The notes below the pieces were generated by a model. It did no database searches. It was not told where the DNA came from and was given only the letters and a program-made list of their open reading frames with translations. A stretch of DNA of 64,000 nucleotides, taken from Fusobacterium varium. GTDB taxonomy: Bacteria > Fusobacteriota > Fusobacteriia > Fusobacteriales > Fusobacteriaceae. The stretch is from assembly GCA_002356455.1 (NCBI GenBank), contig AP017968.1, forward strand, positions 2,542,001-2,606,000, read 5' to 3'. A program made the translations under genes and the position numbers. Below, piece after piece: positions 1 through 64,000 of the stretch. Numbering within the stretch: position 1 is the stretch's first letter; each line of letters opens with the position of its first letter.

Positions 1-897
1 TACTTTAAGAGCTTTGAACTCCTTTAATATCTCTATAATAGATTTAGTTTCAGGAACAAAGTACCCCGGTCTGATAAAGTTTTTTATAGGAACATTTGTA
101 TTTCCATCTTTTATGGAATTCATTATATCTTTTATGTAAAGTACTCCCAGTATATTATCAATAGTATCTTCATATACTGGTATCCTAGAAAAACCATTAT
201 CTACCATCTCATACCAGATATCGTCTATAGTTTTATTTCCTTCAAATGCAAGCATTGCTGTTCTAGGCGTCATTACTTCTTTAGCAGAAGTTTCTCCAAA
301 TCCTACTATAGAATGAATCATTTCTTTTTCATCCTCTTCTATTATTCCTTCAGCTTCTCCTACATTTACAAAAGAAATTATATCTTCTTCTGTTATCATC
401 AATGTCTCATCTTCTAGTTCTATCCCAAGAAGCCTTCCTATGAACTTTGATATCCATATTAATATTTTGATCAATGGCTTTGTAAAAAAGCTAAACCAAT
501 AAACAATAACTATAACCACTCCTGCTATCTTTAATGAATGATTTTTAGCTATTATTTTTGGAGTTATTTCTCCAAATACTAATATAATAATAGTCATTCC
601 AATAGTTGCTACAGCAACTGATTTGCTCGAAGTTCCCATAAATTGAATAGTAACTATTGTTGCTATTGAGGAAGCAAGTATATTAACTATATTATTTCCC
701 AATAACAACCCTGTAAGCATTTCATTAGGATTTTTTAACCATTTTTTTAAAAGATTTACTTGCTTATTATGCTTTCCATCTTCCAATTTCTCTAAATGTA
801 TGCTTCTGAATGCTGTTAAAGCAGTTTCTGAAGCTGAAAAAAATCCTGATAACAAAATTAAAAACACAAGTAACACAACATTTTGGTACGTGTCCAC
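1..897 (-). CDS. CNNM/CBS-domain membrane protein, CorC/HlyC family (C-terminus cut by window edge)
   Basis: Translating the minus strand from 897 gives 299 codons without a stop, running off the left edge. The N-terminus is hydrophobic with a small-residue, SETAL-containing first helix, followed by further membrane segments including a FGEITPK motif; this is the CNNM (DUF21) transmembrane domain. A pair of CBS repeats follows (KEVMTPRTAM, then SRIPVYEDTIDNILGVLYIKD). The missing part should be the CorC_HlyC transporter-associated domain. Family members are linked to magnesium/cobalt efflux. The start is odd. A strong AAGGAAGG lies just before an ATG that is in a different frame; the coding frame can only begin at GTG 897, since an in-frame stop precedes it, about 13 bases after the Shine-Dalgarno. 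The family call is firm; the substrate is not. Confidence 0.88.
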   Translation of the reverse strand, partial: MDTYQNVVLLVFLILLSGFFSASETALTAFRSIHLEKLEDGKHNKQVNLLKKWLKNPNEMLTGLLLGNNIVNILASSIATIVTIQFMGTSSKSVAVATIGMTIIILVFGEITPKIIAKNHSLKIAGVVIVIVYWFSFFTKPLIKILIWISKFIGRLLGIELEDETLMITEEDIISFVNVGEAEGIIEEDEKEMIHSIVGFGETSAKEVMTPRTAMLAFEGNKTIDDIWYEMVDNGFSRIPVYEDTIDNILGVLYIKDIMNSIKDGNTNVPIKNFIRPGYFVPETKSIIEILKEFKALKV

Positions 898-928
898 TTT
901 TACTCATACACCTTCCTTATTTTTTAAA

Positions 929-1372
929 CTAATAACATTTATTTATTAAATCACTCTTTGTGATTATTCCAACTAATTTCTCATTCTCTATAACCAAAAC
1001 ATAGTTATAACCCTTGTTAAGCATATTTGTAACTACATTTTCCAAGTCGTCATTTAAACCAGCAGTATAAAAATCTCTCTGCATAATATCTTCCACTTTA
1101 AATGAAATAAATTTTTTCAAACTTTCCTTATAACCCTTACTGTTTGGAAGAGCGATCATTACTTCCCAAAACGCAATAACTGGTGGTAAAGGTGTTTTCC
1201 CTTGTTTTATAAGTATGTCTTCCCTTGTTACTACACCAATTACTTTATCTCCTTCCACTACTGGAAGTTTTCCAAATCCCTGATTCTTCATTATAAAAAT
1301 GATATCTCCAAGAAGAGTATCTTTTCCTATTGTGACTATATTTTTATTATATACATCTTTAACTTTTTTCAT
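929..1372 (-). CDS. CBS-domain pair protein
   Basis: A 147-residue protein made almost wholly of two CBS motifs. The first covers about residues 1-60 (VKDVYNKNIVTIGKDTLLGDI and LPVVEGDKVIGVVTREDIL) and the second about 93-147 (VEDIMQRDFYTAGLNDDLEN and YNYVLVIENEKLVGIITKSDL). CBS pairs usually bind adenine nucleotides and act as energy or ligand sensors. No enzymatic or membrane domain is attached. It lies immediately upstream of the CNNM/CBS gene on the same strand with a 31-bp gap, so the two are probably co-transcribed and may work together in ion homeostasis (inference from position). The fold is clear; the ligand is unknown. Confidence 0.85.
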   Translation of the reverse strand: MKKVKDVYNKNIVTIGKDTLLGDIIFIMKNQGFGKLPVVEGDKVIGVVTREDILIKQGKTPLPPVIAFWEVMIALPNSKGYKESLKKFISFKVEDIMQRDFYTAGLNDDLENVVTNMLNKGYNYVLVIENEKLVGIITKSDLINKCY

Positions 1373-1548
1373 AGAACACCTCCATGTTATATAATCTTAC
1401 CATATAATTTATTAAAAAACAACATAACTTCAGTATATCTCCATGATACAATCCCTTTTTTATACTTGAATTTTATAAATTTTATAGAAGATTTGCAAAG
1501 AATACCTTTTACTATATATGTATACCACAAAAAAGTCAAATTTCATTT

Positions 1549-1578
1549 AAAAAAAATAAAAACCAGAAAGAATCTGGC
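1549..1578 (-). terminator. Probable rho-independent terminator after accB
   Basis: On the minus strand a short stem (CCAGA 1563-1567 with TCTGG 1573-1577) ends a few bases beyond the accB stop codon and is followed by a T-rich run. The stem is only about 5 bp of good pairing, so confidence is moderate. The remaining bases to 1372 hold no gene. Confidence 0.5.
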
Positions 1579-1579
1579 T

Positions 1580-2035
1580 TTATTTTACAGAAAATAATTT
1601 GTCACCCTTCTTAACAAGCTGGCCATCTTCCACTAAAATTTTTACTATTGTACAATTTTTATGTGATTTAACCTCATTCATAAGTTTCATTGCTTCTATT
1701 ATACATAATGTATCTCCTGCTGAAACTGTTTGTCCTTCTGCTACAAATGCTGGATTCCCTGGAGCTGAAGACTTATAAAAAGTTCCTACCATTGGAGAAT
1801 TTATTGTTTCCATTTCCTCTGTTTCCACTTCAGTTTCTATATTTTCCTCTGCTATTGTTTCTTCAGTATTTTGTATCACTGTTATTCTTGGAGCTGCTGT
1901 TACTGTTTCCACTGCTGATGGCATTTCTTTCTTTAATGTTACCTTTGCTCCTTCACTTTCTATAACTACTTCATTTAAATTATATTTCTCAATATTTTCT
2001 GCTAAATCCTTTATAGTTTTTAAATCAATTTTCAT
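1580..2035 (-). CDS. accB: Biotin carboxyl carrier protein of acetyl-CoA carboxylase
   Basis: A 151-residue protein with the AccB layout. The N-terminal helical region is MKIDLKTIKDLAENI-like. A Glu/Thr-rich flexible linker spans about residues 38-78. The C-terminal biotinyl domain carries the EAMKLMNE motif whose Lys is biotinylated. AccB carries carboxybiotin between biotin carboxylase and carboxyltransferase to make malonyl-CoA for fatty-acid synthesis. The usual partner accC is not adjacent here; the upstream neighbour is an ACT-domain gene 12 bp away. A carrier subunit of a biotin-dependent decarboxylase is an alternative, but the AccB-type N-terminus argues against it. Confidence 0.93.
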   Translation of the reverse strand: MKIDLKTIKDLAENIEKYNLNEVVIESEGAKVTLKKEMPSAVETVTAAPRITVIQNTEETIAEENIETEVETEEMETINSPMVGTFYKSSAPGNPAFVAEGQTVSAGDTLCIIEAMKLMNEVKSHKNCTIVKILVEDGQLVKKGDKLFSVK

Positions 2036-2047
2036 TTTTCCTCCAAG

Positions 2048-2497
2048 TTAGTTACTTCCTATTATTCTTAAATCTTTTACTCCATCAACTTCTGATATTC
2101 TCTCTAACATACCTTCTATCTTTCTAAGTACATTCTCAGTAGTTTGAAGTGAAATAGTTGATTTAGCAATTCCATCTATGGCAATATTTTGTATTATTGT
2201 AAGTATATTCATATCCTCAGTAGCTATTATCTCTAAAACTTTTGCAAGAATACCAGGTTTATCTACAAGAGACATATGAATACTAAACACTTTATCTTTT
2301 CCACTTTCAAAAAAAGGTTTAATAAAATCTTTGTATTTATAATATGTACTTCTGCTTATCCCTACTTTTTTTATTGCTTCATACTTAGAAATTTTGCTGT
2401 GCTGTACTAAATCATTGACTTTGATTACACTCTGAATAGAATTTGGCAGTATTCTTTTGTCAACAATATAATATTCTCTTTTTTCTTTTTCGTTCAT
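2048..2497 (-). CDS. ACT-domain protein, UPF0735/PheB family
   Basis: A 149-residue protein matching the UPF0735 family by pattern. The N-terminal segment (YYIVDKRILP) is followed by a small helix-turn-helix-like region (ISKYEAIKKVGISRSTYYKYKD, about residues 37-58). A C-terminal ACT domain starts near residue 72 (FSIHMSLVDKPGILAKVLEI). ACT domains bind amino acids and regulate metabolism; the gene is named pheB in some Firmicutes, although a role in phenylalanine synthesis is not established. It sits between folD and accB in a tightly spaced minus-strand run. The function remains uncertain. Confidence 0.85.
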   Translation of the reverse strand: MNEKEKREYYIVDKRILPNSIQSVIKVNDLVQHSKISKYEAIKKVGISRSTYYKYKDFIKPFFESGKDKVFSIHMSLVDKPGILAKVLEIIATEDMNILTIIQNIAIDGIAKSTISLQTTENVLRKIEGMLERISEVDGVKDLRIIGSN

Positions 2498-2528
2498 CTA
2501 TCTTTTCCCTCCGTATCTTTAAGTGTAT

Positions 2529-3377
2529 TTATATTCCTCTATTATTTTTAAAAGCCTGCACTGTATTGTGAAAAAGCATTGCAACAGTCATTGGTCCAAC
2601 TCCTCCTGGAACTGGAGTTATGTATGATGCTTTCTTTTCAACTTCTTTAAAATCTACATCTCCAAAAAGTCCATCTTCTGTTCTATTTATTCCAACATCT
2701 ATAATTACTGCTCCATTTTTTACCATGTCCTCTGTTATAAATTTAGCAGTTCCAATTGCTACTACTAGTATATCTGCATTTTTTGTTTTTTCTTTTAGAT
2801 TTTTTGTTTTGCTGTTACATACTGTAACTGTTGCTCCTGCATTTATAAAAAATCCTGCCATAGGTTTTCCTACTATGTTGCTTCTTCCTATAATTATAAC
2901 ATCTTTTCCCTGCAGCTCTATTGAATATTTTTTTAATAGTTCCATTATTCCTAATGGAGTACATGGTTTTAACGAAGCTTTACTTCCTAAAAAAAGTAAT
3001 CCTAAATTTTCAGGTTTAAATCCATCCACATCTTTTTCTAAAGCAATCTTTTGTATAACCTTATTTTCATCTATATGTTTTGGAAGTGGCAACTGTACAA
3101 GCATTCCATCTATTTTACTATCATTATTAAGTTCATCTATTGTTTCCAATAATTTTTTCTCACTTACATCTTCTGGAAGAAAATGTGGAAAACATTCTAT
3201 CCCTATCTCTTTGCAACCTTTTATTTTTGAATTTACATATATTTTTGATGCTGGATTTTCTCCAACCATCACTATTGCAAATCCAGGTACAAGCCCAGTT
3301 TTATTTTTTATTTCCAATAATTCCTTTTTTAGCTCTTCTTTTATTTGAGAAGAGATATTCTTTCCATCTAATATCAT
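2529..3377 (-). CDS. folD: Bifunctional methylenetetrahydrofolate dehydrogenase / methenyltetrahydrofolate cyclohydrolase
   Basis: At 282 residues it has the normal FolD length. It shows the substrate-site YVNSK motif with the catalytic Lys near residue 51, the GMLVQLPLPKH signature, the KDVDGF segment, and the nucleotide-binding GRSNIVGKPM loop. The C-terminal PVPGGVGPMTVAML signature is intact. FolD interconverts methylene-, methenyl- and formyl-tetrahydrofolate in the cytosol. Its product 10-formyl-THF is the substrate of Fmt, encoded immediately upstream (23 bp away), so the two genes form a functional pair for initiator-tRNA formylation. Confidence 0.97.
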   Translation of the reverse strand: MILDGKNISSQIKEELKKELLEIKNKTGLVPGFAIVMVGENPASKIYVNSKIKGCKEIGIECFPHFLPEDVSEKKLLETIDELNNDSKIDGMLVQLPLPKHIDENKVIQKIALEKDVDGFKPENLGLLFLGSKASLKPCTPLGIMELLKKYSIELQGKDVIIIGRSNIVGKPMAGFFINAGATVTVCNSKTKNLKEKTKNADILVVAIGTAKFITEDMVKNGAVIIDVGINRTEDGLFGDVDFKEVEKKASYITPVPGGVGPMTVAMLFHNTVQAFKNNRGI

Positions 3378-3400
3378 AGTTTCTCCTTCCAGCTGTACAT

Positions 3401-4333
3401 TTAATTTAACTTATCTCCTTTTTTAAGCACATTTCCATTTATAATATCTGCTCCACTTAATAGTTTTTTATTCTCAGGTTTCACTTCTGTCAGTATCACA
3501 CTTCCATTTCCGGTTTTTACAATGACTCCCGCACCTTTTTTTATATCTACTACTTCCCCAACTGCTCCTTCATCATAACTTTTAAAATTTTCTTTTACAC
3601 CATATATTTTAAATATTTTATCATTCAAGACTGTATATGCACTTGGAAAAGGGTTCATACCTCTTACGAAATTAAATATTTCTCTTTCACTTTTATTCCA
3701 ATCTATTTTACAATCCTCTTTTTTAAAAGGCTTTACAAAAGTTGCTTCTGAATGATTTTGAACAACTCTTGGAGCTTCTTTTTTCTCTATAAGCTTCACT
3801 GCTTTTAAAAGAGCTTCAGCTCCTAAATCTTTCAATCTATCATGAAGAGTTAGAAAATTATCCTCATCTTTTATTTCAGTTGAAACGCTGAGTATCATAT
3901 CCCCTGCATCTAACTCTTCGGCAATATACATTATAGTTACTCCTGATTCCTTTTCTCCATGTATCAAAGCCGCATTTATAGGTGCTGCTCCTCTATATTT
4001 AGGAAGAAGAGATGAGTGAACATTTATAACTCCATACTTTGGTATATCTATTATTTCTTTAGGAAGCAGCTTTCCATAAGCTACTACTACAATCAAATCT
4101 GGATTTAATTCTTTGATTGTATTTTGAATTTCCTCAGTTTTTAAGCTGTTGGGTTGATATACAGGTATATTATGCTCTATAGCATATTCTTTTACTGGAG
4201 TAAATTTTATTTTTTTTCCTCTCATATTTGGTTTATCTACTTTTGTAAAAGCACCTATTATCTCATATTTTGAGTTTAATACATCAAAACAGGGAACTGC
4301 AAATTCAGGAGTTCCCATAAAAAGTATTCTCAT
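3401..4333 (-). CDS. fmt: Methionyl-tRNA formyltransferase
   Basis: The 310-residue protein starts with the GTPEFAVP motif. It carries the formyl-THF-binding and catalytic segment INVHSSLLPKYRGAAPIN, in which the Asn and His of the family's N-x-H catalytic pair are present, and the catalytic Asp in EELDAGDM. A C-terminal Fmt_C domain follows. Fmt formylates Met-tRNA(fMet) for translation initiation. It lies between nrdR and folD in a compact run and probably shares their transcript. Nothing is missing. Confidence 0.97.
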   Translation of the reverse strand: MRILFMGTPEFAVPCFDVLNSKYEIIGAFTKVDKPNMRGKKIKFTPVKEYAIEHNIPVYQPNSLKTEEIQNTIKELNPDLIVVVAYGKLLPKEIIDIPKYGVINVHSSLLPKYRGAAPINAALIHGEKESGVTIMYIAEELDAGDMILSVSTEIKDEDNFLTLHDRLKDLGAEALLKAVKLIEKKEAPRVVQNHSEATFVKPFKKEDCKIDWNKSEREIFNFVRGMNPFPSAYTVLNDKIFKIYGVKENFKSYDEGAVGEVVDIKKGAGVIVKTGNGSVILTEVKPENKKLLSGADIINGNVLKKGDKLN

Positions 4334-4347
4334 TCTTTCACCTGCTT

Positions 4348-4815
4348 CTAATCTTTTTTATCACTATCTTTATTTATATTTTCTACAATTTCTATAAAAG
4401 ATTTTATATCATTAAATTCTTTATAAACTGAAGCAAATCTTACATATGCTACTTGATCTATGCTTTTCAGCCTTTCCATTACCATTTCTCCTAATTCTTG
4501 AGTTGTAATTTCCCCTCTCAGTGAATTTTGGATAGTTTTTTCTATTTCAAGAACAAAAGTTTCAAGGCTCTCTCTGCTTATATTTCTCTTGACTGTAGCT
4601 GCTACAAGCCCTCTCATAAGCTTATTTCTATCAAATCTATCTCTTCTTTTATCCTTTTTCACTATGTATAAAGGAGTTTCCTCTACTTTTTCAAAAGTAG
4701 TGAATCTCTTTTCGCATTTTATACACTCACGACGTCTTTTTATTGAATATCCATCCATAAAAGAACGGCTATCTACTACTTTTGTATCTTCAGAATTACA
4801 AAATGGACATTTCAT
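4348..4815 (-). CDS. nrdR: Transcriptional repressor NrdR
   Basis: NrdR controls ribonucleotide reductase genes by sensing ATP/dATP. The N-terminal zinc ribbon is CPFC near residues 3-6 and CIKC about residues 31-34. An ATP-cone domain spans about residues 45-135 (PLYIVKKDKRRDRFDRNKL). The start was placed at ATG 4815, giving 155 residues and the canonical MKCPFC beginning. The GTG at 4824 is in frame but overlaps the Shine-Dalgarno-like AGGTGAT and abuts the preceding stop. No ribonucleotide reductase gene is in the window. Confidence 0.95.
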   Translation of the reverse strand: MKCPFCNSEDTKVVDSRSFMDGYSIKRRRECIKCEKRFTTFEKVEETPLYIVKKDKRRDRFDRNKLMRGLVAATVKRNISRESLETFVLEIEKTIQNSLRGEITTQELGEMVMERLKSIDQVAYVRFASVYKEFNDIKSFIEIVENINKDSDKKD

Positions 4816-4824
4816 TTTTATCAC

Positions 4825-5298
4825 CTATATTGATTCTTTATTATTTATACATTCTAAAACTTCTTTAGGCGTTTTACAAGCAAGCAGTTCATTTCTAAAA
4901 CTTTCTTCTCTTATCAGCCTTGATATTCTTGCTAAAACCTTTAAATATACCTGACTGTCTTTGATAGGTGAAGCAAATACAAAGAACAGATTTACATTTT
5001 CATTATCCAAAGCTTTAAAATCTATTTTTTCATTACTTATACCAAATGCTATTGTTAATTTTTCAGCAGCATCGGTTTTGGCATGGGGAATAGCCACTCC
5101 TTTTCCAATTCCTGTACTACCTAATTTTTCTCTCTCTACTAATGCTTTGTATATAGCATTTCCAGCATTATTCACATCAGGAGACACTCCAATAAGCTCT
5201 GCAAGCTCCATTAAAACATCCTCTTTATTTTTTGATTTTAGATTAAGAGATATTAAGTCTTCTGACATGTAATCAGTGATCTTTACTATATTAATCAT
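4825..5298 (-). CDS. PTS EIIA domain protein (fructose/PtsN type)
   Basis: A single-domain, 157-residue PTS EIIA type-2 protein. The active-site histidine lies in GKGVAIPHAK near residue 72, and the C-terminal half has the family pattern around FFVFASP. Such proteins accept phosphate from HPr. Stand-alone copies often regulate nitrogen or potassium metabolism (PtsN) rather than move sugar, and no EIIB or EIIC gene is adjacent. It overlaps recO by 8 bp upstream and directly precedes nrdR. Family firm, target unknown. Confidence 0.88.
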   Translation of the reverse strand: MINIVKITDYMSEDLISLNLKSKNKEDVLMELAELIGVSPDVNNAGNAIYKALVEREKLGSTGIGKGVAIPHAKTDAAEKLTIAFGISNEKIDFKALDNENVNLFFVFASPIKDSQVYLKVLARISRLIREESFRNELLACKTPKEVLECINNKESI

Positions 5299-6004
5299 TC
5301 TCTACCCCCATTAAATAATTTTTTAATTTTAGCTCTATTCCTAAATGAAAGTTTAAATATCTCTCAAAAAGAAATATTACATTTTTTATTTCTTTAATAC
5401 TGTATTCTTCTTCAATAATACTTTTTACTTTTTCATTTAAAAATTTTTCCACTATCTCTTTTTCTTTAGGAGATACTTTGAAAAATCCTTCTGTTCCCTC
5501 TATTAAAAAAGTACTTCTTTCAAAAGAAAAACAATAACCTTCCCCAATTGAAATCCCTAGTCCTTCATCTTTAATTACTTTAAAAAGATAAAAAGCTGTT
5601 AATATATAATTTTTTTTTTCATTATCACTCTTCTTCAAAAAATTTAAACTTTTCAAAGTAAGTGAAAATAACTCTTTTTTTCTATTGTTATCTACAAGAA
5701 TTGAATTTAGTACAGAAGTTATATACAGTCCTATTCCCAATACTTCTATATTTTCTTTTATCTCGCTAAATGAATCAATTGTAATTAAATTAGAAAGTAT
5801 AAAATTTTCTCCTTTTTTATAAAAAGTAAACTTTGATAAAGCTAGTATGTCAGTAGAACTTTGTTCTCTTCTCTTACTTTTTCTTATACCTTTCACTATA
5901 ACATTTACTTTTCCAAATGTTTCTGTAAAAATAGTTATATATCTATCAGCTTCTCCAAAATCCTTTTTATTTATGACTATTCCATTACTATCAAAAAACT
6001 TCAT
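5291..6004 (-). CDS. recO: DNA repair protein RecO
   Basis: A 237-residue RecO homologue: an N-terminal OB-fold (FFDSNGIVINKKDFGEADRYITIFT, in two parts) and a helical C-terminal region. RecO loads RecA onto SSB-coated DNA with RecR. The Cys cluster found in many RecO proteins is not seen, a common variation. It overlaps the PTS IIA gene by 8 bp and its start overlaps the stop of the upstream LolA-like gene, indicating translational coupling. Confidence 0.88.
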   Translation of the reverse strand: MKFFDSNGIVINKKDFGEADRYITIFTETFGKVNVIVKGIRKSKRREQSSTDILALSKFTFYKKGENFILSNLITIDSFSEIKENIEVLGIGLYITSVLNSILVDNNRKKELFSLTLKSLNFLKKSDNEKKNYILTAFYLFKVIKDEGLGISIGEGYCFSFERSTFLIEGTEGFFKVSPKEKEIVEKFLNEKVKSIIEEEYSIKEIKNVIFLFERYLNFHLGIELKLKNYLMGVEND

Positions 6005-6567
6005 TATTCCAGCACAAATTCCTTCCCATCAAATTTAGGATCAATTTGATAATTTTTTATATTGACAATTCCAATTTTTATTTCATTGTCAAAAAGTTCA
6101 AAAGAAACTGGAAGAAGATATCCATCTATTTTTTCAAATTTATTAAACTTTATTGTTACTCCATCTTCAAGAGATATTTCTTTTATCTCGTTATTATAAT
6201 ACTTTTTTCTAAAATTGGTATCTTTTTTTTCTTTTTCAAAAATATAATTTATAACTTCTATTATTCTATTTTCATCACTACTTATTTTCTCACGAGTAAT
6301 CTGCTGAAAAATAGGAAGATAAATCGTTTTTTCACTTCCATCATAAATATAAAGTTCTCCTTTATTCAATTCTGGAAATGTAATTTCTTTTCTTATTTTA
6401 TCTGGAACTTGAAATTTTACACCATATTCAGTTTCCCTTTCTTTTCCATTTACTACAAGAGTTTCCTGAGTAGAAAAAGCTAAATTTCTGATATCTGAAA
6501 TTCTTTTTTCTGAGGAAAAAGCTGTAAAAAATGTCAAAAGAAAACATATTAAAATCCACTTCTTCAT
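6004..6567 (-). CDS. LolA-like outer-membrane lipoprotein carrier family protein
   Basis: 187 residues with a signal peptide (MKKWILICFLLTFFTAFSS, cleaved near residue 19). The mature part is predicted beta-rich with the pattern of LolA/LolB-like lipoprotein sorting proteins: an IRNLAFSTQETLVVNGKERE start and strands alternating through LYIYDGSEKTIYLP. LolA ferries lipoproteins through the periplasm. The match is by general pattern only, so a related periplasmic beta protein is possible. It overlaps mreC and recO by a few bases at its two ends, so it is within that operon. Confidence 0.7.
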   Translation of the reverse strand: MKKWILICFLLTFFTAFSSEKRISDIRNLAFSTQETLVVNGKERETEYGVKFQVPDKIRKEITFPELNKGELYIYDGSEKTIYLPIFQQITREKISSDENRIIEVINYIFEKEKKDTNFRKKYYNNEIKEISLEDGVTIKFNKFEKIDGYLLPVSFELFDNEIKIGIVNIKNYQIDPKFDGKEFVLE

Positions 6568-7376
6568 TCTTTCTCCTTTGGTATGATGACCAAAACCTCA
6601 TTAAGATTTAATACATCTATATCAGTTTTTATTTTAATACTTCTGAATATTTCGCTTTCATCTTCATTTATATCTGAAATGTACCCTATATATAATCCCT
6701 TTGGATATATATCGCTAATACCTGAAGTATATACTTTTTCTCCTGATTTTATAGTATTTTCAAAAGTATTTGGTTCAAAATAAAGTTCTCCATTTCCCTC
6801 ATTACTTCCTTTAGCTATTCCAAGCATATTATTTTCAGTCAAAGCACTTATATTAAAATTTTCTCCTGTAATCATGTCTACCATTGAATAATCATCATAA
6901 ACTTTTCCTATTTTTCCTATTAGATTTTTTCCTGATAGCACAATCATATCTTTTACCATACCATCATTCTTTCCTAAATCTATATAAAATCTTTCATAAA
7001 GATTACTTGGAGTTCTAAAATTAACTCTTGCTACTCTTAAGTCTTTCTGACTTTCTTCTTTCATTTCTAAAAGTTTTTTCAATCTTTCATTTTCTTCTAC
7101 AAGAGTAACATAAAATTCCATAACCATATCTAATTTTACATTTTCAGTTTTCAGCCTCTTATTTTCTTCTAAGATATGTTTATATTCTGTAACAGCATAT
7201 GAAGTCTCTTTAAAATAATTTCCAGTATTATAGATTGACTTTTGAACTGGAAAGAAAAGATATCCTACACCATCTATAATATGATTAAGAGCTCCTCTAA
7301 AGAAAAAGAGTATAATCCCTATAAACAAAAACAATATTTTATTCTTCTTGCTAGAGGACTTATCTTTTCTTATCAT
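6564..7376 (-). CDS. mreC: Rod-shape determining protein MreC
   Basis: 270 residues: one N-terminal membrane segment (about residues 12-30, FLFIGIILFFFRGALNHI), a periplasmic coiled coil at about residues 62-105, and the beta-barrel MreC domain with the family signature around GLIGKIGKV-like LIGKIGKVYDDYS and GLYIGYISDI. MreC organises the elongasome with MreB and MreD. mreB and mreD are not adjacent, unlike in many genomes. It overlaps the upstream M20 gene by 4 bp. Confidence 0.93.
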   Translation of the reverse strand: MIRKDKSSSKKNKILFLFIGIILFFFRGALNHIIDGVGYLFFPVQKSIYNTGNYFKETSYAVTEYKHILEENKRLKTENVKLDMVMEFYVTLVEENERLKKLLEMKEESQKDLRVARVNFRTPSNLYERFYIDLGKNDGMVKDMIVLSGKNLIGKIGKVYDDYSMVDMITGENFNISALTENNMLGIAKGSNEGNGELYFEPNTFENTIKSGEKVYTSGISDIYPKGLYIGYISDINEDESEIFRSIKIKTDIDVLNLNEVLVIIPKEKE

Positions 7377-8485
7377 TTAGATAATTCCTTTGAAACTTCA
7401 AGAATCAATTTTGCTGTATCTACCATATCTTTTATTTCAATATATTCTTCTTTAGTATGAACTTTACTCATTCCTACTGCAAGGTTTACAGCTTTAAATC
7501 CTTTTGCATTGTAGACATTCGCATCACTTCCTCCTCCAGAAGATTTTTGTGTGCATTCTAATCCAATATTTGCACAAGCTTTAGCAAAATATTTTAATAT
7601 ATCTGATTCAGGGTCTAATGTAAACCCATCATATCCTTTTTTAACATCATTAATAAATTCTGCTCCAAATTCTTTAGCTGTAGCTGCAAATATATCATTA
7701 GTTTCTTTCAGAAGATTATCTAATTTCTCTCCTTGAAAACTTCTTGCTTCATACATTATAGAAAGTTCAGGCATTACTATATTAACAGCTTCTCCTCCTC
7801 TTACTATCCCTATATTTGAAGTAGTTTCACTATCTATTCTTCCTAATTTTATTTTAGTTATTGCATGAGAAGCAACAGTTAAAGCATTTATTCCATTTTC
7901 AGGAGATATTCCTGCATGAGCTGGTTTTCCTATTATTTTCATTTCTCCTTTTGCTGAATAAGGTGCCTGTATAATTGCTACCCCAGGTTTTCCACTTGAA
8001 TCAAGAATAAATGAGTAATCTGGTAAATATTTTTCTATATCAAAAACTCTTGCTCCACGTAGTCCTATTTCCTCTGCTATAGAAAATACAACTATTATTT
8101 CTGGGTGATCAAGGTTATTTTCTTTTATTACATTGATCATTTCAAGGATCGCAGCTATTCCACCTTTGTCATCTCCACCAAGAACAGATGTTCCATCACT
8201 TTTGATGATACCATTCTCAATGATTGGTGTAATCTTATCGCAGGGAAGTACAGTATCCATATGAGCGCTAAATAGAACTTTTTTCTTTCCTGGTGCTTTT
8301 AATATCCCTATAATATTTCCACAGTTTCCACTATGAATTTCTCCAGCATTGTCTTCATAAGCTTCCATTCCAAGTTCTTTTAAAGCTTTCAATAAGTAAT
8401 CTCCAACTTCTCTCTCTTTTAATGATGGTGATGAAATGCTCGCCATGTCAATAAAAGTTTGTACCAATCTGTTTTCCTTTACCAT
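7373..8485 (-). CDS. M20 family metallopeptidase, PepT-like
   Basis: A 370-residue M20 peptidase of the tripeptidase-like (TIGR01883) type. Metal-ligand motifs are complete: SAHMDT (His, Asp), GGDDKGG (bridging Asp), SIAEEIG (catalytic Glu pair), ILDSSGKPG (Asp) and KVHTKEEY (His). A dimerisation/lid domain with KPAHAGISPENGIN lies between. It probably hydrolyses small peptides in the cytosol. It has its own promoter upstream and overlaps mreC, so it heads the mreC-recO-nrdR-fmt-folD run. It is a paralogue of the gene at 33955. Confidence 0.9.
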   Translation of the reverse strand: MVKENRLVQTFIDMASISSPSLKEREVGDYLLKALKELGMEAYEDNAGEIHSGNCGNIIGILKAPGKKKVLFSAHMDTVLPCDKITPIIENGIIKSDGTSVLGGDDKGGIAAILEMINVIKENNLDHPEIIVVFSIAEEIGLRGARVFDIEKYLPDYSFILDSSGKPGVAIIQAPYSAKGEMKIIGKPAHAGISPENGINALTVASHAITKIKLGRIDSETTSNIGIVRGGEAVNIVMPELSIMYEARSFQGEKLDNLLKETNDIFAATAKEFGAEFINDVKKGYDGFTLDPESDILKYFAKACANIGLECTQKSSGGGSDANVYNAKGFKAVNLAVGMSKVHTKEEYIEIKDMVDTAKLILEVSKELSK

Positions 8486-8526
8486 GATTCCTCCTATTTT
8501 CGTTTTTTAATACTTTCTTTCCTATA

Positions 8527-8555
8527 ATTATAATACATTGGTCTTTCTTTGTAAA
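8527..8555 (-). promoter_or_regulatory. Sigma-70-type promoter for the M20 peptidase operon
   Basis: On the minus strand TTTACA (8550-8555) and TATAAT (8527-8532) are separated by 17 bp, followed about 40 bp later by the gene at 8485 with an AGGAGG ribosome-binding site. This is a near-consensus promoter lying just after the fba terminator. Confidence 0.75.
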
Positions 8556-8610
8556 GCATAAGTAGTATAAATCTTAAAAAATAATAAAAAAAATGCCATT
8601 TTTTTATTAT

Positions 8611-8640
8611 ACAAAAAGGACAGCATCTCTGCTGTCCTTT
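8611..8640 (-). terminator. Rho-independent terminator of fba
   Basis: An 11-bp perfect stem (8615-8625 with 8630-8640, AAAGGACAGCA arm) with a TCTC loop, followed on the minus strand by a T run. It sits 27 bp after the fba stop. A second small hairpin (AGCCTA/TAGGCT, 8647-8662) lies between and has a T run on the plus-strand side. Confidence 0.85.
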
Positions 8641-8666
8641 CATTCAGCCTATTTTTAGGCTTTTTT

Positions 8667-9644
8667 TTATTTTGTTCCTTTTTTATAAGCTCCTTCAGAA
8701 CCAAATACATCCACTATTTTAGTTTTGTAATAAGCTTTCATTTCATCTTTTGCAGCACCAAGATATTTTCTTGGATCAAATTCTTTTGGAGTAGTTCCAA
8801 GAACTCTTCTGATAGCAGCTGTGAACGCAAGTCTTCCGTCAGTATCAACGTTAATTTTTGCAACTGCTGATTTAGAAGCTTTTCTTAATTCAGCATTAGG
8901 AATTCCTATTGCATCTTTAACTTCTCCACCAAATTCTTTTATCATATCTGTATATTGCTTAGGTACAGCTGATGATCCATGAAGTACGATAGGGAATCCT
9001 GGGATTCTTCTTTCGATTTCTTCTAATATATCAAGTCTTAATTTAGGATCTTCACCTGGTTTAAATTTATGAGCTCCATGAGAAGTTCCTATAGCTATTG
9101 CTAAAGAGTCAACTCCTGTTTTATTTACAAACTCTTCTACTTCATCAGGATTTGTATAAGTATGGCTTTCAGCTTTAACATCATCTTCAATACCAGCTAG
9201 AACTCCTAATTCAGCTTCCACTGTTACATCAAATTTATGAGCATATTCCACTACTTCTTTTGATACTTCTATATTTTTTGCAAAATCATAGTGAGATCCA
9301 TCAATCATTACTGATGAGAAACCAGATTCAATACAAGTTTTTACAGTTGCAATATCAGGTCCATGATCTAAATGAAGAGCTACTGGAATATCTGATCCCA
9401 TATTTCTTGCTCTATCTACAGCTGCTTTACCTAATAAAGGCACTACATCAGCTCCCATGTAACTAAGAGCTCCTTTTGAACATTGAAGGATTACTGGTGA
9501 ACCCATTTCAGCACATGCTTCTACTATAGCAAGAGCCATTTCCATATTATTGAAGTTAAATGCAGGAACTGCATACCCTTCTTTATTAGCTTTAGCAAAC
9601 ATTTCTTTAGTATTAGAAAGTCCTAAATCTTTATAATTGTACAT
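8667..9644 (-). CDS. fba: Class II fructose-bisphosphate aldolase
   Basis: 325 residues. Zinc ligands are visible in HLDHG (two His), a Glu in the VEAELG segment, and GTSHGAHK and LHGSSAVP (His). The DGSHYDF motif is also present. The enzyme splits fructose-1,6-bisphosphate into dihydroxyacetone phosphate and glyceraldehyde-3-phosphate, the central step of glycolysis. It is flanked by its own promoter and terminator, so it is probably a single-gene transcript, consistent with high expression. A tagatose-bisphosphate aldolase is an alternative, but length and motifs fit the FBP enzyme. Confidence 0.96.
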   Translation of the reverse strand: MYNYKDLGLSNTKEMFAKANKEGYAVPAFNFNNMEMALAIVEACAEMGSPVILQCSKGALSYMGADVVPLLGKAAVDRARNMGSDIPVALHLDHGPDIATVKTCIESGFSSVMIDGSHYDFAKNIEVSKEVVEYAHKFDVTVEAELGVLAGIEDDVKAESHTYTNPDEVEEFVNKTGVDSLAIAIGTSHGAHKFKPGEDPKLRLDILEEIERRIPGFPIVLHGSSAVPKQYTDMIKEFGGEVKDAIGIPNAELRKASKSAVAKINVDTDGRLAFTAAIRRVLGTTPKEFDPRKYLGAAKDEMKAYYKTKIVDVFGSEGAYKKGTK

Positions 9645-9676
9645 TTATAGCCTCCTTGAAATTTTGTATATACTTA

Positions 9677-9705
9677 ATTCTACCAGATATTTAAAATAAA
9701 ATCAA
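9677..9705 (-). promoter_or_regulatory. Promoter of fba
   Basis: Minus-strand TTGATT (9700-9705) and TAGAAT (9677-9682) with a 17-bp spacer, about 30 bp before the fba ATG, which is preceded by AAGGAGG. Confidence 0.65.
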
Positions 9706-9717
9706 TTCTATAATAGA

Positions 9718-10191
9718 TCATATTTTTACTCTTATTTGTTTTAAAATATGCCTAAAAAACCATTTTATCTTCATTCTCTTTTTTATAAGGAGAAGCGCTT
9801 GTGGTACCAGATCTATGACATTTTCTATGACATGCTGATATCTATTGAATTTTCCATTGATTATCTTCTTTGCACTCACTATCCAAGATATGAGCAGAAG
9901 ATTAAATATCCTCAAAAAATTTAATAAGAAATTAAAAGCTCCTTCTTCAGTTACATAAAAATTTCCTATTTTAAATAAAACTCTTCCTTCCTGTATATAA
10001 AAAAGCTGGATAAGACATGTAGTGAAATATAAAAAAAATAAAAATTTCATTTTTCCAATATTTTTTCTTAAATCTTTATTCAGAATAATATTCATTATAA
10101 AAAGAATAAAAGTTATTCCAACCATCACTTTTATATTATCAATCACTATGTTACTCAGAAGCAGTATAAATAAACTACTTTTTAATAACAT
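9718..10191 (-). CDS. Small membrane protein, weakly EcfT/CbiQ-like
   Basis: 157 residues with about three or four hydrophobic segments (residues 1-15, 20-36, 48-64, 88-106) and a basic C-terminus (IKKRMKIKWFFRHILKQ). The order of membrane helices followed by a basic helix recalls the transmembrane T subunit of ECF vitamin transporters, but the protein is shorter than EcfT and no ATPase is adjacent, so this is a weak suggestion. The start at 10191 is supported by a strong GGGGGGA Shine-Dalgarno inside the end of serS, which it overlaps by 17 bp; it is therefore translationally coupled to serS. Function unknown. Confidence 0.6.
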   Translation of the reverse strand: MLLKSSLFILLLSNIVIDNIKVMVGITFILFIMNIILNKDLRKNIGKMKFLFFLYFTTCLIQLFYIQEGRVLFKIGNFYVTEEGAFNFLLNFLRIFNLLLISWIVSAKKIINGKFNRYQHVIENVIDLVPQALLLIKKRMKIKWFFRHILKQIRVKI

Positions 10192-11446
10192 CTATTCCCC
10201 CCATATATGGAACTAAAGCTTTTGGAATAAGGAATGACCCATCTTCTTGCTGATAATTTTCCATAATAGCTACAAAAGTTCTTCCGACTGCAAGTCCTGA
10301 TCCATTTAATGTATGACAAAATTCACTTTTTGAACTTCCATTAGGTCTGTATTTAAGTCCCATTCTTCTAGCTTGGAAATCTATACAGTTAGAACAAGAA
10401 GAAATTTCTCTGTATTTATTTTGAGATGGAAGCCATACTTCTAAATCATAAGTTTTAGCTGCTGAAAATCCTAAATCTCCAGTACATAATTGAATAACTC
10501 TGTATGGAAGTTCAAGTCTTTGAAGAACTTCTTCAGCATTAACCACCATTTTTTCTAATTCATCATAAGAAGATTCCTGTGTTGCTATTTTTACCATTTC
10601 CACTTTATTAAATTGATGTACTCTGATTATTCCTTTAACATCTTTACCATATGACCCTGCTTCTCTTCTAAAACATGGAGAATAAGCTGTATAATATTTA
10701 GGCAGTTCTTTTTCATCCAATATTTCTTTTCTGTGAATATTAGTCATTGTAATTTCTGAAGTTGAAATAAGAAACATATCATCAGTAGTTCTATACATAT
10801 CATCTTCAAATTTAGGAAGCTGTCCAGTTCCTTCGCATATTTCTCTTTTTACTAAAAATGGAGTTATATGTTCAGTATAACCATGTTCTGTAGTATGCAT
10901 ATCAAGCATAAAGTTAATAAGAGCTCTTTCAATTCTAGCTCCCATTCCTCTATATAGTACAAATCTTGATCCTCCCAATTTTGATCCTCTTTCAAAGTCA
11001 AGTATTCCAAGATTTTCTCCTATTTCCCAGTGAGATTTTGGTTCAAATGTAAATTCTTTAGGAGTTCCCCATCTTCTTACTTCAACATTTGACTCTTCAT
11101 CTTTTCCTATCGGAGTACCTTCCTGATACATATTAGGAATTACCATTTGAAAATAAGTAAGTTTTTCATCAACTTCTGCTAACTTTGTATCAAGTTCTTT
11201 TATCTGAGCAGAAACTTTTCCCATCTCTTCTATTATTTGAGAAGCATCCTGTTTTTCTTTCTTTAATCTTGCAATCTCAGCAGATTCAGTATTTCTTTTT
11301 TGTTTTAAAAGTTCTACTTCACCTAATATTGCCCTTCTTTCTTCATCTAGTCTGTCAAATTCTGTAAGATCAATATTGCTGTTTCTGTTAGCAAGCATTT
11401 CCTTTACAAGTTCTCTGTTTTCACGAATAAATTTTAATTCTAACAT
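10175..11446 (-). CDS. serS: Seryl-tRNA synthetase
   Basis: 423 residues. An N-terminal coiled-coil arm for tRNA(Ser) covers about residues 27-100. The class II catalytic core has motif 2 (CFRREAGSYGKDVKGIIRVHQF) in two halves and motif 3 (NGSGLAVGRTFVAIMEN). It charges tRNA(Ser) and tRNA(Sec) with serine. No T-box leader is visible upstream; only about 30 bp separate it from the preceding gene. Confidence 0.98.
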   Translation of the reverse strand: MLELKFIRENRELVKEMLANRNSNIDLTEFDRLDEERRAILGEVELLKQKRNTESAEIARLKKEKQDASQIIEEMGKVSAQIKELDTKLAEVDEKLTYFQMVIPNMYQEGTPIGKDEESNVEVRRWGTPKEFTFEPKSHWEIGENLGILDFERGSKLGGSRFVLYRGMGARIERALINFMLDMHTTEHGYTEHITPFLVKREICEGTGQLPKFEDDMYRTTDDMFLISTSEITMTNIHRKEILDEKELPKYYTAYSPCFRREAGSYGKDVKGIIRVHQFNKVEMVKIATQESSYDELEKMVVNAEEVLQRLELPYRVIQLCTGDLGFSAAKTYDLEVWLPSQNKYREISSCSNCIDFQARRMGLKYRPNGSSKSEFCHTLNGSGLAVGRTFVAIMENYQQEDGSFLIPKALVPYMGGIDVIKK

Positions 11447-11476
11447 ATTTGTCCCCTCTCTAAATTATTTATTATT

Positions 11477-12070
11477 TTAAGAATTTATTTTATATCCACA
11501 TCTTTTAATTTTCACATTTTGCTGCTCAATACCTACAAGTTCAAGATAGGAGTTAGGTGAAGTATTTATTATTTCCATAATAATCTTGTTATTATCTCTT
11601 TTAAAAGATTTTATCCTCACTTTAAGATCTCTTGTTACAGTTTTTCCTTTTTTTTCTTTTACTTCTATTATTTCATCTCTGTTCAAAAGTTCTTCTAACT
11701 TTGAAATATCTTCTTCGCTGCCTTCAATCTCATATATCATTACAGTATATTCCTCCATTATGGAGGACTTTCTAGGCACTTCCTCAACTTTATTTACTCT
11801 GAATCCCATAACATTACTGCTGTTAAGTCTTTCAAATACCTCTTCATTTGACATTGGGGATTCCAATTCAAAATCCATCAATTCGTCATATGCTTCTGTT
11901 CCCAAGGACACAGGACTTCCAAAAGACATTTTTGGTCTTGGATGAAACCCTTGACTGTATTTTACAGGAATCTGAGATTTTTTTAAAAGTCTGTCAAAAA
12001 ATCTGAGCAAGTCTAGATGAGAAATGAATTTCATTTCTCCAAACTTATCAAAATACACTCTTTTTTTCAT
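11477..12070 (-). CDS. TIGR03936/DUF2344 family protein
   Basis: 197 residues with the family opening (KKRVYFDKFGEMKFISHLDL), the FDRLLKKSQIPV stretch and the SQGFHPRPKMSFG motif. The family is usually fused to, or encoded beside, a radical-SAM (B12-binding type) protein, and occurs near ribosome or RNase G genes in Firmicutes. No radical-SAM partner is adjacent here. The molecular function is not established. It lies between lpxD and serS, all on one strand. Confidence 0.82.
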   Translation of the reverse strand: MKKRVYFDKFGEMKFISHLDLLRFFDRLLKKSQIPVKYSQGFHPRPKMSFGSPVSLGTEAYDELMDFELESPMSNEEVFERLNSSNVMGFRVNKVEEVPRKSSIMEEYTVMIYEIEGSEEDISKLEELLNRDEIIEVKEKKGKTVTRDLKVRIKSFKRDNNKIIMEIINTSPNSYLELVGIEQQNVKIKRCGYKINS

Positions 12071-12153
12071 TTTTACCTCTGATAATATTTATTTTGTATT
12101 CTGTCATTTTACCACTTTATTCCAGATAGTTCAAACATGTTTTTTGTTTATTG

Positions 12154-13164
12154 TTATTTTTCTTCCAATTTTTTTTCTATAGCTCTTACTCTCTTTAATA
12201 ATTCAGGGAGTTTTTTCCAAGAAACTCTCACTTTTAGATCTTCTTTGTGATCCATTAAAGGATATCCTGAAAGCATTTGATTATCTGCTACATTTCCAGT
12301 TACACCCGATTTAGCAGCTATAACTACATTGTTTCCTATTTTTAAATGTCCAGCTACTCCTACCTGTCCTGCAAGAGTAGTATTATCTCCCACTTCAACA
12401 CTTCCAGCTATCCCTACTTGAGATATAAGAAGGCAATTTTCTCCAATTATATCATTATGAGCTATTTGTACTAGATTATCTATTTTAGTAAATTTTTTAA
12501 TTACTGTATTTCCTATAGTTCCTCTATCTATTGTGGTATTAGCCCCTATTTCTACTTCATCTTCCAATACTACATGCCCTATCTGCTCTATCTTAGTGTT
12601 ATTTCCAGCAATTTTTATAAATCCAAATCCATCTGACCCTATTACTGCTCCTGGCTGAATCACACATTTTTTTCCAATAACACAAAATTCTCTAATAGTT
12701 GCATTGGAATAAATAACTGTTTCCTCTCCTATTGTTACTCCTTCTCCTATTGTTACATTAGGATGAATAACTACATTATCTCCTATTACAGTATCATGCC
12801 CTATGTAAACATTTGGTGCTAGTCTGACATTATTTCCTATTTTGCTGGAATCTTCTATCATTTTTTCAAAAGGTCTAGTTTCCCTCTTAAAAAAATTCAA
12901 AAGTTTTGGCATAAGCGTTCTTGGATTTTCTTTAACTTTCAAATATGTTTTTCCAATATTTTCTGGTAAAGGAATATCTGGTACTATTATTACTTTTGCT
13001 CTAGTTTCATGCAGCTTTTTTAAAAATTTTTCATCTGATGCAAATGTCAGACTGTCCTCTTGTGCTTGAAAAAAGGGAGCAAGCCCAGAAATATTTTCCA
13101 GACTTAAATCTCCCTTTACTTCACAACCAAGGAGGGCAATCAAATCAACTAACTTGTAGTTCAT
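12154..13164 (-). CDS. lpxD: UDP-3-O-acylglucosamine N-acyltransferase
   Basis: 336 residues. The N-terminal uridine-binding domain (about residues 1-100) is followed by a left-handed beta-helix of hexapeptide repeats ([20 protein letters not shown]-type), the catalytic His in the NLVQIAHN motif, and a C-terminal helical tail. LpxD adds the second acyl chain in lipid A synthesis, so the organism has an LPS-bearing outer membrane. It is the last gene of the tamB-bamA-skp-lpxD run. Confidence 0.96.
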
Positions 13165-13184
13165 GTTACCTCCTTAAAATATTT

Positions 13185-13664
13185 CTATTTTTTGTTTTTT
13201 TCCATAGTGCTTATTACTTTATCAGTTATATTTTCTCCACCAAATTTTACTGCTCCAGCTTCAAATACATAATCATATTTTCCAGCTTTAGCCACTTCTG
13301 AAATTGCATTATTCATTGTAGTTTCAATAGCTTGGAATCTTGTAAATTCCTCTTTGCTCAATTTAGTTTGAGAATCTTGTATAAATTTTTGAAAAGCTTT
13401 TACTTGTCCTTCAAAAGCTGTTTTTTCTTTATCAGTAACCTTTGCTCCTTTTGCTTGAAGTTCAAGTTGTGCTTTCTGAAGCGCTACTTCTTTTTGTTTG
13501 ATTTCATTTTCAAGTCTAGTTTTCTCTTTATTTAAATTTTCTTGAACTGTTTTAGTTTGGGAAAATTTAGCAAAAGCCTCTTGTGAGTTAACATACCCAA
13601 CTTTCATAGCAAATGCTGATACTGACAGCATTAATGCCATTGCTGGTATTAATATTTTTTTCAT
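13185..13664 (-). CDS. OmpH/Skp family periplasmic chaperone
   Basis: 159 residues with a signal peptide (MKKILIPAMALMLSVSAFA) and a mature protein opening KVGYVNSQEAF, typical of OmpH/Skp. A long charged coiled coil follows (about residues 40-105, KEKTRLENEIKQKEVALQ), matching Skp's tentacles. Skp holds unfolded outer-membrane proteins in the periplasm. Its position between bamA and lpxD is the classical arrangement. Confidence 0.93.
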   Translation of the reverse strand: MKKILIPAMALMLSVSAFAMKVGYVNSQEAFAKFSQTKTVQENLNKEKTRLENEIKQKEVALQKAQLELQAKGAKVTDKEKTAFEGQVKAFQKFIQDSQTKLSKEEFTRFQAIETTMNNAISEVAKAGKYDYVFEAGAVKFGGENITDKVISTMEKNKK

Positions 13665-13693
13665 GTGTGATACCTCCGTTACTTTATATTATG

Positions 13694-15775
13694 TTAAAAT
13701 GATTGTCCCATATTGAAATAGAACTCCATTCCACTATCCATTTTATCTCCTACTGGCCATCCAAAGTCAAATCTTAATGGACCAATAGGTGTATTAAGTC
13801 TTAATCCTACTCCTGCTGTTGTTGCTACTTTATCTGGGAAGTCTGCATCTTGATTATATTCCAAGTCTCTTCCATTTTGTTTCCATGCTCTACCTGCATC
13901 AAAGAATACAACAAGTCCAAGAAGTTCATTGATTTGAGTTCTGTTTTCAACAGTACCAACAAGTTTTTGAGTACCTTTAAAGAATCCACCATCATATCCT
14001 CTAAGTGTACTTCCTCCACCTACCCAGAATCTTTGAGCTTCTTTAGTAGAATCAGTCATGATTCCTCCAACAACTTTATAAGCAAATGTATTATTCTTAA
14101 AGAATCCTCTATGATATTTTCTAAGTTCTAATGTAATGTTTCCAAAAACATCTCCATCATAACCACCAGCATATCCACCTTCTAATTGAAGTTTAGCATA
14201 TTCTCCTGCTGTTGGGTTCCAGAAATGGTTTCTTGTATCATAAGTTAAAGATGGGAATAAACTCCAGATAAAATAATCATCATCCATACCTTTAACTACA
14301 TCTCCATTATACCAGATATATTCTCCTGCTGCATTTTTACTGAATTTACTTTTTTGAGCTTTTTCTTCTACATATTCAAATTTAGTTCCAAGACTCAATC
14401 TTACATTTTTAGTAAGTCCTTTACCTATGTTGAATTTAGCTCCAATAGTATCTATTTCATGGAATAACTTACTATCATCATCTTCATAGCTATTTTTGTA
14501 TAAGCTCCATCCCCATGAAATTCTATCTGTATCTTTAATCCAAGGATCATAGAAATTAATTGAGAAACTTGTATAATCTTCATCTGATTTTTCAAATGTA
14601 AATCCAAGTTCTTGTCCTTTACCTTTCCAGTTAGTATCTTTTATTGAGATAGTTCCTAATAATCCTATTTCAGAACCATAAGATATTGCTCCTTGAAGTA
14701 TAGCAGTTCTTTCTTCATCAAGAAGAAGCACTATAGTTTTTCCATCTGGATCTCCAGGAATATCTCTAGATTCATATTTAACATTTTTAAAATGTCCTAA
14801 TCTCATTAGATTTTTTACAGTTTCATCATATTTATTTGAATTAAATATTTCATCTTTAGAAAATTCAAGTTCTCTTTCTATTACATATGTTTTAGTTTTT
14901 AAAACATCATCTGTAGGTTTTCTTCTGGCACCTTTTTGTTTTGTTACCATTTTTTTGAACTGTATATCTCTTATTGTTCCTTCACTTAAATAAATTTCAA
15001 GCTCCAGATTTCCATTGATTCCTATATCTGTAACATCAGTAAGTGTATAACCATCATCCTGATATTTTTTTAAAATTCTATCTCTGTCTTCTCTGATAGT
15101 ATTAATATTAAATATTTTACCAGGTTCAGTTTGTATAACTTTCATAAGATCTTCTGTTGTATAAACAGTATTTCCTATGATATTTACACCATTAAGAATA
15201 GGGTTTTCCATAACTTCATATATTACTTTTACCCCTTTTCCACTTTTAACAGCGTCAGGAATAACATCTCTGAAGTATCCGCTTTCAATTAGATTTTTAT
15301 GTCCTTCTATAACTTTATTTTTAGAAAAATAACTTCCAACTTTTACTGGAACTTTATCCATAAGCTCTTTAGTGCTTACATAATGGTTTCCAATAAATTC
15401 AATTGAATTTACTAGTAAAGAAGTATCAACTTTTCCTCTTTCTGATAAAGGGATAATCCCTTTTTTCTCAAGCATAGATTTTGCATCTCTGTTTTCTGTT
15501 ATATCAACAGTCAGCTTTATTCCACCATCATAAACTGTTGGCTGAATAGAAACATCATTTACATATTCTAACCCTTTGATGCTTTTGTAATCTTCAATCA
15601 TATTATCTGTTACAAACTTCTCTCCCTCTTTTGATCTCATGTTCTCCAAAATGATTTCAAAAGGAATCTCTCTATTGTTTATAACCTCCACTTTTTTAAT
15701 GCTGTAATTAGATTCAGCACCAAAACTGAAAAGTCCCAATAGAAAAACCATTAGTACTATTAATTGTTTTCTCAT
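13694..15775 (-). CDS. bamA: Outer-membrane protein assembly factor BamA
   Basis: 693 residues. There is a signal peptide (cleaved after LFSFGA), then POTRA repeats up to about residue 350 (one visible as VNGVNIIGNTVYT-like LNGVNIIGNTVYTTEDL). A C-terminal Omp85 barrel has the loop-6 RGY motif (STLRGYDGG) and ends in an aromatic residue (NMGQSF), the beta-signal. BamA inserts beta-barrels into the outer membrane. It is shorter than E. coli BamA (810). tamB lies 15 bp upstream and skp 29 bp downstream. Confidence 0.96.
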   Translation of the reverse strand: MRKQLIVLMVFLLGLFSFGAESNYSIKKVEVINNREIPFEIILENMRSKEGEKFVTDNMIEDYKSIKGLEYVNDVSIQPTVYDGGIKLTVDITENRDAKSMLEKKGIIPLSERGKVDTSLLVNSIEFIGNHYVSTKELMDKVPVKVGSYFSKNKVIEGHKNLIESGYFRDVIPDAVKSGKGVKVIYEVMENPILNGVNIIGNTVYTTEDLMKVIQTEPGKIFNINTIREDRDRILKKYQDDGYTLTDVTDIGINGNLELEIYLSEGTIRDIQFKKMVTKQKGARRKPTDDVLKTKTYVIERELEFSKDEIFNSNKYDETVKNLMRLGHFKNVKYESRDIPGDPDGKTIVLLLDEERTAILQGAISYGSEIGLLGTISIKDTNWKGKGQELGFTFEKSDEDYTSFSINFYDPWIKDTDRISWGWSLYKNSYEDDDSKLFHEIDTIGAKFNIGKGLTKNVRLSLGTKFEYVEEKAQKSKFSKNAAGEYIWYNGDVVKGMDDDYFIWSLFPSLTYDTRNHFWNPTAGEYAKLQLEGGYAGGYDGDVFGNITLELRKYHRGFFKNNTFAYKVVGGIMTDSTKEAQRFWVGGGSTLRGYDGGFFKGTQKLVGTVENRTQINELLGLVVFFDAGRAWKQNGRDLEYNQDADFPDKVATTAGVGLRLNTPIGPLRFDFGWPVGDKMDSGMEFYFNMGQSF

Positions 15776-15790
15776 CCTTACCTCCGTTTT

Positions 15791-18700
15791 TTATTGCTTT
15801 CTGAAGATATCTAATAGAGTATCATATTTTTTCTCAAATTTGAAGTCAATATGATAATTTATAGAATTTTTTGAATTTTCGTCGGCCTTAGTTTTAGCCT
15901 TTCTAGGAAGCTTTCCTGCTCCTATTCCAATAGATTGTCCAGGTTTAAATCTGTATTCTACTGAAAAGTCATATTCCTCAAATGCTCCACTGTTTCTCTC
16001 ATTATTATTTTCCGCGTTATCATCCCCCAATAAGGTACCTCTTGCTACCCAGTATAATTTATCTTTGTAAATATTATCTTCTGCTTCTATAACAGCACCT
16101 AAACGCAGTCTGTTATCCTCTGCATTTGGATTCTGATTTTCACTTGTTAAAATATTTGACTTTATTCTAAATTTTGATATATTCAAAGTATTTTTTATAA
16201 GATTTGAAACTGGTCTGAATATTGTTTGTGATAATTGACTTCCTATTACAGTTTTAAACAATGTTGCTGAGGCACTGTCAGAAAATTCTTCATCTCCTAT
16301 CAATAAAGATGACAAATTACCACTGGCACTTCCATTTTTAGATGTTATTGTAAATCTAAGGGCATCCAGTTCTCCATTTATGCTCATTCCTAATTCATCA
16401 TTCTGTACTTTTACTCTAGAATCTATAACTAAAGTTGGATTTACATTAGGAAAATAATCTTTTCTGTCATTAAATATTACAAGTGCTTTATCTAATTCAA
16501 ATGTATTTCCATTTATTGCTAATGAACCATTTTTTATCTCTGCATCTCCCAAGAAAACAAATTTTCCATTTTTACCTGAAAGTCTTCCTCCTCCTACAAC
16601 AATTCCTTCTACATCACCAACAAATATATTGACATCCTGTATATCAAGTTTGATTCCTTTATCTATTTTCAGAGTTACATCTAATTCTAATGATTTTTCA
16701 AAAATAGTGTTAATCTGAAAATCTTTTCCAAGATCTTCACTTTTATTTACTATTGATGATGATGATTTAAATAAAAAGTTCTTGATTATTTGAAATAATG
16801 ATTTTGAGTTACTTGGAATATTTTCAACTTCTCCATCTATGATATTAATATTTCCTGCTAATTTATTATTTTTCATATTAAATTTTGTATCAAACATAAC
16901 TCTAAAGTAATTACTGTATTTATAGTTCACTCCTTTAGTGTCAAGTGATATATCATAGTCTAAATCTTCCATATAATAAGGATTTTCAGCTATATCTGTT
17001 ATACTTGGCAATTCCAGATATCCTTTTAAAGTAGTATCCCCATCATTCAATTTTCCTTGGAAATTTTCTATGTAAAGACGTTTTTTATCAAGTTTGATTG
17101 TACTATTAAAGTTATCCATATTAATAAAAAATTCTTTAGATTTCATCCCAAAATTCATCAAATTGAAATACCCACTGTTTCCATCATCTTTCAAATCTAA
17201 ATTGAAGGCTGCAATTCCTTCTATATTAGTTATACCATATTTTTCTAAAAAAATGTTTAAAAAATCTAAATTTATTTTGGAAGAGTTTACTAAAAAGTTG
17301 TATTTTTTATTTTCTAATGTTATATCTCCTTTAGAATAAAAGGAGTTATCAAGGTACTTAAACGAAAATTCATCCAAGAATACTTTATCAAGATTTCCAT
17401 TTATTTTTATTAAAAAATTTTTAAAATTTATTTCTTTCATTGAAATAAGATTACTATTTATTTTTAAATCATATTTCAAGTCTTCCACTTTTCCAGAAAG
17501 TTTTCCATTAAAAATAAGATTTCCATTTACAATTTCTTCTTTTGTATACTCTTTTAATGTATCCAGTTTAACCACTTGATTGTCTATGCCAGCACTTATT
17601 TCTTTTGTCTGCAAATTATAGCCTGCTGTCAATTGAAGAATATCTTTCATATCCCCATTCGAAAGAACTATTTTATTTAATTCAATAGTTCCATCAGGAA
17701 TATTATCAGTTTTATATCTTCCCTCTACATATACATTTGGAAGTTTTGTTCCTCTCATGTATATCTTATCTATTGTAGAATTTAATCTGGCGTTTATTTT
17801 TTTATCTTCACCATCTACTTTCAAAGTTCCAATTACTCTATATTTTAAATTTGTATCTAAATAATATTCAGATGGATCATCCTCTATTATGTTTAAAATG
17901 GCATTATATTTTTTATTTTTCAAATTATATTTTCCATTAAAAATATTGCTGTTAAGATAAATTTTATTTGCCTTTATAAGTGATTTATAATAATTTATTT
18001 CTCCATGAACAAGGATATCTTTTTTTTCATCTCCAATATCCAGTTTTATGTCATTTATTTTTACATCTATTTTGGGATCATTTATCTTTCCATTTATTTT
18101 CCCTTTTACATCATTAATATAGAATTTAGGATATTCTATATTAAATTTTTCAAAGTCTAAATCTTTTACAGAAAAATTGATATTTGAAGCTAAATTTTTC
18201 AGGTTTATATTTCCGTTTATATCTACTATCCCATTTCTAAAATCTCTTATTTCAAATTTATCATCCTTTATTCTCATTGCAAAAATAAATCCATTAAGGT
18301 CATAATCATTATATCTTACTTGGCCTATGCTGCCTTTAAAGTCTCCAAAGATTTTTTCATCTTTTTTAAATTCAAACTTCCCAGCAATATCTTTAATTTC
18401 AGCTAGATATTTAAAAGTCAGAGATTTAACATCTACTGAAGCATTTATGCTTCCATTTTCTCCTGATATATGCCCATTAAGAGAAGCATTTAAAAGGGCA
18501 TCTTCATTCAAAACATTTCTCTCTACATTTAATTCTTCAGCATCAAATTTTAAATCATAAGACATTTTACTTATATCAGTTTCTCCAGTAAGATTAAAAG
18601 TTATTTTATCCTCATTTTTATCATGAGCAGTAAGACTATCTATCATTATTTTGTTATTTTCTGCTATAAAATCAAGAGCAAATCTAAGATTATACAGATT

Positions 18701-20230
18701 AAAATCTATTACTCCACTTCCTCTTTCAAGATTTTTATTTTTTAAATCATAATCAAGTGAAAATTTCCCTGCTCTGTAAAGATTTATTTTTTCTATATTT
18801 GAATAATATCTTCCTCTTAATTTAATAATATTTGACAGAAAATTAAAATTAAAATTTTTATTTTTTGTTTCAAAATTAAATACTCCATCAATATTTGGTA
18901 TATAATTGTTTATTGAATCATTTCCACTTATATCAAATGTTAAAGCACCTTCATCTTCAAAGTAATCAAGTGATAATACTATTTTCTTTTTAAAAAGTTC
19001 TTCTTTTCTTTCTTTGTTCCAGAATGAAAAATCTGTATTTAAATCCTTTATATGTATCCCTTTACTATCATAAACAAATTTTCCATTAGTATTTCTAAGT
19101 TCTAAATTATTTAAAATAAAATCCTTACTTAAAAAATCTATTGTAACTTTAAACTCTCTTTCTGGATTAAGATTAAGATTAAATTTCACATCATTTACAA
19201 TCAAATTCTCTAAAGGCAGATTAAGATCTTTTACTAGAGAATATTTTTGTATTTGAGGATATGTTACATTTTTAGCAGCAAAATCTATATTCAACTCATC
19301 ATCAGCATACACTAAAAGAAATTTTTCTTTTGTATCAAACACTTCATAATCAGCTTTTACTATTACAGTTTTACCTTGAAAATCCACTGTTCCTTCAGAT
19401 ACTTTTACATCAGTATCCAATTCTTTATATCTTACTGTAACATCTTTAAAATCTGCATTTCCAAATAAACCTTTAGGTGAAATTGAAAGATCCAGATTTA
19501 ATACTCCACCTTTGTATGATACCTCATCTCCATCATAAGCATATTGAAGTAATTCTGTTTTTACAGCTATGTCTTCAAGTTTTATATTTATATCATACGG
19601 CTCTTTACCTGTATTTAAAGCAAAAGTATATAACTGTTCTTCATTTTTGCCTTTAAATATCAGATTAATTCCTTTTTCTTTACTGAAAGTGAGAAATCCA
19701 TTTGTTCCATAAGCAGTTTCCTGTATAGGATTCGTATATGAAAGATCTGTATAATTAGTTGTAGCATTTATAGCAGTTATTCTATCTATAGGCACACCTA
19801 TTCCTGGTTTATATTCTTTTTCTTCTGCTTCTGTATCATTCTTTCCTTCTTTGCTTTCTCCAGTAAATGCTGCAACTATATTTATATCTCCATTTTTTTC
19901 TCGTGTTATGTTAGCTATTCCATCATATATTATTATCTCTTCTATTCTTAATTTTTTTAGTGATTCTTTTGAGTATAATAATTCAACTTTTGGAGCATCT
20001 ATAATTGTCTTTTTATTATTTATTAATTTGAGATCTTTTATTTCTATTAGTCCATACCTTTTAAACTCTATTGAACTACTAGAAATTTTAGGTCCTAATG
20101 CTATTTGGAGTATTATTTCAACTGTTTTTGACAGATGATATCTCACCGACCAATATCCTCCTGCCAAAATTAAAAAGAGGGAAAGTCCAGTTATGATTTT
20201 TTTCTTATTATTATTGTAAAATTCTTTCAT
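15791..20230 (-). CDS. tamB: TamB/YtfN-like translocation and assembly module protein
   Basis: A 1479-residue protein with one N-terminal membrane anchor (about residues 11-28), a very long repetitive beta-strand region (the beta-taco groove of the AsmA/TamB superfamily), and a C-terminal DUF490 domain from about residue 1150 (KGIKLDIQDVNIFVGDVEG and LVIDSRVKVQN). TamB-type proteins bridge the periplasm and are implicated in phospholipid transport to, and protein assembly in, the outer membrane. The start at 20230 has an AGGAGG site. It precedes bamA directly, with no tamA separate from bamA nearby, suggesting that it works with this BamA (inference). Confidence 0.92.
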   Translation of the reverse strand: MKEFYNNNKKKIITGLSLFLILAGGYWSVRYHLSKTVEIILQIALGPKISSSSIEFKRYGLIEIKDLKLINNKKTIIDAPKVELLYSKESLKKLRIEEIIIYDGIANITREKNGDINIVAAFTGESKEGKNDTEAEEKEYKPGIGVPIDRITAINATTNYTDLSYTNPIQETAYGTNGFLTFSKEKGINLIFKGKNEEQLYTFALNTGKEPYDINIKLEDIAVKTELLQYAYDGDEVSYKGGVLNLDLSISPKGLFGNADFKDVTVRYKELDTDVKVSEGTVDFQGKTVIVKADYEVFDTKEKFLLVYADDELNIDFAAKNVTYPQIQKYSLVKDLNLPLENLIVNDVKFNLNLNPEREFKVTIDFLSKDFILNNLELRNTNGKFVYDSKGIHIKDLNTDFSFWNKERKEELFKKKIVLSLDYFEDEGALTFDISGNDSINNYIPNIDGVFNFETKNKNFNFNFLSNIIKLRGRYYSNIEKINLYRAGKFSLDYDLKNKNLERGSGVIDFNLYNLRFALDFIAENNKIMIDSLTAHDKNEDKITFNLTGETDISKMSYDLKFDAEELNVERNVLNEDALLNASLNGHISGENGSINASVDVKSLTFKYLAEIKDIAGKFEFKKDEKIFGDFKGSIGQVRYNDYDLNGFIFAMRIKDDKFEIRDFRNGIVDINGNINLKNLASNINFSVKDLDFEKFNIEYPKFYINDVKGKINGKINDPKIDVKINDIKLDIGDEKKDILVHGEINYYKSLIKANKIYLNSNIFNGKYNLKNKKYNAILNIIEDDPSEYYLDTNLKYRVIGTLKVDGEDKKINARLNSTIDKIYMRGTKLPNVYVEGRYKTDNIPDGTIELNKIVLSNGDMKDILQLTAGYNLQTKEISAGIDNQVVKLDTLKEYTKEEIVNGNLIFNGKLSGKVEDLKYDLKINSNLISMKEINFKNFLIKINGNLDKVFLDEFSFKYLDNSFYSKGDITLENKKYNFLVNSSKINLDFLNIFLEKYGITNIEGIAAFNLDLKDDGNSGYFNLMNFGMKSKEFFINMDNFNSTIKLDKKRLYIENFQGKLNDGDTTLKGYLELPSITDIAENPYYMEDLDYDISLDTKGVNYKYSNYFRVMFDTKFNMKNNKLAGNINIIDGEVENIPSNSKSLFQIIKNFLFKSSSSIVNKSEDLGKDFQINTIFEKSLELDVTLKIDKGIKLDIQDVNIFVGDVEGIVVGGGRLSGKNGKFVFLGDAEIKNGSLAINGNTFELDKALVIFNDRKDYFPNVNPTLVIDSRVKVQNDELGMSINGELDALRFTITSKNGSASGNLSSLLIGDEEFSDSASATLFKTVIGSQLSQTIFRPVSNLIKNTLNISKFRIKSNILTSENQNPNAEDNRLRLGAVIEAEDNIYKDKLYWVARGTLLGDDNAENNNERNSGAFEEYDFSVEYRFKPGQSIGIGAGKLPRKAKTKADENSKNSINYHIDFKFEKKYDTLLDIFRKQ

Positions 20231-20246
20231 TTCCTCCTCCTGTATT

Positions 20247-20948
20247 TTATAGAGGTCTCTTTAATGGTATTCCTGCTCTTCTTGGATATTTTTTATCATT
20301 AGAGGCAGTTTTTTCTATTTTTATAACCACTCTTGAATCTTTAGAAAAAGGCAGCTGTAAATTATATATTTCAATTATTTTGCTTTTAAGTGTATTTAAA
20401 GCATTTTCAGCTTCAGTCTCTTCTCCAGTTCCTTCCATTTTTTGTGACAAAAACTCACCATTTATCTTTAGAAAAGGGATTATATATTCAAGAATAGTTC
20501 CAAGTTTTGACACTCCTCTGCATAATCCTAGATCATATGTTTCTCTATTTTCATCATTTATATAATCTTCTGCTCTGGAAGTTACTACATTGACATTATT
20601 CAGTTCAAGCTCTTCTTTTACTAATTCAAGAAATTTAGTCTTCTTTCCAATAGAATCCATTAATGTAAATTCTATATCTGGATTAAATATTGCCAGTACC
20701 ATCCCAGGGAATCCTGCTCCTGTTCCAATATCTATAGCTTTTTTAAATTCTTTTTTTATAAGATTTTGAAGTAAAAGAGAATCTAAAAAATGTTTTTCAA
20801 CTATACTCTTCTCATCTCTCAAAGCTGTAAGATTAGTATGCGAATTATATTCTATTAACAGTTCTAAATATTTTATAAGATTATCTACTTTTTTATCTGT
20901 ATATTCAATATTTAATTTTTTTATTCCCTCTAATAGGAATTCTCTCAT
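20247..20948 (-). CDS. rsmG: 16S rRNA (guanine-N7) methyltransferase RsmG
   Basis: 233 residues with the GidB signature: the SAM-binding loop DIGTGAGFPGMVLA near residue 72, HFLDSL upstream of it, and the SRAEDY motif. It methylates G527 of 16S rRNA. It begins 2 bp after the mnmG stop, the common mnmG-rsmG pairing. Confidence 0.97.
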   Translation of the reverse strand: MREFLLEGIKKLNIEYTDKKVDNLIKYLELLIEYNSHTNLTALRDEKSIVEKHFLDSLLLQNLIKKEFKKAIDIGTGAGFPGMVLAIFNPDIEFTLMDSIGKKTKFLELVKEELELNNVNVVTSRAEDYINDENRETYDLGLCRGVSKLGTILEYIIPFLKINGEFLSQKMEGTGEETEAENALNTLKSKIIEIYNLQLPFSKDSRVVIKIEKTASNDKKYPRRAGIPLKRPL

Positions 20949-20950
20949 GA

Positions 20951-22837
20951 TTAGTTACCTCTCGCTTTTAAATATATTAACAATACTTGAATATCTGCTG
21001 GTGAAACTCCTGATATTCTTGAAGCCTGGCCTATATTATATGGTCTTACAGCTTTAAGCTTATCTTTTGCCTCTTTAGGTATGTTTTCTAAAGAATCATA
21101 ATCTAAATCTTCAGGAAGTTTTTTATTTTCCAAACTTTTATGCTTTTCTATCATTTTCATTGATCTTTCTATATATCCAGAATACTTTACTTGTACTTCT
21201 ACCTGATATTCAGTATCCTTGGAATAATCTCCAAGCTCTAAATCAGAAAGTTCAGCTATATATTTTATATCAGAGTATTTTACATCTGGTCTTCTTAAAA
21301 GTTCAAAATATGTTGTTCCATCTTTTAGTTCAGCCTCTCCACATCTTCTTAAGACTTCATTTACTCTTGGATTGCTAGGACCTACATAATTTTCTTTCAG
21401 TTTTGCCTTTATTATTTCTACATCCTTGCCTTTTTGCACCACTCTCAAGTATTCTTCTTCTGGTAAAAGTCCAATTTCATATCCAATTTTTGACAGTCTT
21501 AAATCTGCATTATCTTCTCTCAGAGCCAATCTGTATTCACTTCTTGCTGTAAACATTCTATATGGCTCATTAGTTCCTTTTGATACCAAATCATCTACAA
21601 GTGTACCCATATATGAATCTGCCCTATCAAGTATTACAGGCTCTTTTCTCTGTAATTTTCTTACAGCATTTATTCCAGCTAAAAGTCCTTGTGCACCAGC
21701 TTCTTCATAACCAGAAGTTCCATTTATCTGCCCTGCCAAAAATAGATTTTCTACAGTTTTGCTTTCAAGCGTGTATTTTATTTCTTGGGGTGGAACATAA
21801 TCATATTCTATAGCATATGCATATCTCATAATATGAGCATTTTCAAGTCCAGATATATTTTTCACCATTCCATCCTGCACATCTGTTGGAAGTGAAGATG
21901 AAAGTCCTCCTAAATATATTTCTGTAGTTTCATAACCTTCTCTTTCAAGAAAAAGATGATGTTGATTTTTATCTCCGTATCTAAAAACTTTATCTTCAAT
22001 AGACGGGCAGTATCTTGGTCCAGTTCCATGTATAGTTCCATTAAATAACGGAGATCTTTCTCTATTATTTTTTATTATTTCATGTACAATTTCATTTGTA
22101 TGGGCAATATAACATGATATCTGCTTTCTTCCTTTTAATTCTTCATCAGGTGTTCTTGTAGAAAACTTTAAGATATCTTCAGTTTCACCAGGTTGTTCTT
22201 CAATTTTTGAAAAATCTACTGTTCTTGCATCTATTCTTGATGGTGTTCCAGTTTTAAATCTAGCCAGCTTCAGTCCTGCTTTTTCTAATGATATTGGTAA
22301 ATCATCTGAAGAAAGTTCTCCCATTCTCCCTCCACTGAAATGTTTATCTCCAATGTGAATAAGTCCTCTCAAAAAAGTTCCAGTGGCTATTATTACAAAC
22401 TTTGCTCTATATTCTACTCCTTCTCTGGTTTTTATTCCAATAACTTTTCCATTTTCAACTATAATCTCTGTTACCATTCCCTGAATAGCGCTTAAATTAT
22501 CACAATTCTCAATAGTTTTTTTCATTTCTTTACTGTATCTTACTTTATCTGCCTGAGCTCTTAAAGACCTCACAGCAGGTCCTTTTTTAGTATTAAGTAT
22601 TCTTATCTGTATATATGTTTTATCAATATTTCTTCCCATCTCTCCACCTAGAGCATCTATTTCTCTAATAAGATGAGATTTTGCTGGTCCTCCAAGAGAA
22701 GGATTACATGACATCACTCCTATATTATCTAAAGTTATAGTAAAAATAGCTGTTTGAGCTCCCATTCGGGCAGCAGCTAAAGCAGCTTCACATCCTGCAT
22801 GTCCTGCACCTACCACAATGACATCAAAATTTTGCAT
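20951..22837 (-). CDS. mnmG: tRNA uridine-5-carboxymethylaminomethyl modification enzyme MnmG
   Basis: 628 residues. The FAD-binding Rossmann motif is at the N-terminus ([19 protein letters not shown]), followed by [12 protein letters not shown], the [11 protein letters not shown] signature, and the C-terminal helical domain ending in [17 protein letters not shown]. With MnmE it modifies the wobble uridine of several tRNAs. It is co-transcribed with rsmG. Nothing is missing. Confidence 0.98.
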
Positions 22838-22865
22838 TTGTTCCTCCTACAATATATAAATTAAA

Positions 22866-23522
22866 TTATTTTAAGTTTTCTAAATAATCAGCAGTTTTAT
22901 TATCTGTTATGACTAATAAAACATCTCCCTTTTCTATTAGAGTATCTGCTGAAAGATTTGGTTTAAATGATTGATCTTCTTTTTTTATTCCAACTACGTT
23001 TACATTATATTTTTTTCTGATATCTAATTCTACCATAGTTTTCCCCCAGAAAACAGATGGAGCTTTTACTTCCAACAATAAAAATTCAGAAGAAAATCTT
23101 AAATGTTCTATCATATTAGGTTCCATAGCCAATTGTGCTACTCTTCTTCCCATATATTCTTCTGGATAAATAACTTTTGTTGCTCCTATTTTAGCCAAAA
23201 CTTTTCCATGACTTTTACTCACAGCTTTAGCTATTATCTTTTCTATTCCAAGTTCTTTTAAATTAAGAGTTATCATTATACTTGGCTCAATATCACCAGT
23301 ACATACAAAAGCTATATCATAGTTGCTTACACCTAATTCTTTTAAACTTTTAACATCAGTTGCATCCATTACAACAGCATTATCTACAATATTGCTGTTT
23401 ATAGCTTCCTGTACAAGTTCCTCATCTATATCTAAAGCAAGAACTTCTTCATTAGATTCATATAAAGTTTGTGCTACACTTGTCCCAAATCTTCCAAGTC
23501 CTATAACTAAATACTGTTTCAT
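22866..23522 (-). CDS. ktrA: Potassium uptake regulatory subunit KtrA/TrkA
   Basis: An RCK-type gating subunit: the N-terminal Rossmann domain has GLGRFGTSVA near residue 8 and ALDIDEELV, and a C-terminal TrkA-C domain covers about residues 135-218. It binds nucleotides (ATP/ADP, NAD) and gates the KtrB channel on the cytoplasmic face. The start was set at ATG 23522 (218 residues) because the ATG at 23534 forms part of the Shine-Dalgarno itself. It follows ktrB by 27 bp. Confidence 0.93.
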   Translation of the reverse strand: MKQYLVIGLGRFGTSVAQTLYESNEEVLALDIDEELVQEAINSNIVDNAVVMDATDVKSLKELGVSNYDIAFVCTGDIEPSIMITLNLKELGIEKIIAKAVSKSHGKVLAKIGATKVIYPEEYMGRRVAQLAMEPNMIEHLRFSSEFLLLEVKAPSVFWGKTMVELDIRKKYNVNVVGIKKEDQSFKPNLSADTLIEKGDVLLVITDNKTADYLENLK

Positions 23523-23549
23523 TATTTCCTCCATTTATTTAATTATTAA

Positions 23550-24887
23550 TTATCCAACTAAAATATTTTCTTTTGGATATTTAGATAAAGCTTTTTTCTT
23601 TGTTTCTCCAATAGCTAAAGCAAATGTCATTGGACCTAATCTTCCTACAAACATGGTAAATATTAAAAGAAGTTTAGAAAATGTTGTAAGATCTGGAGTT
23701 ATTCCCAGAGTCAATCCTACCGTTCCAAAAGCTGATATAACTTCAAATACTATCTCTTCAGGACTAAAGCTTTCTGCTATAAGCATAAGCATTATCACAG
23801 CACTTACATATGTTAGTGCAAGAACCAATATTGCCAGCGCTCTATTCATTATTTCCCAATCAAGTCTTCTATTAAATATTTCCACATTTTCTTTCTTTTT
23901 TACTATTCCTATAACATAAAATAATATCACTCCAAAAGTTGTTGTTTTTATTCCTCCTCCTGTTGATCCCGGTGAAGCTCCTATAAACATTAAAATACAA
24001 CACATAAAAATAGTTGAATTTCTAAGTTCTCCTAATGGAATTGTATTAAAACCTGCTGTTCTTAATGTAACACTCTGAAAATATGAAGCCAGTATTTTCT
24101 GAATAAAATTTAAATCCCCTAAAGTTGCTGGATTTGAATATTCTAATATAAAGAATAAAATCATACCTCCAAAAGTCAAAATTACAGATATTATAATAGC
24201 AACTTTTGATGTTAGATTAAATCTATCTATTCCTCTTCTTATGACCATAATAACAGAAGTAATTACAGCAAATCCTATTCCTCCAAGAGTTATTAAATAC
24301 CCTATAGTTAGATTTATAATCGGATTAGCTTTATATGCTTCCAAATTATTGGAAAAAAGAGCAAATCCAGCATTACAAAATGCTGAAATTGAATGAAATA
24401 TTCCATAAAATACGGCTTTATTTATCGGCATTTCTTTAGCAAATTCCCATGTAAGAATAATTGCCCCAATGCTTTCTATAACAAAAACTGTAAGAAGAAG
24501 TTTCTTTATAAAACTTGAAATTTCTCCACTACTGTCTGCATTTCTTTCTTCTTTTAAAAGTTCTCTCTCATAAAATGTCATTCTCTTTCCCATTGCCAGA
24601 AATAGAATTGATGAGAATGTCATTACTCCCAATCCACCTAGCTGAATAAAAAATATTATTACCAGATCCCCTGCTGGACTGAATACTTTACTTACATCTA
24701 CTACTGTTAATCCTGTTACACATACTGCTGATACAATTGTAAATAAAGAAGATAAAAAATTCAATTTTTCTCCCTCTCGAAGTGAAAAAGGCATCATTAA
24801 AATAAATGTTCCTAATAGTATTGCAAATAAAAATCCTAATATCAGTTTTCTTGAAGGTGACAATTTTTTAAAATAATCTATATCCAT
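23550..24887 (-). CDS. ktrB: Potassium uptake membrane subunit KtrB/TrkH
   Basis: About 445 residues, polytopic. The four selectivity-filter glycine motifs of the SKT family are visible in order: VTGLT, CNAGF, RTAGF and GTVGLT. The protein conducts K+ (often Na+-coupled) with KtrA as gating partner. The second ATG (24887) is preferred because GAGG lies one base from the first ATG but seven from the second. It is the first gene of the ktrB-ktrA unit. Confidence 0.94.
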   Translation of the reverse strand: MDIDYFKKLSPSRKLILGFLFAILLGTFILMMPFSLREGEKLNFLSSLFTIVSAVCVTGLTVVDVSKVFSPAGDLVIIFFIQLGGLGVMTFSSILFLAMGKRMTFYERELLKEERNADSSGEISSFIKKLLLTVFVIESIGAIILTWEFAKEMPINKAVFYGIFHSISAFCNAGFALFSNNLEAYKANPIINLTIGYLITLGGIGFAVITSVIMVIRRGIDRFNLTSKVAIIISVILTFGGMILFFILEYSNPATLGDLNFIQKILASYFQSVTLRTAGFNTIPLGELRNSTIFMCCILMFIGASPGSTGGGIKTTTFGVILFYVIGIVKKKENVEIFNRRLDWEIMNRALAILVLALTYVSAVIMLMLIAESFSPEEIVFEVISAFGTVGLTLGITPDLTTFSKLLLIFTMFVGRLGPMTFALAIGETKKKALSKYPKENILVG

Positions 24888-25007
24888 AACCATGCCTCAC
24901 AATTTCATTCTATATTTATTTACATAAATTTTTTCCCATATCTTATTAATTATACATTATTTTATCCCCCCTTTCAATCTTAAAAAAAACTACTTTATAA
25001 AATTATA

Positions 25008-25054
25008 TAAAATTAAAAGAACCTGTATCTAATTATAAATTAGACTCAGGTTCT
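25008..25054 (-). terminator. Rho-independent terminator of pepT
   Basis: Minus-strand stem AGAACCTG/CAGGTTCT (25018-25025, 25047-25054) with an inner TCTAAT/ATTAGA stem, followed by a T-rich stretch. It lies 11 bp after the pepT stop. Confidence 0.8.
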
Positions 25055-25065
25055 AAATTTCTTTT

Positions 25066-26307
25066 TTATTTTTCTTCAAAATTTATTTTTACTAAATTTT
25101 CAGCTATTTTTACAATAAGATCTCTTGCTTTTTCCATTGATTGAATACATACATACTCATATTTTCCATGAAAATTGTGTCCACCTGTAAAAAGATTTGG
25201 ACATGGAAGTCCTTTATAAGAAAGTCTTGCTCCATCTGTTCCACCTCTTATTGGTTTAATGCAAGGTTTAATATTAAGTTCTTCCATAGATTTATGAGCA
25301 AGATCTATTACATACATTACAGGCTCTATTTTTTCTTTCATATTATAATAACTGTCTTTTACCTCTATTTCTATTTCTGCATCTTTATACTTTTTAGCTA
25401 AATATTGTACAGCATCTTTTATAAGAATTTTTTTCTCATTGAATTTTTTCATTGAATGATCTCTAATTATATAATTCATTGAAGTGTCTTCCACAGTACC
25501 TTTCATATCATTTAACAGAAAGAATCCTTCATAGTTCTCAGTATACTCTGGTCTTTGCTCTACTGGAAGCATAGAATTTAGTTCCATTCCTATAAGAATT
25601 GAATTTATCATACTATTTTTTGCTGTTCCTGGATGAATATCTCTTCCTTTTATTTTAATTACAGCTGAAGCTGCATTAAAATTTTCATATTCTAATTCTC
25701 CTATCTCTCCGCCATCTACTGTATAAGCAAATTTACAATCAAATTTCTTTACATCAAAAAGATTAGCACCTCTTCCAATTTCCTCATCTGGTGTAAATCC
25801 TATTTTTATCTTTCCATGCTTAATTTCAGGATGGTCTTTCAAATATTTTACAGCTTCAATTATTTCAACTATTCCAGCTTTATCATCTGCTCCTAACAGA
25901 GTTTTTCCATCTGTAACTATAAGATCCTGTCCTATATAATTTTTTAAATGTTCAAAATCTTTTGGAGAAAGAATTATTTCTAATTCTTTATTTAAAATAA
26001 TATCTTCCCCATTATAATTTTCTATAATTCTTGGATTAACTCCTCTTCCATTGTAAGTAGGTGCTGTATCCATATGCGCTATAAATCCAATAGTTGGAAT
26101 ATCTAAGTCACAATTTGCTGGAAGTGCAGCCATTATATATCCATTTTCATCTAATGATATTTCTTCAAGCCCCAATTCTTTCAAATCTTCAATTATTACT
26201 TTTGCTAAATTCCATTGTATATCACTACTTGGACATGCTTTGTTTGAAGGATCTGAATCTGTATCAATTTTTACATACTTTAGAAATCTTTCAACTAAAT
26301 TATTCAT
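25066..26307 (-). CDS. pepT: Peptidase T (tripeptide aminopeptidase)
   Basis: A 413-residue M20B peptidase. Metal motifs: IAHMDTAPTY, GADDKAG, FTPDEEIGRGA, YTVDGGEIGELEYENFNAA, and the C-terminal GGHNFHGKYE. PepT removes the N-terminal residue from tripeptides in the cytosol. The start was set at ATG 26307, nine bases after AAGGAG; an upstream TTG in frame (26316) would give three extra residues but overlaps the Shine-Dalgarno. It has its own terminator. Confidence 0.96.
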   Translation of the reverse strand: MNNLVERFLKYVKIDTDSDPSNKACPSSDIQWNLAKVIIEDLKELGLEEISLDENGYIMAALPANCDLDIPTIGFIAHMDTAPTYNGRGVNPRIIENYNGEDIILNKELEIILSPKDFEHLKNYIGQDLIVTDGKTLLGADDKAGIVEIIEAVKYLKDHPEIKHGKIKIGFTPDEEIGRGANLFDVKKFDCKFAYTVDGGEIGELEYENFNAASAVIKIKGRDIHPGTAKNSMINSILIGMELNSMLPVEQRPEYTENYEGFFLLNDMKGTVEDTSMNYIIRDHSMKKFNEKKILIKDAVQYLAKKYKDAEIEIEVKDSYYNMKEKIEPVMYVIDLAHKSMEELNIKPCIKPIRGGTDGARLSYKGLPCPNLFTGGHNFHGKYEYVCIQSMEKARDLIVKIAENLVKINFEEK

Positions 26308-26383
26308 CAATAACAACTCCTTATATAATTTTAGTATCTATATTTTAGTACTTTTTTCAAATTATTTCAATCTCTATTTCTTT

Positions 26384-27772
26384 TTATTTTTCACCAGCCA
26401 GTATTAATTCTTCCTCTCTGGCTATTTGCAGTTGTTTTAATTGTTTCATTTCCCTTTTTATCAGAATAAATGTTAATACAGTTGCAATAAAGTCCGCTGT
26501 TGGAGCAGCAAACCATATTCCAGCTAATCCAAACATTCTAGACATTATTATTATACAAGGAATTAAAACTATTATCTGTCTTGAAAGGCTTATAAAAAGA
26601 CTCAATTTAGGTTTTCCTACTGCCTGGAAATACACAGAGGATATTATTTGAAATCCTATTATAGGAAACATCATTGTATTTATTCTTAGTCCATGAGAGG
26701 CTATATCCAATAAAGCTTTTTCTCTTGTAAATATGAATATAAAATATTTTGATAAAAACTGAATAGTCAAGAAATCTACTATACATATTATAGAAGCTCC
26801 AAGTATAGCTTTACGAAGTGCTTCTCTTACTCTCGAATAAAGTTTCGCTCCATAATTATACCCCAATATTGGCTGAACTCCTTGATTGATTCCAAATATA
26901 GGCATAGCAAGAAATATTGTTATTGCCTGAATAATTGCCATTGCACCAATTGAATTATCTCCTCCATATACTTTTAATGTACTGTTGAAAGTATAATTTA
27001 CCAAACTTGACCCCATTTGCAATGCAAATGGTGATGATCCTAAAGCCATTATATTCTTAATTTTTTCCCATTGTAGTTTCATATTCTTTAAATATAATTT
27101 AAGTCCACTAAAACTTGATTTAAAATAAAATATAGTCCATGCTGCTGAAATATATTGTGAAATAATTGTAGCCCAAGCTGCACCTGACACTCCCATATCC
27201 ATTCCAAATATAAAAATAGGGTCAAGTACTATGTTTATTATGGCTCCTATCAGCAAAGTAACCATTGACATTTTAGGGTTTCCATCTGATCTGATAGCTG
27301 CATTTGCTACATATCCAACTATTGTTGCTGGAAATCCATATGCTACTATCCACAAGTATTCTCTTGCATATCTGCTTGTATTTTCACTTCCTCCTAATAC
27401 TGCAACTAATTTATCCATATACAACAATACAAATACTGCTATTATTAGTGAAATAATTATTCCATATCCTATTCCATTTCCCAAATATTTTTCAGCTTCA
27501 TCTTTTTGTTTTCTTCCAAGGCTTAAAGATATATTTGTTGCTCCTCCAAGTCCTATTAATACAGCAAAAGCAAACACAAAGATTGTAACTGGAAAAGTAA
27601 GTCCTACTCCAGCTATTGCAAAGTGTCCTACATCTTTTATATTTCCAATATATATTCTGTCAACTATACTGTACAAAGCATTTACAAGCATTCCAATTAT
27701 AGCTGGAAGTGAAAATTGTACTAAAAGCTTTGTTATTTTTTCCGTTCCCATAAATTGATGTTTATTTTTCAT
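26384..27772 (-). CDS. MATE family efflux transporter
   Basis: 462 residues with about 12 membrane segments and the duplicated MATE fold. Family motifs appear in LVQFSLPAIIGMLVNALYS (helix 1) and in the start of the second half around PIFGINQGVQPILGYNYGA. MATE proteins expel drugs, dyes or metabolites using Na+ or H+ gradients. A MarR regulator lies 38 bp upstream on the same strand, so the two probably form an autoregulated efflux operon. Confidence 0.93.
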   Translation of the reverse strand: MKNKHQFMGTEKITKLLVQFSLPAIIGMLVNALYSIVDRIYIGNIKDVGHFAIAGVGLTFPVTIFVFAFAVLIGLGGATNISLSLGRKQKDEAEKYLGNGIGYGIIISLIIAVFVLLYMDKLVAVLGGSENTSRYAREYLWIVAYGFPATIVGYVANAAIRSDGNPKMSMVTLLIGAIINIVLDPIFIFGMDMGVSGAAWATIISQYISAAWTIFYFKSSFSGLKLYLKNMKLQWEKIKNIMALGSSPFALQMGSSLVNYTFNSTLKVYGGDNSIGAMAIIQAITIFLAMPIFGINQGVQPILGYNYGAKLYSRVREALRKAILGASIICIVDFLTIQFLSKYFIFIFTREKALLDIASHGLRINTMMFPIIGFQIISSVYFQAVGKPKLSLFISLSRQIIVLIPCIIIMSRMFGLAGIWFAAPTADFIATVLTFILIKREMKQLKQLQIAREEELILAGEK

Positions 27773-27810
27773 TTGTTCCTCCTAAAAACTTTCCTGTTAC
27801 ATTTTAAATT

Positions 27811-28245
27811 CTACCATTTTTCTAAAAGCTTTGACATTATTCTCTTTAAAGTATCTATTTCATCTTTTTCAAGTATTTGCTCTACTTTTTTATGAAAGAT
27901 TTGTGACACATCAAAAATAACTCCTATTACTTCTTCTGCTTTTTCTCCTAATTCTAAATACATTATTCTTCTGTCTTCAGAACAAACGCTTTTTCTTACA
28001 TATCCCTTTTTTTCTAATTTATTTACAAGGATAGTTACCGTTGATTTATCTTTTGATATTTTCTCTGTTATTTCTTTCATAGAAAGAATTTTAAAAACAT
28101 ATAATACTATAATTATCCTTATATGAGAATATCCCAAATCTGTTATTCCCTTTTTTCTTAGTTCTTCATCCATAAAAATTCTGCTTCTATGATGGGCTCT
28201 AGACAGATAGCTATACAATGAATTTCCAAAAGCTTCATTTTTCAT
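27811..28245 (-). CDS. MarR family transcriptional regulator
   Basis: 144 residues with the MarR winged helix (about residues 55-105): MKEITEKISKDKSTVTILVN recognition region, then the wing CSEDRRIMYLELG. The DRR motif of the wing is present. It is first in a two-gene unit with a MATE exporter, and a palindrome overlaps its promoter, so it probably represses its own operon until a ligand binds (inference). Confidence 0.92.
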   Translation of the reverse strand: MKNEAFGNSLYSYLSRAHHRSRIFMDEELRKKGITDLGYSHIRIIIVLYVFKILSMKEITEKISKDKSTVTILVNKLEKKGYVRKSVCSEDRRIMYLELGEKAEEVIGVIFDVSQIFHKKVEQILEKDEIDTLKRIMSKLLEKW

Positions 28246-28264
28246 ATTTCATCACCTATCCTTT

Positions 28265-28293
28265 AATCTAACATGAAATTAGTTTTATGTCAA
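28265..28293 (-). promoter_or_regulatory. marR-MATE promoter with overlapping imperfect palindrome
   Basis: Minus-strand TTGACA (28288-28293) and TAGATT (28265-28270) with a 17-bp spacer. The spacer and the end of the -35 box form an imperfect palindrome (28271-28290, ACATxAAA arms), well placed for a MarR dimer to block polymerase. The rest of the gap up to 28680 is AT-rich with no gene or clear structure seen. Confidence 0.6.
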
Positions 28294-28689
28294 ACTATTA
28301 TTTACATCTATATTTTGTAATATTTCTGTATAAGACAAATGTAAGTAATATTTTTAACATAGTTTTGCAGAAATAGATATTTCTATAATTACTATAAAGT
28401 TTATTAGTACAGGTAAAAAAAATAATCCACAATATAAAACAAAAAATATTTTAAAAAAACCTGAGAATTATTTTATCAGCAATCATTTTTAAATTAATAA
28501 ATCCATGATATAATAATAAAAATATGCAGATAAGTATTTAGAATAACTATAATATTATATTTTTTATAGATGTTAGCCAAAATTAAAATTTTTCATTTAT
28601 TAGAAATTTACCATAATATTTATTCTAGGACTAACTACCTCTTTATAAAGAACTTAATATATCTACTAAAAGAATAAGGAGTGATTTTA

Positions 28690-29262
28690 TTGAAAAAATT
28701 TTTTTTATCTATTTTATTATTGTTAATTTTAACAGCTTGTGGACAAAAAGAAATATACAAAACAAAAGATGATATTTCAAGAGTTGAAAATGAAATATCT
28801 TACTCCATTAATTACAATGAATTTTATAATTACCTGAATGAAGCTTACCCTAAAATAAAATTTGAAAAACAGGACCCTAGAATTACTAAAAGTGGTAAGT
28901 ATGTTGGAGTTATTACTTGGAAAAATTTTAAAATAGAATGTAACTTTAAAGAAAAAAATAGCGAACTAACGTCTATTTACCTATCATCACCAAAAGGAAA
29001 GATAAAACATTCAAAAACAGTGGCTTTAGTTAGGAATGTAGAATTTAATCAACAGGATATAAGAGATTTAAAAAAATATTCATTAGTGATTAATAATATT
29101 TTAAACTCAAGCAATACACAAAAAAAAATGCAAGAATTTTTAGATGAAAAATTAAAAAAGAATATAGAAAGAGGAAAAATACAAATAGGAGAATCTAAAG
29201 TTACTTTGAGGCTTAGTGGTCCTGTTTTACTTGTTGTATTTGAACCAAATATTATAAAATAA
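28690..29262 (+). CDS. Putative lipoprotein of unknown function
   Basis: About 190 residues. The N-terminus is a lipoprotein signal peptide with lipobox LTAC (Cys about residue 17 from the TTG start), so the mature protein should be membrane-anchored. The rest is charged with a lysine-rich region and shows no recognised domain. The start is most likely TTG 28690, seven bases after AAGGAG; the GTG at 28681 overlaps that site. It stands alone between a minus-strand operon and a regulator gene. Confidence 0.65.
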   Translation: MKKFFLSILLLLILTACGQKEIYKTKDDISRVENEISYSINYNEFYNYLNEAYPKIKFEKQDPRITKSGKYVGVITWKNFKIECNFKEKNSELTSIYLSSPKGKIKHSKTVALVRNVEFNQQDIRDLKKYSLVINNILNSSNTQKKMQEFLDEKLKKNIERGKIQIGESKVTLRLSGPVLLVVFEPNIIK

Positions 29263-29466
29263 TATTTCAATAAAAGTGTAAGTCTGATGAATAATAAGTT
29301 ATAATATTGAAATTACAGTATCTACAATTTCAATTTCTATAGGCAAAGAGATATCTAATATGAATTAAAAATTTATAACTATTAATAAAATATCTGAATT
29401 CTTTTAAGTGAAAATATGATATAATCCACTGTATACAATAACTTAATTTTTAAAGAGGTAATTTTA

Positions 29467-30753
29467 ATGAAAATAGCTATTATTGGAGCTCCTGACTCTG
29501 TTGAAAAAATATACAGTATACTTTCTTCTGAATATAAAGAAGTAAGTTTTTTTAAATATCCAAAAGAAAAAATTGAAGAAATGATTCCCCTTATTCAAAA
29601 ATTAGAAAATGATGTAGATGGAATATATCTTACGGGAATTGGAATTTATTCATCTCTTAATCTTAAAACTGATCTTTCTAACAAAGCTATTGTTTATACT
29701 AAAAGAGGTGAAATGGGAATAATCAAAGCTTTTTTATTGCTCCAAAAAGATTATGAATCCATAGATAATTTAAAAATAGGTATAGATCTTATTGAAGAAA
29801 AAATGCTAAAAGATGTCTTTGAAGAATATGAAATTCAAATAAAAAATTACTATCTTCAAAAATATGAATATTCTAAAACTGAAGAGGAGTATCTTAAAAA
29901 TTATCTTGAAAAATTAAAAACAAAAGAAATAGATTGTGTTATTACAGCTTTTGGATATATTTATTATTATTTAAAAAGACTTAATATTCCAGTTTATAGA
30001 CTACAAGCAACTAACACCGAAATAAAATTAGAATTTAAAAAACTTGAACTAATGGCAAAAATAAAAGAACTTGAAAAAACAGGTATTGGGGTTCAAATAA
30101 TTAAGCTTATTAAAAAAAATATTTCAGAACTTACTCAAAAGACTTTACAAAATAAAAATAGCTTTGAAACTCAACTATTAGAATATGCTAAAGAAATTCA
30201 AGGAAATATACAATTTCTTGGAAATGAGGAATATTATATCTTAGCTAATAAAGGTCTTTTATTAGATGAAGAAACTTTAAAAATAATTACTACTCTTATT
30301 AAAAATACTACTAAAAAAGATTTTTATGCAGGAATTGGAATTGGTGAAGGACAGACTATTTTGCAAGCTGAAGCTAATGGAAGAAAAGCCTTAAAAATAA
30401 GCCTTTCAAAAAATAAAAATGAAATATACTTTTATGATGGAAAAAATGTTTCTGGACCTCTGTTGACAGAAAATATGCTTCAATACAGTGATTCTGTCAA
30501 CAAAGATATTTTTGAACTTTCAAAAAAAATAGGTATTAGCTCTACTTATTTGGAAAAATTAAAATCTATTATAAAAAAATATGGTAAAAATACTTTTTCC
30601 AGTAAAGAACTTGCTGGAATATTTGAAATTAGTGAAAGAAGTGTCAACCGTTTGTTAAAAAAAATCATTGAAAATGGCTATGGAGAAGAGGCTGAATTTG
30701 AAAATACTCCTGGTGCTGGTAGACCTCGGAGAAAAATAAAATTTAATTTTTAA
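29467..30753 (+). CDS. CdaR/PucR-like transcriptional regulator with C-terminal winged helix
   Basis: 428 residues. The N-terminal two-thirds (about residues 1-220) looks like a sensor domain with no clear family. Residues about 270-330 resemble the degenerate GGDEF-like domain of CdaR/PucR regulators (FYAGIGIGEGQTILQAEANG, ALKIS). The C-terminus (about 350-428) is a DNA-binding helix-turn-helix (SSKELAGIFEISERSVNRLL) with a basic tail. It is transcribed just ahead of, and separately from, the AbgT operon; a terminator and a new promoter lie between. It is the natural candidate regulator of that operon (inference). Confidence 0.75.
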   Translation: MKIAIIGAPDSVEKIYSILSSEYKEVSFFKYPKEKIEEMIPLIQKLENDVDGIYLTGIGIYSSLNLKTDLSNKAIVYTKRGEMGIIKAFLLLQKDYESIDNLKIGIDLIEEKMLKDVFEEYEIQIKNYYLQKYEYSKTEEEYLKNYLEKLKTKEIDCVITAFGYIYYYLKRLNIPVYRLQATNTEIKLEFKKLELMAKIKELEKTGIGVQIIKLIKKNISELTQKTLQNKNSFETQLLEYAKEIQGNIQFLGNEEYYILANKGLLLDEETLKIITTLIKNTTKKDFYAGIGIGEGQTILQAEANGRKALKISLSKNKNEIYFYDGKNVSGPLLTENMLQYSDSVNKDIFELSKKIGISSTYLEKLKSIIKKYGKNTFSSKELAGIFEISERSVNRLLKKIIENGYGEEAEFENTPGAGRPRRKIKFNF

Positions 30754-30766
30754 AAGTATAAATTTG

Positions 30767-30804
30767 AAAGTAATTGTTCTTAATAAAAACAATTACTTTT
30801 TTTA
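30767..30804 (+). terminator. Rho-independent terminator after the CdaR-like regulator
   Basis: A 12-bp perfect stem (30767-30778 with 30788-30799, AAAGTAATTGTT arm) followed by a T run, ending the regulator transcript 14 bp after its stop. Confidence 0.85.
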
Positions 30805-30818
30805 TTGAAAAAAATACA

Positions 30819-30847
30819 TTGACAAATATTAAAAAAAATTGTATAAA
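30819..30847 (+). promoter_or_regulatory. Consensus promoter of the AbgT operon
   Basis: TTGACA (30819-30824) and TATAAA (30842-30847) with a 17-bp spacer. This is one of the best promoters in the window and drives the plus-strand genes from 30911. Confidence 0.8.
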
Positions 30848-30862
30848 CTATTTAACTAAAAA

Positions 30863-30893
30863 ATTAAAGACATATTAAAGACAAGTCTTTAAT
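30863..30893 (+). promoter_or_regulatory. Palindromic operator candidate upstream of abgT
   Basis: ATTAAAGAC occurs twice directly (30863-30871 and 30874-30882), and the second copy is mirrored by GTCTTTAAT (30885-30893), giving a perfect 9-bp dyad with a 2-bp centre. It lies in the early transcribed region between promoter and ribosome-binding site, where a repressor would act as a roadblock. Confidence 0.5.
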
Positions 30894-30910
30894 ATCTAAG
30901 GGAGGATTTT

Positions 30911-32482
30911 ATGACACAAGGAAATGTTAAAAGCACCAAAATGACAACTTTTATTAAAACTGTAGAAAGAGTTGGAAATAAATTACCTGACCCATTTATT
31001 TTATTTGGAATATTTGCTGTTTTCACTTTAATTATATCTCTTGTCTTATCAAAAATTGGAGTAGAAGCCTCTTTTATGGAAAAAGGTGCAAAAACTCTTA
31101 CCATAGTAAAAATTGAAAATTTGCTCACTTTTAATAAGTTAAGGCAAGTTGTTTCTGATTTTCCTACTACTTATGTAAATTTTCCATCTTTGAAACTTGT
31201 TCTTATTATGATGATGGCTATTGGAGTAGTTGAAGAAACAGGATTTTTTGACTCTGTCATGAGGAAATATTTATTAAAAGCTCCTAAAAGTGTAGTAACA
31301 GCTGTATTTATTTTTGCATGTGTTAATGCTAATGTTATGTCAGATGCTGGAGTTATTCTTACACTTACACTAGGAGGAGTTGTTTTTGCCTCAATAGGCA
31401 GAAGCCCTATCCTTGGAATAATGCTTGGATATGCAGCTTGTAATGGTGGATATTGTGCTAGTCTTTTAGTAGCTGGAGCAGATGCACTTGTAGCTGGCAT
31501 CACTGAACAAGTAGCTGTAGATGCTGGTTTTCATTTAGATATCAATCCTTTATGTAACTATTATTTCATGGCTGCTGCTACAGTAGTTCTTACAGTGGTT
31601 CTTACAATATTTACTGAAAAGTTCATAATGAAACTTTTTCCAGAAGAAGAAACTGCTGATGATTCTATGTTAAAAAAATATGAACTTACTGATTTAGAAA
31701 ATAGAGGTTTAAAATTTGGAATGTATGGTTTCATTTCTTTTGTAGTTATTATGCTTGCTTTAACTCTTCCATCAGAAGCTTTCTTTAGAAACGCTGCTGG
31801 AGGATTCTTACCTAAATCACCATTACTTTCATCTATTGTTGTTATCTTATTTTTCTTATTTCTTTTCATAGGAGTTAGCTATGGAGTGGGAATCAAAAAA
31901 ATAACTAGTGGAAAAGATGTTTCTAGGCTTCTTCAAGCTGGTGCAAAAAAATCTGCTCCATTGATGGTTACTTTTCTTACTTGTGCTCTATTTATGGACC
32001 TATTAAATAAAAGTAACATTCTGAGAATAATAGCTATAAAAATGGCTGAACTTATAAAAGCTGCAAATGTAGGTCCTTTATTTCTTCTTGTTTTGGTAAT
32101 TATCCTTACTGCTATGATGAATCCATTTATGACTTCTGCATCTACAAAATGGATATTGTTAGCCCCAATGGTAGTTCCTGTATTTGGAATGATTGGAGTT
32201 AACCCTGCTTATGCACAGCTTGCTTATAGAATTGGAGATTCAGCAACTAACATAATCTCACCTTTGCATCCAGCAATAACTGTTATCATTGGTCTTATGG
32301 CTCAATATAATTCTGAAAAAGAAAAGAAAACAGGAAGAAAAATAGAAGAAGCTGGTTTTGGAACTATATTCTCCTTAACTCTTCCTTATTCTATAGTTAT
32401 TCTTGTAACTCTTACTGTTCTTATGGTTATTTGGTATGTTTTAAGATTACCTATTGGTTTAGGTGTTTCTACATTTATATAA
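30911..32482 (+). CDS. AbgT family transporter
   Basis: 523 residues, about 12 membrane segments, with the AbgT hallmarks: RVGNKLPDPFILFG at the N-terminus, the conserved GGYCASLLVAG and NAD-like MSDAGV regions, and the C-terminal MMNPFMTSASTKW and RIGDSATNIISPLHP motifs. AbgT proteins carry p-aminobenzoyl-glutamate or export antimetabolites in other species. Here two M20 hydrolases lie downstream, resembling the AbgT-AbgA-AbgB arrangement, so uptake of an N-acyl amino acid or peptide is likely (inference). The ATG at 30911 has GGGAGG upstream. Confidence 0.93.
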   Translation: MTQGNVKSTKMTTFIKTVERVGNKLPDPFILFGIFAVFTLIISLVLSKIGVEASFMEKGAKTLTIVKIENLLTFNKLRQVVSDFPTTYVNFPSLKLVLIMMMAIGVVEETGFFDSVMRKYLLKAPKSVVTAVFIFACVNANVMSDAGVILTLTLGGVVFASIGRSPILGIMLGYAACNGGYCASLLVAGADALVAGITEQVAVDAGFHLDINPLCNYYFMAAATVVLTVVLTIFTEKFIMKLFPEEETADDSMLKKYELTDLENRGLKFGMYGFISFVVIMLALTLPSEAFFRNAAGGFLPKSPLLSSIVVILFFLFLFIGVSYGVGIKKITSGKDVSRLLQAGAKKSAPLMVTFLTCALFMDLLNKSNILRIIAIKMAELIKAANVGPLFLLVLVIILTAMMNPFMTSASTKWILLAPMVVPVFGMIGVNPAYAQLAYRIGDSATNIISPLHPAITVIIGLMAQYNSEKEKKTGRKIEEAGFGTIFSLTLPYSIVILVTLTVLMVIWYVLRLPIGLGVSTFI

Positions 32483-32530
32483 TTACTTACTAAAAAATTT
32501 AAAATACTATATAATTAAAAAGGAGATAAA

Positions 32531-33238
32531 ATGGAAAATTCAAATCACATGATTTATGCTAACCATCCTTTACTTTGGTTAATCTGCTCAATTGGAATTA
32601 TCATAGTTTTAATCCAATCTGCCCTAATTATTAAAAAGTCTATTCAAGCTGGAAAAGACATGGGAATTCCTAAGGAAAGAATGAATAGAGGAATAAAAAC
32701 AGCTGCAATTGCAAGTATTGGCCCTGCTCTTGGTGTTGTTGGAAGTCTTTTAGCCCTTCTTGTCACAATGGGATCTCCTGTTTCAGCTCTTAGACTTAGC
32801 GTTATTGGAGGTTCTAATTTTGAAGCTATGGCTGCTAATTTTGGTGCTCAAGCAATGGGATCAGAACTCTCTACTCATATGACACCTCTTGTATTCACAA
32901 ATGCTCTTTGGGCAATGGCATTAGGGTCTATGGGATGGATTATATTTGTTTTTCTTTTTGCACATAAGATGGATAGAGTAAATGGACTTCTTACTAGTGG
33001 AAGAAAAGCTCTTCTTCCTGCTGTAGGTCTTGGAGCTATGCTTGGTTCTTTTGCTTATTTCAACATAGGAAATTATCTAAAAGTTACTACAAATCCAAAT
33101 ATTACTTTATCTGCTGTATCTGGGCTTATTATAATGATTATTTGTTTAAAAGCAGGAGAAAAATTTAATTGGCTAAAAGAATGGGCTTTAACTATTGCAA
33201 TGTTTGGTGGAGCTATAATAGCTACAATAGCATTTTAA
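32531..33238 (+). CDS. DUF5058-type membrane protein
   Basis: 235 residues with about six membrane segments. An N-terminal helix (LLWLICSIGIIIVLIQSAL) is followed by a conserved loop MGIPKERMNRGIKTAAIASIG and further Gly/Ala-rich helices. By pattern it is DUF5058, whose biochemical role is unknown. It begins 48 bp after abgT with AAGGAG. The next gene is another small membrane protein and then two M20 hydrolases, suggesting a two-subunit transporter for the same substrate. Confidence 0.78.
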   Translation: MENSNHMIYANHPLLWLICSIGIIIVLIQSALIIKKSIQAGKDMGIPKERMNRGIKTAAIASIGPALGVVGSLLALLVTMGSPVSALRLSVIGGSNFEAMAANFGAQAMGSELSTHMTPLVFTNALWAMALGSMGWIIFVFLFAHKMDRVNGLLTSGRKALLPAVGLGAMLGSFAYFNIGNYLKVTTNPNITLSAVSGLIIMIICLKAGEKFNWLKEWALTIAMFGGAIIATIAF

Positions 33239-33266
33239 AACTATAAGTAACTAGGAGGAAATTTAA

Positions 33267-33944
33267 GTGAGTATTTATGATAACTATATTGAAAGTATAA
33301 CAAAAATTGGTAGATCAACAATGGTTTTAGGTTTAGTAGCAACTTTACTTCCACCTTTAGTAATGACATTTTATTTTGGTTTTAATCCTGGAATTGCAGC
33401 TATAATGGCTGGGGCCATTTCTCAAATGTCTGTTTCTGGTGCTTTTTATTTCAGTGAACCAATCAGCTACTATCCTATAGTTGGTAGAGCTGGACTTTAT
33501 ATGGGATTTTTATCAGGAAATCTTGTCAATATGAGAATCCCTGCTGCAATAGCTTCACAAGAAGCTGCTGAATATGAATCAGGTACTGAAGAAGGAGCTA
33601 TTATGGGAACTATTGGTATTGGAGTTTCTATTTGGATAGGAATAGTATTTTTACTTCTTTCTGTTCTTGCTGGACAAACTCTTTTATCAAAATTACCCGT
33701 TTCTTTCATGACTATGCTTAGTCTAATCATTCCAGCATTATTTGGAGGAGTTTTTGCACAATTTGCTATAAAATCTCCAAAAACTGCAATATTTGCTCTA
33801 ATAGTATCTTTTATCATGACAAAATTAGTAGCTCTTATTCCAGGAAATCCATCATTTATAGTAACATTGGTATCTGTTTTCTCAACAATAACTTTTGCTA
33901 AAAAACTAATGGATAAAGAACTTTCTAAAAAATCTGTAAAATAA
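33267..33944 (+). CDS. Membrane protein, predicted partner of the DUF5058 protein
   Basis: 225 residues with about six membrane segments and a short hydrophilic Glu-rich loop (ASQEAAEYESGTEEGA, about residues 93-108). I recognise no named family. It begins with GTG at 33267 preceded by AGGAGG and follows the DUF5058 gene by 28 bp; the next gene follows after 10 bp. Similar size and topology to its neighbour suggest a heteromeric permease (inference). Confidence 0.72.
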   Translation: MSIYDNYIESITKIGRSTMVLGLVATLLPPLVMTFYFGFNPGIAAIMAGAISQMSVSGAFYFSEPISYYPIVGRAGLYMGFLSGNLVNMRIPAAIASQEAAEYESGTEEGAIMGTIGIGVSIWIGIVFLLLSVLAGQTLLSKLPVSFMTMLSLIIPALFGGVFAQFAIKSPKTAIFALIVSFIMTKLVALIPGNPSFIVTLVSVFSTITFAKKLMDKELSKKSVK

Positions 33945-33954
33945 GGAGAATAAA

Positions 33955-35073
33955 ATGAATAAAGAAAGAATGATAGAAAATTTCTTAGAAATGATAAAAA
34001 TACACTCTCCTTCTAATGATGAAGGAGTATATGCTGAATACTTAATAAAACTTTTAAAAGAACTTGGTGGAGAAATCTATTTAGACAATGGATATAAAAA
34101 TTATAGAGGAAATGCTCCTGTTATTTTTGCAAAATTTCAAGGAAACTTACCTGAAAAAGGAGTAACTTTAGCTGCTCATATGGATGTAATAGAACCATCC
34201 TCAAATGTAAAACCTATAATAGAAAATAATATAATAAAAACTGATGGTACTACTACTTTAGGTGGAGATGACAAAGCGGGAATAGCTAGCATTATTGAAG
34301 TTTTAAGAACTATCAAAGAAAATAAATTAAATCATAGAGATATTTTTGTATTGTTAACTCCTTGTGAAGAAGCTGGTATGCTTGGTGCTAAAAATATTGA
34401 TTGGTCCTCTGTCCCTGCCCCTATGAAACCAGCTACAAATATGCTTGTTATAGATAATGCTGGTAAGGCTGGACTCATTGCTCATACTGCCCCTAGTAAA
34501 TATGGAATCACTTTTACATTTACTGGAAAAAAAGCTCATGCTGGAATAGAACCTGAAAAAGGAATTAATGCTGTATGTATGGCTGCTCATGCTATATCTA
34601 ATATGAAAATAGGGCGTATTGATGAATTTACTACTTCTAATATAGGAAGTATCAAATCTAATTTTCCAACTAATGTAGTTTCTGATTACTGCATATTTAC
34701 TGCTGAATTAAGAGGTCATTCTGAAGAAAAGATTATTGAAATGTTAAATAATTACGAAGAAGCATGTAAAAATGCCTCTATCTTATTTGGTGGAAAGTAT
34801 ACTATGGAAAAAAGTCATGATTATCCAGCTCTCAAACCAAAAGATGATTTGAAATTTGCTAAAGAATTTGCTAAAATTTATGAAGATATTGGCGTTCACT
34901 CAGAACTAAAAATAATTGGTGGTGGGTCTGACAGCAATATTCTAGCAAAAGAAGGTTTCAATTCTATAATCATTGGTGTTGGAATGTATGATGTTCATAC
35001 TGTTAATGAATATCTTGTTACTGATGATTTATTTAAAACTACAGAGGCTATTTTGAAGTATATCACAAAATAA
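33955..35073 (+). CDS. M20 family metallopeptidase, PepT-like
   Basis: 372 residues, paralogous to the gene at 7373. Metal motifs: AAHMDVIEP, GGDDKAG, TPCEEAGM, LVIDNAGKAG and DVHTVNEY; the dimer domain includes KKAHAGIEPEKGINA. It probably hydrolyses di- or tripeptides or N-acylated amino acids brought in by the adjacent transporters. AAGGAG lies 6 bases before the ATG. Third position in the putative transporter/hydrolase operon. Confidence 0.9.
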   Translation: MNKERMIENFLEMIKIHSPSNDEGVYAEYLIKLLKELGGEIYLDNGYKNYRGNAPVIFAKFQGNLPEKGVTLAAHMDVIEPSSNVKPIIENNIIKTDGTTTLGGDDKAGIASIIEVLRTIKENKLNHRDIFVLLTPCEEAGMLGAKNIDWSSVPAPMKPATNMLVIDNAGKAGLIAHTAPSKYGITFTFTGKKAHAGIEPEKGINAVCMAAHAISNMKIGRIDEFTTSNIGSIKSNFPTNVVSDYCIFTAELRGHSEEKIIEMLNNYEEACKNASILFGGKYTMEKSHDYPALKPKDDLKFAKEFAKIYEDIGVHSELKIIGGGSDSNILAKEGFNSIIIGVGMYDVHTVNEYLVTDDLFKTTEAILKYITK

Positions 35074-35098
35074 AGCCTCAGAGGAGAAGAGGGTCATT

Positions 35099-36418
35099 AT
35101 GAATAAAAATGAATTAAAGAAAAGAGTTCTTGCAGCTATCGAAGAAAACAAAGAAACAATAATAGCTGCAGGAAGAAAAATATATTCAAATCCTGAATTT
35201 GGATATAAAGAATTTGAAACAACAAAAACTGTAAGTGATTTTTTCAAAAATGAACTTGGATTGGAAGTTGAAGAAAAAATAGCCTATACAGGATGCAGAG
35301 CTAGAATAAATGAAGATAAATCTGGACCTAAAATAGCTATTCTTGGGGAGCTTGATGGAATATCTTGTTCTGAACATCCAGATGCCAACAGTATTGGAGC
35401 TTCTCACACTTGTGGACACAATGTTCAAATTGCTGGTATGCTTGGAGCCGCAGTAGGCCTTATCAAATCAGGAGTTTTTAAAGAACTTGATGGTAAGATA
35501 GATTTCATTGCAACTCCTGCTGAAGAATTTATTGAACTTGCTTACAGAAGTAAGCTTAAAGCTGAAGGACACATTAAATATTTTGGTGGAAAACAAGAAC
35601 TTATCAGAAAAGGTACATTTGATGATGTAGATATGAGTATAATGTTTCATGTACTTGATACTGGAGATAAAAAGGTGCTTGTAGGACCTGAAAGTAATGG
35701 ATTTATAGGAAAAGAAATTAAATTTATTGGAAAAGAATCTCATGCTGGTTCTGCTCCTTATGAAGGTATAAATGCTTTAAATGCAGCTATGCTTGCTATC
35801 AATAATGTAAATGCCCAAAGGGAAACTTTTAAAGAAGCTGACAGAGTAAGATTTCATCCAATCATTACAAAAGGTGGAGATATTGTTAATGTTGTTCCTG
35901 CTGATGTAAGAATGGAATCATATGTAAGAGCCAGAACTATTGACAGTATGATTGATGCTAACAAAAAGGTAAACAGAGCTCTTATTGCTGGAGCTATGGC
36001 TGTTGGAGCTGAAATTGAAATAACTGAGCTTCCTGGATATCTTCCTATTTTAAAACATAATGATATGGAAAAAGTTTTAAGAGATAATCTTCATTTCATA
36101 GGTCTTACAGATGAAGATATTATAGATGGTGGAGATTTTACTGGATCATTTGATTTTGGTGATGTATCTCATATTATTCCTACACTTCATCCAATGTTTG
36201 GTGGTGTAAAAGGAGCCCTTCACACTAGAGGATATTCTATCGTTGATGAAGAATATGCTTATCTTGCTCCAGCTAAATCTATGGCTCTTACAGTAGTAGA
36301 TTTGCTGTTTGATGGAGCTGAAACAGGAAAAGAAATTCTTAAAAATTTCAAACCTGTTATGACAAAAGAAGAATATCTTGCTTTCATGGAATCTAATGAT
36401 AAAACTATAAAAGCATAA
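35099..36418 (+). CDS. M20 family amidohydrolase (AbgB-like)
   Basis: 439 residues of the M20D amidohydrolase type. Metal-site motifs: ILGELDGIS, HTCGHNVQIAGMLGAA, TPAEEFIEL, MFHVLDTG and GALHTRGY. The dimer domain has GKESHAGSAPYEGINALNA. Relatives cleave N-acyl or aminobenzoyl-glutamate amides. As last gene of the AbgT cluster it parallels E. coli abgB (inference). It is followed by a bidirectional terminator. Confidence 0.85.
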   Translation: MNKNELKKRVLAAIEENKETIIAAGRKIYSNPEFGYKEFETTKTVSDFFKNELGLEVEEKIAYTGCRARINEDKSGPKIAILGELDGISCSEHPDANSIGASHTCGHNVQIAGMLGAAVGLIKSGVFKELDGKIDFIATPAEEFIELAYRSKLKAEGHIKYFGGKQELIRKGTFDDVDMSIMFHVLDTGDKKVLVGPESNGFIGKEIKFIGKESHAGSAPYEGINALNAAMLAINNVNAQRETFKEADRVRFHPIITKGGDIVNVVPADVRMESYVRARTIDSMIDANKKVNRALIAGAMAVGAEIEITELPGYLPILKHNDMEKVLRDNLHFIGLTDEDIIDGGDFTGSFDFGDVSHIIPTLHPMFGGVKGALHTRGYSIVDEEYAYLAPAKSMALTVVDLLFDGAETGKEILKNFKPVMTKEEYLAFMESNDKTIKA

Positions 36419-36430
36419 TTTTTAAATAAT

Positions 36431-36476
36431 AAAAATGAGGATAATCATAATAAATTATGATCTACCCTCATTTTTT
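36431..36476. terminator. Bidirectional terminator between amidohydrolase and LysR genes
   Basis: A long stem (AAAATGAGG…CCTCATTTT arms, with an inner TCATAA/TTATGA stem) with T runs on both sides, between two convergent genes. Confidence 0.8.
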
Positions 36477-37353
36477 ATTTTTCCATATTTCTGCACATTT
36501 CAATAAAAGACATTGCTGAAGAGCTTAAATATTTATTTTTGTGATAAATAATATTAAATTTTCTCACAAACTTAATATTATTTATTTTTACTCTGGAAAC
36601 TATTTTCTTTTCAAGTTCTTCTTTTACCAGATAATACGGTAATACTGCTATTCCTATATTCTGTTGTACAGCAATTACTAGAGCTCTTGTACTAATGCTT
36701 TCCCATAATGGTTCTATAGTTATTCCTCTTGAAAAGAGTATACTGTCAAATAATTCCCTTGTTCCACTTCCCCTTTCTCTCAAAAGAAAATTCTGATTTT
36801 TTATTTCTTCCAGAGAAACAGTTTCTTTTTGTGCTAAAGGATTGTCAGGACTACATATTATTACAAGTTTATCATCTAAAATAGGGTTGCTTATAATATT
36901 TTCGGAGTGTATTATTCCATCAATTATAGCAAGATCTAGTTCATTTGTCAGAAGTTTATTTTCTATTACTTTTGAATTTTCTATGTACACATTTATTTTT
37001 ACACCTGGATATATTTCAGCAAATTTTTCAACATATTTTGGCATAAAATAAGTTCCTGTAGCAATAGTAGCTCCTATCTTCAAATTATTAAATGAGTCAT
37101 GACATTTTAATTCTTTTTCCATTTCATCAAAAAGAGAAGTTATATGAGAAGCATAACTTAAAAATTTTTTTCCGGGTTCTGTTATATAAAGCCTTTTAGA
37201 TATCCTGTCAAAAAGTTTTATTCCATAATATTCTTCCAGTTCTTTTATAGCTAAACTTGCAGCTGGCTGTGCTATAAAGAGTTCCTTTGCTGCCATAGTT
37301 ACATTATTATATTTACATACTGCTAAAAAAATTCTAATATGTCTTAATGTCAT
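36475..37353 (-). CDS. LysR family transcriptional regulator (divergent from chromate transporter genes)
   Basis: About 292 residues: the N-terminal winged helix (LRHIRIFLAVCKYNNVTMAA, ELFIAQPAASLAIKELE) and a substrate-binding domain with a periplasmic-binding-protein fold. The start was set at ATG 37353 after AGGAG; an upstream ATG at 37374 is in frame but precedes the ribosome-binding site. It is transcribed away from the chromate-transporter pair, the classical layout for a LysR regulator and its target. Confidence 0.9.
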   Translation of the reverse strand: MTLRHIRIFLAVCKYNNVTMAAKELFIAQPAASLAIKELEEYYGIKLFDRISKRLYITEPGKKFLSYASHITSLFDEMEKELKCHDSFNNLKIGATIATGTYFMPKYVEKFAEIYPGVKINVYIENSKVIENKLLTNELDLAIIDGIIHSENIISNPILDDKLVIICSPDNPLAQKETVSLEEIKNQNFLLRERGSGTRELFDSILFSRGITIEPLWESISTRALVIAVQQNIGIAVLPYYLVKEELEKKIVSRVKINNIKFVRKFNIIYHKNKYLSSSAMSFIEMCRNMEK

Positions 37354-37483
37354 AATAAACACTCCTTCTATCATATAAAAAAAATTATATACTTTATAAT
37401 ATTATATTATTTTTTTTATAATTAAACAAGTTATATAATAAGTATATAAAATAAATAAAGTATTACGAAAATGGAGGTAAATT

Positions 37484-38059
37484 ATGGAAAACTTAACTTT
37501 ACAGAAAAAAAACTACTGGAAGCTTTTTACAACCATGCTTTACCTTAGTGCATTTACATTTGGGGGAGGATTTGTCATTGTTTCTCTTATGAGAAAAAAA
37601 TTTGTAAAAGAATATCACTGGATAGAAGAAAAGGAAATATTGAATCTCATAGCTATTGCTCAATCATCTCCTGGTTCTTTATCTATTAATATATCTATCT
37701 TGGTTGGTTACAAACTGGCAGGTATTCCAGGTGCATTGATTTCTATAACAGCTACAGCACTTCCACCACTTATTACATTATCAATAGTTTCATTTTTTTA
37801 TATATCTTTTAAAGATAATGTTACTGTAAATGCTCTAATGAAAGGCATGCAGGCTGCCATTGCAGCAATTATTTTTGATGTCACATTTTCTTTAGCTAAA
37901 GATGTGGTAAAAAGAAAAGAGTTAATCTTTAGTTTAATGACAGTGGCAGTATTTATTGCAGTATATTTCTTTGAAATTAACATTATATTTATAGTTTTAG
38001 TATGTGGATTTATTGGTGCAATTTCCAGCAGTTATAAATTCAAAACTCAAAATCTTTAA
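37484..38059 (+). CDS. Chromate transporter family protein, first half
   Basis: 191 residues, one CHR domain with about five or six membrane segments. Motifs: FGGGFVIVSLMRKKFV, the WIEEKEILNLIAIAQSSPG loop, and ILVGYKLAGIPGALI. Short single-domain CHR proteins work in pairs. The second half begins 6 bp later. Substrate may be chromate, sulfate or another anion. Confidence 0.9.
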   Translation: MENLTLQKKNYWKLFTTMLYLSAFTFGGGFVIVSLMRKKFVKEYHWIEEKEILNLIAIAQSSPGSLSINISILVGYKLAGIPGALISITATALPPLITLSIVSFFYISFKDNVTVNALMKGMQAAIAAIIFDVTFSLAKDVVKRKELIFSLMTVAVFIAVYFFEINIIFIVLVCGFIGAISSSYKFKTQNL

Positions 38060-38065
38060 AAAGAG

Positions 38066-38638
38066 GTGACATTTATGATATATTTAAATTTATTCATAAG
38101 TTTTTTCAAAATAGGACTGTTTAGTATAGGAGGAGGATATGCAGCAATGCCTCTTATCAAATCTCAAGTTGTTGACCTTCATCAATGGCTGACACTAAAG
38201 GAATTTACAGACATTATAACTATTGCTGAAATGACTCCAGGTTCTGTATCATTAAATTGTGCTACATTTGTTGGGATACAAATAGCTGGAATAAAAGGGG
38301 CTCTAGTTGCTACTCTTGGATGTATTACTCCTTCTTTCATTGTAGTAATGATTTTTACATTTCTTTATTTTAAATATGGAGATCTTAAAATTATCAAAGG
38401 TATTTTAAGAGGATTACGTCCTGCAGTTGTTGGGCTTATTGCTTCTGCTGGAACTACAATAGCACTTATCGCCTTCTTTGGAGATAAAATAAATATTCAG
38501 GAAGAACACATTAATTACATATCAGTAATAATTTTTCTTTGTGCTGTTATAGCTCTCAGAAAATTTAAAATAAATCCTATCTGCGTAATGCTTGTATCTG
38601 GAATTTTTGGAATAGGTGTGTATGAATTTTTAGTATAA
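38066..38638 (+). CDS. Chromate transporter family protein, second half
   Basis: 190 residues, the paired CHR domain: LFSIGGGYAAMPLI, HQWLTLKEFTDIITIAEMTPGS, and ATFVGIQIAGIKGAL. It is homologous to its neighbour and probably forms a heterodimer with it in the cytoplasmic membrane. A terminator follows directly. Confidence 0.9.
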   Translation: MTFMIYLNLFISFFKIGLFSIGGGYAAMPLIKSQVVDLHQWLTLKEFTDIITIAEMTPGSVSLNCATFVGIQIAGIKGALVATLGCITPSFIVVMIFTFLYFKYGDLKIIKGILRGLRPAVVGLIASAGTTIALIAFFGDKINIQEEHINYISVIIFLCAVIALRKFKINPICVMLVSGIFGIGVYEFLV

Positions 38639-38640
38639 AG

Positions 38641-38676
38641 AAAATGCTGAAAGCTATAACTTTCAGCATTTTTTCA
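38641..38676. terminator. Bidirectional terminator after the chromate-transporter pair
   Basis: A perfect 13-bp stem (38641-38653 with 38660-38672) with a 6-base loop and T runs on both strands. The last codons of the convergent LysR gene lie within it. Confidence 0.9.
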
Positions 38677-39544
38677 TAAATTCAAACCAATTTTTATACT
38701 CTTCTTTATGTATACTGTCCTTTAAAAAAACAAAATTAAATTCTCTTTCTGCATGAAAATTTTTCAATTTTATAACTGAAACTTCTCCATTTTTAATTTC
38801 TTTTTCAACTGCTATCTTATATATAAAAGTTATTCCTGTATTATTTTTTATCATTTCTTTTATTACTTTTATATTTTCTATTTCATATTTTTTTGTAAAA
38901 TCATTAATTGAAAGATTATTATCATATAGTATTTTTTCAAAAATATCTCTGCTTCCTGAACCTTTTTCTCTTACTATTATTCTTTCCTCTAAAATTTCCT
39001 CAAATGTAAATTCTCCTTGAGAAAATCTATTTTTATCAGAACATACTGCAACAAATTCCTCTTTTGAAAAAAGAAATGAATCATATTTCGTTTTTTCAAA
39101 AAATCCTTCTACTAAAAGAAAATCTATATCTCCATTTTCTAATTTTTCAAGTAATAATTTAGTATCTTTTACTGAGATAGAAACATTTATTTCAGGATAA
39201 TCAGAAGAAAGTTTTTTTAACACTTTAGGAATTACATACTCACCTATTGTAAGGGTTGCTCCAAAATTTAAAGCATGTTTGTTTGATGAAAGGTTTAATA
39301 TCTTTTCTCTCATTTTTTCAGAATCAGAATTCATTGCTACTAAATAACGATATAATATTTTTCCATATTCTGTTAAAGACAAAGTTCTTCCTGAATATAG
39401 AAAAAGTTTATTTTTATAAAATTCTTCCAAGAATTTTATATGCTGAGTCACAGCAGGCTGTGTCATATGAAGATTCTCAGCAGTCTTGGTATAACTTAAT
39501 GTCTTACATAATTCCAGAAATGTATAAATCCTAAAGTCAAGCAT
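38663..39544 (-). CDS. LysR family transcriptional regulator
   Basis: 293 residues with a typical LysR winged helix (FLELCKTLSYTKTAENLHMTQPAVTQH) and effector-binding domain. It is convergent with the chromate-transporter genes rather than divergent, and its upstream neighbour is a CLC operon on the same strand. Its target is unclear; the other LysR gene nearby is better placed for the transporter pair. Confidence 0.88.
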   Translation of the reverse strand: MLDFRIYTFLELCKTLSYTKTAENLHMTQPAVTQHIKFLEEFYKNKLFLYSGRTLSLTEYGKILYRYLVAMNSDSEKMREKILNLSSNKHALNFGATLTIGEYVIPKVLKKLSSDYPEINVSISVKDTKLLLEKLENGDIDFLLVEGFFEKTKYDSFLFSKEEFVAVCSDKNRFSQGEFTFEEILEERIIVREKGSGSRDIFEKILYDNNLSINDFTKKYEIENIKVIKEMIKNNTGITFIYKIAVEKEIKNGEVSVIKLKNFHAEREFNFVFLKDSIHKEEYKNWFEFMKKC

Positions 39545-39557
39545 TATATCCCTCCTA

Positions 39558-39609
39558 TAAAAAAATGATTCAAAAGTTAAAAATTCAACATCCCCACTTT
39601 TGAATCATT
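39558..39609 (-). terminator. Terminator after the 155-residue membrane protein gene
   Basis: A 13-bp perfect stem (39564-39576 with 39597-39609) with a 20-base loop and a T run on the minus strand, immediately ahead of the LysR ribosome-binding site. Confidence 0.85.
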
Positions 39610-39624
39610 CTTATTAGTAATTAA

Positions 39625-40092
39625 TTAAAATCCTCTTATTAAAATTGTGAGTATTGCTGCTATCACAAATAAAACTACAATTCCTCCAATAGTAGAAAGA
39701 AGACTTAAACCTATTTTTGTTCCTAAAGGCTTATCTGTAAGAAATGTATTTCTTACAAAATAAATATTAGCTACAGCAAATACTGCTCCTAAAACTCCTC
39801 CTCTTATCAAAAATAAAAATGAAGGTATTATAAAAAAATAAGCTATTTTGGAATAATTTTCCATTATTTTTACTTTTTCATTTTTATCAATAACTATCAT
39901 TGGCGAATTAAAAAAATTATCTGATATCTTAACTTCTCTTTCTACACCCTGATCATCTATCAATCTTGTTTTTCCCCATTTTAATTTGACAGGATTCCCG
40001 TTATACTTAAGAATACTTTTTAAACCAGATATTTCCCAAACTATTTTATTTTCTGTAAAACTTGGATGCTCCACTTTAAATTCCATATTCAT
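39625..40092 (-). CDS. Membrane protein of unknown function
   Basis: 155 residues. The first half (about residues 1-80) is soluble and beta-like (KLKWGKTRLIDDQGVEREVK). The second half has two or three membrane segments. I recognise no family. It follows the CLC gene by 33 bp and ends at a terminator, so it is probably co-transcribed with it; an accessory role is possible but unproven. Confidence 0.65.
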   Translation of the reverse strand: MNMEFKVEHPSFTENKIVWEISGLKSILKYNGNPVKLKWGKTRLIDDQGVEREVKISDNFFNSPMIVIDKNEKVKIMENYSKIAYFFIIPSFLFLIRGGVLGAVFAVANIYFVRNTFLTDKPLGTKIGLSLLSTIGGIVVLFVIAAILTILIRGF

Positions 40093-40125
40093 TCCCCCAT
40101 TTTAGATATTTTATGTAAAATTTAA

Positions 40126-41700
40126 TTAACTGCATGTACCTAATTTATATAAACTTTCTTTCATAATATGGACTTTCTTTTCTGGAAGAAGTATTGTTAT
40201 TCTGTCTCCTGCTTCTATCCTAGTATTTCCTTTGGGAATTATTTCATGTTCATTTCGTATAATTGCCACTACCAGAACATCTTCAGCCCAGTTTACTTCA
40301 CATATTCTCTTTCCATCCAATTCAGATTCCCCAGTTACTGGAACAGTTATTATAGTTTTTTTACTAGGTTCCAATTTTTCACTTGGAACATCTTTTGCCA
40401 TTCTCTCATAAAGAATTTCATAAATTGGTTCCAATCCTAATAAATCTGTTATATAATATGCTACCACAGAAACTGTTACAAGTGCAAGTAAATGGTCAAA
40501 ATTTCCTGTCATTTCTAAAATAAGGACTGCTCCAGTTATAGGAGCTCTTACTACTGCCACAAAATATCCTGCCATTCCCAATACCATATAATGTGGTATA
40601 AATTCTGGTCCCACTCCTAATATGTTAACCAGCACTATTCCATATATTTTTCCTAATATAGCTCCTAATACCAGCATTGGGAGAAATATTCCTCCTGCAA
40701 AACCTGTTGCATAAGATAATGCAGTAAATAACAATTTCACAATAAATATAATAACAAGTAATTGTATAGTTCTGTTTCCTCCTGCCATTTCTTCAACTAA
40801 TTCATGCCCTCCACCTGTTACTTCTGGCAAAATAAAACATAAAATAAATGAAGTTGTCATAACAAAAGAAACTTTTGCCCATCTTGGTAATTTAGCACCT
40901 TTATAGATATCTTGAACTTTTATTAAAGTCATTGTAAATATTTTTCCAAAAAATGCTATAACTATACCAAAACAAACAAATAATCCAAATTGAAAATAAG
41001 GATTTATTTCCTTAGGATAATTCACAGTTAAGTTAAAAGCAGTCTGCATTCCAAACATTCTTCTTCCAACAAAATCAGATGCAATACTAGCCAAAAAAGT
41101 ACATATCAATAATTTTGAAGATATAAATTTATGCAGCTCCTCTAAGCTAAACATAACTCCAGCCAAAGGTGCTCCAAAAGCTCCTGCTAATCCAGCACTT
41201 GCTCCACTTGTTACAAGATATTTTTTTTCAACAGAATCTCTTTTAAAAATTTTAGTGGCTCCATATCCAATGTAAGATCCTAATTGTACAGAAGGTCCTT
41301 CCCTTCCTAATGAAAGTCCGCATCCAATTCCAAATAATCCTCCAATAAATTTTGCAACTAACTCTTGAAACCATTTTACATAGTCAAGCTGTCTTAAAAT
41401 TATTCCTTTTACTTGTGGTATTCCACTCCCAGATGTTTTGGGATACTTTTTTGCAATTAGATCTACTAATAATCCAATAGCAATAAATCCTGCCCATACC
41501 ATTGCTAAAAAAATTGGACTTTCCATATCCCTATGACTGAAAATGCTTTCTCTAATGTGATTGGCATAGCCTAATCCCCATCTGTAAATAGAAACAATAA
41601 AACCTGTCAATGCTCCTACTCCTAAACAAAGCATATAAAGTTTTCCGCTTCCTTTTTGCAGTAATTTTAAATTATCTTCTGCAGTTTTTTCAGAATTCAT
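40126..41700 (-). CDS. CLC-type chloride/proton antiporter with C-terminal TrkA-C domain
   Basis: 524 residues from ATG 41700 (GGAGG eight bases upstream; the ATG at 41715 overlaps that site). CLC selectivity motifs are complete: GSGIPQ, GREGPSVQLGS (gating Glu) and GIFLPML. An internal Glu pair (SLEELHKF) matches the proton-pathway Glu of antiporters, so exchange rather than a channel is likely. The last 80 residues form a TrkA-C domain (RICEVNWAEDVLVVAI) that may sense a ligand. Confidence 0.92.
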   Translation of the reverse strand: MNSEKTAEDNLKLLQKGSGKLYMLCLGVGALTGFIVSIYRWGLGYANHIRESIFSHRDMESPIFLAMVWAGFIAIGLLVDLIAKKYPKTSGSGIPQVKGIILRQLDYVKWFQELVAKFIGGLFGIGCGLSLGREGPSVQLGSYIGYGATKIFKRDSVEKKYLVTSGASAGLAGAFGAPLAGVMFSLEELHKFISSKLLICTFLASIASDFVGRRMFGMQTAFNLTVNYPKEINPYFQFGLFVCFGIVIAFFGKIFTMTLIKVQDIYKGAKLPRWAKVSFVMTTSFILCFILPEVTGGGHELVEEMAGGNRTIQLLVIIFIVKLLFTALSYATGFAGGIFLPMLVLGAILGKIYGIVLVNILGVGPEFIPHYMVLGMAGYFVAVVRAPITGAVLILEMTGNFDHLLALVTVSVVAYYITDLLGLEPIYEILYERMAKDVPSEKLEPSKKTIITVPVTGESELDGKRICEVNWAEDVLVVAIIRNEHEIIPKGNTRIEAGDRITILLPEKKVHIMKESLYKLGTCS

Positions 41701-41789
41701 AATGAAATCCTCCATAATATATTGATTTTCCTTTTTATTCTATCCTTTTTTCTAATATAATACAATAATTTTTTAAAAAATTTTATGAA

Positions 41790-41851
41790 AAAATAAAAAA
41801 ACCAATCCAAGTAAGAAATCTTTATTAAAATCTCCTTTTTGGATTAGTTTT
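41790..41851 (-). terminator. Rho-independent terminator of the tyrosine phenol-lyase operon
   Basis: Minus-strand stem of about 12 bp (41798-41809 with 41840-41851, one G·U-type mismatch) followed by a long T run, some 30 bp after the stop. Confidence 0.8.
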
Positions 41852-41884
41852 TTATTTTATAATTACTTATTTACAGTCTATTTT

Positions 41885-43315
<1,431 letters not shown>

Positions 43316-43340
43316 TTATTTTGCTCTATAAAATCTAATT

Positions 43341-44870
43341 TCAAACTGTTTCCTCAATAATTTTTGGTTTCTTTACTTCTTTATTCATATAATTAAGTTC
43401 ATAATCCTTTAATGAAGCCAATACTTGTCCTGATAATGGTATTATAGCCATCATATTAAATACTGTCATCAGTCCTACTCCTAAATCTCCCAATTCCCAT
43501 ACGAATGTGTATTGTGCAAGTCCTCCTGCAAAAAGCATTCCCAGAGCAAATATTTTGTATAGGTTCTGTGATTTCCAATTATCTCCAAAGACATAAGCTA
43601 CATTTCCTCTCGCATAAAACATTATTCCAAGGAAAGTACTGAAACTGAATAAGAACAATATTACTGCTATAAATATTACTCCTGCTTGTCCTATATGATG
43701 ATTCATTGCTGCCTGTAGAAGATCCATTCCCATTAATCCTTTTGTTACACTTTCAGGTGCAAGAAGCATTATGAAAGCTGAACAACTGCATATCATCAAT
43801 GTATCTATAAATACTCCTAAAGCTTGTATTAGACCTTGTTTAACTGGGTGAGTAACATCTGCCGCCGCTGCTGCACATGGCGCTGATCCTGATCCAGCCT
43901 CATTAGAAAACAATCCTCTTTTTACTCCCTGCATTAATATAGCACCAAAGCCACCAGCTACTGCCTGTCTAAATCCAAAAGCCTGTACAAATATATTTTC
44001 AAACATTTGAGGTATAAGTCCTATATTTTTTATAATTATAAACAGTGTTACTGAAAAATATAGAATTGCCATTGCTGGAACTATCTTATTAAGAACATCC
44101 ACTATTCCTGCATTTTTAAACAACACTATTCCTGATATAACCACTAAAGCTATTGTTGTATATAGTGGTGGAAAATTGAAAGCATTTGCAAAAGACTGTG
44201 TTACTGAGTTAGCAATAACCTGACTTATTCCTGCCCAGCAAAGCAGTCCAGAAAGAGCAAACAGTACACCTAGAAGTTTAAATTTAGTTCCTCTGGTATA
44301 ATATTTTTTTCCATCAATAGATACATACTTTGAAGTTCCTTTAATATCATTAACATATTCATCCTCTTCTTTTACCCAAGTTATTATTCTCATTCTATCC
44401 ATAAAATATGCAGGTCCACCTCTAAAACCTCCATATAGTGGATCTTTTTCTTTATATATCTGAGCCAGTGTTGATTCTATAAATGCGCTTGAAGCTCCTA
44501 TCAGTGCTGCCAGCCACATCCAGAATATTGCTCCAGGTCCTCCAAAAGAGATAGCAGCTACCACTCCTGCCAGATTCCCCATTCCTACTCTTGAAGCTGT
44601 AGCAATAAACAAAGCCTGTAATCCAGATATTGAATCTTTATTATCAGAACTTTTAGGTTCTAATACACACTTTATCATTTCTGGAAATAATCTAAATGGA
44701 AGAAACCTAGTTCTTACTGTAAAGTATATTCCCACTGGTATAAGTATCACTACCAGAAGACTAAGTTCAACTATTGTTTCTCCAACATTTACAGTTATAA
44801 GTTTACCCCATAACAATCCATTTAATGAAAGTACCATATTCTTAAACGAGCCAATTAAACTTTCAAACAT
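43341..44870 (-). CDS. Sodium:amino-acid symporter, AGCS family
   Basis: 509 residues with the AGCS signature regions: GLQALFIATASRVGMGNLAG, AAISFGGPGAIFWMW and GLFSNEAGSGSAPCAAA. About ten membrane segments. A hydrophilic insert of some 35 residues (about 160-195, KEEDEYVNDIKG) between two membrane helices is longer than I expect for the family. AGCS members usually carry alanine or glycine; next to tyrosine phenol-lyase an aromatic or broader substrate is plausible (inference). The ATG has AGGAGG. Confidence 0.93.
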   Translation of the reverse strand: MFESLIGSFKNMVLSLNGLLWGKLITVNVGETIVELSLLVVILIPVGIYFTVRTRFLPFRLFPEMIKCVLEPKSSDNKDSISGLQALFIATASRVGMGNLAGVVAAISFGGPGAIFWMWLAALIGASSAFIESTLAQIYKEKDPLYGGFRGGPAYFMDRMRIITWVKEEDEYVNDIKGTSKYVSIDGKKYYTRGTKFKLLGVLFALSGLLCWAGISQVIANSVTQSFANAFNFPPLYTTIALVVISGIVLFKNAGIVDVLNKIVPAMAILYFSVTLFIIIKNIGLIPQMFENIFVQAFGFRQAVAGGFGAILMQGVKRGLFSNEAGSGSAPCAAAAADVTHPVKQGLIQALGVFIDTLMICSCSAFIMLLAPESVTKGLMGMDLLQAAMNHHIGQAGVIFIAVILFLFSFSTFLGIMFYARGNVAYVFGDNWKSQNLYKIFALGMLFAGGLAQYTFVWELGDLGVGLMTVFNMMAIIPLSGQVLASLKDYELNYMNKEVKKPKIIEETV

Positions 44871-45002
44871 TAATGCACCTCCTGAATCATATATTTATAT
44901 TTTTTCCTTAAAAAAAAAATTAAATTTATTTCTATATATCAAAAGTCATCATAATTTAAGTTTATATATTGTTCTCCTTATTAAAATCTCTTTCTTGATA
45001 TA

Positions 45003-45031
45003 AGTTTAGTACATTTATAAAACTTAATCAA
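45003..45031 (-). promoter_or_regulatory. Promoter candidate for the AGCS-tpl operon
   Basis: Minus-strand TTGATT (45026-45031) and TAAACT (45003-45008), 17-bp spacer, leaving a leader of about 125 nt before the AGCS start. No TyrR-type box was recognised. The gap 44871-45282 otherwise holds only the DAACS terminator. Confidence 0.45.
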
Positions 45032-45204
45032 CCAAAGTAAAACAAAACTGTTATATTACAATTCGTTTATATAATTATTTTCTCTGTTTCTAAAAATTCA
45101 GCTTTTTTATCAACATACTCTAACAAATAATATGTGTTTTTACTTTTTTATATTTTTTCATTTTAGTTCTTTAATTCTATTTTTTTATTTTTTATTAATT
45201 TCAA

Positions 45205-45266
45205 AAAATTAAAAAAGAGAACGAACTATAGATAGAAATTTATTCTAACTTTTAGTCATTCTCTTT
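45205..45266 (-). terminator. Rho-independent terminator of the DAACS symporter gene
   Basis: On the minus strand the arms AAAGAGAATGA and TCGTTCTCTTT pair (one wobble) around a loop with an internal hairpin, followed by a T run. It lies about 20 bp after the stop. Confidence 0.75.
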
Positions 45267-45282
45267 AAAAATTCATATAAAA

Positions 45283-46524
45283 TTATCCTAAATTTTTCTT
45301 AATCCAATCTTTCCCCTCTACCATTCTCGTTACAAGCATAGCTGCTACTGTATCTCCAGTTGCATTTATCATTGTAGCTGGCGGGTCAACAAGATATCCA
45401 ATTGTTGCAATGATAGGAAAGGCCTCTGGTGGGAATCCATACATAGTTACTATAAGCATCTCCCCAATAAGTCCTCCGCCTGGAACTCCTGACATTACTA
45501 CTCCACCTACAATTGAAAGAAGAATGGCACTTATATAAGTCCCTGCTCCTGCAAAAGGAACTCCAAATATACCAAATAAAAATGAAATTTTCAATATAGA
45601 ACTAAATACTGTTCCATCCATATGTGCAGTTGCTCCTATTGGAAGTACTATTTCTCTAATATCTTTAGGAACTCCAATTTTTCCTGCTGCTTCTAAGTTT
45701 ACTGGTAGAGTAGCGATACTACTTTGAGTAGCCAAAGAAGTTATGGCTGGTGAAAGAAGATGTTTTAATGATTTTACCCCTTCTTTTCCACCTGCTATAT
45801 ATCCATATACTGGAAACATAAAGATAAAATATGCAAAACATAATGGATAATAAATTATCATGGCTCTTGTATATGAACCTATTAGTTCTTTTCCATATTC
45901 ACCTACAAGTGCTGCAAAATAAGCTCCTAAACCTATTGGAGCATAATACATTAACAAATTTATCATTTTTAAAAATACTTCTGCCAATGCATCCAATCCA
46001 TCAGCAATTTTTCTTCCCTTTTCTCCAACCATATTTACGCATAATCCAAATACTATTGAGAAAAGAATTAGAGGAAGCATATTTTTTCTTGAAATAAGTT
46101 CAGGAAAATCTGTAACAGTTATTGCTTTTACTATCTGATCACCAGTTTGAAAAGGTTTTAATGCTTCTGCTGCTGGAATATTAAGATTTACTCCCTGAGC
46201 TGGTGGAAAAATATTCACTATAATTAATATTATTATAGCAGCTACGAATCCTGTTGAAACAAACACAAGTATCAAGTTCTTAAGAATACTTTTTAATCTA
46301 GACATATCATTCATACTTGAAATTGAACTACTTATTGTTACCATTACCAAAGGTACAACTATTGTAAACATTCCATTAATAAATAAATCCCCAAAAGGTT
46401 TAAATATCTTTGCCTTTTCTCCCATTACAGTTCCAATGATACTTCCTAAAATTATCGCTCCTATTAAAAGAATAGAAAAACGATAGGCTTCCCATACACT
46501 TTTTTTCTTGTTCAATTCTGCCAT
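45283..46524 (-). CDS. Dicarboxylate/amino-acid:cation symporter (DAACS family)
   Basis: 413 residues with the GltP/GltPh fold. Motifs: the HP1 serine-rich SLATQSSIATLPVN, the ATAHMDGT-like PIGATAHMDGTVF of helix 7, and HP2 MSGVPGGGLIGEM, then DPPATMINATGD in helix 8. The helix-8 Arg that fixes an acidic side chain in glutamate carriers is not evident, so a neutral amino acid or other substrate is possible. It lies alone between dapF and the tyrosine operon. Confidence 0.92.
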   Translation of the reverse strand: MAELNKKKSVWEAYRFSILLIGAIILGSIIGTVMGEKAKIFKPFGDLFINGMFTIVVPLVMVTISSSISSMNDMSRLKSILKNLILVFVSTGFVAAIIILIIVNIFPPAQGVNLNIPAAEALKPFQTGDQIVKAITVTDFPELISRKNMLPLILFSIVFGLCVNMVGEKGRKIADGLDALAEVFLKMINLLMYYAPIGLGAYFAALVGEYGKELIGSYTRAMIIYYPLCFAYFIFMFPVYGYIAGGKEGVKSLKHLLSPAITSLATQSSIATLPVNLEAAGKIGVPKDIREIVLPIGATAHMDGTVFSSILKISFLFGIFGVPFAGAGTYISAILLSIVGGVVMSGVPGGGLIGEMLIVTMYGFPPEAFPIIATIGYLVDPPATMINATGDTVAAMLVTRMVEGKDWIKKNLG

Positions 46525-46680
46525 TTTAACACCTCACTGTTTTTATTTATAATTTAAATTTTCCTGTTTAGGGAATAATCCAAAAAATCCACTTACTAGA
46601 TATTTTTATAAATTACCTTTTTTGATTTTATTATGGAACCATATTATTTATTTGGTTATATCTAAACTAATGTTATTCTT

Positions 46681-47517
46681 TTACTTTAGAAATTCTCCAT
46701 GACATATAGTTTCTGCTTTTCCAGACATAGTTATCTCATAATCTTCCCCTATTTCTATGAAAAGTTCTCCACCTTCAGCCAAAAGTTTTATTTTCTTTTC
46801 TTTTATTTTGCCTAATTTATGTGCTAGAGCTGCTGTTGCACAACATCCTGTTCCACACCCAAGTGTTCTTCCAGCTCCTCTTTCCCATGTTTTTATCATT
46901 ATAGTATCATCTGTCATTATTTTAGCAAAATTTACATTTGTCTTTTCAGGAAAGATATCATTTTTTTCCATAAGACTTCCTATTTCATTCACATCATATT
47001 CATCAAAATTTTCTACAAAAATAGTTGTATGTGGAACCCCCATAAGTACACTTGAGAAAATTACTTTTTTCTCTTTTATAAATATTTCTTCTTCCAGAAT
47101 ATTTTCTTTTTTTATAGTACAGGGAACTGCTCTTCCTCTGAAATCAATTTTCTCCATATCAACCTTAAGATATTCTATATCCCCCGAGATACCTATGTCA
47201 AGTTTTATATGCTTTATTCCTGCGTCTGTCTCTACTGAAAACTCATCTTTTGTTACAATTTTACTGTCATACACAAATTTTGCAAAACATCTTATTCCAT
47301 TCCCACACATCTCTCCTCTTGAGCCATCAGAATTATAATAACTCATTTTTATATCTGCGTTTGAACTTCTTTCACAAAACATAAGTCCATCTGCTCCTAT
47401 TCCAAAATGTCTATCACAAACTTTTTTTGCTGTTTCATTCCAATTTGAAGACTTTTCTATCATTCCATTCATAAGAATAAAATCATTCCCTGCTGCCTGC
47501 ATTTTTGAAAATTTCAT
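46681..47517 (-). CDS. dapF: Diaminopimelate epimerase
   Basis: 278 residues. Both catalytic cysteines are present: MCGNGIRC near residue 71 and LGCGTGCCA near residue 218; the GNDF motif is at the N-terminus. It converts LL- to meso-diaminopimelate for lysine and peptidoglycan synthesis. It follows the M20 deacetylase-like gene but a strong hairpin stands between, so it may be transcribed partly on its own. Confidence 0.97.
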   Translation of the reverse strand: MKFSKMQAAGNDFILMNGMIEKSSNWNETAKKVCDRHFGIGADGLMFCERSSNADIKMSYYNSDGSRGEMCGNGIRCFAKFVYDSKIVTKDEFSVETDAGIKHIKLDIGISGDIEYLKVDMEKIDFRGRAVPCTIKKENILEEEIFIKEKKVIFSSVLMGVPHTTIFVENFDEYDVNEIGSLMEKNDIFPEKTNVNFAKIMTDDTIMIKTWERGAGRTLGCGTGCCATAALAHKLGKIKEKKIKLLAEGGELFIEIGEDYEITMSGKAETICHGEFLK

Positions 47518-47549
47518 TTTCTCCTCCTTTCTATTTTTTTAATTTTGAA

Positions 47550-47629
47550 AATATAAAAATTGGTAATATTATTTATGAAATATATTTTGTTATTTTCTAA
47601 AAGCTGCTTCATTTTCATATTACCAATTT
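47550..47629 (-). terminator. Terminator-like hairpin between the M20 gene and dapF
   Basis: A perfect 13-bp stem (47557-47569 with 47617-47629) with a 47-base loop, followed on the minus strand by a T-rich run. It starts 8 bp after the M20 stop. Confidence 0.65.
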
Positions 47630-47637
47630 ATAATTAT

Positions 47638-48819
47638 TTATTTCTTATTAAAAGCTGAGTATATATTCAATATCTGCATTTCTACCCCAATCATAAGTGC
47701 ATCTTCATCTATATCAAATAATCCATTATGTGCAGGAGCATCTATGCCTTTTTCTTTATTTTTTACACCTAAAGTAAAAAATGCTCCTGGAGTTTTTTCA
47801 ATAAAGTATGCAAAATCTTCTACTCCCATATTTGCAGTTTTTTTCTCAAAAATATTACTTTCTCCCAAGAGTTCTATGGCATTTTCTCTTACTATATCCA
47901 CTTCTTTATCATGATTTATAAGAGCAGTATACCCTTCTTCTCTTATAAATTCTCCACTTCCTCCAAAAGCTTTAGGAACATTTGTTACTATTTCTTTTAT
48001 TTTTTCTAACATAGTCTTTCTTACTTCTGGATTCAGTGTCCTTAAAGTTCCTACCAACTGAACTTTATCTGCTATTATATTTCCTTGAGTTCCTCCATGA
48101 ATTGTTCCAATAGTAATAACTCCGCTTTCTCTAGCATCTATATTTCTGCTTACTATAGACTGTAATGCCACCATTACATGAGATGCAGCAAGAATTGCAT
48201 CTACTCCATCACTTGGATATGCTCCATGACAAGATTTCCCATATATATTTATTTTTAAAGTATCAGATGAAGCATTCATTGCTCCATATTTTATTCCAAT
48301 ATGTCCTGTTGGCAGATATTCATCTACATGTAAACCAAATACACAATTAATATTTTCAAGAGCCCCCTCCTGTATCATAGGTTTAGCTCCTCCAACTGTT
48401 TCTTCAGCTGGTTGAAATAAAAATCTTATATTGCAAGGAGGGATTATTCCATTATCTGAAAAATATTTAGCTACTCCCAAAGCAATAGTTGTATGTGCAT
48501 CATGTCCACAGGCATGGCATTTTCCCTCATTAATTGAAGCATAAGAAACATTCTTTTTATCCACTATAGGCAAAGCATCTATATCAGCTCTCAGTGCTAT
48601 TGTATAATTTCTATCTTCTCCTATTATTTCTGCAATTATACCTGTTTTAAATACTTTATCTTTATATGGTATTTTCATTTCTTTTAAATATTCACTTATT
48701 TTCTCCATTGTTCTGTATTCTTCTTGCCCTAACTCTGGGTGTTTATGAAAATCCCTTCTGACATTTATAAGCCAGTTTTTTTCTTTTTCAATTTCCTTTT
48801 TTAGTGTATCAATATTCAT
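47638..48819 (-). CDS. M20D amidohydrolase, candidate N-acetyldiaminopimelate deacetylase
   Basis: 393 residues of the hippurate-hydrolase/YxeP type. Motifs: RRDFHKHPELGQEE, ALRADIDALPI, ACGHDAHTTIALG, FQPAEETVGGA and PAHNGLFDID. By sequence alone it could cleave many N-acyl amino acids. Its position between lysA and dapF points to deacylation of N-acetyl-LL-diaminopimelate in the acetyl branch of lysine synthesis (inference). A gap of 191 bp separates it from lysA, with no terminator seen. Confidence 0.85.
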   Translation of the reverse strand: MNIDTLKKEIEKEKNWLINVRRDFHKHPELGQEEYRTMEKISEYLKEMKIPYKDKVFKTGIIAEIIGEDRNYTIALRADIDALPIVDKKNVSYASINEGKCHACGHDAHTTIALGVAKYFSDNGIIPPCNIRFLFQPAEETVGGAKPMIQEGALENINCVFGLHVDEYLPTGHIGIKYGAMNASSDTLKINIYGKSCHGAYPSDGVDAILAASHVMVALQSIVSRNIDARESGVITIGTIHGGTQGNIIADKVQLVGTLRTLNPEVRKTMLEKIKEIVTNVPKAFGGSGEFIREEGYTALINHDKEVDIVRENAIELLGESNIFEKKTANMGVEDFAYFIEKTPGAFFTLGVKNKEKGIDAPAHNGLFDIDEDALMIGVEMQILNIYSAFNKK

Positions 48820-49010
48820 TTTTCCTCCAAATTTCGAGAAATTCTTTATTCCTTAATGATTTTATCAATTTATTTAATTTTGTTCTATCAATCAAAATAA
48901 ATAAATTTTTGTTCATATTTTTATATTTTAATTCTTTATTTTAATAAAATATTTTTGTAAACAGTTCATATTTTTAGAATATTCTATAGTTTAAAAAAAA
49001 TAAAATTTTA

Positions 49011-50315
49011 CTAAAGATCTATTAATACATCATTTCTAACAAGGTCTTCAAAACTTTCTTTTTTTATTGATAAAGCACTTTTTCTATCCTTAACAAATAC
49101 TACTGCTGGTCTTGGAGCTTTATTGTAGTTATTAGACATTGAATAACCATAAGCTCCTGTTGTTGCTACCAATATTAAATCACCTGTTTCAGCATTTGCC
49201 AGTTTTCCATTTTTAATTATCAAATCCCCAGATTCACAACATTTTCCTGCTATTGTTACTACATCTTCTGCTGCTTCATTTGCTTTATTTGCTACTATGG
49301 CCTCATACTCAGCTTGATATAAAGCTGGTCTTATATTATCAGTCATTCCTCCATCTATAAATATATATTTCACTCCACCATAAGTAGTTTTCGTTCCTCC
49401 AACTGTATACAAAGTACTTCCTGCATTTGCTACGATACTTCTTCCAGGTTCAATAGAAACTTTTTCTAATTTCATTTTTTCAGCTTCCAAACTTCTTTCT
49501 AAATGTTCTATCATAGATTTCATAAATTGTTCTACATCTATTGCAGTATCTTTTTCTGTATAATATACTCCAAACCCACCACCAAGGTTTATTTCTGGAA
49601 TATATATTCCTAAAGCTTCTGATATTTTTTTAGTTTCTTTTACCATTGACTCTATTCCTTCATGAAAAGCTTTAGTATCAAATATTTGAGAACCTATATG
49701 ACAATGAAAACCTAAAAATTCCATATTTTCATCTTTAACTATTTTTTCTATTATTTCTGTTATCCTGTCATCAAATATTGATTCTCCAAATTTTGATGAA
49801 TGTTTAGAAGTTTTTATATATTCATGTGTATGTGCATCTATTCCTATATTTATTCTCATCATAACTTTAACTTTTTTATTTTTTTCTTTACATATTTTTG
49901 ATAATCTTCCGATTTCCTCTTCATTATCAATAACAATACTTCCTATTTCATAATCAAGACACATTTTCAATTCTTCATCAGTTTTATTATTTCCATGCAT
50001 ATGAACTTTTTTCATAGGAAGCCCACTTGTTTTTATAGTATATAATTCTCCCCCAGATACAGCATCTATATCTATATCATATTTTTCAACTAATTGACAT
50101 ATAGCTTTTGATAAAAATGCTTTTGATGCATATACAATAGATGTACCAAATTTACTGCTTTTAAAATTATTTTTATATTTAATTATATTCTCTTCTATAA
50201 GGGCTTGATCCATTATATATAGAGGTGTACCATATTTCTCTGCTAATTCAGTAACTTTTATTCCCCCTATTTCCAGTATTCCGTTTTCTATTTTCATAGT
50301 ACCAAATAATTTCAT
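49011..50315 (-). CDS. lysA: Diaminopimelate decarboxylase
   Basis: 434 residues, fold-III PLP enzyme. The PLP Lys lies in VYASKAF near residue 64. GGGFGVYY and the C-terminal GKCCESGD (catalytic Cys) and TTGAYGYSMSNNYN motifs are intact. It makes L-lysine from meso-diaminopimelate. It lies downstream of a lysine riboswitch in a run of tightly spaced genes, which confirms the logic of that regulator. AGGAGG precedes the ATG. Confidence 0.97.
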   Translation of the reverse strand: MKLFGTMKIENGILEIGGIKVTELAEKYGTPLYIMDQALIEENIIKYKNNFKSSKFGTSIVYASKAFLSKAICQLVEKYDIDIDAVSGGELYTIKTSGLPMKKVHMHGNNKTDEELKMCLDYEIGSIVIDNEEEIGRLSKICKEKNKKVKVMMRINIGIDAHTHEYIKTSKHSSKFGESIFDDRITEIIEKIVKDENMEFLGFHCHIGSQIFDTKAFHEGIESMVKETKKISEALGIYIPEINLGGGFGVYYTEKDTAIDVEQFMKSMIEHLERSLEAEKMKLEKVSIEPGRSIVANAGSTLYTVGGTKTTYGGVKYIFIDGGMTDNIRPALYQAEYEAIVANKANEAAEDVVTIAGKCCESGDLIIKNGKLANAETGDLILVATTGAYGYSMSNNYNKAPRPAVVFVKDRKSALSIKKESFEDLVRNDVLIDL

Positions 50316-50362
50316 TATTTTCCTCCTAATTTAGTTTTTCTAAGTTGTACTGTATTAATAAC

Positions 50363-50797
50363 CTAATAAAGTTTTTTCTTTTTTGAAAAGTATATCTGAC
50401 ATATTGTAGAACCTAAAAGTATTCCTACTGCTATAGCTCCAGCTACTATAAATGTCTGTATTCCTTTTTGGACTGTCATCTGCATATCATTTTTTATGAG
50501 TCCATACATAGTGTAATAAACACCACTACCTGGAACTAGTGGGATAAACCCTCCAATAAGAAATGTTATTGCGGGAGATTTTAATTTTCTAGCCATTATT
50601 TCTGAATATATTGTCATTGATAAAGAAGCTGCCAGGAATGCTATTGCTTCTGATAAATTTACTTTTAATGATATCAAGTAAAAAAACCATCCTATTCCTC
50701 CACTTATTCCAGCATAGAACAGCTTTTTTTTATTTAATCCAAAAAGTATTCCAAATCCCAGAGTTGCTGCTATTGCTGCAGCTATTTGAACAATCAT
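50363..50797 (-). CDS. ThrE-type exporter, small subunit (DUF3815/ThrE_2)
   Basis: About 144 residues with four or five membrane segments (PLVPGSGVYYTMYGLI is the family signature). It corresponds to the C-terminal half of the Corynebacterium ThrE threonine/serine exporter, which is split in Firmicutes. The start at ATG 50797 is preceded by GGAGGG; the ATG at 50809 lies within that site. The partner half is immediately upstream. Under a lysine riboswitch its substrate may not be threonine (inference). Confidence 0.85.
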   Translation of the reverse strand: MIVQIAAAIAATLGFGILFGLNKKKLFYAGISGGIGWFFYLISLKVNLSEAIAFLAASLSMTIYSEIMARKLKSPAITFLIGGFIPLVPGSGVYYTMYGLIKNDMQMTVQKGIQTFIVAGAIAVGILLGSTICQIYFSKKKKLY

Positions 50798-50812
50798 TCT
50801 TCCCTCCATAAA

Positions 50813-51586
50813 TCAAAGAAAAATAGAAAGTATCATTCCTGATCCTGAAGCTAACGCTATCCCTGTAGTTACAGCTTCTACCCCTCTTGATATTCCTGAA
50901 ACAAAATCTCCAGCTATAATATCTCTTATTGAATTAGTAAAAGATATACCTGGAACAAGAAGCATCAAAGCAGAGATTATAGAAATAGATATATCCTCTA
51001 TAAAATTAAATTTGAAAAATGTCAATGAAATTATAGCTGCTGTTACTCCACCAATAAAATTAACAAAAAAATTATTTAACTTCAAATCCTTTATAAGCTC
51101 ATCTGTACATGCAAGGATGAAGGTAGAGATAAGAGCTACAATACTGTCTCTTATCCCTCCTTTAAAAAGTATAGCAAATGCACTTCCAACTAATACATTT
51201 CCTAGTATTTTTTTTCTAAAACTCATTTTATTTTCAGCTTCTATTTCCATTATTTTTTCTTTAACTTCTGATATCTTATATTCATCAAGATTTCGGGCTA
51301 TATGATTCAATCTGTCTACCTTGTCTAAATTCAAGGTTCTTAAATCTATCCTATCTACTTTTGAATATCTTTTTCCATCAAAAGAGTCTATTGAAGTAAT
51401 TATAGTATTTAAAGTAGCAAAACTATTTGCTTTTATTCCATAGTGCTCACATGTTCTTCTTATAGTTTCTTCTGTTCTATAAGTTTCACCACCATTTTGC
51501 AGTATTAATCTCCCCATATAACATGCTACAAAAAGGACACTATTTTCTTCTATCTTTTCTTTTGAAATACTATTTTTATTATTCAT
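50813..51586 (-). CDS. ThrE-type exporter, large subunit (DUF1212/ThrE_1)
   Basis: 257 residues. The soluble N-terminal half (about residues 1-115: GGETYRTEETIRRTCEHYG signature) is followed by five membrane segments with LVPGISFTNSIRDIIAGD. The N-terminal domain is hydrolase-like in ThrE and may face the cytosol. It is paired with the small subunit 3 bp downstream, and starts 3 bp after the S66 peptidase gene. Confidence 0.87.
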   Translation of the reverse strand: MNNKNSISKEKIEENSVLFVACYMGRLILQNGGETYRTEETIRRTCEHYGIKANSFATLNTIITSIDSFDGKRYSKVDRIDLRTLNLDKVDRLNHIARNLDEYKISEVKEKIMEIEAENKMSFRKKILGNVLVGSAFAILFKGGIRDSIVALISTFILACTDELIKDLKLNNFFVNFIGGVTAAIISLTFFKFNFIEDISISIISALMLLVPGISFTNSIRDIIAGDFVSGISRGVEAVTTGIALASGSGMILSIFL

Positions 51587-51589
51587 AGA

Positions 51590-52510
51590 TTATCTTACAA
51601 CCTTTTCTAATATTTTTATTTCTTTTACTGATGTATTTATTTTTACTTTTGCTCCTAAAGGAAGAGTTATCATAGGTTCGCTATGCCCAGATTCAAAATC
51701 ATAAACTACAGGTATTTTTAAGTTTGAAAGGTAGTCTTTAAACACTTCCATCAAAGACATATCATTTTCAGAATCTGCTGGACAATTTCTAAAATCTCCA
51801 AGTATGATTCCATTAATTTTTTCAAAGACTTTGAATTTTTTTAATTGATTCAGCATTCTGTCTATTTTATATGTTTTTTCTCCTATTTCCTCTAAGAAAA
51901 GTATTTTTCCAGTATAATCAACATCATAGTCTGTTCCAAGACTTGCTATCAAAGTAGCTAGATTTCCACCTATTATTTCTCCTTCTCCTATTCCTTCACA
52001 AAGCACTCCTAATTCTTTTGAGAAATTTTTTAATACCAATTCATCATTCTCATTCATAAGTACTTCTTCAAAACTTTTATAAGTATCTTCATTATATTCA
52101 CCAGAAAAATTACTTACAGCCATAGGTCCATGAAATGTTATAAGTCCTGTTTTTTGGAAAATTGCCATATGCAGAGTTGTTATGTCACTGTATCCTATAA
52201 AAATTTTAGGATTTTTTTTGATGATGGAATAATCTACCATTTCTATTAGTCTATTGCATCCATATCCACCCCTCATACAAATTATTCCATCTATATTGGG
52301 ATCAGCAAAAAAATCATTTATATCTTTTACTCTTATTTCTTCTGGACCAGCATATGAATACCATCTGCTTTTAGTACTTTCTCCAAGAATAACTTTAAAT
52401 CCCATTTTTTCAAGATTATTTTTTGCACTTTCTACTTTATCAATAGAAGTAAAGCTTGCTGGTGCAATAATACCCAAGGTATCACCTTTTTTAAGTTTAT
52501 TTCCTAACAC
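51590..52510 (-). CDS. S66 family LD-carboxypeptidase
   Basis: 306 residues with the LdcA-like fold: GDTLGIIAPAS at the N-terminus, the RGGYGCNRLI loop around the nucleophile, IGYSDITTLH, FHGPMAV, the catalytic Glu in LEEIGEKTYKIDRML, and His in GHSEPM. The enzyme removes the terminal D-Ala from murein tetrapeptides after the diaminoacid in peptidoglycan recycling. The residue after GGYG, Ser in most relatives I know, is Cys here. Sitting in a lysine-regulated operon, it may help recover diaminopimelate (inference). Confidence 0.88.
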   Translation of the reverse strand: MLGNKLKKGDTLGIIAPASFTSIDKVESAKNNLEKMGFKVILGESTKSRWYSYAGPEEIRVKDINDFFADPNIDGIICMRGGYGCNRLIEMVDYSIIKKNPKIFIGYSDITTLHMAIFQKTGLITFHGPMAVSNFSGEYNEDTYKSFEEVLMNENDELVLKNFSKELGVLCEGIGEGEIIGGNLATLIASLGTDYDVDYTGKILFLEEIGEKTYKIDRMLNQLKKFKVFEKINGIILGDFRNCPADSENDMSLMEVFKDYLSNLKIPVVYDFESGHSEPMITLPLGAKVKINTSVKEIKILEKVVR

Positions 52511-52528
52511 ACTACCACCTCAAAATTT

Positions 52529-53068
52529 TTATCTAAACATTATATTACAAATCCATACTGCTGTTAGCAGTCCTGCTAAATCTGCTAAAAGTCCTGCTGC
52601 TACTGCATGTCTTGTCTTTCTTATACTTACTGCTCCAAAATACACTGCCAGTACATAGAATGTTGTTTCTGTTGATCCCATCATTGTTGAAGCTATTCTT
52701 CCTATTAATGAATCTGGTCCATATGTCAGCATAAGGTCATTCATTATTCCTGTTGCTCCTCCTCCTGACAATGGTCTCATTATTGCCATTGGCAATACTT
52801 CTCCCGGCATTCCTATCATTGAAAATATTGGATCCAATACTTTCATCATTATATCTATACATCCTGAGCTTCTGAATATTCCTATTGCTACCAGCATTGC
52901 CACTAGAAATGGTATTATTCTTATTGCTGTTGTAAATCCTTCCTTTGCTCCCTCACAAAATACTTCATATACTCTTACCTTCTTTACAAAGAACGCATAT
53001 CCTACTATTATAAATATTATCATTGGTATTGCATAAAGCGATATTTGATTCATTATCATTACAAACAT
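52529..53068 (-). CDS. SpmB-like nucleoside-recognition (Gate) domain membrane protein
   Basis: 179 residues with about four or five membrane segments and the Gate-domain regions FLVAMLVAIGIFRSSGCID and AIMRPLSGGGATGIMND, followed by GSTETTFYVLAVYFGA. Named spore maturation protein B in Bacillus, but Fusobacteria do not sporulate. It pairs with the SpmA-like gene 30 bp upstream and is placed directly behind the lysine riboswitch, so a transport role linked to lysine or diaminopimelate is more likely (inference). Confidence 0.85.
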   Translation of the reverse strand: MFVMIMNQISLYAIPMIIFIIVGYAFFVKKVRVYEVFCEGAKEGFTTAIRIIPFLVAMLVAIGIFRSSGCIDIMMKVLDPIFSMIGMPGEVLPMAIMRPLSGGGATGIMNDLMLTYGPDSLIGRIASTMMGSTETTFYVLAVYFGAVSIRKTRHAVAAGLLADLAGLLTAVWICNIMFR

Positions 53069-53098
53069 TTTCTATTCCTCCCTCATCTGTTTTATTTC

Positions 53099-53695
53099 TT
53101 AAATTTCTTCTCTTTTAAATGATGGTAACTTTTGCAGAATTTTACAAGCTATTATTCCAACAGTTGTCGAAACTATTGTCGCAACTATTGTTGGAGCTAT
53201 AACCTCTGCTGCATTTGCTGAACCTGCTGCTGTTCTGTATGCTATTACACTTGAAGATATAAGAGTTACAGATGAAGTATTTATTGCTAAAAACATTACC
53301 ATTGCATTTGATGCCTCATCCTTATTTGTATTCAGTTCCTGTAATTCCTGCATAGCTTTTATTCCAAGAGGTGTCGCTGCATTTCCAAGTCCAAAAAAGT
53401 TTGCTGCCATATTGGCAACCATACTTCCCATTGCTGGATGATCTGCTGGCACTTCTGGAAATAATCTTATCATAAGAGGCTTCATTGCTTTTCCCATAGC
53501 CTTTACCAATCCTGCCTCTTCAGCTATCTTCATAAGTCCAAGCCACAATGCCATTACCCCTACCAGTCCTATTGATATCTCCACTGCTGTTCCTGCTGAA
53601 GATATTGCTGAGTCTGTCACTGCCTGAATCTTTCCAGTAAATATAGATACTACCACTCCAATAATTATCATTCCACACCAAATTGCATTAATCAT
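53099..53695 (-). CDS. SpmA-like nucleoside-recognition (Gate) domain membrane protein
   Basis: 198 residues with four or five membrane segments and the family stretch MVANMAANFFGLGNAATPLGIKA. It is the first gene after the lysine riboswitch leader; its ATG is preceded by GGAGG. SpmA and SpmB are always paired and probably make one complex. The sporulation name cannot describe the function here. Confidence 0.87.
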   Translation of the reverse strand: MINAIWCGMIIIGVVVSIFTGKIQAVTDSAISSAGTAVEISIGLVGVMALWLGLMKIAEEAGLVKAMGKAMKPLMIRLFPEVPADHPAMGSMVANMAANFFGLGNAATPLGIKAMQELQELNTNKDEASNAMVMFLAINTSSVTLISSSVIAYRTAAGSANAAEVIAPTIVATIVSTTVGIIACKILQKLPSFKREEI

Positions 53696-53942
53696 AATCT
53701 TTCCTTCCTCCTATTTTAAAATATTTTTGTATTTTCAATAAAATATTTTATACTTCTTTATATACTCCACATTAAAATAAAAAACAAATATCTGTTTTCT
53801 ATATCTCCAATATCATTCTTATATATCTTCTAAAAAAAATTTACACTATATATATATACAAGATACTATTATTTATGTGAAAAATCTATATAAACAAAAT
53901 AAAATATATTTATTTATATAATTTATGATTTCTTTCTTAAAA

Positions 53943-53975
53943 TAAAAAAATCACAGTTTAATGCTAAACTGTGAT
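53943..53975 (-). terminator. Riboswitch-controlled intrinsic terminator
   Basis: A perfect 11-bp stem (53950-53960 with 53965-53975, ATCACAGTTTA arm on the minus strand) with a 4-base loop and a seven-T run. It stands about 60 bp after the lysine aptamer and 250 bp before spmA. The CACAG of its first arm can pair with CTGTG at the 3' edge of aptamer helix P1, giving a plausible antiterminator. Confidence 0.85.
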
Positions 53976-53990
53976 AAATACAATCATAAA

Positions 53991-54018
53991 AATGATATTA
54001 TTTATAAATAATATCATT
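53991..54018 (-). other. Perfect 28-bp palindrome in the riboswitch expression platform
   Basis: 14-bp arms (AATGATATTATTTA and its complement) with no loop, placed between aptamer and terminator. Only a weak T stretch follows, so it is probably a spacer hairpin or part of the switching structure rather than a terminator. Confidence 0.55.
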
Positions 54019-54034
54019 TGAATTCTCTTTCCCA

Positions 54035-54204
54035 CAGATAGCACTCCATTGATAATCAATGACAGTAATGTAGATTTTATCTACCTTACCAACAAAAGAA
54101 AGTGGCTAACTCTTCTTTCATTTCGGCAAAATTCCCTTTCTAACTATTTTAAAACGCCTGCCAGACTAGTATAGTTATACTTTTGTTTTCTGCTCCTCTA
54201 TCTA
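54035..54204 (-). promoter_or_regulatory. Lysine riboswitch (L-box) aptamer
   Basis: Read on the minus strand, the conserved L-box elements appear in the right order. They are AGATAGAGG(A)GC at the 5' side (helix P1 with CTATCT at the 3' side), AGTATA, GGGAATTTTGCCGAAA, TTTGTTGG, ACTGTCATTGATTATC and GGAGTGCTATCT. These form the lysine-binding five-way junction. In this family lysine binding favours the downstream terminator and switches the operon off. Genes in line are spmA, spmB, S66, ThrE halves and lysA, so the call fits the genes it controls. Confidence 0.94.
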
Positions 54205-54223
54205 AATCAATATTATAGGATTG

Positions 54224-54253
54224 AGTATACTCTATCATATAAACTTTGTACAA
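54224..54253 (-). promoter_or_regulatory. Promoter of the lysine riboswitch operon
   Basis: Minus-strand TTGTAC (54248-54253) and TATACT (54224-54229) with an 18-bp spacer, placing the transcript start about 15 bp before the aptamer. Confidence 0.7.
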
Positions 54254-54276
54254 TATATTTTATATATATAAAACAA

Positions 54277-54320
54277 AAAAAAATAAAAATAGAGTAATAT
54301 ATTAATCTCTATTACTCTAT
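54277..54320 (-). terminator. Rho-independent terminator of the MurI-like gene
   Basis: A perfect 11-bp stem (54289-54299 with 54310-54320) followed by a long T run on the minus strand, 26 bp after the stop and just before the lysine promoter. Confidence 0.88.
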
Positions 54321-54346
54321 CTCTAAATAAAAATTTATAATTTTTA

Positions 54347-55138
54347 TCAATATAGTGAAAACATATTTGTTATTTCCTCTTTTTCAAAAAGTTGCTCTGC
54401 CACATCCTTAAAAACTTCTTTATCTCCATTGATATAAAATTCTATTCTCCCTTTTTTATATCCTTCTCTCAATAAATCTTCCTGTCCTAATACTCTAAAT
54501 AATTCTATGGCACTCTCAACTGAAGAATCTACTATTTTTTTACTGAAAAATTTTCTTATATCACTAAGAATAAAAGGGTAATGTGTTCCTCCTAAAATTA
54601 AAGTATCTGCTGTACTTGGTATTTGACATAGATAGCCTTCCAATATTTCCATTCTATCAGGATAATTTTCCCATCCTTTTTCCAACATTGTGCATAAAGC
54701 TTTACATGAAATTTGATATACAGTTATATCAGAATCTATTTTTTTTATACTTTCTTCATACACATTAGACTTTATAGTAAAAGCTGAACCCATAACTGCT
54801 ATTTTCTTTTGTTTGCTTTCTAGTATAGCTGACTTTACTCCTCCTTCTATCATTCCAATTATTGGAATATTATATTGAGATTTAAGAAAATCCAAAGAGG
54901 CAGCTGAAAAAATACTGCAGCCAATAACCACAGCCTTACAGTTATTTCTAATAAGAAAGTCCATTATTTTTGCACTTAAATTTTGTATATCTTCTTTACT
55001 TTTTTCACTATATGGATTATTTTTCCAATCACCATAATAAATTATATTTTCTCTTGGAAGTAACTCTCTTATTTTTTTTAAAATAGTTAACCCACCTATT
55101 CCAGAATCAAAAATTCCTATAGACGACTCTTTATTCAT
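54347..55138 (-). CDS. Glutamate racemase family protein (MurI-like) lacking the second catalytic Cys
   Basis: 263 residues with the MurI fold: GIFDSGIGGLTILKKI at the N-terminus (acid-base Asp/Ser), YYGDWKNNPYSEKS and the two half-site motifs. MurI makes D-glutamate for murein using two cysteines as opposing acid-base groups. Here the first motif reads GCSIFSAAS (usually CNTAS) and the second reads GGTHYP (usually GCTHYP), so the second Cys is Gly. The codon is GGA with clean flanking frame. Racemase activity of the standard kind is therefore doubtful. It has its own terminator. Confidence 0.85.
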   Translation of the reverse strand: MNKESSIGIFDSGIGGLTILKKIRELLPRENIIYYGDWKNNPYSEKSKEDIQNLSAKIMDFLIRNNCKAVVIGCSIFSAASLDFLKSQYNIPIIGMIEGGVKSAILESKQKKIAVMGSAFTIKSNVYEESIKKIDSDITVYQISCKALCTMLEKGWENYPDRMEILEGYLCQIPSTADTLILGGTHYPFILSDIRKFFSKKIVDSSVESAIELFRVLGQEDLLREGYKKGRIEFYINGDKEVFKDVAEQLFEKEEITNMFSLY

Positions 55139-55240
55139 AATTTATGCACCTCTTTCCCAAAACACTATATTAAATTATACCTTTTTATTTATTTTATGAC
55201 AACTATAAATTTATTTTTTATTTGTTTTTCAAAATATTTG

Positions 55241-55268
55241 TTGACAGAATAATTATATATGTTATAAT
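55241..55268 (+). promoter_or_regulatory. Near-consensus plus-strand promoter with no gene downstream
   Basis: TTGACA (55241-55246) and TATAAT (55263-55268) with a 16-bp spacer. No open reading frame follows; a hairpin lies about 50 bp later. Confidence 0.65.
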
Positions 55269-55274
55269 AATATT

Positions 55275-55350
55275 GTCATAGGACATTTCCTTAAATTACA
55301 TTTTAATTTCTACGAACAAAAGCTCTCACTCTCAAGGGAGCTTTTGTTGT
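55275..55350 (+). ncRNA. Candidate small RNA
   Basis: Predicted transcript of roughly 75 nt from the strong promoter at 55241, with a small TGTC/GACA hairpin and ending in an 11-bp perfect stem (55315-55325 with 55338-55348, AACAAAAGCTC arm). The T tract after it is weak. I do not recognise a known RNA family. It ends where phage-type sequence begins. Confidence 0.35.
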
Positions 55351-55375
55351 ATGTTTGAGAAGATTGATAAAAAAA

Positions 55376-55399
55376 GTGTGTATCACGGGTGTATCACCC
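55376..55399 (+). repeat. Short tandem repeat GTGTATCAC near the prophage end
   Basis: GTGTATCAC occurs at 55378-55386 and again at 55389-55397, the second within a GGGTG/CACCC dyad. It lies between host murI and the first phage-like gene and may belong to an attachment region; the other end of the element is outside the window. Confidence 0.3.
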
Positions 55400-55515
55400 A
55401 AATACTTATTATTTAAAGTTATCTTTTTTACAATACCAATAAATTGGTATTTTTATAAAAACAAATAAAATACTTTTGAAAATAAAATTATTTTGGTAGG
55501 CTAAGTAATAATACT

Positions 55516-55549
55516 AAAAAAAATACCAGAAAGAAATTAATCTTCCTGG
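55516..55549 (-). terminator. Terminator after the 68-residue phage-end gene
   Basis: Minus-strand stem of 9 bp (55526-55534 with 55541-55549, one wobble pair) and an eight-T run, 9 bp after the stop codon. Confidence 0.8.
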
Positions 55550-55557
55550 CTCTTAAT

Positions 55558-55764
55558 TTAAAAATTAAAGCTTTTTAGAGTTTCTCTTATTTCTGATTTT
55601 TTAAGACGTAAAAGAATAATTTTTTCTCCAAAACTATTAGATACCTTAACTCCGCCATTAACCAATTCTCCTACTGTAATTTTGTCAAAGCCTTCTGCAT
55701 CAATTACATCTTTTATAAACATTTTTAATTCTCCATTTGATCCACATACTCCATCTAATGGCAT
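55558..55764 (-). CDS. Small conserved-type phage-end protein of unknown function
   Basis: 68 residues, soluble, no recognised domain. It has a normal ribosome-binding site (AGGAGG before ATG 55764) and its own terminator, which supports a real gene. It is the outermost gene of the phage-like block. The gap to 56026 holds no gene that I can see. Confidence 0.6.
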   Translation of the reverse strand: MPLDGVCGSNGELKMFIKDVIDAEGFDKITVGELVNGGVKVSNSFGEKIILLRLKKSEIRETLKSFNF

Positions 55765-56025
55765 AATTCATTACCTCCTAAAATCTTATTTTTTTACCTC
55801 TAGAAATAACTCGTCATAACACCAAATTTAAAACATACTGTAAGGCGAAAAGCAAAATGATAAAAATATAAAAGCAATCTGATAAATGAATGTAATTGCA
55901 ATTTGATAAAAATAAAAAAGTCTCCACAATATTTTTATAGAGATATTTATACTAAGTAGTGATACTTAAAAATAAAAAAACTTATGCTTTTAATAAATTT
56001 TTATTTATTTCTCAACTATCTTTAT

Positions 56026-56904
56026 TTATATTTTTATTTGTATATCTATATTTTCTTTTGAGCTAACTATATGTAATGTATTACCAGTATATAATTTATC
56101 ATCAGATGAAATTCTTTCAAGTTTAAACTTTAGTTCTTTATCTTTTAGAGAAAGTCTCCTTTCTTTGGAAAGATTATTTATTAAAATTTCATCAAATTTT
56201 TTTTCTATATCTTCAAATATCATTAAAACTCTATCATGTTCTTTAATATCTTCAATTCTACATCCAGATGTTGTTATAGCTTTTCCTGGAGGTAAATAAG
56301 TTTCTTCTCCTATCTTAATTGGGACATTTATATTACTTCTTCGTAAAGTTTCAATATCAATTTCTGTTCTTCCATCAGCTTCTGAAGCTCCAAAAAACTT
56401 AAACTTTTCAGTAATTTCTTTCCAATTATTATGAATAATATGAAACCATTTATCCCTAACCCACTCTCCATGTGGATAAACTCCCAATACATAAGCAATA
56501 TCTTCATAAAAAAACACATACAATAAATCTCCTGTACGCTTAATATACTGTTTTTTTAAGTCAAATTCTGCTCCTAAATGAAAATGATAAATATTAAATA
56601 AATTAAGCATTTGATCATATTTATCTGCAATAATTGCTTCTCGACTTAAAAAGTTTCTCATATCCTTTCCTTCTAAAAGAAAATTTTTTATATTCTCTAT
56701 TTGTTCTTTATATTTATAAAAAGTAAATATTTGAGGAGAATTATATACTTTGACTACTTTATTATTTAATTTTATTAATTTTCTATTTACATTTATATAT
56801 TGTAAAATAATATTCTTTTTTTTATCAAATATTACATTCATTTCCTTCATTCTATTAATTAATATTTCTTCAAAATCACTTTTTAAATTCAAAATTACTT
56901 TCAT
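56026..56904 (-). CDS. Uncharacterised protein in the prophage end region
   Basis: 292 residues, no signal peptide or membrane segment, charged and aromatic-rich. Features: ILQYINVNRKLIKL near residue 49, a YPHGEWVRDKWFHIIHNNW region near residue 144, and a GASEADGRTEIDIETLRR segment near residue 182. No family is recognised. An AAGGGGG site precedes ATG 56904. It is transcribed divergently from the membrane protein gene at 57043. It lies beyond the lysis genes, where phages carry accessory (moron or defence) genes. Confidence 0.6.
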   Translation of the reverse strand: MKVILNLKSDFEEILINRMKEMNVIFDKKKNIILQYINVNRKLIKLNNKVVKVYNSPQIFTFYKYKEQIENIKNFLLEGKDMRNFLSREAIIADKYDQMLNLFNIYHFHLGAEFDLKKQYIKRTGDLLYVFFYEDIAYVLGVYPHGEWVRDKWFHIIHNNWKEITEKFKFFGASEADGRTEIDIETLRRSNINVPIKIGEETYLPPGKAITTSGCRIEDIKEHDRVLMIFEDIEKKFDEILINNLSKERRLSLKDKELKFKLERISSDDKLYTGNTLHIVSSKENIDIQIKI

Positions 56905-57042
56905 ATTTTCCCCCTTAATATTATCTATACTTAATTTTTATATTTGTTTAACTTTTAATAATATTATCTTTATATTATAGCATTTTTTGTTAAAATAGTT
57001 TATTATATAATCAATTATATAAAACTTAATGGGGTGATATTT

Positions 57043-57723
57043 TTGTTAAAAATTGTAAAAAATTACTGGAAAACAATTATTTTTATTTTGGTTTTTCCTT
57101 TTATTTTAGATTGGGTTTTAAGATTTATTTGGTGGATTCCTATTCCAATAAATGAAAGTGCTTCACTTAGTGAATGGCTTGGATTCTTAGGAGCTTATTT
57201 TGGAGTTATTGGAGCCATAGGAGGTATTTGGTGGCAGTTAGATAAAGAGAAAAGAGAAAAAGAAAAAGAAATTTTTGAATCTCAAAAAGGAGCTTTAATA
57301 AAATTTTTACATTTAACTCAAAATACTGCAGAAAGATATTATGATTATTCTAACACTTTTATTATTCTCTTAAAAAATAATAGTGATTTTGAATATATTT
57401 CACATAAAATTTTTGAATATAACAAAGTTTTATATGAAAATCTTTTATTTGAAGTTCCACCTAAATTTCAAACAATAATTTTAAAAACAATGAATAAATT
57501 TAATGATTTTTACCTTAAAGATTATTTAAAAAAATCTAAAGTTAGTGATGACGAAATATTAGATTTTCTTGATGAAGAAAAAAAAATCTACGAATTAATT
57601 AAAAATGAATTGAAAGATTTGATTTTAGAATTGTCAAAAATGTCTGATGAAAGAATTTTTAATGAAGCTAAAACTAAATTAGATCTTCTTGTTAACAGAA
57701 TAGAAGAAATAGAAGGAGAATAA
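57043..57723 (+). CDS. Membrane-anchored coiled-coil protein, candidate prophage accessory gene
   Basis: About 226 residues. Two N-terminal membrane segments (about residues 8-30 and 45-65) are joined by a short loop (IPINESASLSEWLG). They are followed by a Lys/Glu-rich cytoplasmic region with coiled-coil character. The start is probably TTG 57043, six bases after GGGGTG; GTG 57034 overlaps that site. It is the only plus-strand gene in the phage block and ends at a terminator, so it has its own transcription. The layout resembles phage exclusion or defence effectors, but no family is recognised. Confidence 0.55.
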   Translation: MLKIVKNYWKTIIFILVFPFILDWVLRFIWWIPIPINESASLSEWLGFLGAYFGVIGAIGGIWWQLDKEKREKEKEIFESQKGALIKFLHLTQNTAERYYDYSNTFIILLKNNSDFEYISHKIFEYNKVLYENLLFEVPPKFQTIILKTMNKFNDFYLKDYLKKSKVSDDEILDFLDEEKKIYELIKNELKDLILELSKMSDERIFNEAKTKLDLLVNRIEEIEGE

Positions 57724-57789
57724 AAAGTCTCCTTTGCTTTATATTAGTTTTATTGATATAAATATTTTCTATCCTCTAATACATAAAAA

Positions 57790-57819
57790 AAAGCCTTTCT
57801 GTTATGAAAGGCCTTTTTT
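57790..57819. terminator. Bidirectional terminator between accessory gene and lysis genes
   Basis: Stem GCCTTTC/GAAAGGC (57793-57799 with 57806-57812) with T runs on both strands, serving the convergent gene at 57043 and the lysis cassette. Confidence 0.8.
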
Positions 57820-57934
57820 ATAGTTATAAATATCTTGGGGAAAGATTTTATATGCAAGTATAATATCATATAAGTTTCTTTTTGTGAATACAAAAAATAT
57901 TTCCATTAACAATATTAACTTTAAACTTTAAAAA

Positions 57935-58354
57935 TTAATTTTTGTTCTTATTTTTTATCTCTTGCTTATCCTTACATTGTTCTAATGCTACCTTTAATTT
58001 TTCTGGTATAGGTATTCCTAGTATAGCTGCATTTTCTAAAATAGATAAAAATTCTGTTGCTACATAAAACATCAATACAAGTGTTCTTATTCCTACTCCT
58101 TGAAGAATTATATCCATTTGAGTGGCTGCAACTATTATTCCTAATATAACAACTTTCTTACTCAATCCTTTATATGCTCTCCTAGAATTAACATTCTTCT
58201 CTTTATAACCTTTTAATACCCCAGTTATATAATCTAATACCATCATTATCAGTAAGGCTTTAATTAAAATATCAAAGCCTCCTATTAAATAAAGGACTAC
58301 ACTCAACCACCCGGTCCAAATTAAAGCTAAATATCCTTTTGTAATACCTATCAT
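57935..58354 (-). CDS. Phage holin family protein (LL-H/toxin-secretion type)
   Basis: 139 residues with three or four membrane segments, the holin 4-1 signature MMVLDYITGVLKGYKEKNVNSRRAYKG near residues 37-63 in two parts, and a charged C-terminal tail. It would permeabilise the inner membrane so the endolysin can act. The next gene upstream is another small membrane protein 13 bp away. Confidence 0.88.
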   Translation of the reverse strand: MIGITKGYLALIWTGWLSVVLYLIGGFDILIKALLIMMVLDYITGVLKGYKEKNVNSRRAYKGLSKKVVILGIIVAATQMDIILQGVGIRTLVLMFYVATEFLSILENAAILGIPIPEKLKVALEQCKDKQEIKNKNKN

Positions 58355-58367
58355 TGTTCCACTCTCC

Positions 58368-58613
58368 CTATTGTGTCATCATATATGTTAGTATTCTGTC
58401 TGTTATATTGTAAATCCAATCCCCTACTTGAATTCTTGGAAAAATCACATTTACTACAATTAGTAGTATAAATACATAGAGAATATTCACAAGTGCTTCC
58501 TTAAAAACATCTATTTTCAAAGCTTCTATTTCTTGCTTCTTTTCTCCAGATTTAGTAATTTTCTTTAATAATTCAAACCCTTTTGTTATTAATCCTATTA
58601 CTGGTAGTGCCAT
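58368..58613 (-). CDS. Small phage membrane protein in the lysis cassette
   Basis: 81 residues. A short basic N-terminal helix (MALPVIGLITKGFELLKKI) is followed by one clear membrane segment at about residues 42-60. It lies between the endolysin and holin genes with gaps of about 12 bp and probably belongs to the lysis module, perhaps as an antiholin or second holin (inference). Confidence 0.65.
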   Translation of the reverse strand: MALPVIGLITKGFELLKKITKSGEKKQEIEALKIDVFKEALVNILYVFILLIVVNVIFPRIQVGDWIYNITDRILTYMMTQ

Positions 58614-58625
58614 CTTTATCCTCCC

Positions 58626-59048
58626 TTATTTGCTTACAAAATACATATTTCTTTCCTGATCCTTATTTAATTTAAAGCCTATATGCACAAAGTTTTGTTT
58701 AGGGTAATAAATTAACTGATCAAACTGCAATACTCCTTTTGCTTGTGCTTCTATAAGCTTATTATATATATCTTTACTACTCATTCTAGTACTGTAAACA
58801 TCTACTGCCAATCCAAACCTGTGTGCAGAAGTTTTACTTCCTTTTACTGCTATATTGAGTTCTTTGCATCTAAACCAACTTAAAACTATAAGAGGTATTC
58901 CTAAATATTCTCTTACTATATCCATTCTTGAAGCTGTATATAATATATTATCCTTTTCATCTTGATTAGGAATATTCTTTATTTTTAATCTTTCCCCTGT
59001 TGCTGATACTGTTGTTTCTTTTTCATCAAAATATTTTGATACTTTCAT
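58626..59048 (-). CDS. Phage endolysin, peptidase M15 type (D-Ala-D-Ala carboxypeptidase-like)
   Basis: 140 residues, a single catalytic domain. Zinc-site motifs: GSKTSAHRFGLAVDVYS (His and Asp) near residue 71 and NFVHIGF (His) near residue 124, with WFRCKELN before. M15 peptidases cut murein peptide cross-links. No signal peptide, so it depends on the holin to reach the wall. It is the first gene of the lysis cassette. Confidence 0.88.
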   Translation of the reverse strand: MKVSKYFDEKETTVSATGERLKIKNIPNQDEKDNILYTASRMDIVREYLGIPLIVLSWFRCKELNIAVKGSKTSAHRFGLAVDVYSTRMSSKDIYNKLIEAQAKGVLQFDQLIYYPKQNFVHIGFKLNKDQERNMYFVSK

Positions 59049-59092
59049 TTTCTCCTCCTTAAAAAATTACTTATTTACACTAATAATTTTAG

Positions 59093-59620
59093 CTATAAAC
59101 CCTTTATCTTCTCTGCTAGACTATTTATATCCGCTTCTAATAAAGTCATTCTTTCACTTAGCATTAAAATTTCTTCTTCCGAAGAAAACCCACTCTCTTC
59201 TAAGTCTTTTTTATCATCTTTTAACTTTTTATATTCTAGTATTTTATTTTTTCTTTCTTCTATTAATTCCTCTCTTGTAGCTCCCTCTTCCCAAATATGC
59301 ATTTCTTTATTCCAAATTTTTTTTATAAAATTCTCTGAAGCTTCTACAACTATTATCTCTCCTGTTTCTACATATTCTCCATCTTGGAGTAATTCCAATT
59401 TATTATCCAATAAAATAAGTTCTTCCCTAGTTTTTTCTCTAATATTTTCACTTATAGTGTCTATAATAGGATTGTTATATTTTTCTAAAGAAGCATACAT
59501 TGTAGTTTCCCAATTTGGAAAGAATTTATTGGGATTCTTTTTAAATTCTTCATATTCTGTTATAAAAGGCTGCCCTATTAATTCTAAATTTTTATTATAA
59601 ATATAGATTATTTTTTCCAT
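59093..59620 (-). CDS. Phage tail-associated protein (XkdW-like)
   Basis: 175 residues. An N-terminal part (IYIYNKNLELIGQPFITEYEE) is followed by a long charged coiled coil at about residues 128-175. Proteins of this shape follow tail-fibre genes in Firmicutes-type myophages (XkdW) or assist fibre assembly. It lies downstream of the invertible fibre segment and is outside the inversion. Assignment by position and shape, not by a clear motif. Confidence 0.6.
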   Translation of the reverse strand: MEKIIYIYNKNLELIGQPFITEYEEFKKNPNKFFPNWETTMYASLEKYNNPIIDTISENIREKTREELILLDNKLELLQDGEYVETGEIIVVEASENFIKKIWNKEMHIWEEGATREELIEERKNKILEYKKLKDDKKDLEESGFSSEEEILMLSERMTLLEADINSLAEKIKGL

Positions 59621-59995
59621 TTTCTTTTCTCCTTTTGTAATTTTATTTTTAATTTTTTCTATTTTTTAATATGTATAAATTATTCAATTTACACAATTTT
59701 CTATAACTTCTTAAAAATGAAATGTCTTGATTTTATTGAGTTTATGAAGTTTTAAAAAAATTTAGCTCTTAACTTTTGGATCAACTACAGCTTTATTTTA
59801 AAACTTATAAATCCTTATTATTTCGGAACTTTCGAAATATAATAAACTTAAATTTTTGATGAAATTGAATAATTTCACTAATTTCTTGACTTAGATTAAG
59901 CCTTTTTCTCTACGAATTTATAATATTTTATTCCTGTTTTCTGTTCCAGCTTTTGTTTTTATGTAGTGTTATGTTGTTGTCTTTGTAAAAGAGGT
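59621..59995. other. Gap between tail-associated gene and the left inversion repeat, no gene seen
   Basis: AT-rich sequence with stop codons in all frames. Contains only a small ATTTCG/CGAAAT hairpin near 59820-59840. It carries the ribosome-binding site of the gene at 59620 but no supported gene. Confidence 0.6.
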
Positions 59996-60009
59996 AATTA
60001 CAGAATTTA
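59996..60009 (+). repeat. Left inverted repeat of the tail-fibre switch
   Basis: AATTACAGAATTTA in plus orientation, an exact match to the minus-strand copy at 60624-60637. It is flanked by AGGT and ACCT so that the site is nearly palindromic, as expected for a site-specific recombinase target. An in-frame TAA (59995-59997) closes the silent frame on its left. Confidence 0.75.
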
Positions 60010-60312
60010 CCTAAAATATCTACAAGATCTTATGGAGATTATACAAGTTCTTTTAATGGATTCATAAAAGAACTTGGAATATTTACTTATCAATCTATCC
60101 CTAATCTTCCTTTAGGAAAACACGAAGTAAAATATACTGCTCCTATTGGATTTATTATTTTGTGTGCATGGGTAAACTGGAAAGACAATATAAAAGTAAA
60201 CAGTTATATAGGACTTGATTATGAAAGGGATGATACCTCTATAACAGTAGCTTACCATGCTGAAAATGGTTCTATGAGTTATTCAGTCACTTTATTATGT
60301 GCAAAAATATAG
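60010..60312 (+). pseudogene. Silent alternative tail-fibre C-terminal cassette
   Basis: 100 codons plus a TAG stop, on the strand opposite to the fibre gene and with no start codon: an in-frame TAA lies just upstream at 59995 and no ATG occurs until near the end. It begins PKISTRSYGDYTSSFNG and ends SYSVTLLCAKI. Joined to the fibre at the LQNL residues encoded by the repeat, it continues in frame, giving a 331-residue protein versus 330 now. It is not a decayed gene but a stored module. Confidence 0.85.
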
Positions 60313-60323
60313 CTATAAAATTT

Positions 60324-61316
60324 TTAGTTTTTAGCTACATAAATGATTTGCCCTGTATACAATGCAGGTCTAGATATGTCCGACACAAACCATCTAAAAC
60401 CTTCAGCATCCATATATATTTCTCCTGTTGCTTGACTTGGATCATTTCCACAAACAGCTCCACATCCTGCAACTCGAGGAACACACCAATCTGGAAACCC
60501 AGATATTACTCCTTGTGCAGCACTTGGAGTATGAGAACTAATAGAAAGAATACAGATTTTTCCAATTCTTTCTATTTCAATAACCATATTATAATAATTA
60601 AAAATTTGTCTATTATAATAGAATAAATTCTGTAATTTCAGCAATAAATCGTTATTGGAAATTCCTTCATAATAACTACTGTCTGCGTAATTTAATGTAT
60701 TTTCTCTAAAACATTTAAAAAATGATTTATTTTGTGTATCATAGTAGACAGTATTTAGTTTTTTTGTATTGCTGTTATTTAACTCACCACCATATTCTAA
60801 ACCAAGTGTACGAGCCAGTTGAATTCCTTCAAGTATTTCCTTTTCCTTAGTTCCAAATTTTGCATTTAAAGTTTCTTCATCTATCCATAAATCTTTTCCT
60901 GTATAATTTACTGTTGTTACTGGTGTATTTGAAACCTCAATATTTAAAATATTTTTATATTTCATTGGTTTAGTGCTGTCATGTACTGGGGTTCCATTAT
61001 CTTTTCCTATATACCAGTAAAGTACTGGGGTTCCATTATCATTTACAAATATTGCTATTTCTGTAAGATAAAATCCAGTAGTTAGACTTTCATTACTGAC
61101 TTGTACAGTCATTTTCAAAGTTCTTTCTGCTTGTTGTATATCTGTTATCTCTACTTCCATTTTCTCTGATATTATATCTGTAAGATCTGCCGGATTCATT
61201 CCTGATGGAACTATCCCATCCCCTACTTTTGCTTTTAAAAATTCTATGGGTAGATTATTTGCCTGCCTTGCAGCTAAATATGCTGCTCCTGCATTTGTTA
61301 AACCATTATACGCCAT
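60324..61316 (-). CDS. Phage tail fibre protein, DUF3751 N-terminus, phase-variable C-terminus
   Basis: 330 residues. The N-terminal 150 residues match the phage tail-collar fibre domain DUF3751: AYNGLTNAGAAYLAARQANN, VGDGIVPSGMNPADLTDII and TTGFYLTEIAIFVND with the usual spacing. It attaches the fibre to the baseplate. Residues 228-231 (LQNL) are encoded by the right inversion repeat; the 99 residues after it form the receptor-binding tip in the current orientation (ends ALYTGQIIYVAKN, rich in Cys and Gly in the middle). It overlaps the upstream tail gene by 11 bp. The tip is interchangeable by inversion. Confidence 0.9.
   Translation of the reverse strand: MAYNGLTNAGAAYLAARQANNLPIEFLKAKVGDGIVPSGMNPADLTDIISEKMEVEITDIQQAERTLKMTVQVSNESLTTGFYLTEIAIFVNDNGTPVLYWYIGKDNGTPVHDSTKPMKYKNILNIEVSNTPVTTVNYTGKDLWIDEETLNAKFGTKEKEILEGIQLARTLGLEYGGELNNSNTKKLNTVYYDTQNKSFFKCFRENTLNYADSSYYEGISNNDLLLKLQNLFYYNRQIFNYYNMVIEIERIGKICILSISSHTPSAAQGVISGFPDWCVPRVAGCGAVCGNDPSQATGEIYMDAEGFRWFVSDISRPALYTGQIIYVAKN
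60624..60637 (-). repeat. Right inverted repeat inside the tail-fibre gene
   Basis: Minus-strand AATTACAGAATTTA, encoding the codons for L-Q-N-L at residues 228-231. Its frame matches that of the left copy reading into the silent cassette. Confidence 0.75.
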
Positions 61317-61956
61317 CTGTTATCACCTCTTCTATTATTTGTATTTCTAAGTTTCTCATATAATATTCATTCTTCCACTCAACATCTTCTCCATCAGGAT
61401 AATACTCTTCTTCCAATATTTGTGTTTCTAAATTTCCCAAGTAATATGTTCCAATATCTTCCTTTCTGTTGATTATATTTAATATTAAATTAGCAGGTAT
61501 CACTTCTCTTAAATATGTAAATAAAGCATATTCAAAATCCGTAAATTCCTCTTCCTTTACTAACTCTATATCAAGTCCATAAATTAAGTTATATAAAATT
61601 GGAGTTGCTATAGTATTACTATTACTGAAATAATTCTCTAAAAATTCCAGTAACCATTCCCAAGTATAAGGTAGTGATGAGTTCCATTTAGTAAATACAG
61701 CTGCTTGTCTTGAGGCTAGACTTGCATTACTAGGTGGATATATCTTCATCATCTTTTCAAATATAGCTATTCCTGTTTCATCTGTAAGAAATATAAAATT
61801 ATTTCTAAATGCTTGTTTTAACCTTAGACATTCATCTTGGATTATTGGATTTTCACAATCTGTTATAGTTTTTATTTCCTTGTACTCATGCATAAAAACA
61901 GGGAGATACTTAATTAAGTTGACTGTTTTTGCTTTATCCAGTAACATAACTACCAT
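61306..61956 (-). CDS. Phage tail protein, DUF2313/YmfQ-like (gpI-like)
   Basis: 216 residues. The central region (PPSNASLASRQAAVFTKWNSS) is the YmfQ/DUF2313 pattern found next to baseplate J genes. It probably links baseplate and fibre. The C-terminus has two similar motifs (YYLGNLETQILEEE, YYMRNLEIQIIEEV). It overlaps the baseplate J gene by 23 bp and the fibre gene by 11 bp, a coupled tail operon. Confidence 0.82.
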   Translation of the reverse strand: MVVMLLDKAKTVNLIKYLPVFMHEYKEIKTITDCENPIIQDECLRLKQAFRNNFIFLTDETGIAIFEKMMKIYPPSNASLASRQAAVFTKWNSSLPYTWEWLLEFLENYFSNSNTIATPILYNLIYGLDIELVKEEEFTDFEYALFTYLREVIPANLILNIINRKEDIGTYYLGNLETQILEEEYYPDGEDVEWKNEYYMRNLEIQIIEEVITDGV

Positions 61957-63013
61957 CTCCCCATACAGGAATTTTATTTGCTGTTATTTCAAGATTTTTT
62001 TCAAAACCATTTATTTTAGTATTTTTAACATCTATTATTCCAGGATTAACTGCAAGAATTCTTGTTTCAATTTGAGATATTCTTACTATAAGTTTTTCAG
62101 ATAGTGCCCAAGATTTTCTAAGTTCCAGTAAGTATTCTTTCAATGTTTCATCTATAGCATCTTTTACATTACTTAAATCTATACCTTGCAGTGTAAGTAC
62201 TGTTGCTATATAGATTGTTTCCCTTTCAGCACTATCTACTGTTACAATATGTCCTATTGGTGCTACTCCTTTTCCTGATGCATCTTGTGTAGGATCTATT
62301 ATTTCCTGAACTGTACTAATCAAAGTTGATGTTGCATCATTATACTCACTATCCAAAATAGTCAACTTTACTGTTCCTCCTCCAGCCCATACAGGAGTTA
62401 CTTTTACAGCTCCTACTCCTGATATAGATAAAGTTTTCTCCTCATAATCCTTTATATTTCCTCCATATGCCTGAGTATCAAAAGAATTTAGATATCTTTG
62501 TCTTAATACTTCTGTATCTTCTTCATCTTCTCCAGGTATTAAAGTTTCGGTTAATTGTGCATAAGTTAATCCCTGTAAATAATCTATTGGTATTAATTGA
62601 CCAAAATTAGAATTGGGAGCTATTCCAGTACTTTCACATCTTAACTGATATTCATAATATTTAGTATCTGTATTCATGCCTATGTAAGCTAGAACCTCAT
62701 AATTGTATATATCTAAACTAAATCTATTACCAATAGGTACTTGAATATTAAATTTCCCTTTATATACTCCTGCACTTGCTGCTTTAGGAGTTATCCCTCT
62801 TTCTCTACACCTTTCAATTAGGTATGTTCTACTTGCTGTACTTCCAAATGTTTCTTTGTAATAAGCTTCAAGTTCCTGATACATCATAGCTGATTCTAAA
62901 GCATTAGGAGCCATACTATCCCAAACAACAGAGCCTTCTCTTTTATCTACATCAGAAGGTACATTTTTAAGTTTCTCATTCATTAAATATTCAAAAGTTT
63001 TAGTTTCAAACAC
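61934..63013 (-). CDS. Baseplate J/gp47 family protein
   Basis: 359 residues with the gp47 layout: the N-terminal DKREGSVVWDSMAPNALESA region, the YLIERCRERGITPKAASAG signature, GEDEEDTEVLRQRYLNSFD, and the central VTPVWAGGGTVKLTILD. It forms part of the contractile-tail baseplate wedge. Upstream is the gp25-like gene (8-bp overlap) and downstream the YmfQ gene. Confidence 0.92.
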   Translation of the reverse strand: MFETKTFEYLMNEKLKNVPSDVDKREGSVVWDSMAPNALESAMMYQELEAYYKETFGSTASRTYLIERCRERGITPKAASAGVYKGKFNIQVPIGNRFSLDIYNYEVLAYIGMNTDTKYYEYQLRCESTGIAPNSNFGQLIPIDYLQGLTYAQLTETLIPGEDEEDTEVLRQRYLNSFDTQAYGGNIKDYEEKTLSISGVGAVKVTPVWAGGGTVKLTILDSEYNDATSTLISTVQEIIDPTQDASGKGVAPIGHIVTVDSAERETIYIATVLTLQGIDLSNVKDAIDETLKEYLLELRKSWALSEKLIVRISQIETRILAVNPGIIDVKNTKINGFEKNLEITANKIPVWGDGSYVTG

Positions 63014-63437
63014 TGCTTAATCTCACCTCCCTTGATAAGTCCATTTCTCCATAAATTGTATCTGCTTTAAATTTAACAAATATCGTTTCAAACTCAGGGT
63101 TTTCAAACTCAAAATCATAAACCTCAGTTATTCTCTCATCTTGAAGTAATGCTTCTCTTATTCTTCTTTCTAATTCTACACAACAGTAAGGAATAGGCTT
63201 ACCAAATAAATCTTTTAACTCAATTCCATAGTTCCAACTATAAATAAGATATTGATATCTTTCAGTCAATAGAATCTTGTATATGGCCTGTTCCATAGCT
63301 TTTCTTTCATCAGTATAACCTTTTATCCTTAAATCCCTTTTATTGTCTTCTATATCCATCTTATAAGTTTTAGTAGGACTTTCTACAATGCTATATTCAT
63401 CAGATGTAAAACTGTCTCTTACCGGTATCATATCCAT
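63006..63437 (-). CDS. Phage baseplate protein, XkdS/DUF2634-like (gp25-like)
   Basis: 143 residues. RKAMEQAIYKILLTERYQYLIYSWNYGIELKDLFG is the DUF2634/XkdS pattern (quoted in part: KAMEQAIYKILLTERYQ). It belongs to the baseplate wedge. It overlaps its two neighbours by 8-10 bp. Confidence 0.85.
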   Translation of the reverse strand: MDMIPVRDSFTSDEYSIVESPTKTYKMDIEDNKRDLRIKGYTDERKAMEQAIYKILLTERYQYLIYSWNYGIELKDLFGKPIPYCCVELERRIREALLQDERITEVYDFEFENPEFETIFVKFKADTIYGEMDLSREVRLSSV

Positions 63438-63868
63438 TCCCCCTCCACTATTGGATCATAAACTCTATCTAAAACTATATATCTTTGTCCTCCATTTTCT
63501 CTTAATAATAATACCTTTTCTCCTTTTTTAAGTGCTAGATGCATTATTATCTTTTTTCTTCCTCTATACTCATGTTCATGATCAATAGGAATTGTTGCCA
63601 TTCCTACACCTGGATGTGCGTGATTAGTATCCCATTCTTTATAAATACTATCTGTACTATGCTGTACAGTAATATCTACTTCATAATCTTTTACAAGATG
63701 AGTTAGTATAAGATCTCCATCCTCTTCCTTATGTGTTATCTTGTCATCCACTCTGATATGTATAGGATTTATCTGTATAACTGTTCCCGTTTGAACCGCT
63801 ACTGGTTTGTCGTTTTCAATTACATCTTTTGCTATCTGTTTAAATAGTCTTATCATATCACTATACAT
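63428..63868 (-). CDS. Phage protein, DUF2577/XkdR-like
   Basis: 146 residues, beta-rich, with the pattern TGTVIQINPIHIRVDDK at about residues 27-43 and a GEKVLLLRENGGQRYIVLDR C-terminal stretch. DUF2577 proteins lie between XkdQ and XkdS in PBSX-like tails. A central His-rich stretch (DTNHAHPG, DHEHEYRG) is notable. AGGAGG precedes the start at 63868. Confidence 0.8.
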   Translation of the reverse strand: MYSDMIRLFKQIAKDVIENDKPVAVQTGTVIQINPIHIRVDDKITHKEEDGDLILTHLVKDYEVDITVQHSTDSIYKEWDTNHAHPGVGMATIPIDHEHEYRGRKKIIMHLALKKGEKVLLLRENGGQRYIVLDRVYDPIVEGEWI

Positions 63869-64000
63869 TTAAAACACCTCCTATTAAATCAAGTGTCATT
63901 AAATGCTCTTGATATTTGAATGTGTGTGTAACCCTATTGATAATCATTTTGTTATTAATATCAATATCTCCAGTATCTAATTTTACAAATAAGCTAAACC
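63861..64000 (-). CDS. Phage tail protein, XkdQ-like C-terminus (cut by window edge)
   Basis: 45 codons and a TAG stop that overlaps the start of the downstream gene. It reads FSLFVKLDTGDIDINNKMII, then RVTHTFKYQEHLMTLDLIGG, matching the end of YqbQ/XkdQ (late-control D-like) hub proteins, which precede DUF2577 genes in these tails. Its start lies outside the window. Confidence 0.7.
   Translation of the reverse strand, partial: FSLFVKLDTGDIDINNKMIINRVTHTFKYQEHLMTLDLIGGVLNV

Follow-up and report, generated by a model that had tools for sequence, protein, structure and literature searches.

The abgA-abgB-abgT operon of E. coli is made up of genes for a carrier and two M20 hydrolases. AbgT takes up p-aminobenzoyl-glutamate, which is cleaved by a heterodimeric enzyme, according to an excerpt of the literature on this system (PMC6002978). 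Other described systems close to the locus presented here are the LIV-E transporters AzlCD, BrnFE and YgaZH (TC 2.A.78), which are obligate pairs of membrane proteins. The characterized members export amino acids; BrnFE was found through sensitivity to isoleucine dipeptides and shields against amino acids set free from dipeptides, and the small subunit AzlD has about 108 residues and four membrane helices, all as stated in an excerpt of one article (PMC8140960). There is also precedent for antiparallel heterodimeric membrane proteins (excerpt of PMC3962082), and the partners in DUF606 pairs and paired SMR proteins are encoded by adjacent genes and have opposite orientations.

The window, i.e., the whole 64-kb stretch of Fusobacterium varium DNA that was analysed, harbors an operon that, like that of E. 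coli, encodes a carrier, AbgT, of the same Pfam family together with two M20 hydrolases, here called M20a and M20b. It differs in that its hydrolases are, among solved structures, nearest to other proteins, that AbgT is not conserved in the unit, and that an extra two-subunit membrane pair is present, DUF5058 and an unnamed membrane partner labeled PART. With a probability of about 0.52, we read this pair as a transporter of the AzlC type with two subunits, whose substrates are amide-linked amino acids cleaved by the neighboring hydrolase. The label REG denotes the upstream regulator. The features are as follows:

29467-30753, + strand, REG, regulator of 428 aa with a C-terminal helix-turn-helix (weak Pfam matches)
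30766-30800, + strand, hairpin and U run 3' of REG, probable terminator (-10.6 kcal/mol, z -2.8)
30819-30847, + strand, promoter, TTGACA (30819-30824), 17-nt spacer, TATAAA (30842-30847), by direct reading
30864-30895, + strand, operator, direct repeat 30864-30882 overlapping palindrome 30872-30895 (conserved repeat)
30911-32482, + strand, AbgT-family carrier (PF03806)
32531-33238, + strand, DUF5058 membrane subunit, 235 aa (PF16481)
33267-33944, + strand, PART, AzlC-like membrane subunit, 225 aa, GTG start (profile similarity to AzlC)
33955-35073, + strand, M20a, PepT-like M20 hydrolase, 372 aa (PF01546; TIGR01883 near cut-off)
35099-36418, + strand, M20b, M20 hydrolase of the TIGR01891 group, 439 aa (above cut-off)
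36432-36474, no strand assigned, terminator hairpin between M20b and the convergent LysR gene (-15.6 kcal/mol, z -4.9)
36475-37374, - strand, LysR gene, convergent with the operon

The five-gene make-up described in the earlier note is borne out by the coordinates, which are unchanged, by the single strand and by Pfam matches, PART being without a family, and the promoter, operator-like palindrome and terminator said to enclose the operon have all been located. The genes are separated by gaps of 48, 28, 10, and 25 nt, in that order. Downstream, the terminator hairpin is followed by a U run and abuts the end of the LysR gene, and none of 200 shuffled sequences was equally stable. Upstream, REG is probably transcribed separately since it is followed by its own hairpin, whose stability was equaled by 4 of 200 shuffles.

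The operon promoter is near-consensus and was omitted by the consensus promoter scan, which requires T as the sixth base of the -10 element; matches to the promoter consensus occur at chance frequency in this AT-rich DNA (43 found, 43.5 expected). Just downstream lies the direct repeat TTAAAGACATATTAAAGAC, which overlaps the palindrome ATATTAAAGAC-AA-GTCTTTAATAT, with perfect 11-bp arms and a 2-bp center. The palindrome core is found a single time in the window, yet 23 of 100 shuffles had matches at up to 3 mismatches. Similarly, the direct repeat has one exact copy in the window and a second, with 3 mismatches, within the AbgT gene, and two or more matches were also found in 20 of 100 shuffles. 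Nevertheless, the sequence comparison indicates that the operator is more than a chance arrangement, because the overlapping direct repeat is conserved in other genomes: the tandem operator TTAARGACNTATTAARGAC is found upstream in many relatives, in several of which a similar promoter arrangement, as judged by eye, precedes the repeat. Among the 152 of 154 surveyed loci with enough upstream sequence, the repeat matched in at least 15 of its 18 positions in 11 of the 17 loci with a REG match anywhere in the locus and in 8 of the 135 others, and the same threshold was reached in 5 of 850 letter-shuffled upstream regions. In 14 of 154 loci, a REG relative is encoded no more than three genes from the DUF5058-PART pair and in the same orientation. 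In Pfam, REG has matches below the cut-offs, to HTH_11 (E 0.0011) and in a GCH_III-like stretch (E 0.001). REG is the probable regulator of the operon. Expression would be governed by the conserved repeat that closely follows the promoter, to which REG would most likely bind.

DUF5058 and PART behave as one unit, since in all 154 loci surveyed PART adjoins DUF5058 and is read from the same strand, with a median gap of 12 nt and a single gap of more than 100 nt. These loci differ in sequence, distinctness being defined only by the last 150 residues of DUF5058, and they include near relatives (L022 and L023, and Cetobacterium-like loci), so that the counts are not those of independent events. 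The set was reduced from 156 by removal of a duplicate (L026) and of a locus whose DUF5058 reading frame is in two pieces (L065); false DUF5058 matches (L037, L038, L093) were excluded, and loci on contigs equal in length to ones already in the set (L040, L041, L043-L046, L048-L052) were left out. One hundred loci were fetched from a larger list of places and are mostly the best-scoring ones. PART is also adjacent to DUF5058 in seven plasmid loci tested by profile. At the level of genomes, both proteins were detected at strong E-values in the same 17 of 98 Fusobacteriota, and a search of 199 genomes of the order of G099 at E ≤ 0.001 found DUF5058 in 76, PART in 77 and both in 74. The pair is spread over Fusobacteriota, Bacillota, Chloroflexota, Actinomycetota, Pseudomonadota, and haloarchaea. 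A full-length PART is found in genome G1035, where DUF5058 gave no match. In a literature search of open-licence papers, no mention of DUF5058 or PF16481 was found, nor any paper joining AzlC, amidohydrolase and M20.

In contrast with this constancy, AbgT is a local addition to the conserved unit, as, apart from the window, just 2 of the 154 loci surveyed have it within the unit; it is thereby ruled out as the defining partner of DUF5058-PART. In a further locus (L028), an AbgT gene lies two genes downstream on the other strand. The carrier of the window belongs to PF03806 (ABG_transport; 389.4 bits, cut-off 27), and its closest solved structure is 4r1i. Elsewhere in the genome, AbgT proteins above the cut-off are encoded in 16 of the 17 Fusobacteriota genomes with the pair, so their presence is uninformative as a test of redundancy. 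The earlier note had counted AbgT as part of the system and proposed to survey DUF5058 neighborhoods, taking wide occurrence of the pair apart from AbgT or M20 genes, with a link to another process, as evidence against its reading; the pair does occur widely without AbgT, but this is not the case for M20.

In 124 of 154 loci, an M20 gene in the same orientation lies no more than three genes from the pair; M20, like REG, AMID, PucR, LysR, and AbgT, was labeled in that survey with profiles built from the neighbors themselves. The labels were checked with Pfam on 48 genes at position +1 of the pair (from 48 of the 58 loci then known) and on 38 other genes, and the +1 gene was M20 by Pfam in 38 of the 48 scanned. 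Thirteen of the 30 loci devoid of M20 have another hydrolase of amino-acid derivatives in its place, namely amidohydrolases, an AAT acylase, M42, isochorismatase-type proteins, or ATC_hydrolase. The M20 partners match many subfamilies and indicate no single substrate. Of the idea that an N-acyl amino acid or peptide is taken up and cleaved, the link of hydrolases with transport of an amide-linked amino acid is supported; AbgT is no part of the conserved unit.

Both hydrolases of the window score above the Pfam cut-offs for Peptidase_M20 and M20_dimer. M20a (PF01546, 59 bits) falls just under the cut-off of the peptidase T-like family TIGR01883 (266.2 bits, cut-off 274.25), which its relative in L021 exceeds (286.5 bits), and its closest solved structure is the PepT-like peptidase 3gb0 (E 2.5e-61, residues 1-370). 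M20b scores 178.8 bits against the M20D amidohydrolases of TIGR01891, over the cut-off of 153.75; its closest solved structures are 7yh4 (PM20D2, a Xaa-Arg dipeptidase; E 7e-35) and 3ram (HmrA; E 8e-29). Judging from the alignments, the similarity of M20a to 3gb0 and of M20b to PM20D2 and HmrA extends over nearly the whole length. The presence of an AbgT-family carrier and two M20 genes in one unit, as in the E. coli system whose carrier imports p-aminobenzoyl-glutamate for cleavage by a heterodimeric enzyme (excerpt of PMC6002978), might suggest that the whole operon salvages this product of folate breakdown, with DUF5058 and PART as accessories. This appears very improbable, and the earlier suggestion of a p-aminobenzoyl amino acid is accordingly weak: M20a is PepT-like, M20b is, among solved structures, nearest PM20D2 and HmrA, with the aminobenzoyl-glutamate utilization protein 3io1 last of its 11 PDB matches (E 2.7e-6), AbgT reaches 253.3 bits against the equivalog of the p-aminobenzoyl-glutamate transporter (NF008459, cut-off 864), and the pair is found without AbgT in the unit in 152 of 154 loci.

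A recognized hydrolase is lacking within three genes of the pair in 17 of 154 loci, three of which end at PART. Together with the remoteness of the AzlC link described below, the lack of a structural match for the pair, and a weak stray similarity of DUF5058 to MotA/ExbB, these loci lend some weight to the view that genes of amino-acid catabolism are loosely clustered around a pair with another membrane role, such as an ion channel or a sensor. We regard this as improbable, given that hydrolases of several Pfam families substitute for one another beside the pair, that the similarity to AzlC points to amino-acid transport, and that ordinary AzlC loci lack the association: an M20 gene within 1.5 kb was found in 0 of 30 of them, whereas the same distance rule gave one in 17 of 18 DUF5058 loci.

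The window's PART and the other members scanned match no Pfam or NCBIfam family, and Pfam AzlC (PF03591) is not among the 10 families matched at E ≤ 1 by any of 51 PART members. Profile comparison, on the other hand, relates the two. The AzlC profile comprised 19 sequences, 16 that passed the reading-frame filter out of 30 fetched loci plus three (L199, L200, L202) that had been found through the PART profile, which makes the comparison partially circular; it was therefore repeated without these three. With hhalign, PART aligned to the 19 sequences with E 2.1e-6 (score 47.2, 91 columns), a score that none of 100 shuffles attained (best 24.8; reversed 17.4), and to the 16 with E 7.2e-5 (score 37.5, 89 columns), again attained by none of 100 (best 30.1; reversed 16.4), the probability dropping from 89 to 63. 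Forced global alignments gave E 4.2e-5 and 5.7e-4 for the 19 and 16 sequences, respectively. In the reverse direction, a search of 4,604 reading frames at E ≤ 1e-3 retrieved 14 PART proteins and one AzlC-like frame with the 19-sequence profile, and two PART proteins and the same AzlC-like frame with the 16-sequence profile, which at E ≤ 0.01 found eight PART proteins and two others. The significant similarity is in the C-terminal half. An N-x-R motif is common to both, as aligned by the global comparison, with N and R each in 19 of 19 AzlC sequences, N88 in 141 of 149 PART sequences and R/K90 in 148 of 149. By sequence, PART thus looks distantly related to AzlC/BrnF, which forms the large subunit in LIV-E transporters. 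The statement that neither protein has a known function can be amended for PART, to which this relation gives a clue. DUF5058 showed no link to AzlC (E 0.065) or to 16 presumed AzlD sequences (E 0.032). PART gave E 0.0063 against the presumed AzlD set, and its match to MerF (E 0.019) was disregarded.

The LIV-E transporters and DUF5058-PART thus have in common the obligate pairing, the kinship of the large subunit and, as a theme, amino acids released from peptides (excerpt of PMC8140960). They differ in that DUF5058 is encoded first and in the partner itself, DUF5058 having 235 residues and six predicted long helices, compared with the small AzlD. Export of branched-chain amino acids or methionine is a further mark of the LIV-E family. 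The PART-AzlC relation raises the possibility that the pair is an exporter or safety valve similar to BrnFE and YgaZH: another carrier, AbgT in the window, would import the substrate, the hydrolase would free the amino acid, and the pair would expel the excess or exchange product for substrate. Known LIV-E members export, and BrnFE guards against amino acids released from dipeptides (excerpt of PMC8140960); AbgT could act as the importer in the window, 16 of the 17 pair-bearing Fusobacteriota genomes encode AbgT elsewhere, and some other loci have a second transporter beside it, MadM in L183 and a glutamate symporter in L174 and L185. We nonetheless consider export by the pair rather unlikely. 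One genome (G1089) has as many as four full-length copies, no more than 2 of 154 loci include AbgT in the unit, and export of the product makes less sense where genes for its use adjoin the pair. Glycine-cleavage, lpdA or lipA genes are found near five of six haloarchaeal loci, and a glutaminase gene lies directly 3' of PART in six loci, accompanied by a glutamate symporter in two. It is these glycine-cleavage and glutaminase neighbors of some loci that make import the favored direction. ABC-type ATPases are present in a cluster that was found in 10 loci.

DUF5058 belongs to PF16481 (203.2 bits, gathering score 28.2). The predicted models have pLDDT 81.7 and pTM 0.66 for DUF5058, and pLDDT 83.1 and pTM 0.63 for PART. 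The number of lysines and arginines per loop alternates in opposite sense in the two proteins, and opposite topologies are predicted, N-out/C-out for DUF5058 and N-in/C-in for PART, as in the DUF606 and paired SMR proteins. The models have the same helix order, and hhalign aligns the two proteins collinearly. However, 2 of 120 shuffles attained its score of 21.7 in one comparison and 1 of 100 its score of 22.2 in another, and homology of DUF5058 and PART as inverted halves is therefore not claimed, a difference from DUF606 and SMR pairs. Many conserved residues lie between membrane helices 2 and 3 (R88 and E98 in DUF5058; E64, N88, and R/K90 in PART).

Fold searches gave no convincing match for either protein. 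The best Foldseek hits had E 0.87 and 2.2, and in fold comparisons DUF5058 reached at best Z 5.0 over 49 residues and PART Z 6.3 with prestin (184 residues, rmsd 4.2). We do not take the missing matches to indicate a new fold; an AzlC query of the PDB sequences found none. Two other affiliations of DUF5058 were rejected. A relationship to MotA/ExbB, to which 4 of the 53 members pointed (best E 0.0042; PomA E 0.024), is unsupported by the fold searches, and weak matches of the DUF5058 model conflict and are taken as noise, L037, L038, and L093 being presumably UppP/BacA and L203 and L204, we assume, MFS-like.

Taken with the AzlC likeness and the adjacent amide hydrolases, the pairing suggests that DUF5058-PART is probably an overlooked transporter of small peptides or acylated amino acids. 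DUF5058 and PART would be the two obligatory subunits, in opposite orientations, of one membrane transporter, with DUF5058, though a different and larger protein, in the place of AzlD. Their helix 2-3 stretches may be re-entrant and together form the substrate site, where an arginine or lysine would bind the substrate carboxylate. The transporter would import amide-linked amino acids, namely N-acyl or N-carbamoyl amino acids and small peptides, from which the co-transcribed hydrolase would free the amino acid inside the cell for catabolism; the AbgT carrier would have been added in close relatives of the window. The points that speak against this reading are the known LIV-E exporters, the remoteness of the AzlC link, the absence of a link between DUF5058 and AzlC or AzlD, the lack of a fold match, the pTM values of only 0.63-0.66, the hydrolase-free loci, the many M20 subfamilies, the other carriers beside the pair at some loci, and the lone PART of G1035. 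More tentatively, the pair might represent a new class of two-subunit secondary transporter, a split antiparallel assembly in which an AzlC-type subunit and an unrelated or very anciently related partner are dedicated to the uptake of amide-protected amino acids (N-acyl, N-carbamoyl, peptide), with gene-by-gene coupling to the hydrolase that opens the amide in question.

DUF5058 and a companion that lacks a Pfam or NCBIfam name thereby gain a testable function in bacteria and archaea, and the neighboring hydrolase, with the glutaminase or glycine-cleavage genes of some loci, hints at each substrate. If the proposal is true, the AzlC superfamily would have a second branch, one that uses another partner subunit and may transport in the opposite direction, and the view of this superfamily as exporters only would be overturned. 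Fusobacteria and the relatives of Tissierella and Peptoniphilus are amino-acid-fermenting anaerobes; for organisms with this way of life, the pair would provide a widespread route to acylated amino acids and small peptides.

The window's AbgT-family carrier, DUF5058 protein, unnamed 225-residue membrane protein encoded directly after it (hereafter PART) and two M20 hydrolases (M20a and M20b) lie on one strand, with intergenic gaps of 48, 28, 10 and 25 nt. That these genes form one unit, as the earlier note had proposed, is borne out by the gene calls, the short gaps and the Pfam matches, and the promoter, operator-like palindrome and terminator that it placed around them were all located:

29467-30753 (+), REG, regulator gene upstream of the operon
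30819-30847 (+), near-consensus promoter (TTGACA 30819-30824, 17 nt spacer, TATAAA 30842-30847), read directly from the sequence
30864-30882 (+), direct repeat TTAAAGACATATTAAAGAC, overlapping the palindrome
30872-30895 (+), palindrome ATATTAAAGAC-AA-GTCTTTAATAT, downstream of the promoter
30911-32482 (+), AbgT-family carrier (Pfam AbgT, 389 bits)
32531-33238 (+), DUF5058 (Pfam, 203 bits)
33267-33944 (+), PART, without any Pfam match
33955-35073 (+), M20a (Pfam M20)
35099-36418 (+), M20b (Pfam M20)
36432-36474, terminator hairpin closing the operon (z -4.9)

A generic promoter scan was powerless in the window (43 sites found against 43.5 expected). Conservation of the repeat was scored with TTAARGACNTATTAARGAC in as much as 160 nt of sequence preceding the first gene. 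At least 15 of 18 positions agreed at 11 of the 17 loci that have a REG relative, at 8 of the 135 that lack one (all of these in Fusobacteriota), and in 5 of 850 letter-shuffled upstream regions of REG loci. The motif was derived from the window, to which loci L022 and L023 are near-identical; with only these two near-relatives removed, 9 of 15 REG loci reach the threshold. Judged from these scores, the direct repeat is conserved upstream of relatives, and its proximity suggests that REG would bind it. REG is probably transcribed apart from the operon, because a hairpin of its own follows it. Its residues 1-219 match no Pfam family, its middle is weakly GTP-cyclohydrolase-III-like and its C-terminus is a helix-turn-helix; relatives adjoin DUF5058 pairs in fusobacteria and in Tissierella relatives, with the conserved direct-repeat operator.

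M20a scores 266.2 bits against a PepT-like family model, below the cut-off of 274.25, and M20b 178.8 bits against the TIGR01891 amidohydrolases, above the cut-off of 153.75. Among solved structures, M20a is closest to 3gb0 (peptidase T) and M20b to 7yh4 (Xaa-Arg dipeptidase) and 3ram (HmrA), and in each case the top alignments span nearly the full length. The opposite strand probably carries one more M20 gene close to the operon, a 416-residue ORF at 25066-26316 (-); in L022 and L023 a 416-residue ORF on the corresponding side matches M20a at 25% identity. Elsewhere in the window, a 1479-residue ORF (15791-20230, -) stands within a long minus-strand gene run, and adjacent ORFs of 191 and 190 residues (37484-38638, +), which presumably resemble a paired short chromate transporter, lie beside a LysR gene (36475-37374).

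DUF5058 (PF16481) exceeded its cut-off in 17 of 98 Fusobacteriota genomes, in 30 of 398 genomes sampled from the phylum of Tissierella praeacuta (G099), in 23 of 299 of a second sample overlapping that one, in 16 of 225 from the order of Clostridium cadaveris (G098) and in 75 of 199 from the order of G099. Among 201 genomes from the phylum of the Chloroflexi seed it was found in the seed itself alone, and none of 14 control genomes matched. At all 154 surveyed loci (156 less one duplicate and one broken gene; not all independent), PART lies directly 3' of DUF5058 on the same strand, with a median gap of 12 nt and a single gap above 100. An independent search with PART recovered the 17 DUF5058-bearing Fusobacteriota genomes with strong E-values, and among the 199 genomes of the order of G099 (E <= 0.001) PART occurred in 77, DUF5058 in 76 and both in 74, four of the five unshared genomes holding fragments or weak matches. 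Genome G1035 has a full-length PART (C179:2800-3444) and no DUF5058 match; DUF5058 could be broken or missing there, or PART could act alone. DUF5058 is interrupted by a stop in L065 (6788-8188), and PART is in two pieces on the Paenarthrobacter plasmid (L237, 6743-7251); these split genes may be decayed copies or misread.

Among 51 PART members no Pfam or NCBIfam family recurs as a match, and the Pfam AzlC model matches none of them. Ten additional Fusobacteriota genomes matched the PART profile weakly (E 5e-6 to 7e-4), all at places that overlap AzlC matches, four of which were read. AzlC and AzlD are the large and small subunits of the LIV-E amino-acid exporters (AzlCD/BrnFE/YgaZH). When 149 PART sequences were compared with 19 AzlC sequences by hhalign, PART 130-225 aligned with AzlC 145-235 (probability 89, E 2.1e-6, score 47.2; maximum of 100 block-shuffled AzlC profiles 24.8, reversed 17.4). 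Three of the 19 had come from the PART search, and with the other 16 the comparison gave probability 63, E 7.2e-5 and score 37.5, which none of 100 shuffles reached (best 30.1; reversed 16.4). Forced global alignment gave E 4.2e-5 with 19 sequences and 5.7e-4 with 16, and placed PART N88-x-R90 on the AzlC N-x-R motif (N and R each 19/19 in AzlC; N 141/149 and R or K 148/149 in PART). In the reverse direction, 4,604 ORFs from all frames of the surveyed loci and seven plasmid loci were searched: at E <= 1e-3 the 19-sequence profile returned 15 matches, namely one AzlC-like ORF (L126) and 14 of 165 PART-labelled ORFs, and the 16-sequence profile the same AzlC-like ORF and two PART, with eight PART and two others at E <= 0.01. 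A search of the PDB with AzlC found nothing that would allow a fold test. A remote relation between PART and AzlC is likely on the profile comparisons; the lack of any PART match to the Pfam AzlC model and the empty PDB search speak against it.

For DUF5058, no link was detected to AzlC (E 0.065) or to the presumed AzlD set of 16 ORFs after azlC (E 0.032; PART against the same set, 0.0063), and a structure search was without match. Predicted single-chain models (pTM 0.66 for DUF5058, 0.63 for PART) share a similar helix order: a pair of long helices, then one or two short ones, another long helix and further helices. The hhalign comparison of the two proteins does not establish homology, since shuffles reached its score 2 times in 120 and once in 100. 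Lysines and arginines per loop were counted over the alignments, with loop limits chosen by hand from models and hydropathy. From the N-terminus through loops 1-2 to 5-6 to the C-terminus, the counts are 0.7, 6.4, 1.6, 4.6, 1.2, 3.4 and 0.06 for DUF5058, and 3.0, 0.2, 2.3, 0.8, 2.0, 1.0 and 3.5 for PART, so that by the positive-inside rule DUF5058 is predicted to be N-out/C-out and PART N-in/C-in. Near-invariant residues of DUF5058 among 153 members are P65 (153), R88 (153) and E98 (152). The stretch between the second and third helices holds 5 of 8 conserved positions in DUF5058 and 9 of 15 in PART. We propose that the two proteins would form one two-subunit secondary transporter serving a cytosolic hydrolase, with a substrate site at these conserved stretches of both subunits, where an arginine or lysine would bind the substrate carboxylate.

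A neighborhood survey, as suggested in the earlier note, upheld the M20 link, with M20 encoded in the same orientation no more than three genes away at 124 of 154 loci; it did not uphold AbgT as a unit member, the carrier occurring within the unit at 2 of 154, both close relatives of the window, which is the third case. Pfam assigned the gene immediately 3' of PART to M20 at 38 of the 48 loci scanned, and M20 was found within 1.5 kb at 17 of 18 DUF5058 loci versus none of 30 ordinary AzlC loci of the same phylum. Where M20 is missing (30 loci), the pair is accompanied at 13 by some other hydrolase of amino-acid derivatives: amidohydrolases of the D-aminoacylase type (L039, L084, L114, L132, L137; in-house profile for L114 and L132), Amidohydro_1 (L088), AAT acylase (L064), M42 (L090, L183), isochorismatase-type (L135, L136, L157; L135 and L157 by clustering with L136) and ATC hydrolase (L167). 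The other 17 show no recognised hydrolase within three genes, and three of them (L075, L109, L130) end at PART. In L137 (2482-8187) the pair is flanked by genes for an Amidohydro_3 protein, an Asp/Glu racemase-family protein and an S58 peptidase, which hints that D-amino-acid derivatives might be the substrates there. In genome G000, the match of an AbgT-family gene (C1:3165797-3167269) spans one TAA, as it does in G006, G014, G027 and G028 (five genomes).

DUF5058 was also found in eleven plasmid records. Eight annotated plasmids were read (Natronococcus, two Haloterrigena, Halobellus, Haloarcula, Halalkalicoccus, one Paracoccus, Paenarthrobacter), together with an Arthrobacter stretch without annotation; two more Paracoccus records were left out. 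By profile, PART adjoins DUF5058 in all of seven plasmid loci, and six of these also have M20 next to the pair; in the eighth annotated record, L242, the annotation places a 'hypothetical protein' and an amidohydrolase after DUF5058. At five of six haloarchaeal loci, glycine-cleavage genes (L235, L239, L240) or lpdA/lipA (L236, L242), the latter able to serve other enzymes as well, were found within ~6 kb; no such genes are near L241. At six loci (L173, L174, L185, L189, L190, L195) a glutaminase directly follows PART and precedes M20, and two of these loci have a glutamate symporter between glutaminase and M20; the Pfam check covered three glutaminases and one symporter.

We favor import as the direction of the pair (probability about 0.5), because catabolic genes adjoin several loci, where glycine cleavage or glutaminase would use up the amino acid freed by the hydrolase, and because AbgT, the window's sole candidate importer, is missing from the unit elsewhere. 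Export of the amino acid released by the hydrolase is less probable but a serious rival: precedent among known systems leaves it plausible, and at least some loci have a second carrier beside the pair, whereas the same catabolic neighbors and the absence of AbgT from other units speak against it. One carrier gene, for MadM, a malonate/sodium symporter subunit (PF03818), lies directly before the pair in L183 (6021-6800, -), and two genes after it comes an M42 peptidase.

In the open-licence papers searched, none mentions DUF5058 or PF16481, and none brings AzlC, amidohydrolase and M20 together. The pair differs from LIV-E systems in its second subunit, DUF5058 not being detectably an AzlD, and in the failure of the Pfam AzlC model on PART, and for these two reasons we do not class it as a member. 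We view the pair as a putative two-subunit transporter of the AzlC type that has another partner subunit and often stands beside a hydrolase gene.

What the first reader, a model, noticed from the sequence alone, without database searches (positions are those of the whole stretch)
54347..55138. MurI homologue without its second catalytic cysteine
The GCTHYP motif reads GGTHYP and CNTAS reads CSIFS, so one catalytic Cys and substrate-binding residues are changed, while the fold is otherwise well kept and the gene has a clean terminator. Glutamate racemase needs both cysteines, so it may be a pseudoenzyme, a regulator or a racemase or isomerase of another substrate. A normal MurI would then be needed elsewhere.
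Basis: partly seen in the sequence, partly recalled or inferred. Interest (0 to 1): 0.58.

Follow-up and report, generated by a model that had tools for sequence, protein, structure and literature searches.

The report
Conserved single-cysteine relative of glutamate racemase
This gene encodes a close relative of a cell-wall enzyme that swaps the handedness of glutamate, but it has lost one of the two residues needed for that job and has been kept intact in several related bacteria, which suggests it now does something else that has yet to be tested.

Summary
The 263-aa gene at 54347-55138 (-) is MurI-like over its full length, keeps Cys74, and has Gly184 where MurI has its second catalytic Cys; CNTA reads CSIF. 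It is not a sequencing error: 11 of 98 Fusobacteriota genomes (2 of 29 genera) carry the same signature, with three different Gly codons at 184. dN/dS is 0.03-0.10, as low as in the canonical copies. The 11 form one clade. Of 27 positions nearly invariant in canonical MurI, 22 are kept in all 11 (including D11, S12, C74, E153, T185, H186); losses centre on the active site (N75, T118, C184; also T76). lysA lies within 4.5 kb in 8 of 11 carriers, and a lysine riboswitch operon follows the gene in four. Best reading: a neofunctionalised one-base enzyme using Cys74 on another acid, formally the mirror of arylmalonate decarboxylase (Gly74/Cys188). A catalytically dead sensor or regulator is the main rival. 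Substrate and activity are untested. The curated model TIGR00067 still scores it as glutamate racemase, which is probably wrong.

The parts
54347..55138 (-). MurI-like gene, 263 aa, Cys74 kept, Gly184 in place of the second catalytic Cys
54587..54589 (-). codon 184, GGA = Gly, at the position of the second catalytic Cys
   Evidence: aligned column is Cys in 125 of 136 MurI-like proteins and Gly in the 11 of this clade
54908..54919 (-). codons 74-77, C-S-I-F (canonical C-N-T-A)
54284..54325 (-). intrinsic terminator hairpin after the gene, 16-bp stem, then a U-rich tail
   Evidence: z -4.55
55252..55279 (-). promoter-like site ATGACA-16-TATAAT upstream of the gene (11 of 12)
   Evidence: consensus match only
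55174..55202 (-). promoter-like site TTGTCA-17-TATAAT upstream of the gene (11 of 12)
   Evidence: consensus match only
54031..54208 (-). lysine riboswitch aptamer between this gene and the next operon (belongs to the next operon)
   Evidence: 111.2 bits against gathering 30; also in L028, L029, L030
53950..53975 (-). terminator-like hairpin after the riboswitch aptamer, likely its expression platform
   Evidence: role inferred
53099..53695 (-). neighbour: Gate-domain membrane protein (first of pair)
52529..53068 (-). neighbour: Gate-domain membrane protein (second of pair)
51590..52510 (-). neighbour: peptidase S66, LD-carboxypeptidase family
50363..51586 (-). neighbours: ThrE and ThrE_2 exporter halves
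49011..50315 (-). neighbour: lysA, diaminopimelate decarboxylase
   Evidence: TIGR01048 446.1 bits against cut-off 297.9
46681..47517 (-). neighbour: dapF-family gene

Best explanation
A duplicated MurI in the Fusobacteriaceae lost two-base glutamate racemisation and became a one-base enzyme. Shown: Cys74 and most of the conserved MurI residues are kept, the second Cys is Gly in every member, and the changes that mark the clade lie at positions 75-77, 118 and 184 (plus 19 and 114). Inferred: Cys74 still works from the face on which MurI attacks the D-enantiomer; with no acid opposite, the carbanion or enediolate it makes or quenches leads to elimination, decarboxylation or a one-way isomerisation instead of balanced racemisation; and the pocket, with N75S, T76I/L, A77F/M/I and T118S/N, takes a substrate other than glutamate. 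The nearby lysA and lysine-riboswitch operon make an amino acid or diacid of lysine, diaminopimelate or wall-peptide metabolism the first candidates. Neither substrate nor reaction is shown.
For: Signature in 11 of 98 genomes, reversed control in none. Clade of 11 supported 100/99 and 100 SH-aLRT in a second tree. dN/dS 0.03-0.10 over nine pairs, against 0.04-0.22 over seven pairs of the canonical copies. Of 27 positions at least 95% invariant in 125 canonical proteins, 22 are kept in all 11, including D11, S12, D37, C74, T121, E153, T185, H186; the five not kept in all are G44, A73, N75, T118, C184. MurI fold, Z 38.4 to 2dwu_B, rmsd 1.4, model pLDDT 92.9. Two canonical MurI copies free this one from the old role. 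Precedents, read as passages: arylmalonate decarboxylase uses one Cys opposite Gly, and engineered variants with Cys at 74 and Gly, Ala or Ser at 188 decarboxylate with opposite selectivity, though the first such variant was 20,000-fold slower until the pocket was reshaped (PMC12576825; PMC4996985); EcL-DER (Thr/Cys) is one-way, a Cys-to-Thr change turns a hydroxyproline epimerase into a dehydratase, and Cys74 deprotonates R-glutamate (PMC8142540).
Against: No activity, ligand or structure was measured. Loss of N75 and T76 changes a carboxylate site that a catalyst might still need. The precedent enzymes differ in sequence, and a binding protein could keep the same pocket. The lysA link is absent in the visible neighbourhoods of G011 and G060 and cannot be seen in G056 (contig edge); members of one genus are not independent.
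Confidence: 0.5

Rival explanations
1. Catalytically dead pseudoenzyme that binds an amino acid or a partner protein and works as a sensor or regulator, for example of wall-precursor or lysine supply.
For: The second catalytic Cys, N75 and T76 are gone in all 11; the gene looks like its own transcription unit beside a lysine-controlled operon.
Against: Cys74, D11, E153, T185 and H186 are invariant in all 11, which a mere binding role would not require; the model shows no added domain.
Confidence: 0.3
2. One-way or slow racemase: water or T185/H186 stands in for the second Cys, so D-enantiomers of glutamate or another amino acid are turned into L.
For: Unequal Cys/Thr pairs exist in EcL-DER and MMP0739 (PMC8142540, passages); F. 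nucleatum is said to deplete D-histidine from media (PMC11602996, passage).
Against: The residue is Gly, with no acid side chain, in 11 of 11; single-Cys MurI mutants are recalled, not read, to be non-racemising.
Confidence: 0.12
3. Ordinary MurI with an odd sequence, a sequencing error, or a decaying pseudogene.
For: TIGR00067 score over cut-off.
Against: Same Gly in 11 genomes through three codons, dN/dS 0.03-0.10, two other MurI copies in the genome.
Confidence: 0.05

Closest known systems
Glutamate racemase MurI / RacE (TIGR00067; B. anthracis RacE1, PDB 2dwu)
   Same: Length, fold (Z 38.4, rmsd 1.4, 259 residues), FDSG, NPY, Cys74, E153, THYP
   Different: Second catalytic Cys is Gly; N75S, T76I/L, T118S/N; the genome already has two normal copies
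Arylmalonate decarboxylase (AMDase, EC 4.1.1.76)
   Same: Same superfamily; one catalytic Cys facing a Gly (PMC4996985, passages)
   Different: Cys and Gly have swapped sides; AMDase motifs LMGTSLSF and ILLSCGGL are absent; the sequence belongs with MurI
EcL-DER (YgeA) and MMP0739 aspartate/glutamate racemases
   Same: Natural members with an unequal catalytic pair, one Cys only (PMC8142540, passages)
   Different: They have Thr at the lost position and are aspartate/glutamate racemases, not MurI
Ilyobacter CSVA-type MurI beside a glutamate symporter (L187, L188, L189)
   Same: Divergent Fusobacteriaceae MurI paralogue with Ser75 and a hydrophobic residue 76
   Different: Keeps the second Cys; separate branch

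Membership tests
Glutamate racemase (MurI, EC 5.1.1.3) | Matches the family model above its cut-off | tested here: met
   TIGR00067 191.1 against 146.65 bits
Glutamate racemase (MurI, EC 5.1.1.3) | Glutamate racemase fold | tested here: met
   Z 38.4 to 2dwu_B
Glutamate racemase (MurI, EC 5.1.1.3) | Two catalytic cysteines | tested here: not met
   C74 present, position 184 Gly in all 11 members
Glutamate racemase (MurI, EC 5.1.1.3) | Asn and Thr (or Ser) after the first Cys, as in nearly all canonical copies | tested here: not met
   S75 and I/L76 in all 11; N75 in 121 of 125 and T76 in 114 of 125 canonical
Glutamate racemase (MurI, EC 5.1.1.3) | Racemises glutamate | not testable with these tools
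   needs an assay
Asp/Glu/hydantoin racemase superfamily (PF01177) | Model score above gathering cut-off | tested here: met
   51.8 against 31 bits
Arylmalonate decarboxylase | Gly at 74 and Cys at 188 (AMDase numbering) | tested here: not met
   Cys74 and Gly184 here, the reverse; criteria from PMC4996985 Table 4 passage
Arylmalonate decarboxylase | Motifs LMGTSLSF and ILLSCGGL | tested here: not met
   IGCSIFSA and LILGGTHY at the corresponding places, matched by eye
Unequal-pair racemases (EcL-DER, MMP0739) | One catalytic Cys replaced by Thr | tested here: not met
   replaced by Gly

The most novel reading that the evidence does not exclude
A natural mirror-image counterpart of arylmalonate decarboxylase built on the MurI scaffold: a cofactor-free enzyme with Cys74 facing Gly184 that decarboxylates or eliminates a D-configured or malonate-like acid in lysine, diaminopimelate or wall-peptide metabolism.
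Probability: 0.12. Interest if true: 0.75.

Novelty: new variant of a known kind. Interest (0 to 1): 0.5.

Why it matters
It would be a natural test of what a two-base racemase becomes when one base is deleted; the arrangement with the lone Cys on this face is known to me, from the passages read here, only in engineered decarboxylases. It also warns that score-based models call glutamate racemases without checking the catalytic pair, so this genome would be credited with three when two are likely, which matters for MurI as a drug target.

Tried and rejected
Replacement of DapF by this gene: rejected, a DapF-family gene over the cut-off is present in all 11 carriers. Sequencing error and pseudogene: rejected. 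Spread outside Fusobacteriota: the genome-contig scan with the 11-member profile kept 80 loci, best 40% identity; among the 136 MurI-like proteins read from the loci none outside the 11 lacks the second Cys (that script required the DSGxGG and [TS]H[YF]P motifs, so more degraded relatives would be missed). The pattern, lengthened by one codon, hit 1 of 398 genomes of the phylum of a Eubacterium-labelled genome, with 5 genomes hit by the reversed control; that one hit (L190) lies in no reading frame of 60 aa or more with the motif. Other phyla were not sampled in this way. Arylmalonate decarboxylase does not appear among the 50 entries shown by the structure comparison, which proves nothing. 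Ten paper searches showed no report of a natural single-Cys MurI in their listings; the library is open-access only, so this is weak. Work on glutamate racemisation in Fusobacterium varium is recalled and was not found in the library. Recalled and not read here: the roles of N75, T76, T118, D11, E153 and H186 in binding and acid-base help, the elimination activity of single-Cys MurI mutants, and the lysA-ygeA neighbourhood of E. coli. The second structure job was not used.

Full report
What is there. The ORF at 54347-55138 on the minus strand encodes 263 aa. It matches glutamate racemase nearly over its whole length (TIGR00067, residues 7-250, 191.1 bits against a cut-off of 146.65) and Pfam Asp_Glu_race (51.8 against 31).

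Other copies in the genome. Six PF01177 places are found. Two, L003 and L004, are MurI proteins of 263 aa with both cysteines and TIGR00067 scores of 224.8 and 226.4. L004 lies beside a sodium/glutamate symporter gene. Two others are of the amino-acid-racemase type (L001, L002), one matches no NCBIfam model (L006), and one is the gene in question.

Not an error, not decay. A DNA pattern for GGTHYP occurs in 11 of 98 Fusobacteriota genomes, in 2 of 29 genera, once per genome, always in this gene, with no control hit. A profile of the 11 gives 484 bits or more to these and 325 or less to everything else in the 98 genomes. Five are from the window's own genus (75-100% identical, the window included) and six from a second genus of the family (54-56%). 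Codon 184 is GGA, GGT or GGG across the 11, always Gly, and Cys74 varies only between TGC and TGT. Nei-Gojobori dN/dS is 0.03 to 0.10 over nine pairs within the clade and 0.04 to 0.22 over seven pairs of the canonical copies (dS above 1 makes the more distant pairs rough).

Where the change lies. Among 136 MurI-like proteins read from the loci fetched by then, 125 have Cys at 184 and 11 have Gly; the 11 are this clade. Positions where a residue held by at least 80% of the canonical proteins is absent from the clade are 19, 75, 76, 77, 114, 118 and 184. Of 27 positions at least 95% invariant in the 125, 22 are unchanged in all 11. The divergence is thus centred on the active site while the frame is kept. 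Trees place the 11 as one clade, 100/99 in the careful tree of 53 rows and 100 SH-aLRT in a quick tree of 67 rows, beside other Fusobacteriaceae MurI. A single origin of Gly184 is the simplest reading; transfer between the two genera is not excluded.

Fold. AlphaFold2 on 53 sequences gives pLDDT 92.9 and pTM 0.89. The best solved match is glutamate racemase RacE1, Z 38.4, rmsd 1.4 over 259 residues.

Surroundings. The gene has promoter-like sites and a terminator of its own. The next operon on the same strand opens with a lysine riboswitch and encodes two Gate-domain proteins, an LD-carboxypeptidase-family peptidase, ThrE exporter halves, lysA, an amidohydrolase and a DapF-family protein. The order from this gene to the amidohydrolase, and the riboswitch, are kept in G008, G009 and G010. 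In G011 the gene precedes a ClcA-type gene instead. In the second genus it is divergent from lysA in four genomes (G053, G054, G055, G058; gaps 141-239 bp), while in G060 other genes flank it and in G056 the contig ends. In sum lysA is within 4.5 kb in 8 of 11 genomes. No lysine riboswitch reached the threshold in the five second-genus loci searched (L052-L055, L057). In Cetobacterium-type genomes a canonical extra MurI is divergent from a lysA copy too (the name is inferred from the record length and positions that match G020). The association is suggestive; it amounts to two or three independent cases.

Which organism. 

Mechanism. Read as passages: in MurI Cys74 deprotonates R-glutamate and Cys185 S-glutamate; family members with one Cys replaced by Thr are one-way, and in another fold a Cys-to-Thr change makes a dehydratase (PMC8142540). 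Arylmalonate decarboxylase has Gly74 and Cys188 (PMC4996985), and variants with Cys at 74 and Gly, Ala or Ser at 188 decarboxylate with reversed selectivity, slowly until the pocket was reshaped (PMC12576825). The window protein has that engineered arrangement naturally. I infer a one-base enzyme acting from the Cys74 face on a substrate other than glutamate. Decarboxylase, lyase or one-way isomerase cannot be told apart here, and a binding-only role remains the main rival.

Membership. It is a MurI by descent and fold but fails the two-cysteine requirement, so I do not file it as a glutamate racemase; it fails the AMDase criteria as well. It is best called a single-cysteine MurI-like subfamily.

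Verdict. Real, conserved, selected and unexplained at the level of substrate; a new variant of a known kind.

Noticed in passing
window 55241-55352 (+): Candidate small RNA divergent from the gene: perfect TTGACA-16-TATAAT promoter, about 75 nt, 13-bp terminator hairpin (z -5.77). Identical over 88-89 matched bases in G008-G010 and 90% in G011; parts occur in other genomes of the genus; no Rfam match. Not matched to a named Fusobacterium small RNA.
   Followed up: partly
window 55295-55352 and G000:C1 near 2637524 (L221 9525-9582): Exact 58-bp repeat flanking about 40 kb with phage genes, and a phage integrase gene next to the far copy: a prophage seems to have integrated at the terminator of the small RNA candidate. 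G009 shows the same pattern, with the repeat about 38 kb away and a similar gene beside it.
   Followed up: yes
L187, L188, L189 (G040, G042, G041): Another divergent MurI paralogue: C-S-V-A and HYEN in place of PYG, but both cysteines kept, next to a glutamate symporter gene.
   Followed up: partly
L167, L168, L169: Cetobacterium-type genomes carry an extra canonical MurI next to a DcuC-family carrier and divergent from lysA.
   Followed up: partly
L030 12147-13450: lysA of G010 is split into two reading frames of 151 and 283 aa.
   Followed up: no
G000:C1:826719 region (L004): The second canonical MurI lies beside a glutamate symporter gene, which would fit glutamate uptake with racemisation.
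   Followed up: no
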